From contig NZ_FZPC01000010.1 in assembly GCF_900187975.1 (NCBI RefSeq), positions 124,001 through 188,000 of the forward strand: a stretch of 64,000 nt of DNA, written 5' to 3'. The stretch is from Pseudomonas delhiensis. Lineage in GTDB: Bacteria > Pseudomonadota > Gammaproteobacteria > Pseudomonadales > Pseudomonadaceae. The position numbers were made by a program, and so were the translations under genes. Shown here one piece after another: positions 1 through 64,000 of this stretch. Each line of letters opens with the position of its first letter. Positions within the stretch are counted from its first letter, which is position 1. The notes beneath the pieces are model-generated. The model was not told the DNA's origin, made no database searches, and worked only from the letters and a program-made list of their open reading frames with translations.

Positions 1-1731
1 GCGGAAACCGGCGCGGTGGCCGAGCCCTACCGCGCCCTGCTCAAGCAGCTGCGCGAGCGCCTGCGGGCCACCCGGGCCTGGGCCGAACGCGCGCTGGCCG
101 GGGACGAGGTTGCACCCGATGCGGTGCTGCAGGACAACCGCGAGCTGCTGGAACCGCTGGAGCTGTGCCACCGTTCGCTGCACGCCTGCGGCATGGGCGT
201 GATCGCCGACGGCGCGCTGCTCGACACGCTGCGCCGCGCCGCCACCTTCGGCCTGTTCCTGACGCGCCTGGACATCCGCCAGGACGCCGGCCGCCACGCC
301 GCCGCGCTGAGCGAGATCACCGAGTACCTGGGCCTGGGCCGCTACCAGGACTGGGACGAGGCGGTGCGCCAGGAATTCCTCCTGGAAGAGCTGGGCAACC
401 ACCGCCCGCTGCTGCCGGCGGACTACCAGGCCAGCGCCGACACCGCCGAAGTCCTGGCCACCTGCCGCGTGGCGGCCGCCGCGCCGCAGGCTTCGCTGGG
501 TTCCTATGTCATTTCCATGGCCGGCCAGCCGTCCGACGTGCTGGCGGTGCAACTGCTGCTCAAGGAGTGCGGGTTGCGCCGGCCGCTGCGCGTGGTGCCA
601 CTCTTCGAAACCCTCGACGACCTCGACAACGCCGGCCCCTGCATCGACCGCCTGCTCGGCCTGGACGCCTACCGCGAAGCCCTGGCCGGGCCGCAGGAGG
701 TGATGATCGGCTACTCCGACTCGGCCAAGGACGCCGGCACCCTGGCCGCCGCCTGGGCGCAGTACCGCGCCCAGGAAGCGCTGGTGGACATCTGCCGCGC
801 CCACGGCGTCGAACTGCTGCTGTTCCATGGCCGCGGCGGCACCGTCGGCCGCGGCGGCGGCCCGGCCCACGCGGCCATCCTCTCGCAGCCGCCGGGCTCG
901 GTGGCCGGGCGCTTCCGCACCACCGAGCAGGGCGAGATGATCCGCTTCAAGTTCGGCCTGCCCGGCATCGCCCGGCAGAACCTCGACCTCTACCTGGCCG
1001 CGGTGCTGGAAGCCACCCTGCTGCCGCCGCCGGCGCCGGAGCCGGCCTGGCGCGAGGAGATGCAGCGCCTGGCCGCCGATTCCCTGGCCGCCTACCGCCA
1101 GGTGGTGCGCGAGACGCCGCAGTTCGTCGACTACTTCCGCGAGGCCACCCCGGAGCAGGAACTCGGCCGCCTGCCCCTGGGCAGCCGCCCGGCCAAGCGC
1201 CGCCAGGGCGGCATCGAGAGCCTGCGGGCGATCCCGTGGATCTTCGCCTGGACGCAGACGCGGCTGATGCTGCCGGCCTGGCTGGGCTGGGAGACCGCGC
1301 TGTTCAACGCCATCGACCGCGGCGAGGGCAGCCTGCTGGAGCGCATGCGCGGGCAGTGGCCGTTCTTCCGCGCGCGCATCGACATGCTGGAGATGGTCCT
1401 GGCCAAGGCCGACGGCGAGATCGCCCAACTCTACGACGAACGTCTGGTGCAATCGGAACTGCGACCATTAGGTGCGCATTTACGCGACCTATTGTCGCAG
1501 GCGCTGCGCGTGGTGCTCGGCCTGACGGGCCAGCAGCGCCTGCTGGCGCAGGCCACCGAGACGCGCGAATCCATCGCCGTGCGCAACATCTACCTGGACC
1601 CGCTGCACCTGCTCCAGGCGGAGCTGCTGGCCCGTTCCAGACGCTGCGAGGGCGACGCCTGCGGCGCTCTGGAACAGGCCCTGCTGGTGACGGTGGCGGG
1701 CATTGCCGCGGGGCTGCGCAACACCGGCTGA
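1..1731 (+). CDS. ppc: Phosphoenolpyruvate carboxylase, C-terminal part (5' end outside window)
   Basis: PEP carboxylase makes oxaloacetate from PEP and bicarbonate to refill the TCA cycle. The frame is open from the first base, so the gene begins upstream of the window; a GTG at 16 is internal. About 576 residues are visible of the roughly 880 usual for the family. The lysine-containing active-site signature [10 protein letters not shown] is followed by the glycine-rich loop [13 protein letters not shown], which closes over bound PEP. The protein ends in the typical NTG C-terminus, part of the allosteric acid-binding region in known enzymes. The stop is TGA at 1729-1731. adk follows on the same strand after 160 bases. 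Confidence 0.97.
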
Positions 1732-1759
1732 GGGGCCCCGACCACGACTTTCCGGTGGC

Positions 1760-1788
1760 TTGTGCGCTCAGGGTGCGCTGTGTATCTT
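1760..1788 (+). promoter_or_regulatory. Possible sigma-70 promoter for adk
   Basis: TTGTGC at 1760-1765 and TATCTT at 1783-1788 are separated by 17 bases, about 100 bases before the adk start. The -35 box is a weak match (three of six) and the -10 a fair one (four of six). This is pattern matching only. Confidence 0.35.
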
Positions 1789-1846
1789 GATCAGCCTTTC
1801 GGCGTATTCCTGCGCCATTTCAAGCATGTTCAGATTGGCCCCATAA

Positions 1847-2539
<693 letters not shown>

Positions 2540-2562
2540 GCCGCCGCCCGACCTGCACCAGA

Positions 2563-2582
2563 GGCCCGCTTGCGGGCCTTTG
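2563..2582 (+). terminator. Rho-independent terminator of adk
   Basis: A six-base stem GGCCCG/CGGGCC with loop CTTG at 2563-2578 is followed by TTT. It lies 24 bases after the adk stop. Confidence 0.7.
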
Positions 2583-2587
2583 GCGTT

Positions 2588-2593
2588 TATAAT
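2588..2593 (+). promoter_or_regulatory. Perfect -10 hexamer ahead of tsaB
   Basis: TATAAT at 2588-2593 lies 33 bases before the tsaB ATG and just after the adk terminator. No convincing -35 is seen at 16-18 bases, so it may be a chance match or an activator-dependent promoter. Confidence 0.35.
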
Positions 2594-2626
2594 GCCCGCC
2601 CTTTTTCAGCTTGCCGGAAGACCCCG

Positions 2627-3301
2627 ATGCCCACCCTGCTGGCCCTGGACACCTCCACCGAAGCCTGCTCCGTCGCCCTGCTGCACGACGGCCGGCGTTT
2701 CAGCCGCCACGAGGTGATCCCGCGGCTGCACGCCAAGCGCCTGCTGCCGATGGTGCAGGAGCTGCTCGACGAAGCCGGCATCGCCCTGGGCGCGGTGGAC
2801 GCCATCGCCTTCGGCCGCGGCCCCGGCGCCTTCACCGGCGTGCGCATCGCCATCGGTGTGGTGCAGGGCCTGGCCTTCGCCCTGGACAAGCCGGTGCTGC
2901 CGATCTCCGACCTCGCCGTGCTGGCCCAGCGCGCCCACCGCGAGCATGGCGCCAGCCAGGTGGCGGCCGCCATCGACGCGCGCATGGACGAGGTCTACTG
3001 GGGCAGCTACCGCCTGGAGCAGGGCGAGATGCGCCTGGCCGGCGCCGAGGCGGTGCTGCCGCCGGAAAACGTGGCGCTGCCGCGCGATGCCCAGGGCGAC
3101 TGGTTCGGCGCCGGCACCGGCTGGGGCTACCGCGAGCGCCTGGCGGTGAAGGTGCAGGCCGAGGACGCCAGCCTGCTGCCCAACGCCCAGGACCTGCTGG
3201 ACCTGGCGCTATTCGCCTGGCAGCGCGGCGATGCCGTGCCGGCGGACCAGGCGCAGCCGGTGTACCTGCGCGACAACGTGGCCACGCCCAAGGCCGGCTG
3301 A
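2627..3301 (+). CDS. tsaB: tRNA N6-threonylcarbamoyladenosine (t6A) biosynthesis protein TsaB
   Basis: TsaB (YeaZ) is the ASKHA-fold partner of TsaD in the TsaB-TsaD-TsaE complex that puts t6A at position 37 of ANN-decoding tRNAs. The 224-residue protein opens with the phosphate-binding motif LALDTSTEACSVAL and has the family block GRGPGAFTGVRI at about 63-74. The frame extends upstream to 2570 through the adk terminator. The ATG at 2627 was chosen because it gives the family N-terminus. TsaB lacks the metal-binding histidines of TsaD, and none are seen here. Its position after adk agrees with pseudomonad gene order. Confidence 0.95.
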   Translation: MPTLLALDTSTEACSVALLHDGRRFSRHEVIPRLHAKRLLPMVQELLDEAGIALGAVDAIAFGRGPGAFTGVRIAIGVVQGLAFALDKPVLPISDLAVLAQRAHREHGASQVAAAIDARMDEVYWGSYRLEQGEMRLAGAEAVLPPENVALPRDAQGDWFGAGTGWGYRERLAVKVQAEDASLLPNAQDLLDLALFAWQRGDAVPADQAQPVYLRDNVATPKAG

Positions 3302-3365
3302 CCGGCGATTGCCAAGCCCGGGAGCGCTCGCTAGAGTGAAATCCTTACCCGCTGAGCCCTGAAAG

Positions 3366-3722
3366 ATGCGCATCGACGGCCTGTCCAGCTACTCCATCAC
3401 GCCCGACTCCGGCAGCCGCTCCGGCACCGCAGTCACGCCTTATCGCGAGGTCATGCGCGAGGCCGAGGCGCGTCGCGAGCAGCCGGCGTCCATCGCCGCC
3501 AGCCAGGGCTTCGAGCAGCAGGCGCAGACGCGCTACGTGGAGCCGGGCAACGCCGGCACCGGCACCGGCAGCCTGCCCATCGTCCTCAGCGACGTCCTGG
3601 CCTACCAGCGCCCGGTCAGCAACCGCGCCGCCCAGGCCCTGGCCAGCTACAGCAGCACCGCCAACCTGCCGCTGGGCGGCTACGACGCCCCGGAAGTGCT
3701 GGGCATCGACCTCTACGCCTGA
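3366..3722 (+). CDS. Conserved small protein of unknown function
   Basis: A 118-residue protein that I cannot assign to a named family. It has no signal peptide and no membrane segment. The middle is rich in Glu, Arg, Gln and Ala (around PYREVMREAEARRE); the C-terminal third is richer in Gly, Ser and Pro and ends in GIDLYA. Codon use is typical of the GC-rich backbone. Its TGA overlaps the ATG of the DUF72 gene (TGATG), so the two are probably translationally coupled. I recall an unannotated gene at this position in P. aeruginosa, which supports a real gene. Confidence 0.8.
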   Translation: MRIDGLSSYSITPDSGSRSGTAVTPYREVMREAEARREQPASIAASQGFEQQAQTRYVEPGNAGTGTGSLPIVLSDVLAYQRPVSNRAAQALASYSSTANLPLGGYDAPEVLGIDLYA

Positions 3723-4579
3723 TGGCCCTGCCGTACTACCTGGGCTGCCCGTCGTGGAACGAGCCCGCCTGGCGTGGCAGCTTCTACCCCGCCGACCTGC
3801 GCCCGGCCGACACCCTGGGTTTCTACAGCCAGGTGTTCAACGCGGTGGAGGGCAACACCACCTTCTACGCCCGGCCCAGCGCCGAGACGCTGGAGCGCTG
3901 GGCGCAGACCATGCCGGCGGACTTCCACTTCTGCGCCAAGCTGCCCCGCGACATCAGCCACGAAGGCGACCTGCGCGAGCAGTTCGGCGCCACCGGCGAT
4001 TTCCTCGACCTGCTGGCACCGCTGGGGCAACGGGTGAGCCCGCTGTGGCTGCAGCTTTCCGCCGGCTTCGGCCCGCAGCGCCTGGGCGAGCTGGCCGCCT
4101 GGCTGGATGAGTTCGGCGCCCGGCGCATCGCCGTGGAAGTACGCCACCCGGCGTTCTTCGACAAGGGCGAGGAAGAGCGGGCGCTCAACCGCCTGCTCCA
4201 CGAGCGCGGCGTGGAGCGCATCTGCCTGGATTCGCGGGCGCTGTTCGCCTGCCGCTCCGACGACCCGGCGGTGCGCCACGCGCAATCGAAGAAACCGAGG
4301 ATTCCGGTGCGCCCGGCGGCCTTCAGCGACAGCCCGCAGGTGCGTTTCATCGGCGGGCCGGACCTGGACGCCAACCAGGCCTACCTGACGCCCTGGGTGG
4401 ACAAGGTGGCCGGCTGGATCGAGGACGGCCTGACGCCCCACGTGTTCCTCCACACCCCGGACAACCACCGCGCCGCCGAACAGGCGCAGCGCTTCCACGC
4501 GCTGCTGGGCGAGCGCCTGCCGGGGTTGCCGGCGCTGCAGCTGCCGCAGCCGGAAGTGGAGCAACTGGGCCTGCTCTGA
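3722..4579 (+). CDS. DUF72 (YecE-like) TIM-barrel protein
   Basis: A 285-residue protein of the DUF72/YecE family, whose members fold as TIM barrels and have no settled biochemical role. Family blocks are visible: the N-terminal YYLGCPSWN, GNTTFYA near residue 42, and FCAKLPRDISHE, where the family has its conserved F-x-K-x-P. There is no signal peptide, so it should be cytoplasmic. It starts within the stop codon of the small gene before it. The family assignment is firm; the function is unknown. Confidence 0.9.
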   Translation: MALPYYLGCPSWNEPAWRGSFYPADLRPADTLGFYSQVFNAVEGNTTFYARPSAETLERWAQTMPADFHFCAKLPRDISHEGDLREQFGATGDFLDLLAPLGQRVSPLWLQLSAGFGPQRLGELAAWLDEFGARRIAVEVRHPAFFDKGEEERALNRLLHERGVERICLDSRALFACRSDDPAVRHAQSKKPRIPVRPAAFSDSPQVRFIGGPDLDANQAYLTPWVDKVAGWIEDGLTPHVFLHTPDNHRAAEQAQRFHALLGERLPGLPALQLPQPEVEQLGLL

Positions 4580-4629
4580 GGCCCCGGTTGCGCTAACCTG
4601 CAAGCTCCCCTCAGGCACGGAGAGCGCCC

Positions 4630-5457
4630 ATGACCACCCAACGCGAACGCGGCCTGGCCTTCCAGGCCCTGCACCGGCGCGACGGCCTGTTCGTCCTGCC
4701 CAACCCCTGGGATGCCGGCTCGGCGAAGATGCTCGCCGGCCTGGGCTTCGAGGCCCTGGCCACCACCAGTGCCGGCCTGGCCTTCGCCCTTGGCCGCTGC
4801 GACGCCGAGGGCGAGGTGAGCCGCGAGGAAGCCCTGGCCAACGCCCGAGCCATCGTCGAGGCGACGCCGCTGCCGGTGGCCGCGGACCTGGAGAACGGCT
4901 ACGGCGACGCGCCCGAGGACTGCGTGGCGACCATTCGCCTGGCCGCCAGCATCGGCCTGGTGGGCGGCTCCATCGAAGACGCCAGCGGCCGCCCGGACGC
5001 GCCCATCTACCCCTTCGAGCTGGCCGTGGAGCGCGTGCGCGCGGCGGTGCAGGCCGCGCATTCCCTGGAATTCCCCTTCACCCTGGCCGCCCGTGCGGAG
5101 AACCTGCTGCACGGCCGCGACGACCTGGACGACACCATCCGCCGCCTGGTGGCCTTCGCCGAGGCCGGCGCCGACGTGCTCTATGCCCCCGGGCTGACCA
5201 CCCGCGAACAGATCGACGCGGTGGTGCGCGCGGTGGCGCCGCGGCCGGTGAACGTGCTGGTCGGCTCGCCGGCCCTGCAACTGTCGCTGAGCGAACTGGC
5301 GGAGCTGGGCGTGAAGCGCGTCAGCCTGGGCTCGTCCCTGGCGCGGGTGGCCTACGGCGCCTTCTTCCACGCCGCCACCGAGCTGGCCAGCGGGCACCTG
5401 GAGGCGACCCAGGAGGGCATGCCCTTCGCCCGCCTCAACGCGCTGTTCCGGCGCTGA
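4630..5457 (+). CDS. Isocitrate lyase/PEP mutase superfamily protein
   Basis: A 275-residue TIM-barrel enzyme of the PEP mutase/isocitrate lyase superfamily. The opening LPNPWDAGSAKM, the metal-binding ADLENGYG and GSIEDASG are typical. The KKCGH catalytic loop of true isocitrate and methylisocitrate lyases is absent; the equivalent stretch reads LGRCDAEGEVSREE. It is therefore probably not a glyoxylate- or methylcitrate-cycle enzyme. Relatives include oxaloacetate decarboxylases, phosphonopyruvate hydrolases and many of unknown substrate. It follows the DUF72 gene by 50 bases and may be co-transcribed. The substrate cannot be told from sequence. Confidence 0.85.
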   Translation: MTTQRERGLAFQALHRRDGLFVLPNPWDAGSAKMLAGLGFEALATTSAGLAFALGRCDAEGEVSREEALANARAIVEATPLPVAADLENGYGDAPEDCVATIRLAASIGLVGGSIEDASGRPDAPIYPFELAVERVRAAVQAAHSLEFPFTLAARAENLLHGRDDLDDTIRRLVAFAEAGADVLYAPGLTTREQIDAVVRAVAPRPVNVLVGSPALQLSLSELAELGVKRVSLGSSLARVAYGAFFHAATELASGHLEATQEGMPFARLNALFRR

Positions 5458-5504
5458 GCCCGGGGCTGCGGTAGAATCGGCGCTTTTGCACCGGATCGAC
5501 CCGC

Positions 5505-6290
5505 ATGAGCGCCAGCGCAGCCACCCCCCGCATCATCGTCCAGGCCCTGGCGCCGCATTGCCGCGAGGCCGCCGGGCAATGGGCGCAGCGCCTGGGCCTG
5601 GAACTGGCGGAGGAGGGCGTGGCGGACTTCGCCCTGCAGGTCGGTGAGCAGGGCCTGCAACTGCTGCAACTGGGCCCGGACTCGCCGGGGCCTGTGCGCG
5701 TGGACTTCGTCGAGGGCGCCGCCGCCCACCGCCGCCAGTTCGGCGGCGGCAGCGGGCAGATGATCGCCAAGGCGGTGGGCGTGCAGCCGGGCGTACGCCC
5801 GCGCGTGCTCGACGCCACCGCCGGCCTGGGCCGCGACGCCTTCGTCCTCGCCACCCTGGGCTGCGAGATGCAGCTGATCGAGCGCCAACCGCTGATCGCC
5901 GCCCTGCTGGAGGACGGCCTGGCCCGCGCCGCGCGCGACCTGGAAGTGGCGCCGATAGTGGCGCGCATGCAGCTGCTGCAGGGCAACGCCATCGAGCTGA
6001 TGGGCGCCTGGCAGGGCGAGGCGCCCCAGGTGGTCTACCTGGACCCGATGTTCCCGCACCGCGACAAGAGCGCCCTGGTGAAGAAGGAAATGCGCCTGTT
6101 CCGCCCCCTGGTGGGCGACGACCAGGACGCCCCGGCGCTGCTCCAGGCGGCGCTGGCCCTGGCCAGCCACCGCGTGGTGGTCAAGCGCCCGCGCAAGGCG
6201 CCGATCATCGAGGGCGCCAAGCCCAGCTACAGCCTGGAAGGCAAGTCGAGCCGGTATGACATCTACCCGTTGAAGTCGCTGAAAGCCTGA
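5505..6290 (+). CDS. rsmJ: 16S rRNA (guanine(1516)-N(2))-methyltransferase
   Basis: RsmJ (YhiQ) uses SAM to methylate G1516 in helix 45 of 16S rRNA. At 261 residues it is of normal size. The SAM-binding motif [11 protein letters not shown] lies at 103-113, preceded by the conserved block [17 protein letters not shown]. The catalytic-type motif YLDPMFPH lies at about 178-185, and KRPRKAP and LEGKSSRYD near the C-terminus are also typical. It lies 47 bases after the preceding gene. The 440 bases that follow hold only repeats. Confidence 0.96.
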
Positions 6291-6303
6291 CCTGCGGGTT
6301 TTT

Positions 6304-6342
6304 CGTAGGAGCGAGGGGGGCGCCTAGCTCTTGCTCGCGAAC
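6304..6342. repeat. REP-like palindrome, GTAGGAGCGAG family
   Basis: CGTAGGAGCGAG at the left is partly mirrored by GCTCTTGCTCGCGAAC at the right, with an inserted G-rich stretch. It is the left member of an inverted pair whose other half is at 6695-6720. The 6291-6730 gap between rsmJ and mexL holds only such repeats. Confidence 0.7.
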
Positions 6343-6402
6343 AATGGCGTCAGGCCCTGCTCCGGAGCGATGTCGAAGTCCGTCCCCTCTCCCCAGCCCT
6401 CT

Positions 6403-6618
6403 CCCTGAAGGGAGAGGGGGCTTGTCAGTGCCGAGACAAGGAATGGTTTCAGCCGGAGGCCGCTGGAGTTGCCGGCTAACTCCAGAACATCCAAACACTC
6501 CGAACGGCCCCCTTTCCCTGAAGGGAGAGGGGGCTAGTTCGTGCCGAGATGAGCATGGCTTTAGCCGGAAACTGCAGAGCTGCCGGTTGACTCTGAAATA
6601 TCCGAGCACTCCGAACGG
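6403..6618. repeat. Two degenerate copies of a ~112-base tandem repeat
   Basis: Copy 1 begins at 6403 and copy 2 at 6516, each starting CCCTGAAGGGAGAGGGGGCT and ending CACTCCGAACGG (6507 and 6618). In between both read along GTGCCGAGA, TTAGCCGGA or TTCAGCCGGA, and TGCCGG. The next 40 bases (6619-6655) hold a further CCCTCTCCC/GGGAGAGGG palindrome. Short open frames across the block are repeat-derived and not genes. Confidence 0.75.
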
Positions 6619-6694
6619 TCCCCTCTCCCTTCAGGGAGAGGGTTAGGGAGAGGGAGCAGAGTCAGGCCAGAAACCGACGCGGCCGGCGAGCACC

Positions 6695-6720
6695 GTTCGC
6701 GAGCAAGCTCGCTCCTACAG
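6695..6720. repeat. REP-like palindrome, inverted partner of 6304-6342
   Basis: GTTCGCGAGCAAGCTCGCTC followed by CTACAG. It is the reverse orientation of the GTAGGAGCGAGCTTGCTCGCGAA unit seen at 11853, and ends 10 bases from the mexL stop. Confidence 0.75.
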
Positions 6721-6730
6721 GCTGGAGCCT

Positions 6731-7363
6731 TCAGGGCCGATACGCCCGCAAGAACAACTCCACCACCTCCTGCACATGCCTTTCGCTTTCCTCCACCGGC
6801 GGCCGCTCGACGCAGCCGATCAGCAGGCGGAAGTGCAGGCAGCCCTGCACCAGCATCAGGAAGTGCTCGGCGGCGTTGCGTGCATCGCTCTCGCGCAGTT
6901 CGCCCTTGCGCTGGGCCTGGGCGATCAGCCTTTCCATCTGGTCCAGCACGCGCTGCGGCCCGGCGTCGAAGAACATCTGCGACAGCGCCGGGTTCTGCCC
7001 GCCCTGGGCGATCATCAGGCGGCTCAGGGCGATGGCCTCGGGGCTGTTGATCAGGCGGTTGAAGCCCCGCGCGATGTTCAGCAGCAGCTCGCGGGTGGGC
7101 GCGTCGGCCGGCGGTTCGTGGAACAGCTCCGGCACCTGTTCGGCGCACTTGGCCTGCACCGCCTCGCAGAACAGCGTCTCCTTGTCGGTGAAGTGGCTGT
7201 ACACGGTGAGCTTGGAAACCCCGGCCTCGGCGGCGATGGCTTCCATGCTGCTGCCGTCGTAGCCGTTGCACAGGAACAGCTCCTTGGCGGCGTCGAGGAT
7301 CGCCTGGCGCTTGGCCAGGTCCTTGGGGCGGCCGGGGCCGTTGGAAAGGGGAGGCTGGGACAT
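6731..7363 (-). CDS. mexL: TetR-family repressor, MexL-like
   Basis: A 210-residue TetR regulator with an N-terminal helix-turn-helix at about 38-61 (SMEAIAAEAGVSKLTVYSHF) and a variable ligand-binding C-terminal half. It is divergent from a membrane-fusion protein/RND pair with 97 bases between the starts. P. aeruginosa has the same arrangement after rsmJ, where MexL represses mexJK and itself. The shared spacer holds inverted repeats that suit a TetR dimer. The family is certain; the MexL name rests on size, orientation and recalled synteny. A related TetR of another efflux system is the main alternative. Confidence 0.85.
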   Translation of the reverse strand: MSQPPLSNGPGRPKDLAKRQAILDAAKELFLCNGYDGSSMEAIAAEAGVSKLTVYSHFTDKETLFCEAVQAKCAEQVPELFHEPPADAPTRELLLNIARGFNRLINSPEAIALSRLMIAQGGQNPALSQMFFDAGPQRVLDQMERLIAQAQRKGELRESDARNAAEHFLMLVQGCLHFRLLIGCVERPPVEESERHVQEVVELFLRAYRP

Positions 7364-7378
7364 TTTTTTTACAATTCA

Positions 7379-7404
7379 AATACTGGACTGGTTGGTTTTG
7401 TATT
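7379..7404. promoter_or_regulatory. Candidate MexL operator 1
   Basis: Inverted repeat AATAC (7379-7383) and GTATT (7400-7404) in the mexL/mexJ spacer. I recall a GTATTT-type motif in the MexL sites of P. aeruginosa; the left arm extends to AAATAC, its reverse complement. Confidence 0.45.
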
Positions 7405-7409
7405 CTTAC

Positions 7410-7425
7410 TATACCGACAAGTATA
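7410..7425. promoter_or_regulatory. Candidate MexL operator 2
   Basis: TATAC (7410-7414) and GTATA (7421-7425) form a perfect five-base inverted repeat around six bases. It lies 35 bases before the mexJ ATG, where a bound repressor would block the promoter. Confidence 0.4.
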
Positions 7426-7460
7426 AAAATTCAACTGCGTTTCGCGAAAGGTCATCCATC

Positions 7461-8564
7461 ATGTTCCGCCATGTCTTGTCCGTCGCTGCTCCCCTGGTCC
7501 TCTCCCTGTCCCTCGCTGCCTGTGGCAACGGCGAGCCGGCCAAGCCGGCGCTGCGCCCGGCCATGGTCGTGCAGCCGCAACTGGCGCGCTCGGTCACCGA
7601 GGCCTACCCGGGCGAGGTGCGTGCCCGCCACGAGCCGGAGCTGGCCTTCCGCATCGGCGGCAAGGTGGCCAGGCGCCTGGTGGAGACCGGCGAGCGGGTG
7701 CGCCGCGACCAGCCGCTGGCCGAGCTCGACCCCGAGGACGTGCGCCTGCAGCTGGAGGCCAACCGCGCCCAGGTCGCCGCCGCCGAGGCCAACCTGCAGA
7801 CCGTGCGTTCGGAGTACCTGCGCTACAAGACGCTGCTGGAACGCAAGCTGGTCAGCCAGTCGCAGTTCGACAACATCGAGAACACCTACCGCGCCGGCGA
7901 GGCGCGCATGAAGCAGGTGCGCGCCGAGTACGACGTGGCGCGCAACCAGGCCGACTACGCCGTGCTGCGCGCGCCGCAGGACGGGGTGATCTCGGCGCGG
8001 CGCGTCGAGGTGGGCCAGGTGGTGGCCGCCGGGCAGACGGTCTTCACCCTTGCCGCCGACGGCGACCGCGAGGTGCTGATCAGCTTCCCCGAGCACGCCA
8101 TCGAGCGCTTCCGCATCGGCGAGGGCGTCAGCGTCGAGCTCTGGTCGCAGCCGGACAAGCGCTTCAGCGGGCACATCCGCGAGCTGTCGCCGGCCGCCGA
8201 CCCGCAGTCGCGCACCTTCGCCGCGCGGGTGGCCTTCGACGACGCCAAGGTGCCGGCCGAGCTGGGCCAGAGCGCCCGCGTCTACATCCACAACGAGGGC
8301 GCCGTGCCCCTGGCCGTGCCGCTGGCGGCGGTGAGCGCCGAGGGCGGCCAGCCGTTCGTCTGGGTGGTCGACCCGAAGGATTCCAGCCTGCACCGCCGGC
8401 CGGTGCGCATCGGGCCCTACACCGAGGACCGGGTGCCGGTGCTGGAAGGGTTGCAGCCCGACGACTGGGTGGTCGCCGCGGGCGTCCAGGTATTGCGCGA
8501 AGGCCAGCAGGTACGCCCGGTCGACCGCGAGAACCGTTCGGTCAAGCTGCTGGCGAAGGAGTGA
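7461..8564 (+). CDS. mexJ: RND efflux periplasmic adaptor (membrane-fusion lipoprotein), MexJ-like
   Basis: The 367-residue periplasmic adaptor links an inner-membrane RND pump to an outer-membrane channel. A lipoprotein signal peptide ends LSLAAC, with the lipidated cysteine at residue 21. The barrel-sandwich, alpha-hairpin and beta-barrel order is seen: PELAFRIGGKV, a coiled-coil about residues 95-160, then APQDGVISAR. The frame runs upstream to 7266 through the divergent repressor. The ATG at 7461 was chosen because it gives a proper signal peptide. mexK begins six bases downstream. Repression by the adjacent TetR protein is expected. Confidence 0.9.
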   Translation: MFRHVLSVAAPLVLSLSLAACGNGEPAKPALRPAMVVQPQLARSVTEAYPGEVRARHEPELAFRIGGKVARRLVETGERVRRDQPLAELDPEDVRLQLEANRAQVAAAEANLQTVRSEYLRYKTLLERKLVSQSQFDNIENTYRAGEARMKQVRAEYDVARNQADYAVLRAPQDGVISARRVEVGQVVAAGQTVFTLAADGDREVLISFPEHAIERFRIGEGVSVELWSQPDKRFSGHIRELSPAADPQSRTFAARVAFDDAKVPAELGQSARVYIHNEGAVPLAVPLAAVSAEGGQPFVWVVDPKDSSLHRRPVRIGPYTEDRVPVLEGLQPDDWVVAAGVQVLREGQQVRPVDRENRSVKLLAKE

Positions 8565-8570
8565 CGCAGG

Positions 8571-11500
8571 ATGCGCTTCAACCTCTCCGCCTGGGCCCTG
8601 CAGAACCGACCGATCGTACTCTTCCTGATGCTGCTGCTGGGCATCGCCGGGGTGCTGTCCTACACCCAGCTCGGCCAGAGCGAGGACCCGCCCTTCACCT
8701 TCAAGGCCATGGTGGTCAAGACCAACTGGCCCGGCGCCACCGCCGAGGAGGTCTCGCGCCAGGTCACCGAGCGCATCGAGAAGAAGCTGATGGAGACCGG
8801 CGACTACGACCGCATCGTCTCCTTCTCGCGCCCGGGCGAGTCCCAGGTGACCTTCATCGCCCGCGAGGACTTCAAGTCCAGGGACATCCCCGAGCTGTGG
8901 TACCAGATCCGCAAGAAGGTCGGCGACATCCGCTACAACCTGCCGCAGGGCATCCAGGGGCCGTTCTTCAACGATGAGTTCGGCACCACCTTCGGCAACA
9001 TCTACGCGCTGTCCGGCAAGGGCTTCGACTACGCGGTGCTGAAGGACTATGCCGACCGCATCCAGCTGCAACTGCAGCGCATCAAGGACGTCGGCAAGGT
9101 CGAGCTGGTCGGCCTGCAGGACGAGAAGATCTGGATCGACCTGTCGAACACCAAGCTGGCCACCCTCGGCCTGCCCCTGGCCGCGGTGCAGAAGGCCCTG
9201 GAGGAGCAGAACGCGGTGAGCGCCACCGGCTTCTTCGAGACCGCCAGCGACCGCGTGCAACTGCGCGTGACCGGCCGTTTCGACTCGGTGGAGGACATCC
9301 GCCAGTTCCCCATCCGCGTGGGCGACCGCACCTTCCGCATCGGCGACGTGGCCGAGGTGCACCGCGGCTTCAACGACCCGCCGGCGCCGCGCATGCGCTT
9401 CATGGGCGAGGACGCCATCGGCATCGCCGTGTCGATGAAGAGCGGCGGCGACATCCTGGTCCTGGGCAAGGCCCTGGAGAACGAGTTCCAGCGCCTGCAG
9501 CAGAACCTGCCGGCGGGCATGGAGCTGCGCAAGGTGTCGGACCAGCCGGCGGCGGTGCGCGAGGGCGTGGGCGAGTTCGTCCGGGTGCTGGCCGAGGCGC
9601 TGATCATCGTGCTGCTGGTGAGCTTCTTCTCCCTGGGCCTGCGCACCGGCCTGGTGGTGGCGCTGTCGATCCCGCTGGTGCTGGCGATGACCTTCGTCTG
9701 CATGCGCTACTTCGACATCGGCCTGCACAAGATTTCCCTGGGCGCCCTGGTGCTGGCGCTGGGCCTGCTGGTGGACGACGCCATCATCGCCGTGGAGATG
9801 ATGGCGGTGAAGATGGAGCAGGGCTACGACCGCCTCAAGGCGGCCAGCTTCGCCTGGACCAGCACGGCCTTCCCGATGCTCACCGGCACCCTGGTGACCG
9901 CCGCCGGCTTCCTGCCCATCGCCACCGCGCAGTCGGGCACCGGCGAATACACCCGCTCGCTGTTCCAGGTGGTGACCATCGCGCTGCTGGTGTCCTGGAT
10001 CGCCGCGGTGGTCTTCGTGCCCTACCTGGGCGCCAAGCTGCTGCCGGACCTGGCCAAGCGCTACGCCGAGAAGCACGGCGGCAGCGACCAGGGCCACGAT
10101 CCGTACTCGACGGCCTTCTACCAGCGCTTCCGGCGCCTGGTGGAGTGGTGCGTGCGCTACCGCAAGACGGTGATAGTGCTGACGCTGCTGGCCTTCGTCG
10201 GCTCCATCGCCGCCTTCCGCCTGGTGCCGCAGCAGTTCTTCCCGCCGTCGGCGCGGCTGGAACTGCTGGTGGACCTGAAGCTGGCCGAGGGCGACTCCCT
10301 GGCCGCCACCGCCGAGCAGGCCCAGCGCCTGGAGAAACTGCTGGCCGGGCACCCGGGCATCGAGAACTACGTGGCCTACGTCGGCACCGGCTCGCCGCGC
10401 TTCTACCTGCCGCTGGACCAGCAGTTGCCGGCGGCGAGCTTCGCCCAGTTCGTGGTCCTGGCCAAGGACCTGCAGAGCCGCGAGGAAGTGCGCCAGTGGC
10501 TGATCCAGCGCATGGCCGAGGACTTCCCCTCGGTGCGCAGCCGCATCAGCCGCCTGGAGAACGGCCCGCCGGTGGGCTACCCGGTGCAGTTCCGCGTGTC
10601 CGGCGAGCACATCGCCGAGGTGCGCGCCCTGGCGCGCAAGGTGGCGGACAGGATGCGCGAGAACCCCCACGTGGTGAACGTGCACCTGGACTGGGAGGAG
10701 CCGAGCAAGGCGATCTTCCTCAACGTCGACCAGGACCGCGCCCGCGCCCTGGGCGTGAGCACCCGGGACATCTCGCAGTTCCTGCAGAGCTCGCTGACCG
10801 GCTCCACCGTCAGCTACTACCGCGAGGACAACGAGCTGATCGAGATCCTCCTGCGCGGCGACGCCCGCGAGCGCCAGGACCTGTCGCAGCTGCCGAGCCT
10901 GGCCATCCCCACCAACAACGGCCGCAGCGTGGCGCTGTCGCAGGTGGCGACCCTGGAATATGGCTTCGAGGAAGGCATCATCTGGCGGCGCAACCGCCTG
11001 CCCACGGTGACGGTGCGCGCGGACATCTACGACGACTCGCTGCCGGCGACGCTGGTCAAGCAGATCTCGCCGACCCTCGACCCGGTCCGCGCCCAGTTGC
11101 CCGACGGCTACCTGCTGGAGGTGGGCGGCACCGTGGAGGACTCGGCCAAGGGGCAGAGCTCGGTGAACGCCGGCATCCCGCTGTTCCTGGTGGTGGTGAT
11201 GACCCTGCTGATGGTCCAGCTGCGCAGCTTCTCGCGCATGGCCATGGTGTTCCTCACCGCGCCCCTGGGGCTGATCGGCGTGACCCTGTTCCTGCTGGTG
11301 TTCCAGAAGCCCTTCGGCTTCGTCGCCATGCTCGGCACCATCGCCCTGGCCGGGATGATCATGCGCAACTCGGTGATCCTGGTGGACCAGATCGAGCAGG
11401 ACATCGCCCACGGCCTGGACCGCTGGCACGCCATCATCGAGGCCACGGTGCGGCGCTTCCGCCCCATCGTGCTGACCGCCCTGGCGGCGGTGCTGGCGAT

Positions 11501-11642
11501 GATCCCGCTGTCGCGCAGCGTGTTCTTCGGGCCCATGGCGGTGGCCATCATGGGCGGCCTGATCGTCGCCACGGCGCTGACCTTGCTGTTCCTGCCGGCG
11601 CTCTACGCCGCCTGGTTCAGGGTCAAGAAGGAGCCTGCGTAG
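8571..11642 (+). CDS. mexK: RND multidrug efflux transporter, MexK-like
   Basis: A 1023-residue proton-driven inner-membrane pump with the two-fold RND layout: TM1 near residue 12-30, a first large periplasmic loop, TM2-6, a second loop from about 545, and TM7-12. LVDDAIIAVEMM carries the paired aspartates of the TM4 proton relay region, and MIMRNSVILVDQIEQD is the matching block in the C-terminal half. There is no outer-membrane factor gene beside it. In P. aeruginosa MexJK borrows OprM or OpmH, and the same is likely here. The stop TAG at 11640-11642 lies in GTAGGGCGAA, the edge motif of a repeat family found elsewhere in the window. Confidence 0.9.
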   Translation: MRFNLSAWALQNRPIVLFLMLLLGIAGVLSYTQLGQSEDPPFTFKAMVVKTNWPGATAEEVSRQVTERIEKKLMETGDYDRIVSFSRPGESQVTFIAREDFKSRDIPELWYQIRKKVGDIRYNLPQGIQGPFFNDEFGTTFGNIYALSGKGFDYAVLKDYADRIQLQLQRIKDVGKVELVGLQDEKIWIDLSNTKLATLGLPLAAVQKALEEQNAVSATGFFETASDRVQLRVTGRFDSVEDIRQFPIRVGDRTFRIGDVAEVHRGFNDPPAPRMRFMGEDAIGIAVSMKSGGDILVLGKALENEFQRLQQNLPAGMELRKVSDQPAAVREGVGEFVRVLAEALIIVLLVSFFSLGLRTGLVVALSIPLVLAMTFVCMRYFDIGLHKISLGALVLALGLLVDDAIIAVEMMAVKMEQGYDRLKAASFAWTSTAFPMLTGTLVTAAGFLPIATAQSGTGEYTRSLFQVVTIALLVSWIAAVVFVPYLGAKLLPDLAKRYAEKHGGSDQGHDPYSTAFYQRFRRLVEWCVRYRKTVIVLTLLAFVGSIAAFRLVPQQFFPPSARLELLVDLKLAEGDSLAATAEQAQRLEKLLAGHPGIENYVAYVGTGSPRFYLPLDQQLPAASFAQFVVLAKDLQSREEVRQWLIQRMAEDFPSVRSRISRLENGPPVGYPVQFRVSGEHIAEVRALARKVADRMRENPHVVNVHLDWEEPSKAIFLNVDQDRARALGVSTRDISQFLQSSLTGSTVSYYREDNELIEILLRGDARERQDLSQLPSLAIPTNNGRSVALSQVATLEYGFEEGIIWRRNRLPTVTVRADIYDDSLPATLVKQISPTLDPVRAQLPDGYLLEVGGTVEDSAKGQSSVNAGIPLFLVVVMTLLMVQLRSFSRMAMVFLTAPLGLIGVTLFLLVFQKPFGFVAMLGTIALAGMIMRNSVILVDQIEQDIAHGLDRWHAIIEATVRRFRPIVLTALAAVLAMIPLSRSVFFGPMAVAIMGGLIVATALTLLFLPALYAAWFRVKKEPA

Positions 11643-11691
11643 GGCGAAGGTGTGAGGTTGACGCCGGCCTTTCCTCCTGCAGAGGACAGCC

Positions 11692-11715
11692 CCCTCTCCC
11701 GCTTGCGGGAGAGGG
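11692..11715. repeat. CCCTCTCCCGC palindrome
   Basis: CCCTCTCCCGC and GCGGGAGAGGG form a perfect 11-base palindrome around TT. The same hairpin with similar flanks occurs at 14928-14951. It lies 50 bases after mexK and could end transcription, but there is no T-tract. The whole 11643-12057 gap (415 bases) holds only repeats. Confidence 0.75.
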
Positions 11716-11852
11716 CTGGGGAGAGGGCGCTCTTGACCCCAATGCCTACGTCACCGGGAAACGTTATCCGCCGTTTTCAACGACGGATGATACGGTCCTG
11801 GGAAGCACGGTCGTAGGAGCAACTGTCTTGCGCACCGCGCCGAAATGCTCTT

Positions 11853-11922
11853 CGTAGGAGCGAGCTTGCTCGCGAATAAACCCTGCTGCGGAGTCCGTTC
11901 GCGAGCAATCTCGCTCCTACAG
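11853..11922. repeat. Inverted pair of REP-like palindromes
   Basis: CGTAGGAGCGAGCTTGCTCG at the left and GTTCGCGAGCAATCTCGCTC plus CTACAG at the right, facing each other with about 20 bases between. This paired arrangement is typical of pseudomonad REP doublets. Confidence 0.8.
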
Positions 11923-12008
11923 GTTGCCGGAAGGCGTGGCATTTCCCTGTAGGACTCCGTCCGCGATCGGCATCGGCCACGCCGGGCGGCCCCGGTAGCA
12001 CGGCCGAC

Positions 12009-12040
12009 GGCGGATAACCGTGGACGGTTATTCGCCCTAC
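12009..12040. repeat. REP-like palindrome, GTAGGGCGAATAAC family
   Basis: GGCGGATAACCG and CGGTTATTCGCCCTAC mirror each other around TGGA. Family members are also at 55791, 55922, 60971 and 61021. This copy lies 17 bases from the end of the crotonase gene. Confidence 0.8.
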
Positions 12041-12057
12041 GAGCAGGATGTCGCGGC

Positions 12058-12891
12058 TCAGGGAATCGGCGCCCCCGAATCCCGCTCGCGCACCGCCCGG
12101 GCGAAGCCCACTTCCTCGCAACGCGCCTTGAAGCGCACGCCTTCGGGGCTGTGGCGGGTGATGCCGTCGAACAGGGTGGCGAACATCTGCGTGGTCTCCA
12201 GGCCCATGTTGTGGAAGGCCTGGTTGATCATCAGCTTCTGCATCATCAGCTGGTTCTTCGGGATGCCCTGCATGCGCGCGGCCAGGGCGTCCACCGTGGC
12301 GTCCAGTTCGGCCAGCGGCACGCTCTGGTAGACCAGCCCCAGGCGCTGGGCCTCGCGGCCATCGACCAGGTCGCCGGTGAGCAGCATGCGCTTGGCCTTC
12401 TCCGGGCCCAGGCGGTAGACCCACATGGCGGTGGTGGGGCAGCCCCAGACGCGCGCCGGCGGGTAACCGATCTGCGCTTCCTCGGCCATGACGATCAGGT
12501 CGCAGCACAGGGCTATGTCGCTGCCGCCAGCCACCGCCGGGCCGTTGACCTTGGCGATCACCGGCTTGTAACTGCGGAACAGGCTCATGAACTGCTCGGT
12601 GTTCCGCTTCATCAGCGCGTAGTCGAGCATCGGGTCCCAGGGCATTTCCTGGCTGCCATAGACGCCGCGCGGGTTCTCGGCGAAGAACTTGAGGTCGTAA
12701 CCGCTGCAGAAGCCGCGCCCGGCGCCGGTGAGGACGATGACGTGCACGGCGTCGTCGGCGTTGGCGCGGGCCACGGCCGCTTCCAGCTCGGCGGGCATGC
12801 GGTCGTCGATGGCGTTGAGCCGTTCGGGGCGGTTGAGGGTGAGGGTGGCGACGCGTCCGTCGACGCGGTACAGCACGCAGGGTTCGCTCAT
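12058..12891 (-). CDS. Crotonase-superfamily protein (enoyl-CoA hydratase/isomerase-like)
   Basis: A 277-residue cytoplasmic protein with a crotonase fold. The CoA-binding and first oxyanion-hole block GAGRGFCSGYDLKF and the second block NGPAVAGGSDIALCCDL are clear. In enoyl-CoA hydratases the next block carries two catalytic glutamates (PE...G.P..GGT). Here it reads GYPPARVWGCPTTAMW, so both glutamates seem to be replaced. Simple hydratase activity is therefore doubtful; isomerase, hydrolase or another CoA chemistry is possible. It is divergent from a TetR gene with 102 bases between, a spacer that contains a palindrome. A fatty-acid or aromatic-CoA degradation role is inference only. Confidence 0.85.
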   Translation of the reverse strand: MSEPCVLYRVDGRVATLTLNRPERLNAIDDRMPAELEAAVARANADDAVHVIVLTGAGRGFCSGYDLKFFAENPRGVYGSQEMPWDPMLDYALMKRNTEQFMSLFRSYKPVIAKVNGPAVAGGSDIALCCDLIVMAEEAQIGYPPARVWGCPTTAMWVYRLGPEKAKRMLLTGDLVDGREAQRLGLVYQSVPLAELDATVDALAARMQGIPKNQLMMQKLMINQAFHNMGLETTQMFATLFDGITRHSPEGVRFKARCEEVGFARAVRERDSGAPIP

Positions 12892-12948
12892 GGCCGGGGC
12901 TCTCGTGGTGGCTTCCTGGGATGGGGGCTTGGCTCGCTCGCGGAAATA

Positions 12949-12965
12949 AGTAAACTGAATTCACT
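12949..12965. promoter_or_regulatory. Candidate operator between crotonase and TetR genes
   Basis: AGTAAACTGAATTCACT is an imperfect palindrome (six of eight positions pair around a central G). It is centred about 65 bases from the crotonase start and 37 bases from the TetR start. It is a plausible site for the adjacent TetR protein. Confidence 0.4.
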
Positions 12966-12993
12966 TTTTCTGTCCAGCCCCGCGAGCCCCGCC

Positions 12994-13593
12994 ATGCCCG
13001 ACCTTTCGGCTAAAGCCCTGAAAACCCGCGCCAGCCTGCTGGAGGCCGCGCGCGCCGAACTGCTGGAGTTCGGCGGCGGCCTGGAGGTGGGGCGGGTGGC
13101 CGAGCGCGCGGGCGTCTCGGTGGGGCTGATCTACCGCTACTTCGCCTCCCGCGCCGGGTTGCTGGCGGCGGTGGCGGAGGACTTCTACGACCGCTACCAG
13201 GCCCAGGTGATGGCCGCCGACCCGCTGCCCCAGGCCCAGGACTGGAGCGAGCGCGAGGAGCAGCGGGTGCGCCGCGCGGTGGAGTTCGTCTATGCCGAGC
13301 CGCTGGCGCCGCTGGTGCTGGTCAGCCTGGCGCGCGAACCCGAGGTGGCGGCGCTGGAGGCCCAGCGCATCGCCGAGAACATCCGCCAGGGCGCCGACAA
13401 CATCCGCCGCGGCCAGGCCGCCGGGCAGCTCAATGCACAACTGGATGCGCAGCTGGTCTCGGCGATGATCCTCGGCGGCCTGCACCAGGCCCTGCTGGAA
13501 GCCCTGGCGCGCCAGCCCCGGCCGCCGGCCGCGCAACTGGCGCGGCAGCTGTGGCATTTCATCCGCGGCGCGCTGGCGCCCCTGTCGAACTGA
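12994..13593 (+). CDS. TetR-family transcriptional regulator
   Basis: A 199-residue regulator with a helix-turn-helix at about 30-51 (LEVGRVAERAGVSVGLIYRY) and a helical C-terminal ligand domain. The ATG at 12994 was chosen from a longer open frame because it gives a normal TetR N-terminus. The gene is divergent from the crotonase gene and 17 bases ahead of the Rieske oxygenase gene, so it probably controls both. The ligand is unknown; an acyl-CoA or the oxygenase substrate is a reasonable guess. Confidence 0.88.
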   Translation: MPDLSAKALKTRASLLEAARAELLEFGGGLEVGRVAERAGVSVGLIYRYFASRAGLLAAVAEDFYDRYQAQVMAADPLPQAQDWSEREEQRVRRAVEFVYAEPLAPLVLVSLAREPEVAALEAQRIAENIRQGADNIRRGQAAGQLNAQLDAQLVSAMILGGLHQALLEALARQPRPPAAQLARQLWHFIRGALAPLSN

Positions 13594-13610
13594 ACAGAAG
13601 GAGTCGCCCC

Positions 13611-14738
13611 ATGCAGCATGCAACCCAGGTGGAGCTGTTGAGCAAGGTCCTGGCCCTGGCCGAGCGGGGCGTTTCCGATGGCGCGGCGGAGCCGTCGTCG
13701 CTACCGGTGTCCGCCTACCTGGACGAGGAACGCTACCGTCGCGAACGCGACGAGGTGCTGCTGCGCGAGCCGGTCCTGGTGGCGCGTTCCAGCGAGATCG
13801 CCAAGGGCGCCTTCCTCACCCGCGAGCTGATGGTGCCGCTGCTGCTGACCCGCGACGAGCAAGGGCGGCTGCGGGCCTTCCTGAACGTGTGCAAGCACCG
13901 TGGCACGCAACTGGTAGGCGAGGCGGCGGGGCGCAACCGGGTGTTCGTCTGCCCCTACCACGCCTGGGCCTACAACCCGGACGGGCAACTGCGCGGCATT
14001 CCCCACGGCTACGGCTTCGAAGGCGTCGACAGGGCCTGCCTGAACCTCACCGAACTGCCGGTGGCAGAGCGCTTCGGCGCGGTCTGGGCGCGCCTTTCAC
14101 CCGGGCCGGCGCTGGACCTGGACAGCTTCTTCGGCGAAGCGCTGTGCGCCGACTTCGACAGCTTCGCCATCGACGACCACGTGCTCTTCGACCCGCGCGA
14201 CATTCGCCGCCCGGTGAACTGGAAGCTGACGGTGGACACCTTCCTGGAGAACTACCACGTGGCCAAGGCCCACCAGGCCACCATCGACCACCTGTTCTGG
14301 CCCAACCTGGGCAGCTTCGAGCGCTTCGGCCGGCACATCCGCAACTACTACGTGAAACGCAACCTGCGCGAGCTGCAGGGGCAGCCGGAAGAGCAATGGG
14401 ACCTGCGCCGCCACGGCAACCTGCTGTACCTGCTGTGGCCGAACACCCTGGTGCTGGTGGAGCCGGACCACATCGACTTCTCCAGCGTATTCCCCGACGG
14501 CCCGCTGGCCACGCGGGTGCTCAGCCACACACTGCTGCCGGAGGAGCCGCAGACGGAGAAGGCGCAGCGCTATTTCGAGAAGAACAACGAAATCCTCTAC
14601 GCTGCCCTGGAAGAAGACTTCGCCATGGCGACGCGGGTGCAGAACGGCATCCGCGCCGGCGCCAGCGAACGCCTGTGGCACGGGACCTACGAGGTGGCGC
14701 TGCGGTGGTTCCACCAGAGCCTGGAGCAGGGCTTGTAG
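13611..14738 (+). CDS. Rieske [2Fe-2S] ring-hydroxylating oxygenase, alpha subunit
   Basis: A 375-residue oxygenase component. The Rieske cluster ligands are Cys94, His96, Cys114 and His117 (CKH...CPYH). The mononuclear iron site shows NYHVAKAH with His216 and His221, and an acidic residue in EEDFAMATRVQ near the C-terminus is the likely third ligand. AGAAGGAG precedes the ATG at 13611. No reductase, ferredoxin or beta subunit is nearby, so electrons must come from a partner coded elsewhere. Relatives act on aromatic acids or on quaternary amines such as carnitine; the substrate is not readable. The stop TAG falls inside the first bases of a REP element. Confidence 0.9.
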   Translation: MQHATQVELLSKVLALAERGVSDGAAEPSSLPVSAYLDEERYRRERDEVLLREPVLVARSSEIAKGAFLTRELMVPLLLTRDEQGRLRAFLNVCKHRGTQLVGEAAGRNRVFVCPYHAWAYNPDGQLRGIPHGYGFEGVDRACLNLTELPVAERFGAVWARLSPGPALDLDSFFGEALCADFDSFAIDDHVLFDPRDIRRPVNWKLTVDTFLENYHVAKAHQATIDHLFWPNLGSFERFGRHIRNYYVKRNLRELQGQPEEQWDLRRHGNLLYLLWPNTLVLVEPDHIDFSSVFPDGPLATRVLSHTLLPEEPQTEKAQRYFEKNNEILYAALEEDFAMATRVQNGIRAGASERLWHGTYEVALRWFHQSLEQGL

Positions 14739-14783
14739 GAGCGGGCCCTGCCCGCGAATCGCGCGCAGGGCGCGCTCCTACAG
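14735..14783. repeat. REP-like palindrome overlapping the oxygenase stop codon
   Basis: It begins GTAGGAGCGGGCCCTGCCCG and ends GCAGGGCGCGCTCCTACAG. Its first bases contain the TAG stop of the Rieske gene. The same unit occurs three times at 51777-52154. Confidence 0.85.
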
Positions 14784-14843
14784 GTGGGACAGCGGTGGCG
14801 GGGTAGGACTCCGTCCGCGATGGGCTGAGCCCGTGCATGGCTG

Positions 14844-14865
14844 TCGCGGATAAATCCGCTCCTAC
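14844..14865. repeat. Short REP-like element
   Basis: TCGCGGATAAATCCGCTCCT then AC. Its right half matches the CCGCTCCTACAG end of the REP units at 51777-52154. Confidence 0.5.
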
Positions 14866-14927
14866 GGTTCCAGGAACGCACAGCCGTCACCGGATGACGC
14901 CTGTCTACCAGGCAACTCAGGACAGCC

Positions 14928-14951
14928 CCCTCTCCCGCTTGCGGGAGAGGG
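14928..14951. repeat. CCCTCTCCCGC palindrome, second copy
   Basis: CCCTCTCCCGC and GCGGGAGAGGG around TT. It shares the flanks ACAGCCC and GGGC with 11692-11715. The 14739-15023 gap contains no gene. Confidence 0.75.
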
Positions 14952-15023
14952 CCGGGGTGAGGGCGCGAAGCCACCCGATACGACGATGCAACCGGGAAAC
15001 ACCCTTCGCGAGTTCCGCAGGCC

Positions 15024-15701
15024 TCAGAGCGCCCCGAAAACCTTCTTCGCCAGACTGGTAGCCGCCCCCGCCGGATTCTCGCGAATCCCCTTCTCCTGCT
15101 GGGCAATCACCTTGAACAGCCCATCCAGCGCCTGCTCGGTAACGTAGCCCTCGACGTTCGCATCCTTGGCATCGACCACGCCGAAGGCCGCGGCCTGGCT
15201 GGCGAAGGCGTTGTACTGCTTGGCCAGGCCGACCTTGTCGGTGGCCTGCTTGACGATCGGCAGGAAGCGCTGGCGCAGCTGTTCGCGGCTGCTGCGCTCC
15301 AGGTACTGGGTGGCGGAATCGTCGGCGCCGGCGAGGATGCCCTTGGCGTCCTGCACGGTCATTTTCTTCACCGCATCCACCAGCAGCGCCTGGGCCTGCG
15401 GCACGGCGGCCTCGGCGGCCTGGTTCATGCTGGCTTCCAACTGGTCGACCTGGGCGCCCATGCCGAACTGCTTCATCACCTTGGCGGCCTTGCCCAGCTT
15501 GCCCGGCAGCTCGATGCGCACGGCGGGGTCGTCATTGAAGCCGCCGGGCTTGCCCAACTGCTTGACGGCGATCTGCGCGCCCTGGCTCAGGGCATCCTTG
15601 AGGCCGCCGCTGGCGTCGGCCTGGCTGAGGTTGGCGAGGGACAGGGCGAAGGCATTGGCGGACAGCAGGGCGCCGGCCAGCAGGGCGGTGAAACGCAGCA
15701 T
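15024..15701 (-). CDS. DUF4197 secreted protein
   Basis: A 225-residue protein with a cleavable signal peptide (MLRFTALLAGALLSANAFA) followed by a helical, Gln/Ala-rich domain of the DUF4197 family. Family blocks include GLKDALSQG near the N-terminus and FGVVDAKDANVEGYVT, in which a Tyr-Val-Thr follows an acidic loop. It should be periplasmic. Members are common in proteobacteria and have no known role. It stands alone between repeats and the lipoprotein gene upstream. Confidence 0.88.
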   Translation of the reverse strand: MLRFTALLAGALLSANAFALSLANLSQADASGGLKDALSQGAQIAVKQLGKPGGFNDDPAVRIELPGKLGKAAKVMKQFGMGAQVDQLEASMNQAAEAAVPQAQALLVDAVKKMTVQDAKGILAGADDSATQYLERSSREQLRQRFLPIVKQATDKVGLAKQYNAFASQAAAFGVVDAKDANVEGYVTEQALDGLFKVIAQQEKGIRENPAGAATSLAKKVFGAL

Positions 15702-15813
15702 CGGGATTCCTTGTGGGGCGGGGCGGAACCTTCGCCGAGGGCCTCGGCGAAGGACGAAGGGACAAGCTTAGCGAGCCCGCGCCGGCAACGGAACCCGGCC
15801 GCGGGAGGACGGA

Positions 15814-16218
15814 TCAGCGCACCGCGTCGACGCGGATGCGCAGCGGCTGCGGATCGCTGCCGTCGAGCTTGACGCCATGGCGCTCGGTGCTGATGAACAG
15901 CAGCCTGCCGGCATTCTCGATGCGCGCGCTGACCGCATAGCTGTGGCCAGGCTTGACCTGCTGCGGGTCGTAATCGAGCTTGAAGGCAACCGGCACCTGC
16001 TGGCCGCCGGGCAGCGTCTGCGAGGCCAGCTCCACGGCCGGCGCATCGGCCAGGGAAACATCCTGCAGGCTCACCGAAACCTGCGCACCCGGCGGCAGCG
16101 CGATGCGCTGCAGGTAGAACACCTCGCCACTGAGCGAAGCATGCTGCGAAGGCGAGTTGGAAGCGCAGGCGGCGAGCACGCCGGCCATGAGCAGGAGGGG
16201 GAGGGCGGTGAGCTTCAT
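15814..16218 (-). CDS. YbaY-like lipoprotein
   Basis: A 134-residue lipoprotein: signal peptide and lipobox LAAC with the modified cysteine at 18, then one beta-rich domain. Phrases such as SGEVFYLQRIALPPGAQVSV and VPVAFKLDYD match the YbaY/pilotin-like family, which also includes META/HslJ-associated lipoproteins. The open frame runs upstream to 16452, but the start at 16218 (ATG) was chosen because it gives the lipoprotein signal. The protein is probably anchored in the outer membrane facing the periplasm. Function is not known. It lies between the DUF4197 gene and the end of the capsule operon, separated from the latter by a terminator. Confidence 0.85.
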   Translation of the reverse strand: MKLTALPLLLMAGVLAACASNSPSQHASLSGEVFYLQRIALPPGAQVSVSLQDVSLADAPAVELASQTLPGGQQVPVAFKLDYDPQQVKPGHSYAVSARIENAGRLLFISTERHGVKLDGSDPQPLRIRVDAVR

Positions 16219-16320
16219 CGGCGGATTCCTTCCGGATATAACGGACGTCATCCGACACAGCTTAGGCGCAAAGGTTGCGAGGGGGGTTGTAAACGCAGGT
16301 TTCGCTGATTTGCGGCAAAC

Positions 16321-16343
16321 AGCCCCGCCGTTGCGGCGGGGCT
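16321..16343 (-). terminator. Hairpin terminator at the end of the capsule locus
   Basis: AGCCCCGCCG and CGGCGGGGCT form a perfect 10-base stem with loop TTG (CAA in the minus-strand transcript), five bases after the gfcD stop. On the transcribed strand it is followed by GTTTG, a poor but recognisable T-rich tail. Confidence 0.6.
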
Positions 16344-16348
16344 GGGGC

Positions 16349-18433
16349 TCACTCGGTGATCTTGCTGAAGCTGCCGTCGAACATGTCGACGTTGCGCCCG
16401 TCGGTGAGGGTATACAGCGAGTAGCTGCGGCCCAGGCGCGCACCACCGTCACGGGTCAGCGGGGCCCAGGCCAGGTTGGCGCGGCGCATGGTCGAGCTGC
16501 TCATGATCTCGTCGAACGGGATCGACACGTAGATGCCCTTGTCGAAGCTACCTTCGCCGTATTCTTCCTTGGAGGCGGTGGTGAGGGTCACCCAGCCGCC
16601 GAAGCGCACGCCGTTGCTGAACTCGCGGGACAGGTCGATGGTGGTGCCCCAGTCGCGGGCCAGGTAGCGGCCCACGCTGACGGCGGCCAGCACGTCCTGG
16701 AAGTCGGTCTTCAGGTAGCCGGTGACGTGGCCGGTGAGCACCTTGTAGTCGCGCAGGCCGAAGTCCTGCTCGAAGTCACGCTGGCGCACGTAGTTGAGGT
16801 CGCCACCGATGGCCCAGCGCTCGTTGAGCGGGCGATACAGCAGCTCGCCACCGACGCCGGCGAACATCGACTCCAGGTAGCCGCCGTAGACCATGCCGTA
16901 CATGTCCTCGTCCAGGCGCTTGACCTTGTTCAGCTGGAAGGTCGGCATGGTCACGTCCGAGGTGGTCCAGTACTCGCGCAGGTAGGTGCGCACGCGCGGC
17001 AGGTTGCTGGGCGCGTCGTACTTGAACTTGTCGAAGTTGTTCAGCAGGTTGGCGCTGAGCGAGCCGCTCCACCAGGTATCCGGGGTGAAGCGGTATTCGC
17101 CGTTCAGGTCGGCGGAGAACTGGTAGAGCAGGAAGCCGTCAGGGCCGCCGACGTTCTGCTTGTAGCCCAGGCCGAGGCCGTAGCTGAATGGATCCGGCTT
17201 CTGCGTATAGAGCACCTTTTCCTGGTGCGGCAGCGGCCAGTTGCTCTCGGTGCCGCGGCGCAGGTCGTCCAGCGGACGGTCGTTGTTCACCACCTCGCGG
17301 AAGGTCTCGCGCGGCACGCTGGTCTCGGTGATCGGCAGGTCGTAGCGCTTGTCCACGACGGTGAAGTACTTGATGTCGTCATCCACGCTGTTGTCGAGGA
17401 TGCGCGCCGCGCGCCCCACCGCCTTGGGCGGGTAGAGGTAGCGGGTCTGCTCGCCGTAGACGACGATTTCCTTGTCGCGCTGGGCGATGCGCTCGACCTT
17501 GTAGCCGGCGTTGTTCTGCAGGCGCCTGGACACGTTCGCCCAGTCGACCTGGTCCGGATGCAGGTCCGGCGCCTTGGCCGGCAGCGGCTCGGCCGGCGGG
17601 TCGAAGGTCTTGGCCGGCGCCGAGCGGGAAGCGAAATTGGTGTGCAGGGTGATGCCGAACATGGCGGTGTTGCCACGTTCCCAGCCGGCGGTCAGGTCTA
17701 CTGAGTCGCTGGCCTTGAAGACGAGGCCCAGGTTGATGGGGGAGCTTTGGTCCTGGTTGTTGTCCTGGGGTTCGCTCTTGTAGTCGTTGCCGTCGTATTC
17801 CAGTTTTACCGACAGACGATCCCAGGGCGTTTGCCAGAGTACGCCACCGAACAATGACGGCGAGCCGCGGAAGTAGGAACTGGTACTGAAGTCACCGGTA
17901 CCGGTGGCTTCCGGACGGGTGTCGTACTTGTCGTCGATCCAGCCCAGTGGGTTGTCGAAGTCGCCCCGATTGCCCAAGTAGCCCCAGGCTACGCCCAGGC
18001 TCAGGTCGAAGTTGCCGAAGCGTTTGTTGCCAACGAAGTATTCGCTGGAGAACAGGCCGGTACCACCGATGTCCTGCGCACCCAGGGCCACTTCCGGCAA
18101 CCAGCGGCTTTCCTGGAGCAGGCGGAGCTTGGCGTCGACCGCCTTGTCCTTGTAGCTCTGGTCGCCGCTGAGGCTTTCCGGGCCATAGTCGCGGTTGCTG
18201 ATGGAGGTATAGCGGAACGAGGTTTCCAGCCAGTCGAAAGGCTGCAGCGAAAAGCTGTAGCGTGAATAAGGGTCGACGCGGTTGGCGGTAATAGCGACCT
18301 CGCCTGCTTTGGCCATGCGTGCACTAGGCGTTTGCAGCAAGCCCATCACGCCGAAGTCGTTGCGGCTGTGGTAAGGCTCCGCGTGGGCCATGGTCCATGG
18401 CAGCAGCAGGCAGAGGGAATAGCGGAGCTTCAT
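16349..18433 (-). CDS. gfcD: Capsule/exopolysaccharide outer-membrane protein, YjbH/GfcD family
   Basis: A 694-residue exported protein with signal peptide (MKLRYSLCLLLPWTMAHA) and a long beta-rich body, as in YjbH/GfcD, predicted to form outer-membrane beta-barrels. Family features include NDFGVMGLLQTPSARM after the signal and, in the C-terminal half, aromatic, Gly-rich strands. GfcD belongs to the group 4 capsule operon of E. coli; YjbH is its paralogue in the colanic-like yjbEFGH operon. The start overlaps the end of gfcC by four bases (ATGA). It is the last gene of the locus. Its exact task, export or secretion of polymer, is not established. Confidence 0.92.
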   Translation of the reverse strand: MKLRYSLCLLLPWTMAHAEPYHSRNDFGVMGLLQTPSARMAKAGEVAITANRVDPYSRYSFSLQPFDWLETSFRYTSISNRDYGPESLSGDQSYKDKAVDAKLRLLQESRWLPEVALGAQDIGGTGLFSSEYFVGNKRFGNFDLSLGVAWGYLGNRGDFDNPLGWIDDKYDTRPEATGTGDFSTSSYFRGSPSLFGGVLWQTPWDRLSVKLEYDGNDYKSEPQDNNQDQSSPINLGLVFKASDSVDLTAGWERGNTAMFGITLHTNFASRSAPAKTFDPPAEPLPAKAPDLHPDQVDWANVSRRLQNNAGYKVERIAQRDKEIVVYGEQTRYLYPPKAVGRAARILDNSVDDDIKYFTVVDKRYDLPITETSVPRETFREVVNNDRPLDDLRRGTESNWPLPHQEKVLYTQKPDPFSYGLGLGYKQNVGGPDGFLLYQFSADLNGEYRFTPDTWWSGSLSANLLNNFDKFKYDAPSNLPRVRTYLREYWTTSDVTMPTFQLNKVKRLDEDMYGMVYGGYLESMFAGVGGELLYRPLNERWAIGGDLNYVRQRDFEQDFGLRDYKVLTGHVTGYLKTDFQDVLAAVSVGRYLARDWGTTIDLSREFSNGVRFGGWVTLTTASKEEYGEGSFDKGIYVSIPFDEIMSSSTMRRANLAWAPLTRDGGARLGRSYSLYTLTDGRNVDMFDGSFSKITE

Positions 18434-19197
18434 TGCGCCACCTCGGACAACGGTTGGGTGGCGATGAATTGGGCCATTTCTTCATTCAGCTGCGGGACGG
18501 GGCTATCCGGCCCGGCCGCCTTGATCGGTACCAGGATGGTCGCACCCGGCGCAGCGGGCTGGCTGTCCTGGAGGTTCCACAGGGCGATGCCGAGGTGACT
18601 GACCTGGCCGTCCGGCTGGATCAGATAGACATAGTCGGGATCGGCTTCCGGCAGCGACGGGCACGCAGCGGAATAGTCCCGTGCCTGTTGCATCGGCACA
18701 TAGGCCAGGTAGCAGTCGGCCGCCACGGCTCCCAGCACACGGACCGCACTTGGCCGGGTGGGGAAAATGAAAATGTCGCCAGGTGACACCAGGCTGTTCT
18801 GCGCCGGGGTGACTTCCACCTCGACGGGGTCCATCAGGTGCAGGCGCCGACCACTGACCGGCTGGCTGGCGACCTGGTCGTAGAGGCGCTTGGCCAGGCT
18901 GGAAAGCGCGGGTTGATCGTCCAGCAGGGCTTTCTGTTGCAGCATGGACAGGTCGAACAGAATGCCGGCCTTCAGGCGTTTCTGCTCCGGCAGCAGCTTC
19001 GGCTGCAGCCACGCGGCACCCAGCCAATAGCCCTCGGCATTGACCTGGGTGGCACGGAAGACGTCGGCGAGGCGGGTCGTCGGGGTGATAGCCACGGGGC
19101 CGGGCTTGGCCGCATCGCCGCGAACTTCGACGGAGTCGCCGGCCATGGCGGGGCCGACCAGCAGCAGGCTAATCAGGGCGAGAAGGCGAATGCTCAT
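18430..19197 (-). CDS. gfcC: Capsule biosynthesis protein, GfcC/YjbG family
   Basis: A 255-residue periplasmic protein with signal peptide ending GPAMA. The GfcC family has two beta-grasp domains related to those of Wza and a C-terminal amphipathic helix. Family features here are the ADVFRATQVNAEGYWLGA block near residue 50, the RLYDQVASQPVSGRR segment, and a helix at the end (NEEMAQFIA). It overlaps gfcB and gfcD by four bases on each side, so gfcB-C-D are translationally coupled. It probably assists polymer export at the outer membrane with GfcB and GfcD. Confidence 0.9.
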   Translation of the reverse strand: MSIRLLALISLLLVGPAMAGDSVEVRGDAAKPGPVAITPTTRLADVFRATQVNAEGYWLGAAWLQPKLLPEQKRLKAGILFDLSMLQQKALLDDQPALSSLAKRLYDQVASQPVSGRRLHLMDPVEVEVTPAQNSLVSPGDIFIFPTRPSAVRVLGAVAADCYLAYVPMQQARDYSAACPSLPEADPDYVYLIQPDGQVSHLGIALWNLQDSQPAAPGATILVPIKAAGPDSPVPQLNEEMAQFIATQPLSEVAQ

Positions 19198-19853
19198 TTG
19201 CCTGCCCCCCGATATGGGCGCAGTTGGGTGATCGCAACCTGCAGATCGGGTGTGACCTGTTGCAGGCTTTGCATCACGAAGCCGTCCCTGGGGTCGACCC
19301 AGTATTTGTTGGTGGCGCTGAAGCCCAGCAGGGGCGCGCGGATGTCTTCATCGACGCGCAGCAGGTCGTAGTCGCGCTCGAGAATACTTACGCGCTCCAG
19401 GCCAACCTTGTGAAAGCTGCTCTGCACGGGAATACCCAGGCGATAACCGCTCGCCAGGTCGATCCAGCGCTCGCTGCGCTGCCCATCCGCCAGCTTGTGC
19501 AGGCCGGTATGGAAGGGCGAGTCGGTACCCAGACGCGTGCCGGCGAGGTTGTCGCCAAAGCCGGTGGTGCGTACCACCAGGCCGTCACGCATCATCAGCA
19601 CCTGGCGGGTAGAGGCGAGCCAGTACTGCAGGTCGCCCTGCTGGCGCACCAGCGCCATCACGGCTTCGCCGCCCTGGGTCTGCAGCTTGATCTGGTAGTA
19701 GGGCACCGCATCCACCTGGGCCTGGGTCAGCTCAAGCGGCTTCGGGCCCTGGGTGGCTGCGCGCAGGGTGTCCCACGACGCCTGCATCAGAGGGTTGCAG
19801 GCGGATAGCGACAAGGCCGCCCCGGCCAGGGCGGCGAATTGGAGGAGTTTCAC
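19194..19853 (-). CDS. gfcB: Capsule lipoprotein, GfcB/YjbF family
   Basis: A 219-residue lipoprotein with lipobox SLSAC (Cys19). The body is beta-rich, with family phrases VPYYQIKLQTQGGEAVM, TTGFGDNL and KYWVDPRDGFVMQS. GfcB/YjbF lipoproteins are encoded in group 4 capsule and Yjb operons and are thought to sit in the outer membrane beside GfcC/D. The start is 24 bases after the wza stop, and its end overlaps gfcC by four bases. Confidence 0.9.
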   Translation of the reverse strand: MKLLQFAALAGAALSLSACNPLMQASWDTLRAATQGPKPLELTQAQVDAVPYYQIKLQTQGGEAVMALVRQQGDLQYWLASTRQVLMMRDGLVVRTTGFGDNLAGTRLGTDSPFHTGLHKLADGQRSERWIDLASGYRLGIPVQSSFHKVGLERVSILERDYDLLRVDEDIRAPLLGFSATNKYWVDPRDGFVMQSLQQVTPDLQVAITQLRPYRGAGK

Positions 19854-19877
19854 GTCGGTTGACCTGAGTTCGGTGGT

Positions 19878-20984
19878 TTATTCGTCGTTCAGGTCGTTCT
19901 TGATGTTGGCACCAGTACCAAGAATGGTGGTAGATGGCACCAACTGGCTGATGAAGCGGTTCCAGCGGGTAACGCCAGCCGGGCCGACATAGACCACATC
20001 CTGCGGCTCCAGGTTGAAGCGCTGGGCGAGGATGAAAGCGGTAGGCGATTGGGCGTCCAGTTGGAAGACCTTGGCGGGTTCGCGCTCCAGGTCTTCGACG
20101 CCGCGAATCACATAGACGGCCTTGCCGTTGGAGCTGGCCTGGTTCAGGCCGCCGACACTGCCCAAGGCATCGGCCAGGTTCAGGTACTTGGTCTTGTAGG
20201 TGATAGCGCGCGGACTGTTCACCTCGCCCATCAGGTAGACCTTCTTGCGGTCGTTGTAGGGCAGGTAGATCTGGTCGCCGTCCTTCAGGTAGACGCTATA
20301 CAGCTGGCTTTGCTGTTGGTCGTTGAGCGCGTCGAGGTTGAGCTTGTACTCGCGGCCAGCGCGCTTGAGGACCATGTTGGAGAGGTCGGCGGAACCGGTA
20401 CTGACACCTGCGGTACTGACCGCTTCCATCAGGCTGAGCGGGGTAGCGGTGATGGCCTGCGGGCCGGCTTTGCCGAAGGCGCCGCTGAGGATCACCTTCT
20501 GGCTGGAAAAGCGCATGATCGCCAGGTCAACTTGCGGGCTTTCCACATACTGGGATAGGCGGCTGGAAATTTCCGAGCGCACTTCCTCGATGGTTCGACC
20601 TGCGACTTTGACTGTGCCGATATAGGGATAGAACAAGGTGCCGTCAGGGCGAACCAGACGACCGTTGGCGTCAATCTGCTGTTGTTGGCCGGAAGGCGCA
20701 GTCAGTTCTGGGTGGTCCCAGACGGTGATGTAGAGAACATCAGTTGGCCCGATCTGGTAGTCCTGCGGATGGTAGGCCAGCAACTCGGCCGGCACCTGGC
20801 TCCCAGTCTCCGTCGCGGCGTTCACCGCCAGCAGCTTGGGGGTGATCTGCACCAGCTCGACGCGGCTGCTCTCGGCGGAGTCATCGCGAACGATGCGGCT
20901 GGTGTCCATATTCTGGCCAGGGGCGAACATGCAGCCCTGGAGCGAAAGAGCGGCGACAACGGCAACGGATAAAGAGCGGATCAT
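19878..20984 (-). CDS. wza: Outer-membrane polysaccharide export protein Wza/GfcE
   Basis: A 368-residue lipoprotein (lipobox SLQGC, Cys18) that forms the octameric outer-membrane channel for capsule. The polysaccharide-export domain begins at about residue 70 (YQIGPTDVLYITVWDHPEL) and includes ANGRLVRPDGTLFYPYIG. It is followed by beta-grasp (SLBB) repeats such as VYLMGEVNSPR, and the C-terminal amphipathic helix that spans the outer membrane (TRWNRFISQLV). It lies in a gfc-type order (gfcA-wza-gfcB-gfcC-gfcD). Its kinase partner Wzc is encoded 17 kb away at the other end of the same locus. Confidence 0.95.
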   Translation of the reverse strand: MIRSLSVAVVAALSLQGCMFAPGQNMDTSRIVRDDSAESSRVELVQITPKLLAVNAATETGSQVPAELLAYHPQDYQIGPTDVLYITVWDHPELTAPSGQQQQIDANGRLVRPDGTLFYPYIGTVKVAGRTIEEVRSEISSRLSQYVESPQVDLAIMRFSSQKVILSGAFGKAGPQAITATPLSLMEAVSTAGVSTGSADLSNMVLKRAGREYKLNLDALNDQQQSQLYSVYLKDGDQIYLPYNDRKKVYLMGEVNSPRAITYKTKYLNLADALGSVGGLNQASSNGKAVYVIRGVEDLEREPAKVFQLDAQSPTAFILAQRFNLEPQDVVYVGPAGVTRWNRFISQLVPSTTILGTGANIKNDLNDE

Positions 20985-21072
20985 GGGAAAGAACTACGCA
21001 GCAAGCCGAGACGGCAACACCCTGAAGACCGGGAGCCGTGAACGGAATTGATAGGAAACGGAATGAGGTAAA

Positions 21073-21102
21073 CCCTGCCGCCGCTATGACGTGGCGGCAG
21101 GG
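21073..21102 (-). terminator. Hairpin between gfcA and wza (attenuator or processing site)
   Basis: CCCTGCCGCC and GGCGGCAGGG form a perfect 10-base stem around a 10-base loop, 21 bases after the gfcA stop. On the transcript it is followed by TTTACC. A partial terminator here would make gfcA more abundant than wza and the genes after it. Confidence 0.5.
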
Positions 21103-21123
21103 TTCAGCGGCTACAGACTGATA

Positions 21124-21396
21124 TCAGTGAGTGCCGGTGGTACCAGTGGTACCGGTGGTGCCAGTAGTTCCCGGAGTGCCGTCATGGCCACCACCGCCAC
21201 CGCTGTTGGAAGCGGCAACGCCGGCTGCCACTACGGCAGCACCGATACCGATGGCGCCACCTACGGTGACACCGCCGGCAACCGGGGTAGACAGGGTCAG
21301 CGGCTCGGAAGAAGCCGGCGCGTCGGCCGGTGCTTCCGCCGCCAGCAGCGACGTGCTCAGGGTCGCCAGGGCGGCGAACGTCAGCAGTTTTTTCAC
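21124..21396 (-). CDS. gfcA: Small Gly/Thr-rich secreted protein, GfcA/YjbE-like
   Basis: A 90-residue protein. The signal peptide MKKLLTFAALATLSTSLLAA is followed by an acidic Ala/Pro segment, a hydrophobic Gly/Ala stretch (GGVTVGGAIGIGAAVVAAGV) and a GGGGG linker. The C-terminus consists of repeated Gly-Thr-Thr. E. coli GfcA and YjbE have the same plan: short, Thr-rich and first in their operons. AAGGAG precedes a GTG start. The repeat is built of 9-base DNA units. It is followed by a hairpin and then wza. Similarity is by layout and context, since low-complexity sequences align poorly; the role in capsule formation is unknown. Confidence 0.8.
   Translation of the reverse strand: MKKLLTFAALATLSTSLLAAEAPADAPASSEPLTLSTPVAGGVTVGGAIGIGAAVVAAGVAASNSGGGGGHDGTPGTTGTTGTTGTTGTH
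21131..21175 (-). repeat. Five 9-base coding repeats in gfcA
   Basis: On the + strand the units read GTGCCGGTG, GTACCAGTG, GTACCGGTG, GTGCCAGTA and GTTCCCGGA. They encode the Gly-Thr-Thr repeats at the GfcA C-terminus; slippage would change length in steps of three residues without breaking the frame. Confidence 0.8.
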
Positions 21397-21577
21397 GTTA
21401 AGACTCCTTGTGGGGTCGTTCCTTCAGTAAAGAAGGAAGGTTAAGGCTGGCACGAAGCCAGTGCAAGCAGAAAAGCCCGGCACCATTGCAGACATTGAAT
21501 CCTGCCAAGCCTTCGGCTTTCCAGGATCCACGGTTTGGTTAATGGGGAGTTCCGGAACTCTTCAGCCTTCTGTTCTC

Positions 21578-22993
21578 TCAATAGGCGTTCTTGTGAATAA
21601 ATCCCTTAAACACTGTGAGAAAAACGATTTTCAGGTCCCACCACAGGGACCAATTGTGGATATAGGCAAGGTCGTGTTCGACGCGCTTCTGCATCTTGTC
21701 CAGCGTGTCAGTTTCACCGCGCCAGCCATTAATCTGCGCCCAGCCGGTGATCCCCGGCTTGACCTTGTGACGTAGCATGTAGCTGCTAATCTGGCCGCGG
21801 TATTGTTCGTTGTGCGCTACGGCGTGCGGACGCGGACCGACGATGGACATGTCGCCCAAGAGCACATTGATGAATTGCGGCAGTTCGTCGAGTGAGGTTC
21901 GGCGAAGGAAGGCGCCAACAGAGGTGATGCGGTTGTCCCCTCGGGTGGCTTGCACTATGTCGGAGCCGTTCTCCATGACCCGCATGCTGCGGAACTTCCA
22001 TACCTCGATGGGGCGGCCGTCGATGCCGTAGCGCTTTTGGCGGAAGAACACCGGGCCGGGGGAATTGAGCTTCACGGCGGCGGAGATCAGCAGCATCGGT
22101 ACGGCAATCAGGCAGAGGATTAGCATCGACAGGATGATGTCTTCCAAGCGCTTGACCACGGTATTTGCTCCAGTCATTGGGCTATCGAAGATGCTGATTG
22201 TGGGTACGCCGTTGATGTTTTGGCTGCGTGCATGCAGCAATTCAAAGACAAATATGTCGGGAACAATGTAGACCGAGGCGGTGGTATCGCTGAGCTGGTT
22301 CACCAGCCACTTGATACGTGCCTCGCTGCGCATCGGTAGTGTGATGTAGACGCGATCAATGTCACCCGCACGGGCTTGCTCGACCAGCGCCTCCAGTCCG
22401 CCCGAAATGGGCAGTTTGATTTGGCTCTTGCCTAAACGAACCGGCTCGCGGTGCTTGTCATCGAAGAAACCGAGCAGATCTAGACCCATCCAGGGAGCGC
22501 CAGCGATGTTAGCGGCCAAGCGCTGGCCTAAGGGGCCGGCACCAGCGATGGCCACCGAGCGGGTGTTGAAGCCGCGACGGCGCAGAGCATGCAGGCCAAT
22601 GCGTAGGAGAACGCGATAGCCGCATAGTCCAGCCAAGACTAGCGAGAACCACTGGAGCAGAGCCGAATCGCTCAGAAGAGGGGGGGCGGCCATGAAGTAG
22701 TCCGCCATGAATACACCAACAAAGCTAACTGCCCACACTCCTCCTACCTTGCGGAGTTCTTCGCGGATTCGTTCGCCCCGCCATGACGCATACAACTGCC
22801 CGAAGTCACCAAGCAGATAAAAAATCACTAGTGCCAGCAACGAGGCGATAATTGGGGCACTTTCCGTTGGGTTGTCATTTGCAATGATCACGACACCCAT
22901 TCCAGCGCAGATCACGAACAGGTCGAGCAATTTTTGCAATACGGAAATAGTGGCTTGATGGGGGCGAAGAATTCCACGGTCCATGCCATTCAT
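21578..22993 (-). CDS. wcaJ: Undecaprenyl-phosphate hexose-1-phosphate transferase (WcaJ family)
   Basis: This polyprenol phosphotransferase starts the repeat unit by moving a sugar-1-phosphate, probably glucose, from UDP-sugar to undecaprenyl phosphate. The 471-residue protein has four N-terminal membrane helices and a CoA-binding-like domain (SVAIAGAGPLGQRL). After a further membrane segment comes the catalytic domain, with KFRSMRVM, RTSLDELPQF and VGPRPHA. The block WRGETDTLDKM is typical of the glucose-specific WcaJ group. The frame opens upstream at 23065, but AGAGGAAA eight bases before the ATG at 22993 decides the start. It closes the synthetic part of the locus, just ahead of the gfc genes. 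Confidence 0.93.
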   Translation of the reverse strand: MNGMDRGILRPHQATISVLQKLLDLFVICAGMGVVIIANDNPTESAPIIASLLALVIFYLLGDFGQLYASWRGERIREELRKVGGVWAVSFVGVFMADYFMAAPPLLSDSALLQWFSLVLAGLCGYRVLLRIGLHALRRRGFNTRSVAIAGAGPLGQRLAANIAGAPWMGLDLLGFFDDKHREPVRLGKSQIKLPISGGLEALVEQARAGDIDRVYITLPMRSEARIKWLVNQLSDTTASVYIVPDIFVFELLHARSQNINGVPTISIFDSPMTGANTVVKRLEDIILSMLILCLIAVPMLLISAAVKLNSPGPVFFRQKRYGIDGRPIEVWKFRSMRVMENGSDIVQATRGDNRITSVGAFLRRTSLDELPQFINVLLGDMSIVGPRPHAVAHNEQYRGQISSYMLRHKVKPGITGWAQINGWRGETDTLDKMQKRVEHDLAYIHNWSLWWDLKIVFLTVFKGFIHKNAY

Positions 22994-23031
22994 CTTTGAT
23001 TTCCTCTGGAACTCGATTCTGCTATCAGAAA

Positions 23032-24051
23032 TTAGTACCACTCCTCGGGAGCAGAGGATTTCCAATCAGTAAATGCTGACTTCAGATCATACTGATAGGG
23101 ATAACCCTGTTCGACTAGGCGGCCGGGATGAATATTGTTGGAGCGCACCAGCTTGCGGATGCGAACCGGGCTGAAGGGGTGCTGAATACCGAGAGGACGA
23201 GCAACCAGGTCGATACCATATGCAGCAGCTAGGAGCAGTGGATACGGAATCGCTGGTATCTTGCGTTTTATGTTTGCAACCTGGCAAACAGTATCGACAT
23301 AGTCTTGGATCGAAGGGCCAGGATTCATCGACATGTTGAACAGGGAGAAGTGTTCTCCTTGGGCCTTTTGCCTTTCCAGCATCCACCACATGGCCGAGCA
23401 TAGTTCTTTCACATAGGTACCCGCCTTTCGGGTATCACGATTTCCCATGTAGAAGAAATAACGATGGATCACCGCTTTGATCAGACGAGATACATTCCCT
23501 CCTTCGCCTGGTCCGAACACCACGCCGGGCCGTACGATGACGAGATGACGCCTTTCCATGTCAGCTGCTAACCAGGTCTGATGCATCTTTTCTGCGACCA
23601 ACTTCGAACCACCATAGGCAGTTACTGGAGCAGGAAGAGAGCACTCATCTTTCTGCTCTTCACTTGGGCCATAAGGCGAGATTGAACTGGTGAAGATGAT
23701 TTCATTGCAACGTACTTGTTCAGCCCAATCACAGACGTGTTGCGCACCAAGCAGGTTGGTTTCGTAGTATTCGATATCCTCATGCCCTGGTTCGCGATGC
23801 ACGGCCGCGAAGTTTGCGATGAGTGTTACTGGTTCAGTCGGTACCCAGTTGATGGGATGACGAACGTCGCCATGAATTTCGACGATTCCATCAGACTCTC
23901 GCACCAGCCGGGTGCGATAGGCAAAAGGTTTTTCCGCGACCTGTTCCTTGTCGAACAAATACACCTTTTCAACGGATCCTGTGGAGAGCAATTGCTTGGC
24001 GAAAAAAACGCCAATAAAGCCGGAGCCTCCGAAGATGACAGCGCTACGCAT
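23032..24051 (-). CDS. NAD(P)-dependent sugar epimerase/dehydratase (extended SDR)
   Basis: A 339-residue extended short-chain dehydrogenase. The nucleotide-binding GGSGFIG lies at residues 8-14. The catalytic serine lies in TSSISPYG, and Tyr and Lys in YGGSK. It probably acts on a nucleotide sugar, most often C4 epimerisation or 4,6-dehydration/reduction, but the substrate is not readable. It lies between manC and wcaJ, and similar SDR genes often accompany the initiating transferase in polysaccharide loci. It may therefore make the first sugar or modify a later one. GC content is lower than in the backbone. Confidence 0.85.
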   Translation of the reverse strand: MRSAVIFGGSGFIGVFFAKQLLSTGSVEKVYLFDKEQVAEKPFAYRTRLVRESDGIVEIHGDVRHPINWVPTEPVTLIANFAAVHREPGHEDIEYYETNLLGAQHVCDWAEQVRCNEIIFTSSISPYGPSEEQKDECSLPAPVTAYGGSKLVAEKMHQTWLAADMERRHLVIVRPGVVFGPGEGGNVSRLIKAVIHRYFFYMGNRDTRKAGTYVKELCSAMWWMLERQKAQGEHFSLFNMSMNPGPSIQDYVDTVCQVANIKRKIPAIPYPLLLAAAYGIDLVARPLGIQHPFSPVRIRKLVRSNNIHPGRLVEQGYPYQYDLKSAFTDWKSSAPEEWY

Positions 24052-24115
24052 TGGGAACCTGCGGGAGTGATGGGAGCTATGCGGCTCGCATTAAGTAATG
24101 ACTGGGAGCTTTGGA

Positions 24116-25525
24116 TCAGGCTCGCCCGTATTTATCTTCGAAGCGGACGATATCGTCTTCACCTAGGTAGGAACCGGATTGCACTTCGATAAGTTCCAAG
24201 GGGATCACTCCGGGGTTTTCAAGAGCATGAACCTGGCCAATCGGGATATAAGTAGACTGGTTTTCAGTCACTAGATAGGTTTCATTACCGTTGGTAACTT
24301 TCGCCGTGCCGCTGACTACTATCCAGTGTTCAGCGCGATGATGATGCATTTGTACGGAGAGCTTGGCGCCCGGCTGTACGGTTATACGCTTGACTTGGTA
24401 GCGATGGCCGCTATCGATCGAGTCATATACGCCCCAGGGGCGATACACCTCGCGATGGTTGATGTGCTCGCTGCGGCCGTCACGCTTTATCCGCTCGACG
24501 ATGTTTTTTACTTCCTGAACTTTGTCCTTGTGTGCGACGAGCACCGCATCCTTGGTCTCAACGATCACCAAGTCTTCGACACCCACGGTTGCCACGAGAC
24601 GACTGTCGGCGTAAACGTATGTGCCGCGCGTATTCTGTCCGAGAACATCACCTTTGAAAACGTTGTTATCACTATCTTTTGCGCTGACATCCCATAATGC
24701 AGACCAAGAACCAATGTCACTCCAACCCGCATCTAATGGCACCATGACCGCATCGGAAGTCTTTTCCATAACCGCATAATCAATCGAGTCTTCTGGACAG
24801 GCGAGGAATGCATCGCAGTCGATACGTGTGAAGTGCAAGTCTTGCTGACCGCCCTCGATAGCTTTGCGACAGGCCTCTAGAATATCCGGTTGAAAACGCT
24901 GGAGCTCTTCCAAATAGCGGCCCGCTCGAAACATGAACATACCGCTGTTCCAACAGTAGTTGCCACTCGCAACGTAATCGCATGCGACCGAGAGATCTGG
25001 TTTTTCAACAAAGCGGCTGACCGTATAAACATCTGGAGCCAACCTGTCACCTTTCTCGATATATCCGTAACCTGACTCCGGATGTCTTGGGACGATACCA
25101 AACGTGACCAGCTTACCTGCGATGGCAAGAGGGAGAGCAGTGAGGATTCCTGTTTGGAAAGCGTCGATATCATGAATTAGGTGATCTGCGGCCAATACAA
25201 GCATAATTGGATCAATGGCTTCACTTACGATCTGCAGAGCAGCCAGGGCTATCGCGGGGGCTGTATTGCGGCCTGCGGGCTCAAGCAAGATACGAGTGTT
25301 TTCCATTCCTATTTGCCGCATCTGCTCTGCAGCGAGGAAACGATGTTGCTCATTACAGATCAGGAGAGGCTGGCTGGTATCCAGCCCTTTCAGGCGTTGG
25401 ATAGTGGCTTGCAGCATGGTGAGCTGGGCATCGGCCAAGGGAAGGAACTGCTTAGGGTTTAATTGCCGAGAAAGCGGCCAGAGCCGGGAACCAGCTCCAC
25501 CGGCCATGATGACGGGGAGTATCAT
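24116..25525 (-). CDS. manC: Mannose-1-phosphate guanylyltransferase/mannose-6-phosphate isomerase
   Basis: A 469-residue bifunctional enzyme that makes mannose-6-P from fructose-6-P and GDP-mannose from mannose-1-P. The nucleotidyltransferase loop [12 protein letters not shown] is at 9-20 and FVEKP further on. The C-terminal cupin isomerase domain has [10 protein letters not shown] and VYRPWG. AlgA, PslB and WbpW of P. aeruginosa have the same plan. No phosphomannomutase gene is present in the locus, so AlgC coded elsewhere would have to supply mannose-1-P. No gmd is present, so the product is probably used as GDP-mannose by the linked glycosyltransferases. Confidence 0.95.
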
Positions 25526-25599
25526 CTGTATAGTCCTTTAGTCCCATAACTCATTGTTAGTATGGGCGAGTATTTTTATATTGTCTTGACAGGAAGGGT

Positions 25600-26700
25600 T
25601 CAGGTTGTGGCCAAGGCCTTGTCAATAAAGTCTTTGACGCGCTGTTGGAATTTTCTTTTCTCGAAGGTTTTTGCATGCTGATGCAGTTCGGCCGAGGCGA
25701 ATTCAAAATTTCCTGCTTCAAATTGACGCACTGCCTGGACTAATGCATCAATGCTCTGCTCATGGAAAAGAACACCCGTTTTTCCATGGACTACCGTATC
25801 CAAGGCACCACCTTTACCGTAAGCAATAACTGGTGCGCCGGCAGCCATTGCTTCGACGGGGACGATGCCAAAGTCTTCCAAGCCTGGAAATACTAAACCA
25901 CGACAACGCTGAAGTAGATCTTTGATAATTGGGAACGACTGACGTCCCATCAACGTGATATTAGAATTAGCTATCTCTTTCAACGTGTTGAATAATTCGC
26001 CTTCTCCCACCACTATCAAAGGTAAGCCCAACTTATTGAAGGCCTCTACGGCCAAGTCGGCGCGTTTATATGCCACAAGTTGACCCAGGCAGAGATAAAA
26101 GTCGCCTCGTTCCTCGGAATAGCTGAACTCAGATACGTTTACTGGTGGGTAGATAACTTCAGCCTGCCTACGATAGAACTTCTGGATGCGTGATGCGACG
26201 AATCTTGAATTCGCAATGAAGTGATCCACCCTGTCTGCTGAAAGTTTATCCCACATTCGTAACCAATGAGCTATAGCTGGGAACAGCATGCGTATGAGTC
26301 GCCCTGTCCCCGAGAGATATTCATGGTACATGTCCCAGACATAGCGCATGGGAGAGTGGCAGTAACAAACATGCAACGCGTCGGGACGAGTAATGACACC
26401 TTTTGCCGGTCCAGACTCGCTGCTGATGATTAGGTCATACTCGGTGAGATTTAATTGCTCCAAGGCAAGTGGCATGAGCGGTAAGTACTTCTGATAATGT
26501 TTACGGGCACCAGGGAGTCGCGAAATAAATGTCGTCTTGATCTGCCCTTTGAAGTTGCTCGGTAACGTTTTGCGCACCAGATCTTCATCGCAGACATGAA
26601 TGAATATATCTGCTTCTGGGTAAATTTCGGCAATGGCGGAGCAAACTGCCTCGCCGCCTCGGTTACTGAGCCACCAATAGTGAACTATTGCGACTTTCAT
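25600..26700 (-). CDS. Glycosyltransferase family 4, probable mannosyltransferase
   Basis: A 366-residue GT-B enzyme. The N-terminal domain has the block CHSPMRYVWDMYHEYL typical of WbaZ/Mtf-type mannosyltransferases. The C-terminal donor domain has the E-x7-E motif in EDFGIVPVEAMAAGAPVIAYG. No membrane segment is present, so it acts at the cytoplasmic face. Its place directly after manC suits GDP-mannose as donor. The acceptor and linkage cannot be told. Confidence 0.88.
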   Translation of the reverse strand: MKVAIVHYWWLSNRGGEAVCSAIAEIYPEADIFIHVCDEDLVRKTLPSNFKGQIKTTFISRLPGARKHYQKYLPLMPLALEQLNLTEYDLIISSESGPAKGVITRPDALHVCYCHSPMRYVWDMYHEYLSGTGRLIRMLFPAIAHWLRMWDKLSADRVDHFIANSRFVASRIQKFYRRQAEVIYPPVNVSEFSYSEERGDFYLCLGQLVAYKRADLAVEAFNKLGLPLIVVGEGELFNTLKEIANSNITLMGRQSFPIIKDLLQRCRGLVFPGLEDFGIVPVEAMAAGAPVIAYGKGGALDTVVHGKTGVLFHEQSIDALVQAVRQFEAGNFEFASAELHQHAKTFEKRKFQQRVKDFIDKALATT

Positions 26701-26792
26701 TTATATCCTTGATGAGTGTGAGGCGCGAATTGAAGTGTGATGGCTTGGTGGTTTTCTATGGGACTTTATCTAAATATTTTGAACTTGGAAAA

Positions 26793-27941
26793 TTACGCCT
26801 TTGATGAAGTGGTTTGCTCTATATAGTGTGAAATTCTTTGGGCTGCATAGTGCTCTTTAATAAAATTCTGTGCTGCCTGTAGATGCTGATAGGCCTCTTG
26901 CTTTTGAGTCAATAGCCGAATTGTTGTATTTATAAAATTTTCTGGTGTATCCGAAATAAAAATATGATGTTTAGGGGAAAGTCCGGTACCTTCATTTCCA
27001 ACGGTTGTCGTGATAACGGGGATTCCTGAAGCTAGAGCGTTAATATTTTTTATTTTTACTCCTGCTCCGTGGAATATTGGGGACACAAAAAGTGAACATT
27101 TATTATATAGAGACTCTAGCATCTCGTCTGAAGCGTTAGGGTAGATTTCTATATTTTTGTAATTTTTAAGCCAAGTGATCTCATGGTCACGAGTATTTCC
27201 TGCTATGTGAAGTCTGTAGTTAGGTAAACTACTTTCTATGGTTGGATGTACCTTTTCCAGATACCAGCGAAGGCCAAATATATTGTTTGGCATAAAAAGA
27301 GAGCCAATGTAAAGAACATCTTCCCCTTGTGGGAAGGTAGTACGCTCTAAAATACCATCTACATCGACTGGTGTTGGAAGCCAATACTCTTTATTTCCGT
27401 GGATTTGATTCTCTTTTTTCGATATGTAGAGTTTTTTTATGTTTTTGTAAGTTTCTCTCTTCTCTTGGATGTAAAATTTTATTGATTCTGAAAGGTAAAA
27501 TATTTTTCTCCAAGTGGTGTCCGCTTTGAATAAGTTATAAAAATATTTGCTTTCAATGTTATGACTTCTAAGCAGGGGGGTTTTGCAGTTAATTCTAGGG
27601 TTGTCTAGAATGGGAAAAACATAGTCTCCCTCAAGAATCATTATGTCATACTGGTCTCGTAAGGGGGTTAGATCTTTTAGAGATGCTCTAGATTTTCCTT
27701 GAAATGGAGTTAGGGAAAGTGTAGCGCTAATGCCAGTGTTTCTAGGTGAGACCAGTATTCCATGACAATATTTTTTTAGCTCTTTGTTTGTCTCCGTGGT
27801 AAGTTCATTGCCTGTTATAATTATGTCTATATTTTCTCTTCCGTATGTTTTTGAAATCACTTTTAACCGTTCAAATATGTCTACGCGACCTCCATGATTT
27901 GCTGGGTACGGAGAATCGCCAGCAACAATAAGTATTTTCAT
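26793..27941 (-). CDS. Glycosyltransferase, GT4-like (GT-B fold)
   Basis: A 382-residue protein. The N-terminus MKILIVAGDSPYPANHGGR is that of GT-B enzymes with a Gly-rich loop. The donor domain shows VLYIGSLFMPNN and SPIFHGAGVKIKNINALASG, followed by GIPVITTTVGNEG. The DNA is strongly AT-rich compared with the backbone. It overlaps wzy by four bases (27938-27941). Donor sugar and linkage are unknown. Confidence 0.85.
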   Translation of the reverse strand: MKILIVAGDSPYPANHGGRVDIFERLKVISKTYGRENIDIIITGNELTTETNKELKKYCHGILVSPRNTGISATLSLTPFQGKSRASLKDLTPLRDQYDIMILEGDYVFPILDNPRINCKTPLLRSHNIESKYFYNLFKADTTWRKIFYLSESIKFYIQEKRETYKNIKKLYISKKENQIHGNKEYWLPTPVDVDGILERTTFPQGEDVLYIGSLFMPNNIFGLRWYLEKVHPTIESSLPNYRLHIAGNTRDHEITWLKNYKNIEIYPNASDEMLESLYNKCSLFVSPIFHGAGVKIKNINALASGIPVITTTVGNEGTGLSPKHHIFISDTPENFINTTIRLLTQKQEAYQHLQAAQNFIKEHYAAQRISHYIEQTTSSKA

Positions 27942-29218
27942 GATTTATTATTGTCCTGAGAGAGATTAATTGTGATGGAAATCAATATAAATGCTGGATA
28001 AAAGCCTATACCGGTACTCCAGAATGAGAGCGAAGAAATAATAAAGAAAAATCCAGGTATAAGGTGTGACTTTCTGTTTCTGAGTATATTCGAAATTATT
28101 TTTCGGGTTTTTAGTAAAAGGAAGAAAACGAAAGGGATTCCGAAGTATATTATAGAGTCTGATAGGAATGATTTTGTGCTAATGGATTTTGTTGTTTGCT
28201 GTGTGGTATATCCAATAACCTCTGAGTAATCTAGATATGGAAGATATGGTCTGGCTAGGCGGATCACATAAGGGATAGATGATAGGTATTCATTCAAATA
28301 GGCACCAAAACCTACGCCGAATGGATTGTGTAATGCTATATATATCCCACTCATGAATCCAATGGTTCGTGTTGCTGTAGATGTATAATTATCCATATCG
28401 ATTGATATTCTTCCCAAGATGTAGGGGAGAATGTAGGATATGGCAATATAACTAGTGATGAGAATCAGTGCTGATGTAATTACTATGTATTTTTTGCTCT
28501 TTGCTTGTATGGTAAGTAGTATATAAAAACCAGCGACATACAATACAATTCCAGCTTTCGATTGGCTGTAAATCAGAAGTAGTGCGCCAATTAAAGAGGC
28601 AATGACTTTGTTGATAGTTCTTGGATCAAGGGAAAAGATTATTAGGGCTAGAGATCCAGAAATAAAAGCAAAATGACTTGCTTCCATTGTAAGCCCCCTT
28701 GGGCGGCCTTCACTGCTCCCTTCGTAATTAAGAAAACTAATATCCGAAAGAGTTGGTAGCGTTGACGCCACGCATAAAAGTAACCCGCCCCATGCTCCAA
28801 GCTTTAAAATAGAGTAATTTCGATTTTTTGTTAACACTAGAGATGTACTAAGAGTGTAAAAAATGAGTATTTTTATTGCTTTTAGTAATGTTGTTTCATC
28901 TTTTGTTTGTTGTGGAGTGAATAGCAGGTATAAAGTTGATATCACAATGACGTAGGTTATAATTATTGCTGTTTCGCGTCTTATTATTCCCTTGCTTAGG
29001 CTTCTATACGAAATAAATAAAAATAATAGACCTACAAAGGGGGCTGAGGCTGACGCGCCAAATATTCCTAGTGAAGTTGCTTGTAAAGAAAGGTTGGCAA
29101 TTGGTGATAATAATAATATAAGGGCCGAAAGAATGTCTTCTGGATATACTTTTGTTTTGGGTTTTTTATTGTATGCGTGCTGAGGGTATAATTTCTCTGC
29201 CGACTGTAAGAATTGCAT
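27938..29218 (-). CDS. wzy: Wzy-type polysaccharide polymerase
   Basis: A 426-residue integral membrane protein, nearly all hydrophobic helices (about 10-12) with a longer outside loop in the C-terminal half (after NPFGVGFGAYL). This profile and the setting with wzx, wzc and wcaJ mark it as the polymerase that links undecaprenyl-linked repeat units in the periplasm. Sequence similarity among Wzy proteins is very low, so the call rests on topology and context. The first 53 bases overlap the upstream transferase gene; a later start would shorten the N-terminal hydrophilic stretch. The sampled G+C at 28081-28140 is only 18 of 60. Confidence 0.8.
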   Translation of the reverse strand: MQFLQSAEKLYPQHAYNKKPKTKVYPEDILSALILLLSPIANLSLQATSLGIFGASASAPFVGLLFLFISYRSLSKGIIRRETAIIITYVIVISTLYLLFTPQQTKDETTLLKAIKILIFYTLSTSLVLTKNRNYSILKLGAWGGLLLCVASTLPTLSDISFLNYEGSSEGRPRGLTMEASHFAFISGSLALIIFSLDPRTINKVIASLIGALLLIYSQSKAGIVLYVAGFYILLTIQAKSKKYIVITSALILITSYIAISYILPYILGRISIDMDNYTSTATRTIGFMSGIYIALHNPFGVGFGAYLNEYLSSIPYVIRLARPYLPYLDYSEVIGYTTQQTTKSISTKSFLSDSIIYFGIPFVFFLLLKTRKIISNILRNRKSHLIPGFFFIISSLSFWSTGIGFYPAFILISITINLSQDNNKS

Positions 29219-30530
29219 CAGATACTTTCTCGATGTTGTGGCTTGTTATACATTTCGGATTTGATATCGGATCGGATATTATGCCCTCGAAGCTATTTCT
29301 TAGTATCCAGTTCTTGAATTCATGGGATTTACTCTCTGATTCCTTTATATGTTCAATTAGCTCTGGGATATCACTATTTCTAAGATCTTCTAGTGTCAGT
29401 TTCTTACAAAGACCTAGTTTGTTGAAAAATGTATCAGCGAATGTGGCGCTAGGAATCCCCTTCATAGCTGCTTCGTAAGCTACAGTACCAGATACAGTTA
29501 TGACTAACTGAGCGTTCTCAATAATGTTTAGTGAGCTCTCGTTCTCATCAATCAAGACTATCGCGGGGTCTCTAAGTAAACGAGTGAAGAAGAAGATACT
29601 TCTATCCCCGATTGCATTCGTATGCTCTTTTATTAAAAGTTTCCAGTTATCTGGTAGCGATCTTGATATATTGGTTATATTGACCTCTTGATCTTCATAG
29701 TACCGACCTATAACATCGATAGATGCTTCGGGTTGTTTGTGAAGGGTTAATAGAACATATTTTTCGTTTCTTATGCTTTCATCGAATTTCTTTCTAGGTA
29801 TAAATCTATATAATTCCTTGTTTAATTCTTCCTTTATTCTTTTTGTTAGTGTTCTTAAGTGTGAGGTCGTAAGGGTTGGATCATTAAAGTCTTTCTTCCA
29901 GCGTGTTATAAAATTATATAGCTTCTTGGCTCGATGATTAAAGGTTCTGGATTTTTTAAGGAGAGTATTGTTTAATTGTAGATAGTCTGGTGCTGAGACT
30001 TTGATTTCAGTTGGTGTTGTATGAATTGAGGTTTCTTTTTCTATTTCAAATATTTTTGACTGGAATTCATCTGTAAAGAAGGCAAATCTGTCAGACGGTA
30101 TTCGAATGGTGTGAGGGTTCAAAAACTTTGCGTTTAATTCTTCTCTGCTTTTTATAATTCTAAGTATAAGTATTTCATGAGCCCAAGTGATTTCTCCGAT
30201 GACAAGATTTATTTCTTTTTGTTTTATAAAATTATATATAGGGGACTGAATTTTTTTTAGATAGTTAATTCCCCAGTTTTCATATTTTAAGCAGCGATCT
30301 CCATGTACTAGCTCTTTTATTTTAAAGTCATCTATAGGAAGATTCTCTGTGTCGAGTAAGGACTTGTCTATGAGGAGTATATTTTCTTTGGGAGAGTTTT
30401 TCTCTAGCTCAACAGCTTGTTGTTTATTTGCCGATATCCAGAATATTTCTATTCCATTTTTTTTTAGTTGCTCTGATATTTTGTAAAAGAATAGTGTCTT
30501 TTGATAGTTTGCAATAAAGCAGACTTTCAT
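29166..30530 (-). CDS. KpsS/KpsC-like capsule glycosyltransferase, candidate pseudaminic acid transferase
   Basis: A 454-residue soluble protein. Two features recall the capsule-synthesis transferase family (KpsS, LipB and relatives): LLTLHKQPEAS at about residue 260, and the later series LLIKEH, an Asp/Glu-rich turn, then ITVSGTVAYEAAMKG. That family includes transferases of Kdo and other nonulosonic acids from CMP donors. The gene is directly after pseI, so it is the best candidate to transfer pseudaminic acid. The assignment is by motif and context, not alignment. The DNA is strongly AT-rich, and the 3' end overlaps wzy by 53 bases. Confidence 0.65.
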   Translation of the reverse strand: MKVCFIANYQKTLFFYKISEQLKKNGIEIFWISANKQQAVELEKNSPKENILLIDKSLLDTENLPIDDFKIKELVHGDRCLKYENWGINYLKKIQSPIYNFIKQKEINLVIGEITWAHEILILRIIKSREELNAKFLNPHTIRIPSDRFAFFTDEFQSKIFEIEKETSIHTTPTEIKVSAPDYLQLNNTLLKKSRTFNHRAKKLYNFITRWKKDFNDPTLTTSHLRTLTKRIKEELNKELYRFIPRKKFDESIRNEKYVLLTLHKQPEASIDVIGRYYEDQEVNITNISRSLPDNWKLLIKEHTNAIGDRSIFFFTRLLRDPAIVLIDENESSLNIIENAQLVITVSGTVAYEAAMKGIPSATFADTFFNKLGLCKKLTLEDLRNSDIPELIEHIKESESKSHEFKNWILRNSFEGIISDPISNPKCITSHNIEKVSDAILTVGREIIPSARIQ

Positions 30531-30560
30531 TTGGCTAAAACTCTGTCCGTGTCGGTTGGG

Positions 30561-31616
30561 TTATTCGTAATCGCCAGGTAATACTGGTGTATTGGGTAGA
30601 GTTTTCTTTTTCACAGATTTCCCAACTACCTCTTTCATATACTTGGGCGCAAGTCCATAACCAGGTCGAACACTTCTGACTGAGTCGGCTGTTATCATAT
30701 CACCTGCTTCTAAATTTTTTACAAAATATAGAGATCTCCGGAATTTGACATTATCAATCTCGCTTGATTTTCGGCCATAATCAATCCTTCCCAAAGAAGA
30801 CCAAGAAATTTTGGTATTCTTGCAAAGTTCTTTAAGTTCGCTAGGCTCCAGAGAAAAGCTATCATCTGGTCCACCATTGTTTCGGTTGAGGGTAAAGTGC
30901 TTTTCAATAATGGATCCGCCTAGGGCAACACTTGTAATGGCGGTGATATTGTCTAGAGTGTGATCTGAAAGGCCTGTGACTAATCCAAAGCGATTTTTCA
31001 TGTCAACTAAGGTCTGAAGATTGTAGTCTTCTGGGGGGGCTGGATATCCACTTACGCAATGCAGTATTGCTAGCTCCTTGCAGCCACCATCTCTTGCTGC
31101 CTGAATAGCTTCTTCAATTTCCTCAGCATCAGCCATGCCGGTAGAAATGATCATTGGCTTGCCTGTGCCCGCCACATACTTTATTAGTGGCAAGTCTACT
31201 GCTTCGAAGGAGGCTATTTTGTATGCGGGCGCATTAAGGCTTTCCAGTAAATCAACTGCTGTATTATCAAAGGGCGAGCTAAAGATGGTGATTCCTAGTT
31301 TTTGTGCATATTCAAATAGCGGTTGATGCCATTCCCATGGCATATGAGCCTCTTGATAGAGCTGATAGAGCGTTTTTCCACCCCATAACCCTCCATGGAT
31401 TTTAAATTCGTCTGCGTCACTATCCAAAGTAATTGTGTCGGCCGTATAGGTCTGAAGCTTTATTGCGTCTGCTCCAGCCTTGTGTGCTTCTTCTATGATT
31501 TTTAATGCAGTTTCCAGCTTTCCATTGTGATTCGCGGATAGTTCTGCAATAACGTAAGGAGGGCAGTCCTCAGCAATACGACGCCCGGCAATACTGATAT
31601 TGGGAATAGCTTTCAT
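30561..31616 (-). CDS. pseI: Pseudaminic acid synthase
   Basis: PseI condenses 6-deoxy-AltdiNAc with PEP to give pseudaminic acid. The 351-residue protein has the NeuB-type TIM barrel beginning VIAELSANHNG and containing DAIKLQTYTADTITL, FSSPFD and the metal-ligand region GLSDHT...EKHFTL. A C-terminal SAF (antifreeze-like) domain contains LEAGDMITADSV and RPGYGL. DAIKLQTYTADT is more like PseI than sialic acid NeuB. The ATG abuts the TAA of pseH directly (TAAATG), so the two are coupled. It is the last gene of the pse block. Confidence 0.95.
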   Translation of the reverse strand: MKAIPNISIAGRRIAEDCPPYVIAELSANHNGKLETALKIIEEAHKAGADAIKLQTYTADTITLDSDADEFKIHGGLWGGKTLYQLYQEAHMPWEWHQPLFEYAQKLGITIFSSPFDNTAVDLLESLNAPAYKIASFEAVDLPLIKYVAGTGKPMIISTGMADAEEIEEAIQAARDGGCKELAILHCVSGYPAPPEDYNLQTLVDMKNRFGLVTGLSDHTLDNITAITSVALGGSIIEKHFTLNRNNGGPDDSFSLEPSELKELCKNTKISWSSLGRIDYGRKSSEIDNVKFRRSLYFVKNLEAGDMITADSVRSVRPGYGLAPKYMKEVVGKSVKKKTLPNTPVLPGDYE

Positions 31617-32126
31617 TTAATGGCTTCCTTGTGTTTGCCGCCACTCGTCTGCAAACAATCCAAAACAGTAGATGTCGTGATAGTTCACGCCATCGAAGTG
31701 CTGCTTTCGAAGGATTCCTTCATTTTGAAATCCGAGATTGTTATGAAGTTTTATTGACGCATAATTGTAAGAAAGTACTTGGGCGTAAACTTTTTGAAGT
31801 TTAATTTCTTCAAATGCATATTGTAGTGCGCATAGGGCCATCTTTGTCCCTGTGCCTTTAGTCGCGTCAGGCGCTACATAGAATCCCCATTCTACGATAG
31901 CTCCCTTTGATCGTTGGGTATAGTTCATATACCCAACGGGCTTTGCTCGCTGCTCAAATATAAGCAAAGTTTGTGCTGGGTCTTCGATAGCACGACGGAA
32001 CCACTGGGTATGCTCTGACATCTCGATAATGTTCTGATTGAACATGTATCGATTGATTGAGGGGGTATTCCGCCAATTTAAAGTTAAAGGTAAATCAGCC
32101 TCGGTTAGTTTTCGAAGACGCTCCAT
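31617..32126 (-). CDS. pseH: UDP-4-amino-4,6-dideoxy-AltNAc N-acetyltransferase
   Basis: A 169-residue GNAT enzyme that acetylates the 4-amino group in the third step of the pathway. The start LRKLTEADLPLTLNWRN and GYMNYTQRSKGAIVEWGFYV are typical of PseH. The acetyl-CoA loop is GTGTKMALCALQYAF, followed by the GNAT helix YNYASIKLHNNLGF. It lies 12 bases after pseG and its stop touches the pseI start. Confidence 0.93.
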   Translation of the reverse strand: MERLRKLTEADLPLTLNWRNTPSINRYMFNQNIIEMSEHTQWFRRAIEDPAQTLLIFEQRAKPVGYMNYTQRSKGAIVEWGFYVAPDATKGTGTKMALCALQYAFEEIKLQKVYAQVLSYNYASIKLHNNLGFQNEGILRKQHFDGVNYHDIYCFGLFADEWRQTQGSH

Positions 32127-32138
32127 GGAGAACTCCGT

Positions 32139-33221
32139 TTATTTCATCATTGCTTCTATTGCGCGTTGTGTGCCAATGCCGTCGACAAAGACAGTTGCGT
32201 TCTTCGAGGCTCGTGTAAGCTCTTCAGGGGAGTGAAGATTTTCCACATATATCGGTAGAAGGGCAGGAATCTGTTCAATGGAGGGAATCAGAAATGCTGC
32301 ACCCGCTTCGTGCAAGCGCTGGCCAATCAAGCGTTGATTTTCAGCTAGTATCAACATGATAGTGGGTAGCCCTAGGCAGCAGCGTTCCCAGCTTGTGGAC
32401 CCTGCAGCGCCAATTGCAATATCCGCATCGCTCATTAGGCTGGCCATATCTGGAGTATTGACCAGCAGTTGAGTGAAGCATTGCATCAGTTCTACTTGGT
32501 GGCAGACATCTGATAGCCATGGAGCGTTAGCTCCCATGACGACCTGTATTTGCCAATTAGGATCGACAATAGAACCCAGCACCTGCAAAACCATCCCAGT
32601 TGCATTGGAGGCGTCGACGCCCCCCATGCTGATAAGAATCTTACTCAAAGAGCGATTCTTTCTGCTTGCTAGGCTTCGGGCACGTAATTCACTGAACTTC
32701 GGCCGCAAAAGGGCATAACTTGGTCCCAGAAGTAAACGGCAGGCATCAGGGATAAGTCCGTGATAATCCTCAGAGGTTCGTCCCAGGCTTTGGTCAAGAA
32801 GTAGATCGCAATAATGGCTTCTGTCGGCGAGATCATCCAGTGCCATCAGGCGGTTGCAGTGCCTTGAGACCTCCTGTTCCCAGCGTTTTTCCAAGGCATA
32901 GTGATCGACCACAAGCCAGTCTGGCTGTACAGTTTCGAGCACAGCGGCAGTCTGTTCAGCGTCTTCGTACCAAGGCGCTCCTAGCCATCCAGCGTGTACT
33001 GGAACAAATGGATCATCCAGCATATTCCGGGCAATGAACGGAAGCACATGAAGACTATGCCCTCGCTCTAAGACGAAATTGTTCAAATGACCTGGATGTT
33101 CGCGGCAGATAAAATGACAGTGAGCTCCTTGGGCTTTTAATGCATCCGCCAATGTAAGACAGCGCATCAAGTGTCCAGAGCCCATTTTTAGCGAGGCATC
33201 GGTACGAAAGACAATATTCAT
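32139..33221 (-). CDS. pseG: UDP-2,4-diacetamido-2,4,6-trideoxy-beta-L-altropyranose hydrolase
   Basis: PseG removes UDP to free 6-deoxy-AltdiNAc for PseI. The 360-residue GT-B-like enzyme has GSGHLMRCL at the N-terminus. The histidine is residue 17, the position of the catalytic His in the characterised Campylobacter enzyme as I recall it. The UDP-binding C-terminal domain shows ILISMGGVDASN and GAAGSTSWERCCLGLP. It overlaps the end of pseF by one base (ATGA-type junction). Confidence 0.95.
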   Translation of the reverse strand: MNIVFRTDASLKMGSGHLMRCLTLADALKAQGAHCHFICREHPGHLNNFVLERGHSLHVLPFIARNMLDDPFVPVHAGWLGAPWYEDAEQTAAVLETVQPDWLVVDHYALEKRWEQEVSRHCNRLMALDDLADRSHYCDLLLDQSLGRTSEDYHGLIPDACRLLLGPSYALLRPKFSELRARSLASRKNRSLSKILISMGGVDASNATGMVLQVLGSIVDPNWQIQVVMGANAPWLSDVCHQVELMQCFTQLLVNTPDMASLMSDADIAIGAAGSTSWERCCLGLPTIMLILAENQRLIGQRLHEAGAAFLIPSIEQIPALLPIYVENLHSPEELTRASKNATVFVDGIGTQRAIEAMMK

Positions 33222-33922
33222 CAGGGGGAGCTCGTCTCGGCCTGCAAGGATTTAAACATCCACTCGGCTCGATACCAGTCCTCCTGTGTATCGATATCCT
33301 GTACCCGATGGCTAGGAAGTAATATGACTTTGGAGGTGTTGCTGAAGATTATTCGTTCGTTTAGCCAGGCATTCGCTCGACCCCAGTAGAACTGGCCTGC
33401 GTCATGATAGGCCTCTTCTAAGTCCTGGGAGCGAGTTTTGAAATGATCAGGGTTGAGCATTTCTACTCGGCCGTTAGAGTCCAAACGAATCGCTCGCTGG
33501 ATTGGGAAGGGATAGGTTGTGGCAGAAAATACATATTCGACTTTCTGTCGCTCCAATATCTCCAATCCCTTGTTCAGGTCTATTGGGCTTATAAACGGCG
33601 CTGTTGCATAGATACAGCAAACTTTATCCGGAAACAGTCCGTGTTGTTGATGCCATTTAATGGCGTGCTGGATCACTGGAGTCGTGCCGGTATAGTCATC
33701 AGATAATTCATTAGGACGCATGAAAGGAGTTTCTGCGCCATACTGAACTGATATCCGAGCAATTTGGGGATCATCGGTCGAAACTACTATCTTATCGAAG
33801 CATTTACTTCGAATGGCCGCTTCGATCGACCAGGCAATCATTGGCTTTCCGCAGAATTGTTTAATATTCTTGCCTGGAATCCGCTTGCTGCCTCCGCGGG
33901 CAGGGATCACCGCTAGCTTCAT
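33221..33922 (-). CDS. pseF: Pseudaminic acid cytidylyltransferase
   Basis: PseF activates pseudaminic acid as the CMP sugar. The 233-residue protein opens with the CMP-acid synthetase motif AVIPARGGSKRIPGKN, followed by KPMIAWSIEAA and the metal-site region YATAPF; DAGQFYWG near residue 170 is a PseF block. The frame runs upstream into pseC, but the ATG at 33922 gives the family N-terminus and overlaps the pseC stop by four bases. Pathway order on the DNA is B, C, F, G, H, I. Confidence 0.95.
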   Translation of the reverse strand: MKLAVIPARGGSKRIPGKNIKQFCGKPMIAWSIEAAIRSKCFDKIVVSTDDPQIARISVQYGAETPFMRPNELSDDYTGTTPVIQHAIKWHQQHGLFPDKVCCIYATAPFISPIDLNKGLEILERQKVEYVFSATTYPFPIQRAIRLDSNGRVEMLNPDHFKTRSQDLEEAYHDAGQFYWGRANAWLNERIIFSNTSKVILLPSHRVQDIDTQEDWYRAEWMFKSLQAETSSP

Positions 33923-35079
33923 GCTCCGACTGCCTGACGTAGAGCCGCAACGACTTGATCCTGCTGCTCTTCGCTCAAAGTCTGGTACATCGGCAGGCTG
34001 ATCGCTTCCCGATAGTACTGCTCGGCTTCCGGATAGTCGCCAAACTTGAAACCCAGTTCGCGATAGTAAGGTTGGGTGTGGACCGGGATGTAATGCAGGT
34101 TCACGCCGATTCCGGCGTCCCTGAGCTTCTCGAAGGTCTTCCGATGGCTTTGGGAGCACTCTTCGAGCTTCAGCCGAATGACATAGAGGTGCAGTCCGGA
34201 GTAGCTATCCGAATGCTGCCATGGTGTGACTACCGGCAGATCCGCCAGCAATTCGTCATAGCGGCGAGCCAGGTCATGTCGACGAGCGACGTAGCCGTCG
34301 AGACGTTGCATCTGGGATACCCCCAGGGCTGCTTGTAATTCGGTCATCCGATAGTTGAAGCCCAGATCGATCTGCTGGTAGTACCAGGGGCCATCGGCTT
34401 CGTGTGTCATCTGCGAGGGATCGCGAGTGATACCGTGGCTACGCAGCAAGGCCATGCGTTGCGCAAGCTGCGCATCGTTCGTGAGCGCCATTCCACCTTC
34501 GGCTGTGGTGATGATTTTCACCGGATGGAAGCTGAATACGGTGATATCGCTGTAGCGACCATTGCCGATGAACTCGCCGCGGTACTTGCCGCCGATAGCG
34601 TGGGACGCGTCTTCGATCACTTTGAAACCGTAGCGCTGCGCCAACTTGTGGATTGCCGCCATGTCGCAAGGCTGGCCGCATAAATGCACAGCAACCACAA
34701 TCTTCGGCAATTTACCCGCGGCTTCGGCTTGATCGAGTTTCCTGGCGAGCGCCTTGGGGCAAAGGTTGTAAGTTCTGGGGTCGATATCTACAAAATCGAC
34801 CTGAGCCCCGCAATACAGGGCGCAGTTTGCCGAGGCAACGAAGGTTATAGGAGACGTCCAGAGAACATCGCCATCACCCAGCCCCAGAGCCAGGCACGCA
34901 ATATGGAGCGCGGAGGTCGCGCTGTTGACTGCCAACGCGTGCTGGGCGCCTACATGCTGGGCCACGCTTTGTTCAAAGCGCGGCACCATCGGGCCTTGGG
35001 TCAGAAAGTCAGAGCGCAGGACTTCGATTACCGAATCAATGTCTGCCTGGGTTATCTCCTGACGGCCATAGGGAATCAT
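33919..35079 (-). CDS. pseC: UDP-4-keto-6-deoxy-AltNAc 4-aminotransferase
   Basis: The PLP enzyme puts an amino group at C4 of the PseB product. The 386-residue DegT/DnrJ-type protein has MIPYGRQEITQADI at the start, EDASHAIGG with a PLP-binding Asp, and the Schiff-base lysine in SFHPVKIITTAEGG at about residue 188. Its start overlaps the pseB stop by one base and its stop overlaps pseF by four. Confidence 0.96.
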   Translation of the reverse strand: MIPYGRQEITQADIDSVIEVLRSDFLTQGPMVPRFEQSVAQHVGAQHALAVNSATSALHIACLALGLGDGDVLWTSPITFVASANCALYCGAQVDFVDIDPRTYNLCPKALARKLDQAEAAGKLPKIVVAVHLCGQPCDMAAIHKLAQRYGFKVIEDASHAIGGKYRGEFIGNGRYSDITVFSFHPVKIITTAEGGMALTNDAQLAQRMALLRSHGITRDPSQMTHEADGPWYYQQIDLGFNYRMTELQAALGVSQMQRLDGYVARRHDLARRYDELLADLPVVTPWQHSDSYSGLHLYVIRLKLEECSQSHRKTFEKLRDAGIGVNLHYIPVHTQPYYRELGFKFGDYPEAEQYYREAISLPMYQTLSEEQQDQVVAALRQAVGA

Positions 35080-36077
35080 TAGATACTCCCGATCTTATCG
35101 AAGTTGCGGTCGATCCAAGCGCTGAGAGCTTCGTCGCTCATCCATTCGGAGTTGTTGTCACTGGCATAGACGAAACCTTCGGGCACCTTCTTGCCGTTCT
35201 TGATACGCTTCTCGCAAGTCGCCCAGTTATTGATCGTTGGTAGGATCTTGAAGTGCTCGGGATATTCGTAGGTGTAATAGGCGTCTTCAGCGCTGATCAT
35301 CTGCTCATGCAGCTTTTCGCCGGGACGGATGCCGATGACTTCCTGGGTCGCCTCCGGAGCGACCACTCGGGCCAGGTCGGTGACTTTCATTGACGGAATC
35401 TTCTTCACGTAGATTTCGCCGCCTTCCATATCTTCGAAGGCATGCCAGACTAGCTCGACACCTTCCTCCAGCGAAATCATGAAGCGAGTCATGCGCTCGT
35501 CGGTGATAGGCAGGACACCTTTGTCCTTGATGGACATGAAGAACGGGATTACCGAGCCGCGTGATCCCATTACGTTGCCATAGCGGACGACAGAGAACCG
35601 GCTGTCATGAGCTCCAGAATAGGAGTTGCCAGCAACGAATAGCTTGTCCGAAGCCAGTTTGGTTGCGCCATACAGATTGATGGGGCTGCTGGCCTTGTCG
35701 GTCGAAAGTGCCACCACGCGCTTCACTCCTTTATCGATGCAGGCATCGATCAGGTTCATGGCACCCATGACATTGGTCTTTACGCATTCGAAAGGGTTGT
35801 ATTCCGCTGTGGGAACGATTTTCGTGGCCGCGGCATGGACAACGTAATCGACACCATCCAGAGCACGGTAGAGGCGCTCTTTGTCACGGACGTCCCCAAT
35901 GAAGAAGCGAACGCGGTTGTCACCTTGGAATTTCTTGGCCATTTCCCATTGTTTCATCTCATCGCGGGAGAAGACGATGATTTTCTTGGGATTGTACTTG
36001 GCTAGAGTCATCGGTACGAAGGTATTGCCGAAAGAACCGGTACCGCCAGTGACGAGAATGGTTTTGTTTTGGAGCAT
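35079..36077 (-). CDS. pseB: UDP-GlcNAc 4,6-dehydratase (inverting)
   Basis: First enzyme of the pathway: removes water from UDP-GlcNAc and inverts C5. The 332-residue SDR has TGGTGSFG at 10-17, the catalytic STDKASSP (Asp-Lys pair of inverting dehydratases) and YGATK. It is short and soluble, unlike the long membrane-bound WbpM/FlaA1-like dehydratases with membrane helices. It starts 15 bases after wzx and begins the pse block. The block is less AT-rich than the wzy region and may have a separate origin. Confidence 0.96.
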   Translation of the reverse strand: MLQNKTILVTGGTGSFGNTFVPMTLAKYNPKKIIVFSRDEMKQWEMAKKFQGDNRVRFFIGDVRDKERLYRALDGVDYVVHAAATKIVPTAEYNPFECVKTNVMGAMNLIDACIDKGVKRVVALSTDKASSPINLYGATKLASDKLFVAGNSYSGAHDSRFSVVRYGNVMGSRGSVIPFFMSIKDKGVLPITDERMTRFMISLEEGVELVWHAFEDMEGGEIYVKKIPSMKVTDLARVVAPEATQEVIGIRPGEKLHEQMISAEDAYYTYEYPEHFKILPTINNWATCEKRIKNGKKVPEGFVYASDNNSEWMSDEALSAWIDRNFDKIGSI

Positions 36078-36092
36078 TTATGTATCCTTGGC

Positions 36093-37370
36093 TTATGCCT
36101 TAGCTGTGTTCGAAGCGTTTTGGGAGGAAATTTCGTATCTGAGGAGGAATAATGAAGCCGACTTCCAGAGCAGTATGAAAAGGAAAGTTCCGCATACTGA
36201 TATGGGAACGGCTAATGTTGCTGAGTAGTTTGAACTCAACCAGGCGCTCGCCGTGAACAGAGGTAGGGAAAGTAGATGGCTATAAATTATCGATCTGTCA
36301 TACCCCATTGCATATAGTGCATAGTGAGGAATCATCCCGACGCCATAGAGTGTCGTGGCTAGCAAAGTCCAGGGGAAAATGGATTGATAGGTGATGTAGA
36401 GATCTTTTCCCAGCCAATGGAGCAATGGTTCGATAGCCAGTAATGCTATGCCGAAGAATAGGGCGCTTACGATTGTGGTCTGCCCTGCCAGCTTTGCCAG
36501 CTCTGCTCGGAACTTCGGGATGTCACGGGAATGCCAAGCCTTGATCAGTTCAGGGTAAACAAACGAGAAAACACCTGCATCGAGGAACGACATCAGGGCA
36601 TTGCCTATGCTGATGAAAAGCACATAAGCGCCAAGCACTTCAAACCCGGACAGAGACTGGACCCAGTAACGGTCCAGAGTCAGTACCCCCCGAATGGCCA
36701 GGGTCGCAACCAGCAGAGCGCTGGATACTTTCAGACCTCGCAAGATCCATTGCCAATCGACTTTTGCCGACCAACCACTCAACCCGGCCCTGAACAGTAT
36801 GAAAACACCTAGCAGGAGTGCGAATGTGGCACCGATGCACCAAGCTGCGAGAATGAAATCCAGCGTGCGTAGATCTTTTGAAAAAGACATGGCCGCAACG
36901 GCCAAAATTGGCCAAATACCTTGCCGAAGGAATAGGATAATGCTCGCCGCAAGTTGCTCGGAGACTGCGATGAGCAGGCGGCCAAGCTCCTGAGTTAAGT
37001 GCTCAAGGACGACTAGAGTAAAGAACCAGGCGGCATACTTCCAAGGAAGAAGTCCTTTGATAAAAACAATGCTCAGGAGAGGCAGGGCGATGATGTAGAG
37101 GACCAGGAAGATACTGGCTTGGTTCTTGAGTATGGAGCCTCTTTGACTTTTGGGAACCTTCAATATTTCTCGAGTGGAGAAGGTGTAGAAGTCGAACCCC
37201 AGTATATAAAGTGAATAACCTATGGTTGCACTGAGCAAACCAAACAGCCCTAGCTCTGCGGGCGATAATAGGCGCGCGAGGAAAAAAACCAGTAAAAATT
37301 TGCTGGCAAGTGTCGAGCCGCGAAGCCCCACGTTGCACAAACGCTTGAGTTTTTCGTTCAGCATTGACAT
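36093..37370 (-). CDS. wzx: Wzx-type repeat-unit flippase
   Basis: A 425-residue polytopic protein (about 12 membrane helices) of the polysaccharide-export MOP superfamily, expected to flip undecaprenyl-linked repeat units to the periplasm. The opening KRLCNVGLRGSTLASKFLLV and LARLLSPAELGLFGLL are typical. The open frame continues upstream to a TTG at 37484, but that stretch is hydrophilic and contains an ops element at 37419-37430. The first good ATG, 37370, is therefore preferred; the ATG at 37364 is possible too. It is the first sugar-specific gene after the leader. Confidence 0.85.
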   Translation of the reverse strand: MSMLNEKLKRLCNVGLRGSTLASKFLLVFFLARLLSPAELGLFGLLSATIGYSLYILGFDFYTFSTREILKVPKSQRGSILKNQASIFLVLYIIALPLLSIVFIKGLLPWKYAAWFFTLVVLEHLTQELGRLLIAVSEQLAASIILFLRQGIWPILAVAAMSFSKDLRTLDFILAAWCIGATFALLLGVFILFRAGLSGWSAKVDWQWILRGLKVSSALLVATLAIRGVLTLDRYWVQSLSGFEVLGAYVLFISIGNALMSFLDAGVFSFVYPELIKAWHSRDIPKFRAELAKLAGQTTIVSALFFGIALLAIEPLLHWLGKDLYITYQSIFPWTLLATTLYGVGMIPHYALYAMGYDRSIIYSHLLSLPLFTASAWLSSNYSATLAVPISVCGTFLFILLWKSASLFLLRYEISSQNASNTAKA

Positions 37371-37418
37371 CTCAGCGGATTTTGCGCATAGGTCCGATTG
37401 TGAATCAGAGGGATTTGG

Positions 37419-37430
37419 CACGCTACCGCC
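37419..37430 (-). promoter_or_regulatory. ops element (JUMPstart core), RfaH recruitment site
   Basis: The minus strand reads GGCGGTAGCGTG, an exact match to the E. coli ops/JUMPstart core, preceded by CTGGG. It lies between rfaH and wzx, 48 bases before the wzx ATG at 37370. In known systems RNA polymerase pauses here, exposes this sequence in the non-template strand and loads RfaH. That an rfaH gene lies immediately upstream makes a chance match very unlikely. Confidence 0.9.
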
Positions 37431-37513
37431 CCAGGATTTTTGGTCAATTTCCTGAGGACTCTGTATATCGGTATGTAACGGCAATCGGGCCGGGCTTGCG
37501 CCTGAATACCAGT

Positions 37514-37531
37514 GAGATAGAGAGCTATCTC
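37514..37531 (-). other. Small hairpin in the rfaH-wzx leader
   Basis: GAGATAG and CTATCTC form a perfect seven-base stem around a four-base loop, upstream of ops. There is no T-tract. It may be structural or incidental. The rest of the 37371-37651 leader shows no gene. Confidence 0.4.
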
Positions 37532-37651
37532 TTTAGGATTTGAAAATACGACTAATTTCTGATCTGGTTTTCTGTTCAGAGGTTCCCGGTGAATAAATAA
37601 AAATGTTGATGGTTTGCATTAGATAAACTTGCTGCTCGAACATCTAACCGC

Positions 37652-38152
37652 TCAGATGATAGACTTTTCGATTCGAGAAAGTGGCACAGTGATTGTCACT
37701 TCGCGCTGAAGCAGCTTGAGTAGAAGAAGGACCCTTCCTTCCCCGTCGTTTTCTAGAAATATGGCGTCCAGGTGCGACAAGCCAGGATCGTTGATCGATA
37801 CTCGCTCACCTGGAGTGAGAGCGGGCGTGATGATCGTTCTGGGCTGACGCAACGAGTCGATGATGTCTTCCGGAACAGGCGTCGGGCGACCACCAAAGCT
37901 GACTATTTGGTTCACTCCGCGAGTAGAGCGAATAGGCAGCCAGTTATCTTCTACCCTATCTAGATGAATGAAGAGATAACCTGGGAAGAGTGGCTCGGAG
38001 TGCTGCTGCAAACATCCCTGATGCAGTCGCTCCAGTTGGAGTAATGGAAGAAGGCACTGATATCCTTGGCGCTCCAGATTTTCTTGGGCGCGCAAGGCCT
38101 GGCGCGGCTTGCATTGGACCAGGTACCAGCGTTTTCCGGTTGCGTCCGGCAT
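37652..38152 (-). CDS. rfaH: Transcription antitermination protein RfaH
   Basis: A 166-residue NusG paralogue. RfaH is recruited at ops sites, suppresses Rho and pausing in long surface-polysaccharide operons and can load ribosomes. The NGN domain begins WYLVQCKPRQALRAQENLERQ and contains EPLFPGYLFI and RSTRGVNQIVSFGG, all RfaH-like. The C-terminal KOW-type domain has PGERVSINDPGLSHLDAIF. It lies 95 bases after wzc and before an ops site, so it can act in cis on its own operon. P. aeruginosa has no well-known RfaH-controlled locus, which makes this linkage notable. Confidence 0.93.
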   Translation of the reverse strand: MPDATGKRWYLVQCKPRQALRAQENLERQGYQCLLPLLQLERLHQGCLQQHSEPLFPGYLFIHLDRVEDNWLPIRSTRGVNQIVSFGGRPTPVPEDIIDSLRQPRTIITPALTPGERVSINDPGLSHLDAIFLENDGEGRVLLLLKLLQREVTITVPLSRIEKSII

Positions 38153-38247
38153 GATTCCCTCGTTGCAGGACTGACTGCTCCTGCGGCTTTCCGATGCCCG
38201 CTATGCGGACGGGTATATGGATAAGGCCTTCCCTGGCCTTTCCTCAA

Positions 38248-40476
38248 TCAGGCTTTGTCTGATTTGTATTCGTAGTGGTAATAGCCGTAGCCGCCATAGC
38301 CGTAGGAGGCCGAGGCACGTTTCTCTACGCCGTTGAAGATGGCGCCCTTGAGTTCGATGCCGTTCTGTGCGAAGCGGCGGATGGTCAATTCGATTTCCCG
38401 TGCCGGGTTCAGGCCGAAGCGGGTGACGATCAGGCTGGTGCCGGACTGACGGCCGACGATGGCTGCGTCGGTGACCGCCAGCAGCGGCGGAGTATCCAGG
38501 ATCACCAGATCGAAATGCTGGCTGGCCTCTTCGAGGAAGGCCGTGAAATTGGGGTGCATCAGCAGTTCGGACGGGTTCGGCGGGATCTGGCCGCGCGGGA
38601 TGAAGTGGAATCCCTCGATCTCGGTGGTGCGTACAGCGGTATTGAGGTCGCAGCGCTTGACCAGGATGTCGGACAGACCATTTTCTTCCCCGCTATTGAG
38701 CACCTTGTGCAGGTAACCCTTGCGCATGTCCACGTCCACCAGCAGCACGCGTTGGCCGGTCTGGGCGATGACGGCTGCCAGGTTGGAGGAAACGAAGGTC
38801 TTGCCCACCGCGGGGCTGGGGCCGGAAATCATCAGGCGGTTGTTGCCGGCTTCCAGCATGGCGAAGTGCAGGCTGGTGCGCAGGCTGCGCAGGGACTCGA
38901 TGGCCAGGTCGGTGGGGTGGCTGATGGCGAGCAGAGGAGCTGCCTTGGCTGCGCGGCCACGGCCCTTGTCGCGTCTGTCTTCCTCGGCCTTCTGCAGAAC
39001 GCTGTAGGGGATCGAGGCATAGACGGGCAGGCCCAGTTGCTCGATGGCGTCTGGCGTTTCGATACCGCGATTCAATGCCTTGCGCAGCAGGACCAGGCCG
39101 ACGGCGAAGAACAGGCCCAGTAGCGTGGCTACTAGGACAATCATGGCTTTCTTGGGTTTGACCGGCTTAGTGATATCGACATCCGCGGAGTCAATGATGC
39201 GGACGTTACCTACCGCGCCCGCGCGCATGACGTCCAACTCCTGGGCCTTGTTCAGCAGTTGGGTGTAGATGGCGGTGCTGACTTCAACGTCGCGAGTCAG
39301 GCGCAACAGTTCCTGCTGGGTTTCCGGTAGACCTTCGACTTTGTGGGTGAGACCGTTCTGTTTCGAAGTCAATTCGCCGATCTGGGTCTGCAGGGCTTGG
39401 TAAGCCGGGTGCTGGCGAGTGAACTTGCGGTCCATTTCCGCTTGTTGCAGTTTCAGTTCGGAGATGTTGGTGTCCAGCGCCACAATCTGGTCGAGCAGGG
39501 CCTTGGTTTCCAGGCTGATGTCCGCGGATTTGGACTTGGTTTGATAGGCGCTCAGGGCATCCTCAGCCTTTTCCAACTCGCGGCGTACATCGGGCAGTTG
39601 GCCGCGCAGGAATTCCAGGCTGGAAGCTGCCTCCGCGGAAGCACGCTCCACGTTCTGCCGGACGTAGAGCTTGCTGATTTCATCCAGTACCTGCAGGGCG
39701 CGGGCCGGTTCGTCGTTTTCCAGCGACAGGCTGATGATGCCGGACTCCTTGCCGGTCTCGGCGACGTTCAGGTTGTCCTGGTAGCGCAGGATGGTGGTCA
39801 GGCGGCGTTCGCGCGTTACATTGAAGTGCGTGCCGGGGTTGGCATGCAGCGCCTCGACCTGGATTTTTACGCCATGCTGGTCATAGGCTTCGCCTACCTT
39901 GCCCTCGACAAGCACATTGTCGTCATCGTCCAGCAGGGTATAGGTGCCATTCTCGCCAGCGATCAGCGTGAGAGTTTTTTCCAGCAGAGCAGTCGGCACA
40001 TCGAGCTGGAAGACCTTCAGCTCCTCCCCACCCCAGCCAAAACGGCTCAGGCCGAACAGCGGTGTCGCGATTTCATCCGGAGTTTCCGGACTGAAATGTC
40101 GGGCCAGGAAGCCCCCGATCACCGGAAACCGCGACGGCTCCACCACGATATTCAGCTTGAGATTATCCACCGCCTTGCCGATGACCGCGCGCGAAGTCAG
40201 CAGCTGAATCTCTGTAATGGCCTCCGACTGCGCCCCCAGCAGGTCGCCCATATCCGATAGCCCGGGAATGCTGGGCTTTTTCTGCTCCACCTGCACGATC
40301 GCATCCGATCGATAGATCGGCGTAGCCAGCAGCGCATAGGCAACGCCCACGGCCATGAAGCCCGCGGTGATGCCGGCGATCAGCCATTTGTGGTCGATCA
40401 GGGTGCCGAGCAGACCCAGCAGGTCGATCTCGTCATCGTCTTTGTCGTGAATGGCTACCGGGGCTTGCTGTTGCAT
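38248..40476 (-). CDS. wzc: Wzc/Etk capsule co-polymerase and tyrosine autokinase
   Basis: A 742-residue inner-membrane protein controlling chain length and export with Wza. Order: Wzz domain after a helix at about 30-51, a long periplasmic coiled-coil region (about 280-430), a second helix about 443-463, then the cytoplasmic BY-kinase. Its Walker A is GPSPAVGKTF (about 548-557), A' LLVDVDMRKG, and B LVILDTPP. The end is a tyrosine cluster (YGYGGYGYYHYEY) for autophosphorylation. It lies 13 bases after its phosphatase gene wzb. Confidence 0.96.
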   Translation of the reverse strand: MQQQAPVAIHDKDDDEIDLLGLLGTLIDHKWLIAGITAGFMAVGVAYALLATPIYRSDAIVQVEQKKPSIPGLSDMGDLLGAQSEAITEIQLLTSRAVIGKAVDNLKLNIVVEPSRFPVIGGFLARHFSPETPDEIATPLFGLSRFGWGGEELKVFQLDVPTALLEKTLTLIAGENGTYTLLDDDDNVLVEGKVGEAYDQHGVKIQVEALHANPGTHFNVTRERRLTTILRYQDNLNVAETGKESGIISLSLENDEPARALQVLDEISKLYVRQNVERASAEAASSLEFLRGQLPDVRRELEKAEDALSAYQTKSKSADISLETKALLDQIVALDTNISELKLQQAEMDRKFTRQHPAYQALQTQIGELTSKQNGLTHKVEGLPETQQELLRLTRDVEVSTAIYTQLLNKAQELDVMRAGAVGNVRIIDSADVDITKPVKPKKAMIVLVATLLGLFFAVGLVLLRKALNRGIETPDAIEQLGLPVYASIPYSVLQKAEEDRRDKGRGRAAKAAPLLAISHPTDLAIESLRSLRTSLHFAMLEAGNNRLMISGPSPAVGKTFVSSNLAAVIAQTGQRVLLVDVDMRKGYLHKVLNSGEENGLSDILVKRCDLNTAVRTTEIEGFHFIPRGQIPPNPSELLMHPNFTAFLEEASQHFDLVILDTPPLLAVTDAAIVGRQSGTSLIVTRFGLNPAREIELTIRRFAQNGIELKGAIFNGVEKRASASYGYGGYGYYHYEYKSDKA

Positions 40477-40489
40477 GGGCGTGCTTCTT

Positions 40490-40957
40490 TTACTTCTTCG
40501 TCAGTGAGGCTTGGCGGTTCGGGCGAATGCGTTTGGCCCAGGCGTCGACGCCCTGTTCGATCAGCGCGTAGGCGTGCTCGAACACGGCGGTGCTCTGGCG
40601 GTAGGGGTCGGGGATTTCCAGGTCTTCCTGCCACTTGCCGAGCAGGAAGGTCTTGCCGCGGGCTTCCGGGGCGATCTGGGTGACGCCTTGCAGGTGGCGC
40701 TTTTCCATGACCAGGACCAGGTCGGATTCGCGCAGCAGGCTGGACGTCAGTTGGCGGGCACGGTGTTCGTGCGGCTCCTCGCCGTGTTGCTGGAGAACGG
40801 CCAGGGCATGTTTTTCGATGGGTTTGTCGACCAAGGCGCCGAGGCCAGCGGAGCTGACCAGGATGTCGCTGCCGGCCAGGCGCTGGCGCAACAGATGTTC
40901 TGCGGTAGGGCTGCGGCATATGTTGCCGACGCAGACGACCAGAATCCGTTTGAACAC
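40490..40957 (-). CDS. wzb: Low-molecular-weight protein-tyrosine phosphatase Wzb/Etp
   Basis: A 155-residue phosphatase that dephosphorylates the Wzc tyrosine cluster. The P-loop VCVGNICRSPTAE gives the C-x5-R-S active site near the N-terminus, and IPDPYRQS carries the general-acid Asp. The frame opens at 40987, but AAGGAA before a GTG at 40957 and the family N-terminus (FKRILVVCVGN) decide the start. It is the first gene of the locus, just after a sigma-70 promoter. Confidence 0.94.
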   Translation of the reverse strand: MFKRILVVCVGNICRSPTAEHLLRQRLAGSDILVSSAGLGALVDKPIEKHALAVLQQHGEEPHEHRARQLTSSLLRESDLVLVMEKRHLQGVTQIAPEARGKTFLLGKWQEDLEIPDPYRQSTAVFEHAYALIEQGVDAWAKRIRPNRQASLTKK

Positions 40958-41001
40958 AGGGACTTCCTTGATCCTACAGACGTGCATGTATGAAGGCGGG
41001 G

Positions 41002-41030
41002 AATGTAAGAGTCGGGGCTTTCTGAGTCAA
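41002..41030 (-). promoter_or_regulatory. Sigma-70 promoter of the capsule locus
   Basis: On the minus strand TTGACT (41030-41025) and TACATT (41007-41002) are 17 bases apart. They match the consensus at five and four of six positions. The start site would be about 40995, some 40 bases before the wzb GTG. Confidence 0.65.
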
Positions 41031-41106
41031 GGCTGGCAATCGGAATGTGACGAGTTTCAGATTCTTCCAGACATGGCCATGTGCTATGCCATTGCTGCCT
41101 TACAGC

Positions 41107-41137
41107 GCGGACAGCCGTTTGTCGGCTGGCTGTCCGC
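41107..41137. terminator. Hairpin after plsB
   Basis: GCGGACAGCC and GGCTGTCCGC form a perfect 10-base stem around 11 bases, 15 bases after the plsB stop. There is no T-tract on either strand, so terminator function is uncertain. Confidence 0.4.
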
Positions 41138-41152
41138 GGGGAGGGGGGATGC

Positions 41153-43645
41153 CTATTCGGCGTTTGCCTGAGGGGCCTCCTGGGGCGGCCGTTCCAACGC
41201 CACCTGCCGGATCGACAGGCGAATCTCCGCCGGCAGCACCCGCTTGGCGGCGCCTTCGACGACTTCGCCGAGCTTCTCGTGGTAGCTCAGCTTGCCTGCC
41301 TCGTCCTTGCGCAGCACGCGCTGTTCGAGCAGGGCCTGGATGAAGTTGCGGAACAGCGTCTTGTCGAAGAACTCCGGGGCGTTCAGGCCGTGGAGGATGG
41401 ACAGGCGCTGGGCCATGACGGTGCACAGGTTCTCCAGCTCCTCGGCGCCGAGCTGGCGCTGGCCGGCGTTGAGCAGCAGGGCGATGGCCATGTAGAAGCG
41501 TTGCAGCGTCTGGGTGATGGCGCGGGCCAGCAGCGTCAGCAGCACGTATTCGCGCGAGCTGGGGGCCGGGCGCACGTAGGCGTCGCCGTCCTGCTTCAGC
41601 AGGTTCTGCTCCACCAGCGCGGCCAGCCACTGGTCGATCACGGCGTCGAGCTGGTCCAGGTCCCAGCGGATGAACAGTTCCTGCTGCAGGAAGGGGTAGA
41701 GCGCGCGGGTGTAGTTCAGCAGTTGCTCGCGGCTGATCCGCGCGTTGCTCTGGAAGAAGCTGGCGATCAGCGCCGGCAGGGCGAACACGTGCAGGACGTT
41801 GTTGCGGTAGTAGGTCATGAGGACGGCGTTCTGCTCGTCCAGGTAGAGGATGCGGCCCAGGGCGTCCTTCTGTTCGGACAGCAGGTTCATGCTCTTCACG
41901 TATTCGATCAGCGCCTTGCCGTCGCCGTCGGGCAGGGTGGCGCTGGGCGAGTAGGGTACCTTGCGCAGCAGCGCCAGGTAGAGGTCGAGCACGCGTTCCA
42001 GGGCGCGTTCGTCCAGGGCCAGGCGGCTGGTGGAGAGCAGCGCCAGGGCCACCAGGTTGACCGGGTTGATGGCCGCCGCGTCGTTGAGGTGGCGGGCCAC
42101 TTCGCGGGCCAACTGGTTGGTGGCGTCCGGCAGCCAGGCGGGGCGGTATTCCGGCGCCAGTTCCTGCTTGCGCCAGCCGGGTTCGTGCTGGTCGAGGAAG
42201 CCGTCCAGGTGGATCGGCTCGCCGAAGTTCACCCACACCTGGCCGAAGCGCTGGCGCAGCGCGCTCACCACCTTGAACAGGTCGAAGATGGACTCCTTCT
42301 TCTTCGCCGCGCCGCGCAGCTCGCCCAGGTAGGTACGGCCTTCGAGCACGCGCTCGTAGCCGATGTACACCGGGACGAAGACGATCGGCCGGCGCGAGTC
42401 GCGCAGGAAGCTGCGCAGGGTGATGGCGAGCATGCCGGTGCGCGGGTGGAGCATGCGCCCGGTGCGCGAGCGGCCGCCTTCGACGAAGTATTCGGTGGAG
42501 AAGCCGCGGCTGAACAGGGTGTGCAGGTACTCGTTGAACACCGCGGTGTACAGCTGGTTGCCCTTGAAGCTGCGGCGCATGAAGAAGGCCCCGCCGCGGC
42601 GCAGGATGGAGCCCACCACCGGCATGTTGAGGTTGATGCCGGCGGCGATGTGCGGTGGCGTCAGGCCGTTGCGGAACAGCAGGTAGGACAGCAGCAGGTA
42701 GTCGATGTGGCTGCGGTGGCAGGGCACGTAGACGATCTCGTTGCCCTGGGCCACGTCCTGCACGCGCTCGATGTGGTTGACCCGCACGCCCTCGTAGAGC
42801 TTGTTCCAGAACCAGGTGAGGGTGACTTCGAGGAAGCGGATCACCGGGTAGGACACGTCCGCGGCGATCTCGTTGGCGTAGCGCAGGGCCAGGGCCTCGG
42901 CCTTTTCCTGGGTGATGTGCTGGGTGTCGACCTCTTCCTGGATCGCCTGGCGCACCAGGGGCGCGCGCAGCAGGCCCTTGACCAGGGTGCGGCGGTGCGA
43001 GAGGTCCGGGCCGATGACCGCGGTCTTCTGGTTGCGGAAGTGCACCCGCAGGATGCGCTGGACCATGCGCAGGGTGCGCTCCTGGCCCTTGCCCTGGTCG
43101 ACCAGCTCGCGCAGGTGGATGGGGGCGGAGAACTGCACCCGCGTCTTGCGCCCGAGGATGAGGATGCGCGCCAGCTTGCGCAGGCGCCCGGTCACCGCCC
43201 AGTTGTCGGCGAACAGCAGCTTCCAGGCGCTCTTCTCGCTGTCCGGGGACTGCCCCCAGAACACGCTGACCGGGACGATCTGCGCATCGTCCACGCCGTT
43301 CTGGCCGATGGCCGCGAGCATCCGCACCAGCGCCGGCGGCGCCCCGCGCTTGTCCTGGCGGCCGAGCCAGTCGGGCTCCGGCGTCAGGTAGAAGAAGGCC
43401 GCCGGCTCGATGCTGCTGCCCACCGCCACCGGCATCACCGGGCGCGGCAGGCCGGCCTTGCGGCATTCCGTGTCGACTACCGCCAGGTCGCTCACCGAAG
43501 GCTGCTGCAGCACGTAGAGCACCGGCTTGCTGCGGTCGATCTTCAGGCTCAGGGACGACTGGTTGATGGTTTCCGAGCGCACCCAGAGGTAGAGCAGGCG
43601 GCGCAGGACGCCAAAACCGAAGCGGCGGAACGGGTAACGGGGCAT
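41153..43645 (-). CDS. plsB: Glycerol-3-phosphate acyltransferase
   Basis: An 830-residue inner-membrane enzyme that makes 1-acyl-glycerol-3-phosphate, the first step of phospholipid synthesis. The acyltransferase H-x4-D block is HRSHIDYLL at about residue 311, followed by [13 protein letters not shown], the G3P-binding [10 protein letters not shown] and [13 protein letters not shown]. Length and layout equal E. coli PlsB (about 800). The start [10 protein letters not shown] matches the family. It is a backbone gene that marks the right border of the polysaccharide locus. Confidence 0.96.
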
Positions 43646-43837
43646 ACGGGCTCGCAGGCAGTTTAACGGGGCTCGGTGGCGACCAAGCGGACGCTAGTGT
43701 GCCGCAACGGCACCGCCGGCAAAAGGGCGGGGAGGCTGGCCCGGGACCGGCCGCGGCGCCTTCTGCCTGAAAGGATGGCAGCATTCCTGAAAAAAATTTC
43801 ATGCACGACGACGTACTTTTTCGTCACAGTCTCCATC

Positions 43838-43866
43838 TTGCACTGCCATCCGTCGGTTCCTATAGT
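43838..43866 (+). promoter_or_regulatory. Probable promoter of the ABC/GldG operon
   Basis: TTGCAC at 43838-43843 and TATAGT at 43861-43866 are 17 bases apart, 78 bases before the first ATG. Apart from this the 43646-43944 spacer holds a short GTAGGAGCCTG fragment at 43881 and nothing else I recognise. Confidence 0.5.
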
Positions 43867-43944
43867 CCCGGCGGCATTTGTAGGAGCCTGTCTCCACTGC
43901 GTGTTGCGAGTGTCGAGGCGGCTCTTGGCGCAACGGTGAGAGAA

Positions 43945-44868
43945 ATGATCGAAATAAGCAGACTCACGAAGCGATTCGCGCAGCACACCGCGGTGGACGA
44001 CCTGTCCTTCTGTGTGCAACCGGGGGAAGTCCTGGGCTTTCTCGGCCCCAACGGCGCCGGCAAGTCCACCACCATGAAGATGCTCACCGGGTTCCTCGTG
44101 CCCACCTCGGGCACCGCGAGCATCCATGGTTTCGACATCCAGACGCAGACCCTGCAGGCCCAGCGCCTGATCGGCTACCTGCCCGAGGGCGCGCCCTGCT
44201 ATGGCGACATGCGCGTGCGCGCTTTCCTCGAGTTCATCGCCGAGGTGCGCGGCTACCGCGGCGCGCAGAAGCGCGAGCGGGTGGCGCGGGTGGTCGGGCA
44301 ACTGGAGCTGGAGCGCGTCCGCGAGCAGTCCATCGAGACCCTCTCCAAGGGCTTCAAGCGCCGCGTCGGCGTGGCCCAGGCGATCCTCCACGACCCGCGG
44401 GTGCTGATCCTCGACGAGCCCACCGACGGCCTCGACCCGAACCAGAAGCACCAGGTCCGCGAGCTGATCCGCGGCCTGGCGCGGGACCGCATCGTCATCA
44501 TCTCCACCCACATCCTCGAGGAGGTCACCGCGGTCTGCACCCGCGCCGTGGTGATCGCCAACGGCCGCCTGCTGGCCGACGGCACGCCCTTCGAGCTGGA
44601 AAGCCGCTCGCGCTACCACCAGGCGGTGACCCTGGTCGCCGACGACGAGCTGGACCGCGCGGCCCTGGCCGCCCTGCCGGGCGTGGCGGCGCTGGAGGAG
44701 AACCCGCTGGAGCGCAGCCTGACGCTGCTGGCCAGGCCGGGCGAGGTGATCTTCCCGCAGGTGAACGCGCTGATCGCCGAGCGTGGCTGGCGCATCCGCG
44801 AACTGGACGTGGAGCGCGGCCGCCTCGACGAGGTGTTCCGCAGCCTGACCAGGGGGGAAGCGGCATGA
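43945..44868 (+). CDS. ABC transporter ATP-binding protein, GldA-like
   Basis: A 307-residue ATPase. Walker A is GPNGAGKST at about 36-44, the signature is LSKGFKRRVGVA and Walker B is VLILDEPTDGLDP; the switch His is in ISTHILEE. It has a C-terminal domain of about 90 residues, as in GldA/NatA-type exporters. The frame extends upstream to 43801, but the ATG at 43945 gives the normal N-terminus (MIEISRLTKRF). It overlaps the permease gene by four bases. The cluster resembles the gldA-gldF-gldG set of Bacteroidetes, but a gliding role is not expected here. Confidence 0.9.
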   Translation: MIEISRLTKRFAQHTAVDDLSFCVQPGEVLGFLGPNGAGKSTTMKMLTGFLVPTSGTASIHGFDIQTQTLQAQRLIGYLPEGAPCYGDMRVRAFLEFIAEVRGYRGAQKRERVARVVGQLELERVREQSIETLSKGFKRRVGVAQAILHDPRVLILDEPTDGLDPNQKHQVRELIRGLARDRIVIISTHILEEVTAVCTRAVVIANGRLLADGTPFELESRSRYHQAVTLVADDELDRAALAALPGVAALEENPLERSLTLLARPGEVIFPQVNALIAERGWRIRELDVERGRLDEVFRSLTRGEAA

Positions 44869-45599
44869 AGCAGTTGCCGGTGATCTTCAGGCGCGAGCTG
44901 GCGAGCTACTTCGCCACCCCGCTGGCCTACGTCTTCATCGTCATCTTCCTGGTCCTGTCAGGGGTTTTCACCTTCTACCTGGGCAATTTCTACGAGCGTA
45001 ACCAGGCGGATCTGACAGCCTTTTTCAACTTCCACCCCTGGCTCTATCTGTTCCTCATCCCGGCGCTGGCCATGCGCCTGTGGGCCGAGGAGCGCAAGTC
45101 CGGCTCCATCGAGCTGCTGATGACACTGCCGGTCACCCGCTTCGAGGCGGTCACCGGCAAGTTCCTCGCCGCCTGGGTGTTCGCCGGCATCGCCCTGCTG
45201 CTGACCTTCCCCATGGTGCTCACGGTCAACTACCTGGGCGAGCCGGACAATGGCGCCATCCTCGCCGGCTACCTCGGCAGCTGGCTGCTGGCCGGCGGCT
45301 ACCTGGCCATCGGCTCGTGCATGTCGGCGCTGGCCAAGAACCAGGTGATCGCCTTCATCCTCGCCGTGGTGATGTGCTTCGTGTTCATCGTCAGCGGCTT
45401 CCCCCTGGTGCTCGACGCCTTCAACGCCTGGGCCCCGCAATGGCTGCTGGACGCGGTGGCCTCGATGAGCTTCCTGACGCGCTTCGACGCGATCAGCAAG
45501 GGCGTCATCGACCTGCGCGACCTGCTGTTCTTCGCCAGCCTGATCGTCGCCTGGCTCGCCGCCACCGCGGTGGTGGTCGACCTGAAGAAAGCCGACTGA
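44865..45599 (+). CDS. ABC transporter permease, GldF-like
   Basis: A 244-residue membrane protein with six predicted helices of the ABC-2 type, one per domain. The start RRELASYFATPLAYVFIVIF and the conserved RLWAEERKSGSIELLMTLPV are typical of the GldF group. It overlaps the ATPase gene by four bases and precedes the GldG-like gene by ten. The substrate is unknown. Confidence 0.9.
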   Translation: MKQLPVIFRRELASYFATPLAYVFIVIFLVLSGVFTFYLGNFYERNQADLTAFFNFHPWLYLFLIPALAMRLWAEERKSGSIELLMTLPVTRFEAVTGKFLAAWVFAGIALLLTFPMVLTVNYLGEPDNGAILAGYLGSWLLAGGYLAIGSCMSALAKNQVIAFILAVVMCFVFIVSGFPLVLDAFNAWAPQWLLDAVASMSFLTRFDAISKGVIDLRDLLFFASLIVAWLAATAVVVDLKKAD

Positions 45600-45609
45600 G
45601 GAAGCCCGC

Positions 45610-47445
45610 ATGAAGAAACTGATGTATTCCGCCGCCGGGCTGCTGGTCATCGCCCTGCTGTTCCTGGCCTTCAACCTGGTCTCCGGGCTGGCCTTCACCG
45701 GCGCGCGCCTGGACCTGACGCAGCAGAAGCTCTACACCATCTCCGACGGCACGAAGAAGGTCCTGGGCTCCATCGGCGAGCCGATCAACCTGTACTTCTT
45801 CTTCTCCGACAAGGGCAGCAAGGACCTGGTCCCGCTGCGCAACTACGCCAAGCGCGTGGAGGAGCTGCTCAAGGCCTACGAGCGCGAGGCCGACGGCAAG
45901 ATCCGCCTGCACGTCATCGACCCGCAGCCGTTCTCCGAGGAAGAGGACAAGGCCGCCGAGTTCGGCCTGCAGGCGGTGCCGCTGAACCAGGGTGGCGACA
46001 CCCTGTACTTCGGCCTGGCTGGTACCGATGCCCTGGACAACACCCAGGTGATCCCGTTCTTCCAGCCGGACCACGAGGAATTCCTGGAGTACGACCTCAG
46101 CCGCCTGGTCAACGCCCTGGCGCACCCCAAGCGGCCGGTGGTGGGCGTGCTCAGCACCCTGCAGATGACCGGCGGCTTCGACATGCAGACGCAGCAGCCC
46201 AGTTCGCCCTGGATGCTGCTCGACGAGGTGCGCCAGCAGTTCGACCTGAAGAGCCTCAAGGCTGACGTCGACGCCATCCCGGACGACGTCAGCGTGCTGC
46301 TGCTGGTGCACCCCAAGCACCTGCCGCAGCAGACGCTCTACGCCATCGACCAGTTCGTGCTGCGCGGCGGCAAGCTGCTGGTCTTCGTCGACCCCTTCAG
46401 CGAAGCCGACAAGTCCTCGCCCATGGCCGCGCTGGACGGCCCCGGCGACCAGGCCTCGGACCTCGAACCGCTGTTCAGGGCCTGGGGCGTGCAGCTGCTG
46501 CCGGGCAAGGTGCTGGGCGACGGCAGCTACGCCATGTCGGTGAGCATGGGCCAGGGCCAGCGCGCGGTGCATCACCCGGCCTGGCTGAACCTTGACGCCA
46601 AGGCCCTGGACGCCGACGACGTGAGTACCGCCGGGCTGGAGAACCTGACCCTGGCCACCGCCGGCATCCTGGAGCCGCTCAAGGACGCGAAGACCCGCTT
46701 CACCCCGCTGGTACAGAGTTCGACCCTCGCCATGCCCTTCGACGCCCAGCGCTTCGCCGGCCTGCGCGATCCCGGCGAGCTGATGGCGCAGCTCAAGCCC
46801 ACCGGCCGGCGCTACGCCCTGGCCGCGCGTATCCAGGGGCCGGCGCAGAGCGCCTTCCCCAATGGCATCGAAGGCCGCAAGGATGGCCTGAAGAGCGCCG
46901 ACAACATCAACGTCATCGCCGTGGCCGACACCGATCTGCTCACCGACCGCATGTGGGTGCAGGTGCAGGATTTCTTCGGCCAGCGTGTGCCGCAGCCCTG
47001 GGCCGACAACGCCAGCTTCGTGATCAACGCGCTGGACAACCTGGCCGGCTCCGACGCGCTGATCAGCGTGCGTTCGCGCGGGCGCTTCAGCCGCCCGTTC
47101 ACGGTGGTGGACGAACTGCAGCGCCAGGCCGAGACGCGCTTCCGCGAGAAGGCCGACGCGCTCAAGGCGCGCCTGGCGGACACCGAGCAGAAACTCGCCG
47201 CGCTGCAGAACCAGGACCCGGCCAAGGTCCTGGAGCTGACCCCCGAGCAGCAGGGCGCGGTGCAGCAGTTCATCCAGGAACGGGTGCGCATCCGCAAGGA
47301 GCTGCGCGACGTGCAGTTCCAGCTCAACGCGGACATCGAGTCCCTGGGACGCACCCTGAAGATCGTCAACATCGCCGCCGTGCCGCTGCTGCTGACCCTG
47401 GGCGTGCTCGCCCTGTGGTGGTGGCGCCGCCGGCGCCAGGCCTGA
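45610..47445 (+). CDS. GldG-like ABC-transport auxiliary protein
   Basis: A 611-residue protein. An N-terminal membrane helix (about 7-28) precedes the block LTQQKLYTISDGTKKVL and a large periplasmic GldG/ABC_transp_aux domain; then comes a coiled coil at about 500-580 and a second helix (AVPLLLTLGVLALWWW) ending in a basic tail. Such proteins accompany GldA/GldF-type ABC units. It may form a periplasmic scaffold for an ABC-2 exporter. The role in Pseudomonas is not known. Confidence 0.87.
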   Translation: MKKLMYSAAGLLVIALLFLAFNLVSGLAFTGARLDLTQQKLYTISDGTKKVLGSIGEPINLYFFFSDKGSKDLVPLRNYAKRVEELLKAYEREADGKIRLHVIDPQPFSEEEDKAAEFGLQAVPLNQGGDTLYFGLAGTDALDNTQVIPFFQPDHEEFLEYDLSRLVNALAHPKRPVVGVLSTLQMTGGFDMQTQQPSSPWMLLDEVRQQFDLKSLKADVDAIPDDVSVLLLVHPKHLPQQTLYAIDQFVLRGGKLLVFVDPFSEADKSSPMAALDGPGDQASDLEPLFRAWGVQLLPGKVLGDGSYAMSVSMGQGQRAVHHPAWLNLDAKALDADDVSTAGLENLTLATAGILEPLKDAKTRFTPLVQSSTLAMPFDAQRFAGLRDPGELMAQLKPTGRRYALAARIQGPAQSAFPNGIEGRKDGLKSADNINVIAVADTDLLTDRMWVQVQDFFGQRVPQPWADNASFVINALDNLAGSDALISVRSRGRFSRPFTVVDELQRQAETRFREKADALKARLADTEQKLAALQNQDPAKVLELTPEQQGAVQQFIQERVRIRKELRDVQFQLNADIESLGRTLKIVNIAAVPLLLTLGVLALWWWRRRRQA

Positions 47446-47455
47446 GGAGGCGGCC

Positions 47456-48427
47456 ATGCAGCGCAAGAGTCTGATCCTGCTGGTGGCCCTGGTGCTGGCG
47501 CTCGGCGGCCTTTACGCCTGGCTGCAGCGCGAGCCGGAGCGCGTGGTGCCGAAGGAGGCACGCTATTTCCCGGGCCTGGACGCGCAGCAGGTGAGCGCGG
47601 TGACGGTGCGCCGCCCCGGCCAGCCGGACATCCGCGTGGCGCGCCAGGACGGGCGCTGGGTGATGCCGGCCAAGGCCGGCTACCCGGCGGCCGGGCGCCT
47701 GGTCGGCGACCTGCTGCACGACCTGGCGCAGGCGCGCAAGGTCGAGGCGAAGACCCGCGAGCCGGCCAACTTCGCCCAGCTCGGCGTCGCCGACCAGGGC
47801 GAGGGCGCCGCCGTGCGCCTGAGCCTGGAACGCAGCGGCGGCGCGCCCCTGGACCTGCTGGTGGGCAAGGCCGCGCAGCAGGGCGGGCGCCTGGTGCGCC
47901 AGCCTGGCGACGACCAGGTCTGGCTGATCGACAAGGACCTGCGCCTGCCGCCCGACGAGCTGGACTGGCTGGACCGGCGCATCACCAGCATCCCCTTCGA
48001 GAAGATCGCCGAGGTCTCGGTGAGCTACCCCGGCGGGGAAACCCTGACGGTGTTCCGCGACCAGGCCGGGGAGCCCAACCTGCGGGTGCGCCAGTTGCCC
48101 AGGGATGCCAAGCTGGCCTACGAGTCCATCGCCAATGGCATGGCCACGCCCTTCGGCGGGCTGACCTTCAGCGAAACGGCGCCGCTGGACCAGGTGCAGT
48201 TCAAGGGGCCGACGCGGCTGAGCCTGGCGCTCAGGACCCTCGACGGCGCCAGCCTGGGCGGGCGCGTGCTGGAGCAGGGCGGGCAGAACTGGCTGTTGCT
48301 GGAGCGCATCGAGGGCTTCGCCGACGGGCAGGTCCAGGCGCGCAAGGGCTGGGCCTATCGCCTCGAACCCTACCAGTACGAGGCGCTGGCGCGGCACCTG
48401 GCCGATTTCACCGCGAAGAACCCCTGA
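47456..48427 (+). CDS. DUF4340 protein
   Basis: A 323-residue protein with one N-terminal membrane helix (about 5-22) and a periplasmic beta-rich DUF4340 region, partly repeated (VSAVTVRRPGQPDIRV and VSVSYPGGETLTVF). It is the last gene of the four-gene ABC/GldG operon, ten bases after the GldG-like gene. DUF4340 genes are often found with GldG-like genes, so it is presumably part of the same envelope complex. Biochemical function unknown. Confidence 0.85.
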   Translation: MQRKSLILLVALVLALGGLYAWLQREPERVVPKEARYFPGLDAQQVSAVTVRRPGQPDIRVARQDGRWVMPAKAGYPAAGRLVGDLLHDLAQARKVEAKTREPANFAQLGVADQGEGAAVRLSLERSGGAPLDLLVGKAAQQGGRLVRQPGDDQVWLIDKDLRLPPDELDWLDRRITSIPFEKIAEVSVSYPGGETLTVFRDQAGEPNLRVRQLPRDAKLAYESIANGMATPFGGLTFSETAPLDQVQFKGPTRLSLALRTLDGASLGGRVLEQGGQNWLLLERIEGFADGQVQARKGWAYRLEPYQYEALARHLADFTAKNP

Positions 48428-48630
48428 GTGTCCCGGCACTGCCGGCCGGAGGAAATTCCGGCCGGCAGCCGTTGCCTGTCAGTGCGTAAATGTGCGTCGC
48501 AGCACACTCGGAATGAAAAAACTTACATCTTCCTTATATCGCCAGAACGCACCAAAATGGCCTTGGAAGCCCCGTGGAATGGCACTTTGGCCAGATTGGC
48601 GAGGGTGCCGGCACGAAGGCGAAAAAGTGC

Positions 48631-48660
48631 TTTCCAGCTGTAACTTTTGATTTATATACT
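48631..48660 (+). promoter_or_regulatory. Possible promoter of the cold-shock gene
   Basis: TTTCCA at 48631-48636 and TATACT at 48655-48660 with 18 bases between. A start near 48667 would give a leader of about 150 bases, as in cspA-type genes whose long 5' UTR controls expression at low temperature. The rest of 48428-48816 shows no convincing gene. Confidence 0.45.
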
Positions 48661-48816
48661 CGGGATCGCGGTCGTCATTGGGGTGTTATTCGAATTGCCT
48701 TCCAGCGGCTAAGGCCCTGGACGGTCAACGCGGACAACCTTCCGCCTGTCGAGCCGTTGCAGTCCTCATTCCCGGGGGCCACCCAAAAATAAAATCGCAA
48801 GTTGGAGAGTGTGGTA

Positions 48817-49026
48817 ATGGCTGATCGTGAGGTCGGAACCGTCAAGTGGTTCAATGACGCCAAGGGTTATGGATTCATTCAACGCGACAGCGGTCCGGAC
48901 GTTTTCGTCCACTACCGCGCCATTCGTGGCGAAGGTCACCGCTCCCTGGTCGAAGGCCAGAAAGTGGAGTTCTCGGTGATCCAGGGTCAGAAAGGCCTCC
49001 AGGCGGAAGACGTCGCCAAGGTCTGA
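48817..49026 (+). CDS. Cold-shock domain protein
   Basis: A 69-residue single-domain nucleic-acid chaperone. The two RNA-binding motifs are KGYGFIQ (RNP1) and VFVHY (RNP2), after the standard start [10 protein letters not shown]. The ATG at 48817 was chosen, with GGAGAG upstream; an in-frame TTG at 48802 gives five extra residues. The RNP1 phenylalanine is followed by Ile-Gln where CspA has Ile-Thr. A strong terminator follows. It is a single-gene unit, with a long leader that may be a temperature-sensing structure. Confidence 0.95.
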
Positions 49027-49038
49027 GCCCCCGAAATC

Positions 49039-49069
49039 AAAGGCCCGTCGCGAGACGGGCCTTTGTTTT
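49039..49069 (+). terminator. Rho-independent terminator of the cold-shock gene
   Basis: AAAGGCCCGTC and GACGGGCCTTT form an 11-base stem around GCGA, followed by GTTTT. The strand-symmetric A/T ends would also let it stop the convergent transcript from the left-pointing genes. Confidence 0.9.
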
Positions 49070-49138
49070 CCAGCCGGCGCCTGGCGCACGGCTGTTCAAT
49101 GACGGCGCCGCGTACCGCGGAAGCGCCGTTTTCGTGCT

Positions 49139-49522
49139 TCAGCCGGTACGCCAGGTGATCTCGGCCACGCCCTCGGCGGTCACCTTCAGCCAGCGGTCGG
49201 CGTCTTCCTCGCCCTGTTCCTCGCTCCAGCCACCCGGCGCGCAGCGCACCTCCACGCCCAGCGCGGCGTTGGCCGCCTTCGCGCAGGCCAGGTCGTCGTC
49301 CCAGGGCGTGGCGTCGCTGTCGATGAACAGGCTGTGCCACTTGCCCACCGCCTGCGGCAGCCAGGTCAGCGGGATCATCCCGCGCGGGCTGTCGGCCAGG
49401 CACTTGAAGGTCTCGCCCTGGCGCCGCCAGTCGCTGCAGGGGCCCAGCGCCTCGGCCAGCCAGGCGCCGACGGCGGCCTGGTCGGCGTCCTTCAGGTAGA
49501 TCTCGATATCCGGTTGGCGCAT
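49139..49522 (-). CDS. Conserved hypothetical protein
   Basis: A 127-residue cytoplasmic, acidic protein without a family I can name. It starts MRQPDIEIYLKDADQAAVG and has several tryptophans (CSDWRRQGE, PLTWLPQAVG, DRWLKV) at regular spacing. It is encoded 11 bases after rlmA, and so probably belongs to the ndvB-dapE-rlmA side. I recall a hypothetical gene at this position in P. aeruginosa. Confidence 0.8.
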   Translation of the reverse strand: MRQPDIEIYLKDADQAAVGAWLAEALGPCSDWRRQGETFKCLADSPRGMIPLTWLPQAVGKWHSLFIDSDATPWDDDLACAKAANAALGVEVRCAPGGWSEEQGEEDADRWLKVTAEGVAEITWRTG

Positions 49523-49533
49523 GGGCGTCCTCG

Positions 49534-50343
49534 TCAGGGGGTTTGGCGTTCCAGCCAATCGTAGCGTACCGCCACCGTGACCACGAAGGGCTCGGCGAGG
49601 ATGCGCTCGCGGCGCTGCGGGTTGACCCGCCAGCCGTGCGGCGTCATCGCCAGCAGTGTCTCGCGGGCTTCGCGGCTGTCCAGGGCCAGGCGGAAATTCA
49701 GGCTTTCCGTATGGGCCAGGGCCAGGCTCGGCGGCAGGTCGGCCAGGTGCTTGTCGTCGATGTACTCGCGCACCTCGTCGTACAGGCGCTGGCGCAGTTC
49801 CAGCAGGTGGTCGCGGGCCGGGCCAAGGCGCAGCACGCCGCCACCGGCCGGCAGCAGGCGGGCCGCCTCGTTCCAGTCGATGGGGCTGAACACGCTGGCC
49901 AGCAACTGGCAGCTGGCGTCGGCCAGGGGCACCCGGGCCATGCTGGCGACCATCCAGGTCAGCTGCGGGGCGCGGCGGCAGGCGGCCTTCACCGCCTCGC
50001 GGGAGATGTCCAGGGCGTAGCCGTCGCTGCCGGGCAGGGCCTCGGCCAGTTGCGCGGTGTAGTAGCCCTCGCCGCAGCCGATGTCGAGCCAGCGCGCCGG
50101 CGCGCGTTCGGCGGCGAGCTCGGCCAGGCGCCGGGCCAGCGGGGCGTAGTGGCCGGCGCCGAGGAATTGGCGGCGGGCCTCGACCATGGCGGCGTTGTCG
50201 CCCGGGTCGCGGCTCTTCTTGTGCTGCACCGGCAGCAGGTTCAGGTAGCCCTGGCGGGCGCGGTCGAAGCTGTGCCCGGCGGGGCACTTCACGCCGTTGT
50301 CGAGGCGCTCCAGGGGCGCCTGGCAGATCGGGCAGGTGAGCAT
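49534..50343 (-). CDS. rlmA: 23S rRNA (guanine(745)-N(1))-methyltransferase
   Basis: A 269-residue SAM enzyme that methylates G745 of 23S rRNA. The N-terminal zinc ribbon has Cys4, Cys7, Cys20 and His24 (CPIC...CPAGH), then SFDRARQGYLNLL. The SAM motif is LDIGCGEGYYTAQL and the later SPIDWNEAARLL. It starts one base after the small gene at 50345. Confidence 0.95.
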   Translation of the reverse strand: MLTCPICQAPLERLDNGVKCPAGHSFDRARQGYLNLLPVQHKKSRDPGDNAAMVEARRQFLGAGHYAPLARRLAELAAERAPARWLDIGCGEGYYTAQLAEALPGSDGYALDISREAVKAACRRAPQLTWMVASMARVPLADASCQLLASVFSPIDWNEAARLLPAGGGVLRLGPARDHLLELRQRLYDEVREYIDDKHLADLPPSLALAHTESLNFRLALDSREARETLLAMTPHGWRVNPQRRERILAEPFVVTVAVRYDWLERQTP

Positions 50344-50344
50344 G

Positions 50345-50518
50345 TCAGTCCTTGCGCCCGGTGCGCAGCGGGCTCAGCACCGTGAGCAGCGGCAGGCTGC
50401 GCTGGCGCAGGTTGAGCTGGTAGCTGCGCAGGGCGTAGCGGCGCTCGGGGGCCGGCGTCGGCGGTGGGATGTCGGGTTGGGTGGCGGCCAGGCAGAAGCC
50501 TTTCTTCACATCGCTCAT
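50345..50518 (-). CDS. Small protein of unknown function coupled to dapE and rlmA
   Basis: A 57-residue reading frame starting [20 protein letters not shown] and ending with a basic, hydrophobic tail. The ATG overlaps the dapE stop by four bases (ATGA), and the stop lies one base from the rlmA start. Such tight packing argues for a real gene or at least for a coupling frame. I know no family. The Pro-rich middle and two Arg/Leu-rich segments suggest no fold. Confidence 0.6.
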
Positions 50519-51663
50519 GCCAGCAGCCGCACCAGGGTCTGGTAGTAGATTTCGCTGAGCAGGTCGAGGTCGCTGGCCAGCACCCGCTCGTTGACCTGGT
50601 GGATGGTGGCGTTGACCGGGCCCAACTCGACCACCTGGGTGCCCAGGGTGGCGATGAAGCGGCCGTCGGAGGTGCCGCCGGAGGTGGAGGGCTGGGTCTT
50701 GCGCCCGGTCACCGCCTGGATGCTGGCGGCCACGGCGTCGAGCAGCTCGCCCGGCTCGGTGAGGAACGGCAGGCCGGACAGCGCCCAGTCGACGTGCCAG
50801 TCCAGGCCGTGCTTGTCGAGGATGGCGGCGACGCGCTGCTGCAGCCCCTCCGGGGTGGATTCGGTGGAGAAGCGGAAGTTGAATACCACCACCAGCTCGC
50901 CGGGGATGACGTTGGTGGCGCCGGTGCCGCCGTTGATGTTGGAGATCTGGAAGCTGGTCGGCGGGAAGAAGGCGTTGCCGTCGTCCCAGTGCTCGGCGGC
51001 CAGTTCGGCCAGGGCCGGGGCGGCCAGGTGGATGGGGTTCTTCGCCAGGTGCGGGTAGGCCACGTGGCCCTGTACGCCGCGTACCCTGAGGACGGCGCCG
51101 AGGGAGCCGCGGCGGCCGTTCTTCACCACGTCGCCCACCAGGGTGGTGCTCGAGGGTTCGCCGACGATGCACCAGTCCAGGCGCTCGTTGCGCGCGCGCA
51201 GTCGCTCGACCACGGCCTTGGTGCCGTGCTGGGCGGGGCCTTCCTCGTCGCTGGTGATCAGGTAGGCGATGCTGCCGCGGTGGTCCGGGTGCTCGGCGAC
51301 GAAGCGCTCGGTGGCGATGATCATGGCCGCCAGGCTGCCCTTCATGTCCGCCGCGCCGCGCCCGCAGAGCATGCCGTTGGCGTCGATCAGGGCGTCGAAC
51401 GGCAGGTGCTGCCAGGCCTGCTCGGGGCCGGTGGGGACCACGTCGGTGTGCCCGGCGAAGCACAGCACCGGGCCTGCGCCACCGTCGCGGCCGGCGCGGC
51501 GTGCCCAGAAGTTGTCCACTTCTTCGATGCGCATCGGCTCCAGGTCGAAGCCGCAGGCGGCCAGGCGCTGCATCATCAGCTGCTGGCAGTCGGCATCGAC
51601 GGGGGTGACGGAGGGCCGGCGGATCAACTCGCAGGCGAGGGCCAGGGTCGGCGACAGGGACAT
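50515..51663 (-). CDS. dapE: Succinyl-diaminopimelate desuccinylase
   Basis: A 382-residue zinc peptidase-family enzyme of the lysine and meso-DAP pathway. Metal-site motifs are [11 protein letters not shown] at about 70 (His, Asp), DMKGSLAAM and DEEGPAQHG (paired Glu), with the C-terminal [10 protein letters not shown]. The ATG at 51663 gives the family start [21 protein letters not shown]-like pattern; a GTG 12 codons upstream is less likely. dapD and dapC of the same pathway lie 6-11 kb to the right. Confidence 0.95.
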
Positions 51664-51776
51664 GGGCAAGGCATCCAGGGTGAAACGGAAAAGGCGCACA
51701 TCTTAAAGCAAAAGCGCGGGGCCGGCGCGTCGTCCGGTCGCACCGGGGCCTACAACGTGCGCGCTGTGTTGGATGG

Positions 51777-52154
51777 CGCGGGCCCTGCCCGCGATTTCGC
51801 GCGCAGGGCGCGCTCCTACAGGGGAATGGTGCGGTGGGGTGGCGGAGCGAATCTTATCCGCGAAACGCGCCGGAACCGCCGGCTATCGCGGACAAGGTCC
51901 GCTCCTACAGGGGGATAGCGTGCCTCACGGTGAACTGTAGGAGCGGGCCCTGCCCGCGATTTCGCGCGCAGGGCGCGCTCCTGCAGGGGAATGGTGCGGT
52001 GGGGCGGCGTAGGAACGGATCTTATCCGCGAAACGCGCCGGAACCGCCGGCTATCGCGGACAAGGTCCGCTCCTACAGGGGGATACCGTGCCTCTCGGCG
52101 AACTGTAGGAGCGGGCCCTGCCCGCGATTTCGCGCGCAGGGCGCGCTCCTACAG
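51777..52154. repeat. Tandem array of REP units (two full periods plus one)
   Basis: The unit containing GGCCCTGCCCGCGATTTCGC begins at 51781, 51946 and 52114, giving periods of 165 and 168 bases. Between units run GAATCTTATCCGCGAAACGC or near copies, then CGGACAAGGTCCGCTCCTAC. Each unit is a palindrome from GTAGGAGCGGGCCCTG to CAGGGCGCGCTCCTACAG. This fills most of the 502-base gap between dapE and ndvB. The spacing and length do not fit CRISPR. Confidence 0.9.
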
Positions 52155-52165
52155 AGGCACGGTGC

Positions 52166-54775
52166 TCAACCCACCTGCTCGGACCCGCTCAGCACCTCTT
52201 CCTCGCGTGGGCGCGGCAGCGAGGAGAGCAGGGCCATGATCAGCGCTGCCAGGTAGGGCAGCGACTGCACCAGCAGCATCACCACCCAGAACATCAGGTC
52301 CGGGCTGGGCACGCCCTGCACCAGCACGATGCCCAGGGCCGCGCCCCACAGCAGGAGCATGATGAACACTTCCTCGCGGGCCTCCGCCAGGGCCACCAGC
52401 AGGCCGTGGCTGGAGCGCATCTTCGGCGTGCGGAAGAAGGGGATGGAACGGGTGACGAAGCCGTACAGCACCGCCTTGGCGATGGTGTGCGACAGCGACA
52501 GCCCGGCCAGCGCGGCGAACAGCGCGTCGCGCAGGTTCACGCCCACGGTGCGGCGGTAGAGGAAGAGGATCTTGCCGACCTTGAAGGCGAACAGCGTCAG
52601 CGGCAGGATCGCGAAGATCAGCAGCGGCGGGTCGACGCGCTTGGGCACGATGATCATCGCCGCCGACCAGAGCAGCGCGCCGAGGGTGAAGAAGATGTTC
52701 ATGCCGTCGGCGATCCACGGCAGCCAGCCGGCCACGAAGTGGTAGCGCTGGCCGCCGGTCAGCTTGCTGCCGTCCGGGCCGCGGCCGCGCAGCAGGGCGT
52801 CGGTGTGGCGCTTCATGATCTGGATGGCGCCGTAGGCCCAGCGGAAGCGCTGTTTCTTGAAGTCGATGAAGGTGTCGGGCATCAGGCCCTTGCCGTAGCT
52901 GCGTTCGAAGTAGGCCGCCGAGAGGCCGCGCTCGAACACCCGCAGGCCCAGCTCGGCGTCCTCGGTGATGCACCATTCGGCCCACTTCAGCGCGTCCAGC
53001 ACCTGGCGCCGGACCATGGTCATGGTGCCGTGCTCGATGATCGCGTCGCGGTCGTTGCGGGTGACCATGCCGATGTGGAAGAAGCCCTTGTACTCGGCGT
53101 AGCACAGGCGCTTGAAGGTGCTCTCGTGCTGGTCGCGGTAGTCCTGGGGCGACTGCACCACGGCGATCTGCGGGTCGGCGAAGTGCGGCACCATGTGCTT
53201 GAGCCAGTCCGGCTCGACGCAGTAGTCGGAGTCGATCACCGCGATCACTTCGGCGTTGGGCGCGACGAACTGCAGCGCGTAGTTCAGCGCGCCGCCCTTG
53301 AAGCCGGCCAGGGGCGCCACGTGGAAGAAGCGGAAGCGCGGGCCGAGCTGCTCGCAATGGGCCTGCACCGGCTCCCACACCGCCGGGTCCTTGGTGTTGT
53401 TGTCGATCACCAGGACCTCGAAGTCCGGGTAGTCGAGCTTCGCCAGGGCGTTCAGCGTCTCCTTGAGCATCTCCGGCGGCTCGTTGTAGCAGGGCACGTG
53501 GATGGAGACCTTGGGCCGGTAGGCGTCGGCCGCGGTGACCGGCAGGAACAGGCGGCGGCGCTTGCGCGTCCATACCGCCTCGGCCAGCTCGTGGGCCTCG
53601 GTGAACAGCACTATCACCACGCCCAGCGCACCTATGCCCAGCAGCGCGCCGACGGTGATGCTGAACCAGGTGCTGTACTGCTGGCTGTAGTCGTAGCCGA
53701 TCCACACCAGGATGGACGCGCAGACGAACGAGACCACGGCGAGGAAGGTCCGCCCGCGCTGGCGCAGGGCGCTGCTGTCGATCAGCAGCAGGGTGAAGGT
53801 GAGCAGCGCCAGCACCACCGAGGCGATGGCCAGCACCCGCCACTTGGGAATGGCCACCACCGGGCCCTGGAAGTTGAACTTGGGCTGGCGCGCGGCGTTG
53901 AACACGCCCCAGTAGGCGCCCACCGAGCCTTCGTCGGTGTACTTCCACGGCTGGTCGAAGGCTTCGACCACGAAGTAGTTGTAGCCCTTCTTGTTCAGCG
54001 CGTTGGTCAGCTCGCGCAGGAAGATGGCCTGGTCCGCCTGGGTGGCTGTGGCGCCGCCGCGCATGCGGCCGTTGCTGGGCCAGCCGACCTCGGCCAGCAG
54101 CAGCGGCTTCTTCGGGAATTTCAGGCGCAGGTCGCGGGCGCGCTCCAGGACGAACTGCACCGAGTCCTGCATGGGCACGAACTCCCAGTAGGGCAGCACG
54201 TGGGCGGCGATCACGTCGACGTGCCTGGCCAGCTCCGGGTACTTCTCATAGATGTGCCACTGCTCGGCGGTGGTCACCGGCACCTTCACCGCGGCGCGGA
54301 CGCGGTCGAGGTAGCCGATCAACTGGTCCCTGGTGACTTCGCGGCGGAACAGCGCCTCGTTGCCGACTATCACCCGCACCACGCTGCGCGAGCGGTTGGC
54401 GATCTCGATGCCGCGGGCGATCTCCGCCTCGTTCTCGGCCTCGTCGGCGCCGATCCAGATGCCCAGGCTGACGCGCATCCCGTACTCCTCGGCGAGGAAG
54501 GGGATGTCGGCGAGGCTGCCCTTGGTCGAGTAGGTGCGGATGTTCTCGGTCATCCGCGAGACCAGCTCCAGGTCCGAGCGGATCTGCTCGTCGCTGGGGT
54601 AGCGGCCGCTCTGCGGGCTCTGGTCCAGGCGGAAGGGGGAGAAGGAGAAGCCGGAGATGCTTTCCGGCCAGTCCGGCGCGCTCACCGGCCGGTTGTACAG
54701 GGCCCAGACGCCGGTGAGCAGGGCGGCCAGGGCGACCAGGACGACCAGGTTGAGGCCGAATTTGCGTGATGGCAT
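52166..54775 (-). CDS. ndvB: Periplasmic beta-glucan synthase, NdvB-like (GH17-like + GT2)
   Basis: An 869-residue membrane protein. After one helix (about 7-24), a periplasmic GH17-like domain has the acid-type block NEALFR at about 140 and EVGWPSNG with the nucleophile-type Glu near 232. Helices at about 320-410 lead to a cytoplasmic GT2 domain with HVPCYNEPP (about 425), DSDYCVEPDW (about 518), TEDAELG and QRFRWAYG; more helices close the protein. This is the layout of P. aeruginosa NdvB (PA1163 in memory), which makes cyclic beta-1,3-glucans tied to biofilm drug tolerance. The start at 54775 (MPSRKFGLNL) was preferred over one 22 codons upstream. Confidence 0.88.
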   Translation of the reverse strand: MPSRKFGLNLVVLVALAALLTGVWALYNRPVSAPDWPESISGFSFSPFRLDQSPQSGRYPSDEQIRSDLELVSRMTENIRTYSTKGSLADIPFLAEEYGMRVSLGIWIGADEAENEAEIARGIEIANRSRSVVRVIVGNEALFRREVTRDQLIGYLDRVRAAVKVPVTTAEQWHIYEKYPELARHVDVIAAHVLPYWEFVPMQDSVQFVLERARDLRLKFPKKPLLLAEVGWPSNGRMRGGATATQADQAIFLRELTNALNKKGYNYFVVEAFDQPWKYTDEGSVGAYWGVFNAARQPKFNFQGPVVAIPKWRVLAIASVVLALLTFTLLLIDSSALRQRGRTFLAVVSFVCASILVWIGYDYSQQYSTWFSITVGALLGIGALGVVIVLFTEAHELAEAVWTRKRRRLFLPVTAADAYRPKVSIHVPCYNEPPEMLKETLNALAKLDYPDFEVLVIDNNTKDPAVWEPVQAHCEQLGPRFRFFHVAPLAGFKGGALNYALQFVAPNAEVIAVIDSDYCVEPDWLKHMVPHFADPQIAVVQSPQDYRDQHESTFKRLCYAEYKGFFHIGMVTRNDRDAIIEHGTMTMVRRQVLDALKWAEWCITEDAELGLRVFERGLSAAYFERSYGKGLMPDTFIDFKKQRFRWAYGAIQIMKRHTDALLRGRGPDGSKLTGGQRYHFVAGWLPWIADGMNIFFTLGALLWSAAMIIVPKRVDPPLLIFAILPLTLFAFKVGKILFLYRRTVGVNLRDALFAALAGLSLSHTIAKAVLYGFVTRSIPFFRTPKMRSSHGLLVALAEAREEVFIMLLLWGAALGIVLVQGVPSPDLMFWVVMLLVQSLPYLAALIMALLSSLPRPREEEVLSGSEQVG

Positions 54776-54990
54776 GGAGCGATCGGGTTCCTGTCGGTGT
54801 TTCGGGGCCGGGAACGGGCCGGCGCGCATCCTACCCCGCACCCCACTGGGTGTATAGCTCCCGTCCGGCGCCCCGGGGCCGGCGTAGAATGTCGGCAGCG
54901 CCCGGCGGCGGTCTTGCCGGGGGTCAATTCGGCCGGCCCTGGCGCCCGCCTTCCTATAGAATGCCGGGCGTTTTTTGCGGAGGCACTGTG

Positions 54991-55794
54991 ATGGTAGTGG
55001 ACGATCAGCGTTTCGGGGGCATCGCCCGCCTCTACGGCACCCAGGGGCTGGAGCGCCTGGCCGCGGCCCACGTGGCGGTGGTCGGCATCGGCGGCGTCGG
55101 CTCCTGGGCGGCCGAGGCCCTGGCGCGCAGCGGCGTTGGCGAGATTTCCCTGTTCGACCTGGACGACGTCTGCGTGACCAACACCAACCGCCAGGTCCAT
55201 GCCCTGGACGGCGCCGTGGGCAAGCCCAAGGTGGAGGTGATGGCCGAACGCATCCGCGCCATCAACCCGGCGTGCAAGGTCCACGCGGTGGCCGACTTCG
55301 TCACCCGCGAGACCATGGCCGAGTGCATCACCAGCGACATGGACTTCGTCATCGACTGCATCGACAGCGTGCCGGCCAAGGCGGCGCTGATCGCCTGGTG
55401 CAAGCGGCGCAAGATCCAGATCGTCACCACCGGCGGCGCCGGCGGCCAGGTCGACCCGACCCAGGTCCAGGTGGCCGACCTGAACAAGACCTTCAACGAC
55501 CCGCTGGCGGCCAAGGTGCGCTCGCTGCTGCGCCGCGACTACAACTTCTCGCGCACGCCGGGCCGCCACTACAGCGTGCCCTGCGTGTTCTCCACCGAGC
55601 AGCTGCGCTACCCCAAGCCGGACGGCAGCGTCTGCCAGGCCAAGGGGTTCGTTGGCGAGGGGGTGAAGCTGGACTGCGCGGGTGGTTTCGGGGCGGTGAT
55701 GATGGTTACCGCCACCTTCGGCATGGCCGCGGCGGCGAGGGCTGTGGATAAGCTGGTGGCGGGGGCGCGGCGGCCTTCGGAGCGTAGCGCGTAG
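54991..55794 (+). CDS. tcdA: tRNA threonylcarbamoyladenosine dehydratase
   Basis: TcdA (CsdL/YgdL) is an E1-like enzyme that uses ATP to cyclise t6A to ct6A in tRNA. The 267-residue protein has the nucleotide loop VVGIGGVGSWAAEAL and the E1-type NRQ, IDCIDSVPAK and the Cys-containing SVPCVFSTE. GGAGG precedes the ATG at 54991. It functions with CsdA/CsdE, whose homologues are convergent with it here. tcdA needs t6A, for which tsaB at 2.6 kb is a gene. The TAG stop lies in the first bases of a REP element. Confidence 0.94.
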   Translation: MVVDDQRFGGIARLYGTQGLERLAAAHVAVVGIGGVGSWAAEALARSGVGEISLFDLDDVCVTNTNRQVHALDGAVGKPKVEVMAERIRAINPACKVHAVADFVTRETMAECITSDMDFVIDCIDSVPAKAALIAWCKRRKIQIVTTGGAGGQVDPTQVQVADLNKTFNDPLAAKVRSLLRRDYNFSRTPGRHYSVPCVFSTEQLRYPKPDGSVCQAKGFVGEGVKLDCAGGFGAVMMVTATFGMAAAARAVDKLVAGARRPSERSA

Positions 55795-55822
55795 GGCGAA
55801 TAACCGTTCGCGGTTATCCGCC
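55791..55822. repeat. REP-like palindrome overlapping the tcdA stop
   Basis: GTAGGGCGAATAACCG and CGGTTATCCGCC around TTCG. Its second to fourth bases (TAG, 55792-55794) are the tcdA stop codon. Confidence 0.85.
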
Positions 55823-55921
55823 GTTACACCGCGATCGGTGGTCAATGCCATGGTTGAGCCTGGCGTAGCTTCGAGGGCGGCTTCGTGCTCGGTAGCGAGT
55901 GGGGGTCGGCCAAGGTCAGGC

Positions 55922-55952
55922 GGCGGATAACGCGGAGCGTTATTCGCCCTAC
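55922..55952. repeat. REP-like palindrome overlapping the sufE stop
   Basis: GGCGGATAACGC and GCGTTATTCGCCCTAC around GGA. In the minus direction the GTAGGG at its edge contains the sufE TAG stop (55949-55951). With the unit at 55791 it forms an inverted pair about 100 bases apart between two convergent genes. Confidence 0.85.
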
Positions 55953-56356
55953 GCCTGGATCAGCTCCTGCATCCGTTTCAGCACCGCATTCAAGCCATTG
56001 CTGCGTGACGGGGAGAGTTGGCGGCCCAGGCCGAGGTCGTTGAACCACTGGGCCAGGTCGAGTTGCGCCAGTTCTTCGCCGGGCAATCCCTGCACCCGCG
56101 CCAGCAGCAATGCCAGCAACCCGCGCAACAGCCGCGCATCGCTGGTCGCGCGGAAATGCCAGGCGCCATCGCGCTGCTCCGCCACCAGCCACACCAGGCT
56201 TTCGCAGCCGTGGACGCGGTTGGCTTCGCTGCGTTCTTCCTCGCCCAGCGGTTCCAGCTTGTCGCCCCATTGCATCAGCAGGCGCGCGCGCTGTTCCCAG
56301 GAAGGCTGGCCGGCGAAGGCTTCCAGCGCCTGGCGGGCGGTTTTGGGCAGGCTCAT
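55949..56356 (-). CDS. sufE: SufE/CsdE-type sulfur acceptor
   Basis: A 135-residue protein that accepts persulfide sulfur from a cysteine desulfurase. The acceptor cysteine is in VHGCESLVW at about residue 50. Its neighbour is a class-II desulfurase whose stop overlaps its start by four bases. With TcdA convergent next door, a CsdA-CsdE-TcdA association is more likely than a full Suf cluster, as no sufBCD genes are here. It ends in a REP element. Confidence 0.92.
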   Translation of the reverse strand: MSLPKTARQALEAFAGQPSWEQRARLLMQWGDKLEPLGEEERSEANRVHGCESLVWLVAEQRDGAWHFRATSDARLLRGLLALLLARVQGLPGEELAQLDLAQWFNDLGLGRQLSPSRSNGLNAVLKRMQELIQA

Positions 56357-57558
56357 CGCAGCAGCTCCAGGGCGCCGTCCAGGGCGTGGAAGAAGCGTTC
56401 CAGGTCGGTGCCGTCGTTGTACGGGCCCAGGGACACGCGGATGGCGCCGGGCAGGCCCAGGTGCTTGAGCAGCGGCATGGCGCAGTGGTGCCCGGCGCGC
56501 ACCGCCACGCCCTGTTCGGTGAGCAGGTGGGCGAGGTCGGCGCTGTGCACGTCCCGCACCACGAAGCTGGCCAGCGCCGCCTGGGGTTCGCCCAGCAGGC
56601 GCACGCCGTCGCGGGCGCGCAGGCCAGCCAGCAGTTGCGCATGCAGCACGGCCTCGTGGGCGGCCAGCTCCGCGGCGTCCTGGCGGGCCAGCCAGTCCAG
56701 GCTGGCGCCCAGGCCGATCACCGCGCCAATGGCCGGGGTACCGGCCTCGAAGCCCAGCGGCGCCGGGCGGAAGTGCGCGTTCTGGTAGTCGGCGTTCTGC
56801 ACCATCTCGCCACCGAACTGCCAGTGGCGCAGGCGCGCCAGCGCCTCCGCGCGGCCCCAGAGCACGCCCAGGCCCTCGGGGCCGTAGAGCTTGTGGCTGG
56901 AGAACACGTAGAAGTCGCAGCCCAGGGCAGACAGGCTGTGGCGGCCATGGACCACGCCCTGGGCGCCGTCCACCACGCTCAGCGCGCCTTGTGCGCGGGC
57001 CTGGGCCAGCAGTTCCGGCAGGGGCTGCCAGGTGCCGAGCACGTTGGACAACTGGCTGACGGCCAGCAGCCGGGTATGCGGGCCGATCAGTTGCCGGGCG
57101 GCCTCGAGGTCGATCACCCCGCGGTCGTCCAGCGGCAGCACCACCAGCTTCGCCCCGCGGCGCAGCGCCAGTTGCTGCCAGGGCAGCAGGTTGGCGTGGT
57201 GCTCCAGGGCGCTGACGGCGATCTCGTCGCCTTCGCCGAACAGCGGCTCCAGGCCGTAGGCCAGCAGGTTCAGTGCCTCGGTGGCGCCATGGGTGAACAC
57301 CAGCTGTTCCGGGCTGCCCGCATCCAGCCAGTGCGCCAGGCGCGTGCGCGTCGCCTCGAAGGCGCGGGTGGCGCGCTCGCCGGGCAGGTGCTGGGCGCGG
57401 TGCACGTTGGCGGCGCCGCTGGCGTAGTAGCCGGCCAGGGCGTCGAGCATGGCCTGGGGCTTCTGCGCGGTGGCGGCGCTGTCCAGGTAGGTCTGCTCCT
57501 CGGCTGCCAGCGCGGCGAGGGCGGGGAAGGCGGAGCGCCAGGGGGAATGCAAAGCCAT
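56353..57558 (-). CDS. sufS: Cysteine desulfurase, SufS/CsdA type
   Basis: A 401-residue PLP enzyme that takes sulfur from cysteine for Fe-S cluster or tRNA thio modification. The Schiff-base lysine is in FSSHKLYGPEG at about 223, and the persulfide Cys in RAGHHCAMPL at about 360. This placement marks the group II (CsdA/SufS) enzymes. PLP contacts include THGATEALN and DGAQG. The ATG at 57558 is preferred over a TTG three codons upstream. It overlaps its partner sufE by four bases. CsdA rather than SufS may be the better name because suf genes are absent. Confidence 0.94.
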   Translation of the reverse strand: MALHSPWRSAFPALAALAAEEQTYLDSAATAQKPQAMLDALAGYYASGAANVHRAQHLPGERATRAFEATRTRLAHWLDAGSPEQLVFTHGATEALNLLAYGLEPLFGEGDEIAVSALEHHANLLPWQQLALRRGAKLVVLPLDDRGVIDLEAARQLIGPHTRLLAVSQLSNVLGTWQPLPELLAQARAQGALSVVDGAQGVVHGRHSLSALGCDFYVFSSHKLYGPEGLGVLWGRAEALARLRHWQFGGEMVQNADYQNAHFRPAPLGFEAGTPAIGAVIGLGASLDWLARQDAAELAAHEAVLHAQLLAGLRARDGVRLLGEPQAALASFVVRDVHSADLAHLLTEQGVAVRAGHHCAMPLLKHLGLPGAIRVSLGPYNDGTDLERFFHALDGALELLR

Positions 57559-57571
57559 AAGCTTCAAGCCT

Positions 57572-57621
57572 CAAGCTGCAAGCCAAAGTGCCTTTACTTG
57601 CAGCTTAGGGCTTGCAGCTTG
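57572..57621. repeat. Inverted repeat between dapD and sufS
   Basis: CAAGCTGCAAGC at 57572-57583 and GCTTGCAGCTTG at 57610-57621 are perfect 12-base mirror arms around 26 bases. In the transcript from dapD this hairpin comes before sufS and could separate their expression. Confidence 0.7.
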
Positions 57622-57633
57622 TCGCTTCCCGTC

Positions 57634-58668
57634 TCAGTTATGCGCGTGCAGCGCTTCGTTCAGCTCGATGGCGGTCTTGTTGGTCTTGCACTCCACCGCG
57701 CCGGTCTGGGAGTTGCGGCGCAGCAGCAGGTCCGGCTGGCCGGCCAGCTCGCGGCCCTTGACCACCTTGACCAGGTTGTTCTGGTCGTCCAGCAGGGCGA
57801 TCTTGGTGCCGGCGGTGACGTACAGGCCGGCCTCGACGATGTTGCGGTCGCCCAGCGGGATGCCGATGCCGGCGTTGGCGCCGATCAGGCAGCCTTCGCC
57901 GACGCTGATGACGATGTTGCCGCCGCCGGACAGGGTGCCCATGGTCGAGCAGCCGCCGCCCAGGTCCGAGCCCTTGCCGACGAACACGCCGGCGGAGACG
58001 CGGCCTTCGATCATGCCCGGGCCGGCGGTGCCGGCGTTGAAGTTGACGAAGCCTTCGTGCATCACGGTGGTGCCTTCACCGATGTAGGCGCCCAGGCGCA
58101 CGCGGGCGGTGTCGGCGATGCGCACGCCGGCCGGGACCACGTAGTCGGTCATTTTCGGGAACTTGTCCACCGAGAAGACTTCCAGCAGCTTGCCCTTCAG
58201 GCGCGCTTCCAGTTGCAGCTCGGCCAGCTCGGCCAGGTCGACGGCGCCGATGTTGGTCCAGGCCACGTTCGGCAGCAGCGGGAAGATGCCCGACAGGTTG
58301 ACGCCGTGCGGCTTGACCAGGCGGTGCGAGAGCAGGTGCAGCTTCAGGTACGCCTCGGGGGTGGAGGCGGGGGCGGCGTCTTCGGCCAGCAGGGTGGCGA
58401 CCAGCGGCTTCTGGCTTTCGGCCAGGCGGTTGAGCAGCGCGGCCTGGGCCGGGGCGATGGTCTTCAGCGCGTCGGCCAGTTGGTAGGCCTGCTGGTTGCT
58501 GAAGGCGATGGCCTGGTTGCCGGCTTCGTAGCCGAGGATCGGCGCGACGGCGGCGACCAGCTCGGCGGCCGGGTTCAGCAGCGGTTGCGCGTAGAAGACT
58601 TCCAGCCAGGCGTCCTGGCGGTTCTGGGTGCCGACGCCGAAGGCCAGGCTGAACAGGGATTGGGACAT
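57634..58668 (-). CDS. dapD: Tetrahydrodipicolinate N-succinyltransferase
   Basis: A 344-residue acyltransferase that succinylates tetrahydrodipicolinate in lysine/DAP synthesis. It is the long Pseudomonas/actinobacterial-type form (about 340), longer than E. coli DapD (274). Hexapeptide-repeat strands forming a left-handed helix are seen from about 170: RVRLGAYIGEGTTVMHEG, GMIEGRVSAGVFVG, GNIVISVGEGCLIGANAGIG. The two other succinyl-branch genes, dapC and dapE, lie in the same window. Confidence 0.95.
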   Translation of the reverse strand: MSQSLFSLAFGVGTQNRQDAWLEVFYAQPLLNPAAELVAAVAPILGYEAGNQAIAFSNQQAYQLADALKTIAPAQAALLNRLAESQKPLVATLLAEDAAPASTPEAYLKLHLLSHRLVKPHGVNLSGIFPLLPNVAWTNIGAVDLAELAELQLEARLKGKLLEVFSVDKFPKMTDYVVPAGVRIADTARVRLGAYIGEGTTVMHEGFVNFNAGTAGPGMIEGRVSAGVFVGKGSDLGGGCSTMGTLSGGGNIVISVGEGCLIGANAGIGIPLGDRNIVEAGLYVTAGTKIALLDDQNNLVKVVKGRELAGQPDLLLRRNSQTGAVECKTNKTAIELNEALHAHN

Positions 58669-58698
58669 GTGCGGTTCCTCGAAAAACGGTGGAAGGTG

Positions 58699-59049
58699 TC
58701 AGGCCAGCGCGGCGGCGTACTGGTCGGGCTTGAAGCCCACCAGGGTGCGGTCGCCGAGGTCGAGCACCGGGCGCTTGATCATCGACGGCTGGGCGAGCAT
58801 CAGCTCGATGGCGCGGGCTTCGTCGAGGTCGGCCTTCTGCGCCTCGTCGAGCTTGCGGAAGGTGGTGCCGGCGCGGTTGAGGACCGTCTGCCAGCCGTGC
58901 TCGGCGCACCACTGCTGCAGGTGCGCGCGGTCTATTCCGCTAGTCTTGTAGTCGTGGAAGGCATAGTCGACGCCATGTTCCTCCAGCCAGGTGCGGGCTT
59001 TCTTCATGGTGTCGCAGGCCTTGATTCCGTAGATGGTCCGCTGGGTCAC
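58699..59049 (-). CDS. ArsC/Spx-family protein, YffB-like
   Basis: A 116-residue thioredoxin-fold protein. The opening TIYGIKACDTMKKARTWLEE and IKRPVLDLGDRTLVGF match the YffB group of the ArsC family. There is one Cys in the GIKACDT motif and no classical arsenate reductase catalytic set, so arsenate reduction is unlikely. It may use glutathione. Start is GTG at 59049 with AGGAG eight to nine bases upstream. It lies 30 bases before dapD, so the pair may be an operon. Confidence 0.87.
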   Translation of the reverse strand: MTQRTIYGIKACDTMKKARTWLEEHGVDYAFHDYKTSGIDRAHLQQWCAEHGWQTVLNRAGTTFRKLDEAQKADLDEARAIELMLAQPSMIKRPVLDLGDRTLVGFKPDQYAAALA

Positions 59050-59237
59050 GGGCGGCGCTCCTCGTCGTTCCTTTGGCAAGCGCGGGATTATGCCATTTTC
59101 CCGCGAAGTTGCGGGGGCGGGGAAGGCGGGGCGGACCTTTCGTCATTGCAATAGTCTATTGCCCGACCGGGAGCTGATGGAGCGTGTCTCTGGATGTTTC
59201 AATGTGGCGCCGCGAACTGACGACCGGGAGATCGTCG

Positions 59238-60899
59238 ATGCAAACCGTGTATACCGTGCTCATCCTCTTGCTGGTGGTCGGGGGCACCCGCCTGGTGGCA
59301 CAGTTGCTGCCCTTGCCGCTGCCGCTGATCCAGATCGCCTCGGGGGCGGTCCTGGCCTGGCCCAGCCTGGGGTTGCACGTGGCGCTGGACCCGGAGCTGT
59401 TCATGTTCCTGTTCATCCCGCCGTTGCTGTTCGCCGACGGCTGGCGCATGCCCAAGGGCGAGTTCTGGCAGATGCGCTGGCCGATCCTGACCCTGGCCTT
59501 CGCCCTGGTGCTGTTCACCGTGGCCGGCGGCGGGGCCTTCATCCACCTGCTGATTCCCGAGATCCCCTGGGCCGCCGCCTTCGCCCTGGCCGCGGTGCTG
59601 TCGCCCACCGACGCCCTGGCGGTGTCGGCCATCGCCCAGAACCGCCTGCCGCGGCGGCTGATGCACGTGCTCCAGGGCGAGGCGCTGATGAACGACGCCT
59701 CGGGCCTGGTGGCCTTCAAGTTCGCCATCGCGGCGGCCATGACCGGGGCCTTCTCGCTGCTCGACGCCAGCCTCAGTTTCCTCCTCGTGGCCATCGGCGG
59801 CCTGGCCTGCGGCGTGGTGCTGAGCTGGCTGCTGGGGCGCATCCGCGGCTGGATGATCCGCCGCGGCTGGGACGACCCGGCCACCCACGTGGTGCTGATG
59901 CTGCTGCTGCCGTTCGCCGTGTACATGGTCGCCGAGGAGTTCGGCGTGTCCGGCATCCTCGCGGCGGTGGCGGCGGGCATGATGCAGAGCTGGACCGACC
60001 TGCTGCCGCGGCAGACCAACACCCGCGTGCTCAACCGCAGCGTCTGGTCGATGTTGGAGTTCGCCTTCAACGGCGTGGTGTTCCTGCTGCTGGGCCTGCA
60101 GTTGCCGGACATCCTCAAGTCGGTGACGCACCACGCCGGCGACAGCCTGTGGCGTTCCTCGCTGCTGCTGTTCTACGTGCTGGCGGTGTACGCGGTGCTG
60201 ATCCTGCTGCGCTTCGCCTGGGTCTGGTGCTACTGGAAGCTGTCGCTGCGCTTCGAGCGCTGGTGGGGCATCGAGCTGGGCGGCAAGCCCGGCGAGCCGG
60301 TGCTGCGGCTGTCGGCGATCTCGGCGCTGGGCGGGGTGCGCGGGGCGGTGACCCTCGCCGGCGTGCTCTCGGTGCCGCTGCTGCTGGGCAGCGGCGAGCC
60401 CTTCCCGCAGCGCGACCTGATCATCTTCATCGCCGCCGGGGTGATCCTGGTGTCGCTGCTGGCGGCCACCCTGGGCCTGCCGGTCCTGCTCAAGGGCCTG
60501 CCGGTGGCCAGCAACGACCAGTCGGAGCTGGAGTTCCGTTCGGTATGGCGGCACACGGCGGTGGCGGCCATCCACATGCTGGAGAAGGAGGAAATGCCGG
60601 CCGGCGAGAAGGTGGATGCCGAGGAGGCGACGCGGCTGGCGGAGGTGAAGGCGCGGCTGATGGCCGAGTACCGCCAGCAGCTGGACCCGGCGCCGGACAG
60701 CGCCGAGGCCCGGCAGCGCGCCCGCAGCCTGGAGGTGGCCGACCAGGCCCTGCGCATCAAGGCGCTGCGCACCCAGCGCCTGGAGCTGTACCGCCTGCGC
60801 CGGGAGAACCTGGTGGACGACGAGACCATGCGCAAGGTGCTGGCCGACCTGGACTCCCAGGAGGCCTGGCTGACCAGCAAGGCGGGGCGGTGGGTGTAG
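59238..60899 (+). CDS. Na+/H+ antiporter, CPA1 (NhaP/NhaO-like) family
   Basis: A 553-residue inner-membrane cation/proton exchanger with about 12 helices in the first 440 residues and a cytoplasmic C-terminal tail rich in Glu, Arg and Ala. The cation site is in LSPTDALAVSAI and NDASGLVAFKFA; the C-terminal GGVRGAVTLAGVLSVP is also typical. ATG at 59238 (MQTVYTVL) was chosen with GGGAG upstream; the open frame runs to 59184. Divergent from the yffB-like gene. The stop lies in GTAGGGCGG, again near a REP edge. Confidence 0.9.
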   Translation: MQTVYTVLILLLVVGGTRLVAQLLPLPLPLIQIASGAVLAWPSLGLHVALDPELFMFLFIPPLLFADGWRMPKGEFWQMRWPILTLAFALVLFTVAGGGAFIHLLIPEIPWAAAFALAAVLSPTDALAVSAIAQNRLPRRLMHVLQGEALMNDASGLVAFKFAIAAAMTGAFSLLDASLSFLLVAIGGLACGVVLSWLLGRIRGWMIRRGWDDPATHVVLMLLLPFAVYMVAEEFGVSGILAAVAAGMMQSWTDLLPRQTNTRVLNRSVWSMLEFAFNGVVFLLLGLQLPDILKSVTHHAGDSLWRSSLLLFYVLAVYAVLILLRFAWVWCYWKLSLRFERWWGIELGGKPGEPVLRLSAISALGGVRGAVTLAGVLSVPLLLGSGEPFPQRDLIIFIAAGVILVSLLAATLGLPVLLKGLPVASNDQSELEFRSVWRHTAVAAIHMLEKEEMPAGEKVDAEEATRLAEVKARLMAEYRQQLDPAPDSAEARQRARSLEVADQALRIKALRTQRLELYRLRRENLVDDETMRKVLADLDSQEAWLTSKAGRWV

Positions 60900-60970
60900 G
60901 GCGGCTGCAGGCGGCAGGCGGCAGGCGGCTTCGAGCTTGACCATGGCGCGGGCTGAAGCCCAGGTGAAAC

Positions 60971-61002
60971 GGCGTATAACCGCGAACGGTTATACGCCCT
61001 AC
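60971..61002. repeat. REP-like palindrome, left of a pair
   Basis: GGCGTATAACCG and CGGTTATACGCCCTAC around CGAA. It is compensated at both arms (GTATAAC and GTTATAC instead of GGATAAC and GTTATTC), so the hairpin is kept though the sequence has changed. Confidence 0.8.
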
Positions 61003-61020
61003 GTCAAGGGTGGGCTCGGC

Positions 61021-61051
61021 GTAGGGCGAATAACGCTCCGCGTTATCCGCC
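61021..61051. repeat. REP-like palindrome, right of a pair
   Basis: GTAGGGCGAATAACGC and GCGTTATCCGCC around TCC. It is oriented opposite to the unit at 60971, between the ends of nhaP-like and dapC. Confidence 0.8.
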
Positions 61052-61063
61052 GTTTGGCCTTGG

Positions 61064-62284
61064 CTACAGGCGGCTCCGGGCTTGAACTGGGCTGGCCTGG
61101 ACGAACCGCTTGATCCGCTCGGCCGCTTCCACGCACTCGGCCAGCGGGGCCACCAGGGCCATGCGCACGCGGTTGGCGCCGGGGTTCTCGCCGTCCACTT
61201 CGCGGGACAGGTAGGAGCCCGGCACCACGGTGACGTGCTGTTGGTCGAACAGGCCGCGGCAGAACTCGGTGTCGGCGATGGGCGTCTTCGCCCACAGGTA
61301 GAAGCTGCCGTCCGGGCGCTGCACGTCGAGCACGTCCTGGAGGATGTCCAGCACCGCGTCGAACTTCTCGCGGTACAGGTCGCGGTTGGCGCGCACGTGG
61401 TCCTCGTCCTGCCAGGCGGCGATGCTGGCCAGTTGCGTCTGCACCGGCATGGCGCAGCCGTGGTAGGTGCGGTAGAGGAGGAATTTCTTCAGCACCTCGG
61501 CGTCGCCGGCGACGAAGCCCGAGCGCAGGCCCGGCAGGTTGGAGCGCTTGGACAGGCTGTGGAACACCACGCAGCGCCTGAAGTCCGAGCGGCCCAGTTC
61601 GGCGCAGGCGCTGAGCAGGCCGGGCGGCGGGTTGCCTTCGTCGAAGTACAGCTCGCTGTAGCACTCGTCGGCGGCGATCAGGAAGTCGTGCTGGTCGGCC
61701 AGGGCGATCAGCTGCTTCAGGGTGTCCATGGGCACCAGCGCGCCGGTGGGGTTGCCCGGGGAGCAGAGGAAGAGGATCTGGCAGCGCTGCCAGACCTCCG
61801 CGGGCACCGCGTCGAAGTCCGGGTTGAAGCCGTTCCCGGCGCGGCAGGCCAGGTAGTGCGGCTGGGCGCCGGCCAGCAGGGCCGCGCCCTCGTAGATCTG
61901 GTAGAAGGGGTTGGGGCTGACCACCAGGCCCTGCCGGCTGCGGTCGACCACGGCCTGGGTGAAGGCGAACAGCGCCTCGCGGGTGCCGTTCACCGGCAGC
62001 ACGTGGCGCGCCGCGTCCAGCCAGCCGGCGGGGACGCCGAAGCGGCGCCCGCACCAGGCGGCGATGGCTTCGCGCAGGGCCGGCAGGCCCAGGGTGGTCG
62101 GGTATACCGCCAGTTGGTCGAGGTTGTCGGCCAGGGCCTTGGCCACGAACGCGGGCGAGCGGTGCTTGGGCTCGCCGATGGACAGCGCGATGTGCGGCAG
62201 CCCGGCCGGCGGCTGGGCGCCGGCGAGCAGGGCGCGGAGCTTCTCGAAGGGGTAGGGCTGGAGCAGGTCGAGGTCTGGGTTCAT
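61064..62284 (-). CDS. dapC: N-succinyldiaminopimelate aminotransferase
   Basis: A 406-residue class I aminotransferase of the DAP/lysine pathway. The PLP lysine is in HSLSKRSNLPG at about residue 246; other contacts are NGTREALFAF, SPGNPTGA and AADECYSELYF. The N-terminus with LQPYPFEKLRALL and SIGEPKH is typical of the DapC group next to glnD in proteobacteria. It lies 12 bases after glnD and is presumably co-transcribed. Confidence 0.94.
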   Translation of the reverse strand: MNPDLDLLQPYPFEKLRALLAGAQPPAGLPHIALSIGEPKHRSPAFVAKALADNLDQLAVYPTTLGLPALREAIAAWCGRRFGVPAGWLDAARHVLPVNGTREALFAFTQAVVDRSRQGLVVSPNPFYQIYEGAALLAGAQPHYLACRAGNGFNPDFDAVPAEVWQRCQILFLCSPGNPTGALVPMDTLKQLIALADQHDFLIAADECYSELYFDEGNPPPGLLSACAELGRSDFRRCVVFHSLSKRSNLPGLRSGFVAGDAEVLKKFLLYRTYHGCAMPVQTQLASIAAWQDEDHVRANRDLYREKFDAVLDILQDVLDVQRPDGSFYLWAKTPIADTEFCRGLFDQQHVTVVPGSYLSREVDGENPGANRVRMALVAPLAECVEAAERIKRFVQASPVQARSRL

Positions 62285-62296
62285 GTAAGTCGCTCG

Positions 62297-64000
62297 TCAG
62301 ATGCTGATGCGGACCGGAACGGTTTCCTGGCCGTTGGCCTGTGACAGTTGCTCGACCAGGGCCGCCTGCAGTCGCTTGCACAGGTCCGGGTCGGAGAGTG
62401 GCTGGTTGTGCGCGTCGGTGACGTAGAACACGTCCTCCACGCGCTCGCCGAGGGTGGCGATCTTGGCGTTCTGCACCGACAGGTCGAAGTCCAGGAACAG
62501 CCCGCCGATGCGCGCCAGCAGGCCCGGGCGGTCGGGGGCGATGACCTCGAGCACGCTGACCTGGCGCGAGGCGTCGGTGGAGATGGTCACCAGCGGCGCG
62601 AAGGCGAAGTGCTTGAGCTGCCGGGGCACGCGGCGCTGGATGATGGTCGGGTAGTCGTCGGGGTTCTTCAGCGCGTCCACCAGGCCCTGGCGGATCTCGG
62701 CGATCCGCTGGGGATTGTCGCCGATCGAGCCGCCATCGGCGTCGAGCACTATGTAGGTGTCGAGGGTGAACAGGCTGGTGGAGGTGATGATCCGCGCATC
62801 CTGGATGTTCAGGTTGAGCTGGTCCATCGCCGCCACGGTCACGGCGAAGAAGTCGTGCTGGTCGGCGGCGTAGATGAAGATCTGGGTGCCGCCCTCGAAC
62901 TCGCGCTGGGTGGTTTCCTTGATCAGCACCAGCGGCGTGCCGTCGTGCGGGTGCTGGAGGATGGCCTCGGTGTGCCAGGCCACGTCGGCGGCGCTGTGGC
63001 GCAGGAAGTAGTCGTCGCCCAGCTGGCTCCAGAGCTGCTCGGCGTCGTCCTGGTCGATGCCGTCGCGGACCAGGATGTCGATGGCCGCGCTCTGCGTCTG
63101 GCGGATCTGCTCCTCGCGGTCCAGCGGGTTCTCCAGGCCGCGGCGCAGGGCGCGCTTGGTCTCGGTGTAGAGCTGGCGCAGCAGGCTGGCGCGCCAGGAG
63201 TTCCACAGGCTCGGGTTGGTGGCGTTGATGTCGGCCACGGTGAGCACGTAGAGGTAGTCCAGGCGCGTCTGGTCGCCCATCAGCTGGGCGAAGTCGAAGA
63301 TCACCTGCGGGTCGGAGAGGTCCTTGCGCTGCGCGGTGGTGGACATCACCAGGTGGTTCTGCACCAGCCAGCTGACCAGTTGGGTGTCCCACTGCGGCAA
63401 CTGGTGGCGCTGGCAGAACAGCTCGGCATCCACCGCGCCCAGCTCGGAATGGTCGCCGCCGCGGCCCTTGGCGATGTCGTGGTAGAGGCCGGCGATGTAG
63501 ATCAGCTCCGGCTTGGGCAGGCGCTCCATGATCTTGCTGGCCAGCGGGTACTTCTCGGCCATGTCCGGGCGCTGCAGCTTGCGCAGGTGCTTGATCAGGT
63601 TGAGGGTGTGGGCGTCCACCGTATAGATGTGGAACAGGTCGTGCTGCATCTGCCCGATGATCAGGCCGAACTCCGGCAGGTAGCGGCCGAGGATGCCGTA
63701 GCGGTTCATCCGCCGCAGGTTGCGGTGGATGCCTTCCTTGCACTTGAACAGCTCGATGAACAGGCTGGTGTTGCGGATATCGTGGCGGAACTCGTCGTCG
63801 ATCAGGTGCCGGCTGTCGCGCAGCAGGCGGATGGTGTCGGCGCGCACGCCCTTGATTTCCGGGTGCTGGGCCATCAGCACGAAGATTTCCAGCAGGGCGA
63901 AGGGGGTGCGCTTGAAGACGTTGGCGTTGGTCACCTCCAGGTAGCCGTCGCGGACCTGGAAGCGGCTGTTCAGCGGCGTCACGTTGCCGCCTTCGCCGGC
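62297..64000 (-). CDS. glnD: PII uridylyltransferase/uridylyl-removing enzyme, C-terminal part (5' end outside window)
   Basis: GlnD uridylylates PII proteins when glutamine is low and removes UMP when it is high. The gene enters at the right edge, and the frame is open to base 64000; a GTG at 63982 is internal. About 567 of some 900 residues are present. The HD domain for UMP removal has [13 protein letters not shown] and [14 protein letters not shown]. Two C-terminal ACT domains for glutamine sensing follow, each about 70-80 residues ([19 protein letters not shown] and [20 protein letters not shown]). The N-terminal nucleotidyltransferase domain is outside the window. Confidence 0.96.

Follow-up and report, generated by a model that had tools for sequence, protein, structure and literature searches.

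In Pseudomonas delhiensis, a gene for the antiterminator RfaH lies in a run of surface-polysaccharide genes and is followed on the same strand by an exact ops element, which forms part of a JUMPstart element. This linked rfaH-ops form is common in the Pseudomonadaceae sequences compared here and is not special to this strain. We consider the locus to be probably a self-contained RfaH/JUMPstart module, and the sequence is most simply read as a site where RfaH would load at ops in the way known from E. coli. Most likely, promoter-proximal RfaH would load at ops and carry RNA polymerase through a 15.8-kb low-GC sugar island. The pairing of antiterminator and ops in relatives suggests an operon that carries its own helper. 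Throughout, the window is the whole stretch of 64,000 nt that was analyzed, and its features are listed in Table 1.

Table 1. Features of the rfaH-ops locus in the window, in order of transcription.
Feature	Position	Strand	Evidence
Promoter-like site before wzb, weak, 9/12 matches	41002..41030	-	Consensus scan, 1 found vs 2.4 expected in shuffles
wzb-like low-molecular-weight protein tyrosine phosphatase, opens the run	40490..40987	-	LMWPc 129.5 bits
wzc-like tyrosine autokinase, upstream of rfaH, same direction	38248..40476	-	WZC_N, GNVR, Wzz domains
rfaH, NusG paralogue, 166 aa	37652..38152	-	TIGR01955 172.3 bits; PDB 5ond E 8e-33
Spacer, rfaH to next gene, 281 nt, 44.8% GC	37371..37651	-	GC count, promoter/terminator scans
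JUMPstart: stem-loop and ops	37419..37464	-	Arms 37450-37457 and 37429-37436; RF01707, R1, covariation
ops element GGCGGTAGCGTG, exact	37419..37430	-	Sole exact match in window
Membrane protein, candidate Wzx flippase	36093..37370	-	7 hydrophobic segments; start ATG 37370
pseB, pseC, pseF, pseG, pseH, pseI: CMP-pseudaminic acid pathway	30561..36077	-	Six NCBIfam equivalogs over cut-off
Remainder of low-GC island	21578..30530	-	Profile matches, GC
Strong RNA hairpin then UUU, candidate terminator or attenuator	21072..21103	-	-30.3 kcal/mol; z -4.75 for 21060-21125
Export genes wza, gfcB/yjbF, gfcC, yjbH	16349..20984	-	Profile matches; 60-66% GC

Gene Content and GC Course

The GC content falls along the run, from 60.5% in wzc to 53.5% in rfaH and 47.0% over positions 37370-21578, where it reaches a minimum of 34-37% in the middle of the island, and it returns to 60-66% in the export genes (window, 62.5%). 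The part of the island that follows the pseudaminic acid genes encodes a Wzy-like protein, two glycosyltransferases, a ManC-like protein, an epimerase, and a WcaJ-type initiating transferase, as well as a possible glycosyltransferase or epimerase with a weak match. The gene directly after ops had been named wzx. Its position and hydrophobic segments suggest a flippase, but it has no Pfam or NCBIfam match above background, so this label is a guess from position.

A 593-bp gap (21577-20985) separates the sugar island from the export genes, and it contains a small ORF and the hairpin listed in Table 1. The ORF (21124-21396, minus strand) has a weak YjbE likeness of 10 bits, which is under the cut-off, and sits upstream of the hairpin, after which comes wza. 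The hairpin is absent from the terminator-like sites of the terminator scan; it may act as a terminator or attenuator ahead of the export genes.

The return of GC and the gap with its hairpin before wza set the island that would need RfaH at 15.8 kb, and the export genes may be separate from it. The original prediction spoke of an AT-rich operon with a 20-kb distal unit of sugar and export genes. The first description holds for the 15.8 kb of low-GC sugar genes and not for the export genes (60-66% GC), and the 20-kb unit is made up of these sugar genes plus export genes that lie behind the gap.

rfaH and Its Product

The rfaH ORF scores well above the cut-off of the NCBIfam RfaH model (144.5 bits) and reaches 34.5 bits against the NusG model, below the NusG cut-off of 135.7, which agrees with its earlier assignment as rfaH. 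Its best solved relative is E. coli RfaH. One further match to the RfaH model occurs in the genome at E <=0.001 (54.6 bits, under the cut-off), and it is presumably NusG.

Residues of E. coli RfaH that contact ops with a strong defect when changed are K10, R16, H20, T72, and R73, while Q13 and R23 have mild effects (PMC2871177). Four of the five strong residues are kept in the window RfaH (K10, R16, T72, and R73), as are Q13 and R23. H20 is N, and a change of H20 in E. coli RfaH causes a strong ops defect (PMC2871177). The other substitutions relative to E. coli are R11 to P, N70 to R, and I146 to L. The HTT motif (65-67) for antipausing, which is named in PMC2871177, is not conserved and was read by eye as N-W-L in the alignment with E. 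coli RfaH; this motif is not demanded by TIGR01955.

On the interdomain side, roles have been described for E48, I93, and F130 (PMC7593976) and for the E48-R138 salt bridge and L142 (PMC13015549). All four autoinhibition residues (E48, R138, I93, and F130) are present in the window RfaH, and L142 is also kept. Class A comprises loci with ops just downstream of rfaH; among its 116 alignment rows, 87 have E48 and all have R138, with some species counted twice. Most rfaH copies that lack an exact ops nearby have the key residues too, and the residues alone do not separate the classes. The residues kept in the window protein, an RfaH of E. coli type, argue against a monomorphic, ops-independent form with a NusG-like C-terminal fold.

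The ops Site and JUMPstart Element

As predicted, the spacer behind rfaH holds an exact ops. It begins 221 nt past the rfaH stop codon on the same strand, ends 48 nt before the ATG of the next gene, and is the only site without mismatches in the window. Sites with up to two mismatches number 13 in the window, which is the chance level. By a second-order Markov estimate, 0.017 exact sites are expected per window and 4e-5 on one strand of the spacer.

The Rfam JUMPstart model RF01707 matches 37419-37461 from end to end at 25.1 bits, under its gathering score of 35. Among the 12 further class A loci of the genus that were searched, it matched none up to E 1. We also used a covariance model, R1, made from 51 sites (50 distinct sites from 52 named class A loci and the window). 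R1 scores the window element at 62.2 bits (E 5e-14), with the window itself among the training rows.

Across the 51 sites, a stem of seven pairs directly before ops has 92.4% of its cells paired, compared to 84.2 in shuffles. Stem cells changed on both sides number 28, compared to 8.0 +/- 2.3, and 0 of 500 shuffles were as high. Both measures drop when the stem partner is slid. The stem is CAGGA/TCCTG in most Pseudomonas rows and TTGGA/TCCAA in Legionellales rows. Two of five covariation measures do not clearly exceed shuffles (pairs with a double change, reached by 190 of 500 shuffles, and further pair types, by 45 of 500), and RNAalifold unaided picked the small ops hairpin instead of this stem. 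Folded by itself, the window element is no more stable than shuffled sequence (z -0.92). Taken over the aligned relatives, the stem before ops appears to be kept by compensatory change.

Recurrence of the rfaH-ops Pairing

In 25 genomes of the genus, 29 rfaH copies were found in 23 genomes, and they form two lineages with 100/100 support, 13 copies of the window's type and 16 others. An exact ops lies within 1 kb downstream on the same strand in 13 of 13 copies of the window's type and in none of the 16 others, for which 1.5 kb on each side was searched. This second lineage (L088-L103, about 148-158 bits) also has no ops with up to one mismatch within those 1.5 kb.

R1 gave a strong match beside rfaH in all 13 genomes of the window lineage (E from 3e-14 to 7e-6), of which six have a cis site identical to a training row and seven have sites outside the training rows. 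It gave none at E <1e-4 in the 12 other genomes of the genus (best 5.8e-4). R1 was applied per genome to 150 first-look candidates in the genus and 20 in the family. Among the 150 scored of 2238 first-look candidates in the window genome, no further R1 site was found at E <=0.1. Exact ops sites beyond the 13 cis sites in the 13 genomes number 16, compared to 30 matches of a reversed-pattern control, and are therefore not in excess.

The family comparison covered 298 Pseudomonadaceae genomes, 171 with an RfaH-model match at E <=1e-20, and ops placement was judged by distances within the analyzed loci and by R1. These were 140 of the best 150 listed rfaH places, so weaker copies are under-represented. 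The original prediction proposed a search for rfaH-ops pairs in other Pseudomonas capsule loci, and in the family such pairs are frequent: an exact ops lies 0-1 kb downstream on the same strand in 62 of the 140 loci and is missing there in 78. In none of the same 140 loci does the 1 kb upstream contain a same-strand exact ops, and none has an opposite-strand exact ops within 1 kb. Eleven have one upstream on the same strand (ten at 8.2-8.6 kb and one at 1.3 kb), four have one on the opposite strand about 5 kb away, and three have one more than 1 kb downstream. The stretch contains no exact ops in 60 loci, six of which have a same-strand site with one mismatch.

At the level of genomes, an R1 match at E <=1e-4 occurs in 80 of 298, and 79 of these 80 encode RfaH, compared to 92 of the 218 without a match, in support of rfaH and ops being kept together. 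There are 110 such JUMPstart matches in the family. Fifty-six, from 53 genomes, follow a listed rfaH at a distance of up to 1.2 kb, where the list comprises the best 150 family places and three genus places. The remaining 54 are otherwise within 40 kb of a listed rfaH (17) or elsewhere or beside unlisted genes (37). In other genera, JUMPstarts far from a listed rfaH indicate that such RfaHs probably act both in cis and in trans.

In a set of 71 named rfaH loci, Legionellales included, 52 have an ops with up to one mismatch 0-1.1 kb downstream on the same strand, at a median of 79.5 nt from the rfaH stop. The named and family sets overlap in species, so their counts are not to be added. A drop in GC content past ops is likewise seen in 35 of 37 named loci and in 49 of 59 from the family. 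On a tree of 228 rows, the label "ops just downstream" needs 19 changes, compared to 76.0 in shuffles; by this measure the state is clustered on the tree, with several gains or losses.

Neighboring genes were sampled roughly, by taking the longest same-strand ORF (100 aa or more) within a fixed interval, which gave 50 downstream and 41 upstream genes for the 52 loci. The genes after ops vary widely, with 56 Pfam families over 50 loci, the commonest being nucleotidyl transferases (15), UDP-sugar dehydrogenases (7), and flippase-type proteins (5). Of the 41 genes sampled before rfaH, 17 encode a beta-CASP nuclease and seven a Wzc-like protein. Since the genes differ on both flanks, the rfaH-ops linkage is kept while both sides change.

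Transcription of the Locus

RfaH of E. coli displaces NusG, blocks Rho, and couples ribosomes. At the P. delhiensis locus, transcription from upstream of wzb would read wzb, wzc, and rfaH and then the JUMPstart, where the hairpin and ops would pause RNA polymerase. The ops in the non-template strand would recruit and open autoinhibited RfaH, translated from the promoter-proximal part of the same run. By displacing NusG, blocking Rho, and coupling ribosomes, RfaH would then allow expression of the low-GC genes from 37370 to 21578. We infer the read-through from rfaH, the loading of RfaH, and the antitermination at this locus from sequence. A feed-forward timing or switch, as first proposed, is a prediction, and an RfaH effect reaching the export genes is likewise speculative.

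The original prediction held that a strong promoter at 37371-37651 would make the ops irrelevant. The consensus scan of 36000-41600 found a single promoter-like site, the weak one before wzb, and none in the spacer behind rfaH. The scan for terminators also found no minus-strand terminator-like site in the spacer.

An alternative is that there are two units, with rfaH ending a wzb-wzc unit and the sugar genes having their own promoter just before the JUMPstart. RfaH would still load at ops, as a diffusible factor, with no read-through and no feed-forward within one transcript. The 281-nt spacer of the window fits this arrangement, and so do promoter-like sites in class A rfaH-ops stretches, which are somewhat above shuffles (14 of 98 vs 8.9), and the distant JUMPstarts of other genera, with RfaHs that probably also act in trans. 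Against it, the window spacer lacks a promoter-like site, and terminator-like sites before ops are in no clear excess (4 of 98 class A spacers, 2.7 expected). In addition, many relatives have little room for a promoter outside rfaH, since ops starts within 100 nt of the rfaH stop in 35 of 52 named loci and in 11 of 64 from the family. We consider two units unlikely, and read-through from rfaH into ops likely on the features of the spacer.

Another alternative is co-translational recruitment in cis without need of ops, as has been proposed for ancestral operon-encoded RfaH, in which case ops would be a by-product or a relic. The idea has been published for operon-encoded homologues (PMC13015549 and PMC7819879). 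However, the 12-mer and the compensating stem are kept over divergent loci, E48, I93, F130, and R138 are kept in the window RfaH, and the exactness of a relic ops would not be expected to last, so that we regard recruitment without ops as quite improbable. A chance 12-mer match without a role was rejected as next to impossible, since so few exact sites are expected in the spacer, this is the sole exact copy in the window, and it recurs in relatives, even though the genome has one other exact copy, which by eye lies a few codons inside a short ORF of another locus, starting at L002:1462.

Comparison With Known Systems

In E. coli, RfaH acts with ops/JUMPstart on polysaccharide, haemolysin, and tra operons. 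The P. delhiensis locus shares the RfaH family, the ops 12-mer, the JUMPstart hairpin, and a long polysaccharide operon. Unlike in E. coli, rfaH directly precedes its ops, and no further R1 site was found at E <=0.1 among the 150 candidates scored. The original prediction stated that rfaH is unlinked in enterobacteria; this agrees with PMC7593976 for E. coli, but in Pseudomonadaceae linkage is common.

NusG paralogues encoded within operons have been described before, and PMC7593976 calls their modes of recruitment unknown. UpxY of Bacteroides, LoaP, TaA, and Shewanella CL7 RfaH resemble the P. delhiensis protein in that the antiterminator gene is in or beside its own envelope or natural-product operon. 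No ops is mentioned for them in the source text available, whereas the window locus has one. UpxY is described as acting on the leader that precedes its own gene, where it prevents termination (PMC7819879).

A 2026 preprint (PMC13015549) ties operon-linked RfaH mostly to ops-independent, non-autoinhibited forms, and its table gives 17 of 212 metamorphic RfaHs as adjoining an operon. Its operon rule allows gaps of up to 200 bp. The gap from rfaH to the next gene in the window is 281 nt, so such loci may be missed by this rule. The monomorphic homologues of the preprint are similar in that rfaH adjoins long operons with LPS genes. They are predicted to be non-autoinhibited and those tested are ops-independent, whereas the window RfaH keeps the residues for ops reading and autoinhibition and has an ops. 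A cis-encoded, ops-paired module does not fit the picture given in the preprint.

In Vibrio vulnificus, the group 1 capsule operon with ops is RfaH-dependent according to a review (PMC7247339). As in the window, ops is within an operon holding wza and wzb, and in V. vulnificus the distal and not the proximal capsule genes depend on RfaH, as is predicted here. The available review text does not place rfaH in the capsule operon, whereas rfaH of the window is within the run. An RfaH-domain protein inside an EPS locus of P. stutzeri is reported in PMC5532660. In the literature covered, which was mostly judged by title and the start of the abstract and includes few subscription papers, we recognized no paper on rfaH followed by ops in Pseudomonas.

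It is possible, though we hold this tentatively and slightly doubt it, that RfaH and JUMPstart travel as the head module of exchangeable surface-sugar operons. The antiterminator gene would be fixed in front with ops at the junction, and any low-GC sugar set could be swapped behind it. If so, each operon would be licensed by its own autoinhibited, ops-reading RfaH. Being encoded in cis would in that case not imply that autoinhibition had been lost, in conflict with the present view of RfaH evolution, and the reading of ops could have begun in cis, with action in trans coming later. The rfaH-ops pair, kept in many species with differing genes behind it, offers a small direct test of a cis origin of ops reading and autoinhibition. 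It is also a marker for finding RfaH-dependent surface-polysaccharide loci outside enterobacteria.

Other rfaH-ops Layouts

The idea that an rfaH without an exact ops nearby has no signal was rejected. Sixty family loci contain no exact ops, and in 38 of them a variant, GGCGGTAGC[T/A]T[T/G], lies 7.95-9.27 kb upstream on the same strand; four of these 60 loci have less than 8 kb of upstream sequence. As controls, the opposite strand of that interval carries the pattern in 2 of 60 loci and the 1.8 kb downstream in 0 of 60. Enriched 10-mers near rfaH genes without an exact ops were taken as conserved coding sequence and were of no use as a signal.

A second layout therefore has its ops far upstream, either as the variant in these 38 loci or as an exact copy about 8-9.3 kb upstream of rfaH (L132-L137, L139, L141, L214, and L220). 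In L135, the operon before rfaH encodes an aminotransferase, a flippase-type protein, a glycosyltransferase, Wzc, and WbqC. With rfaH inside a polysaccharide operon behind ops, RfaH would boost its own synthesis. In a third layout (L197, L227, L228, and L229, and also L024 and L027), rfaH is preceded at about 5.1-5.4 kb by an ops on the other strand. In L135 and L141, a single leader some 8.4-8.6 kb upstream of rfaH carries two exact ops separated by 84-99 nt, and in L133, L134, L137, and L139 the second copy in the leader is a variant.
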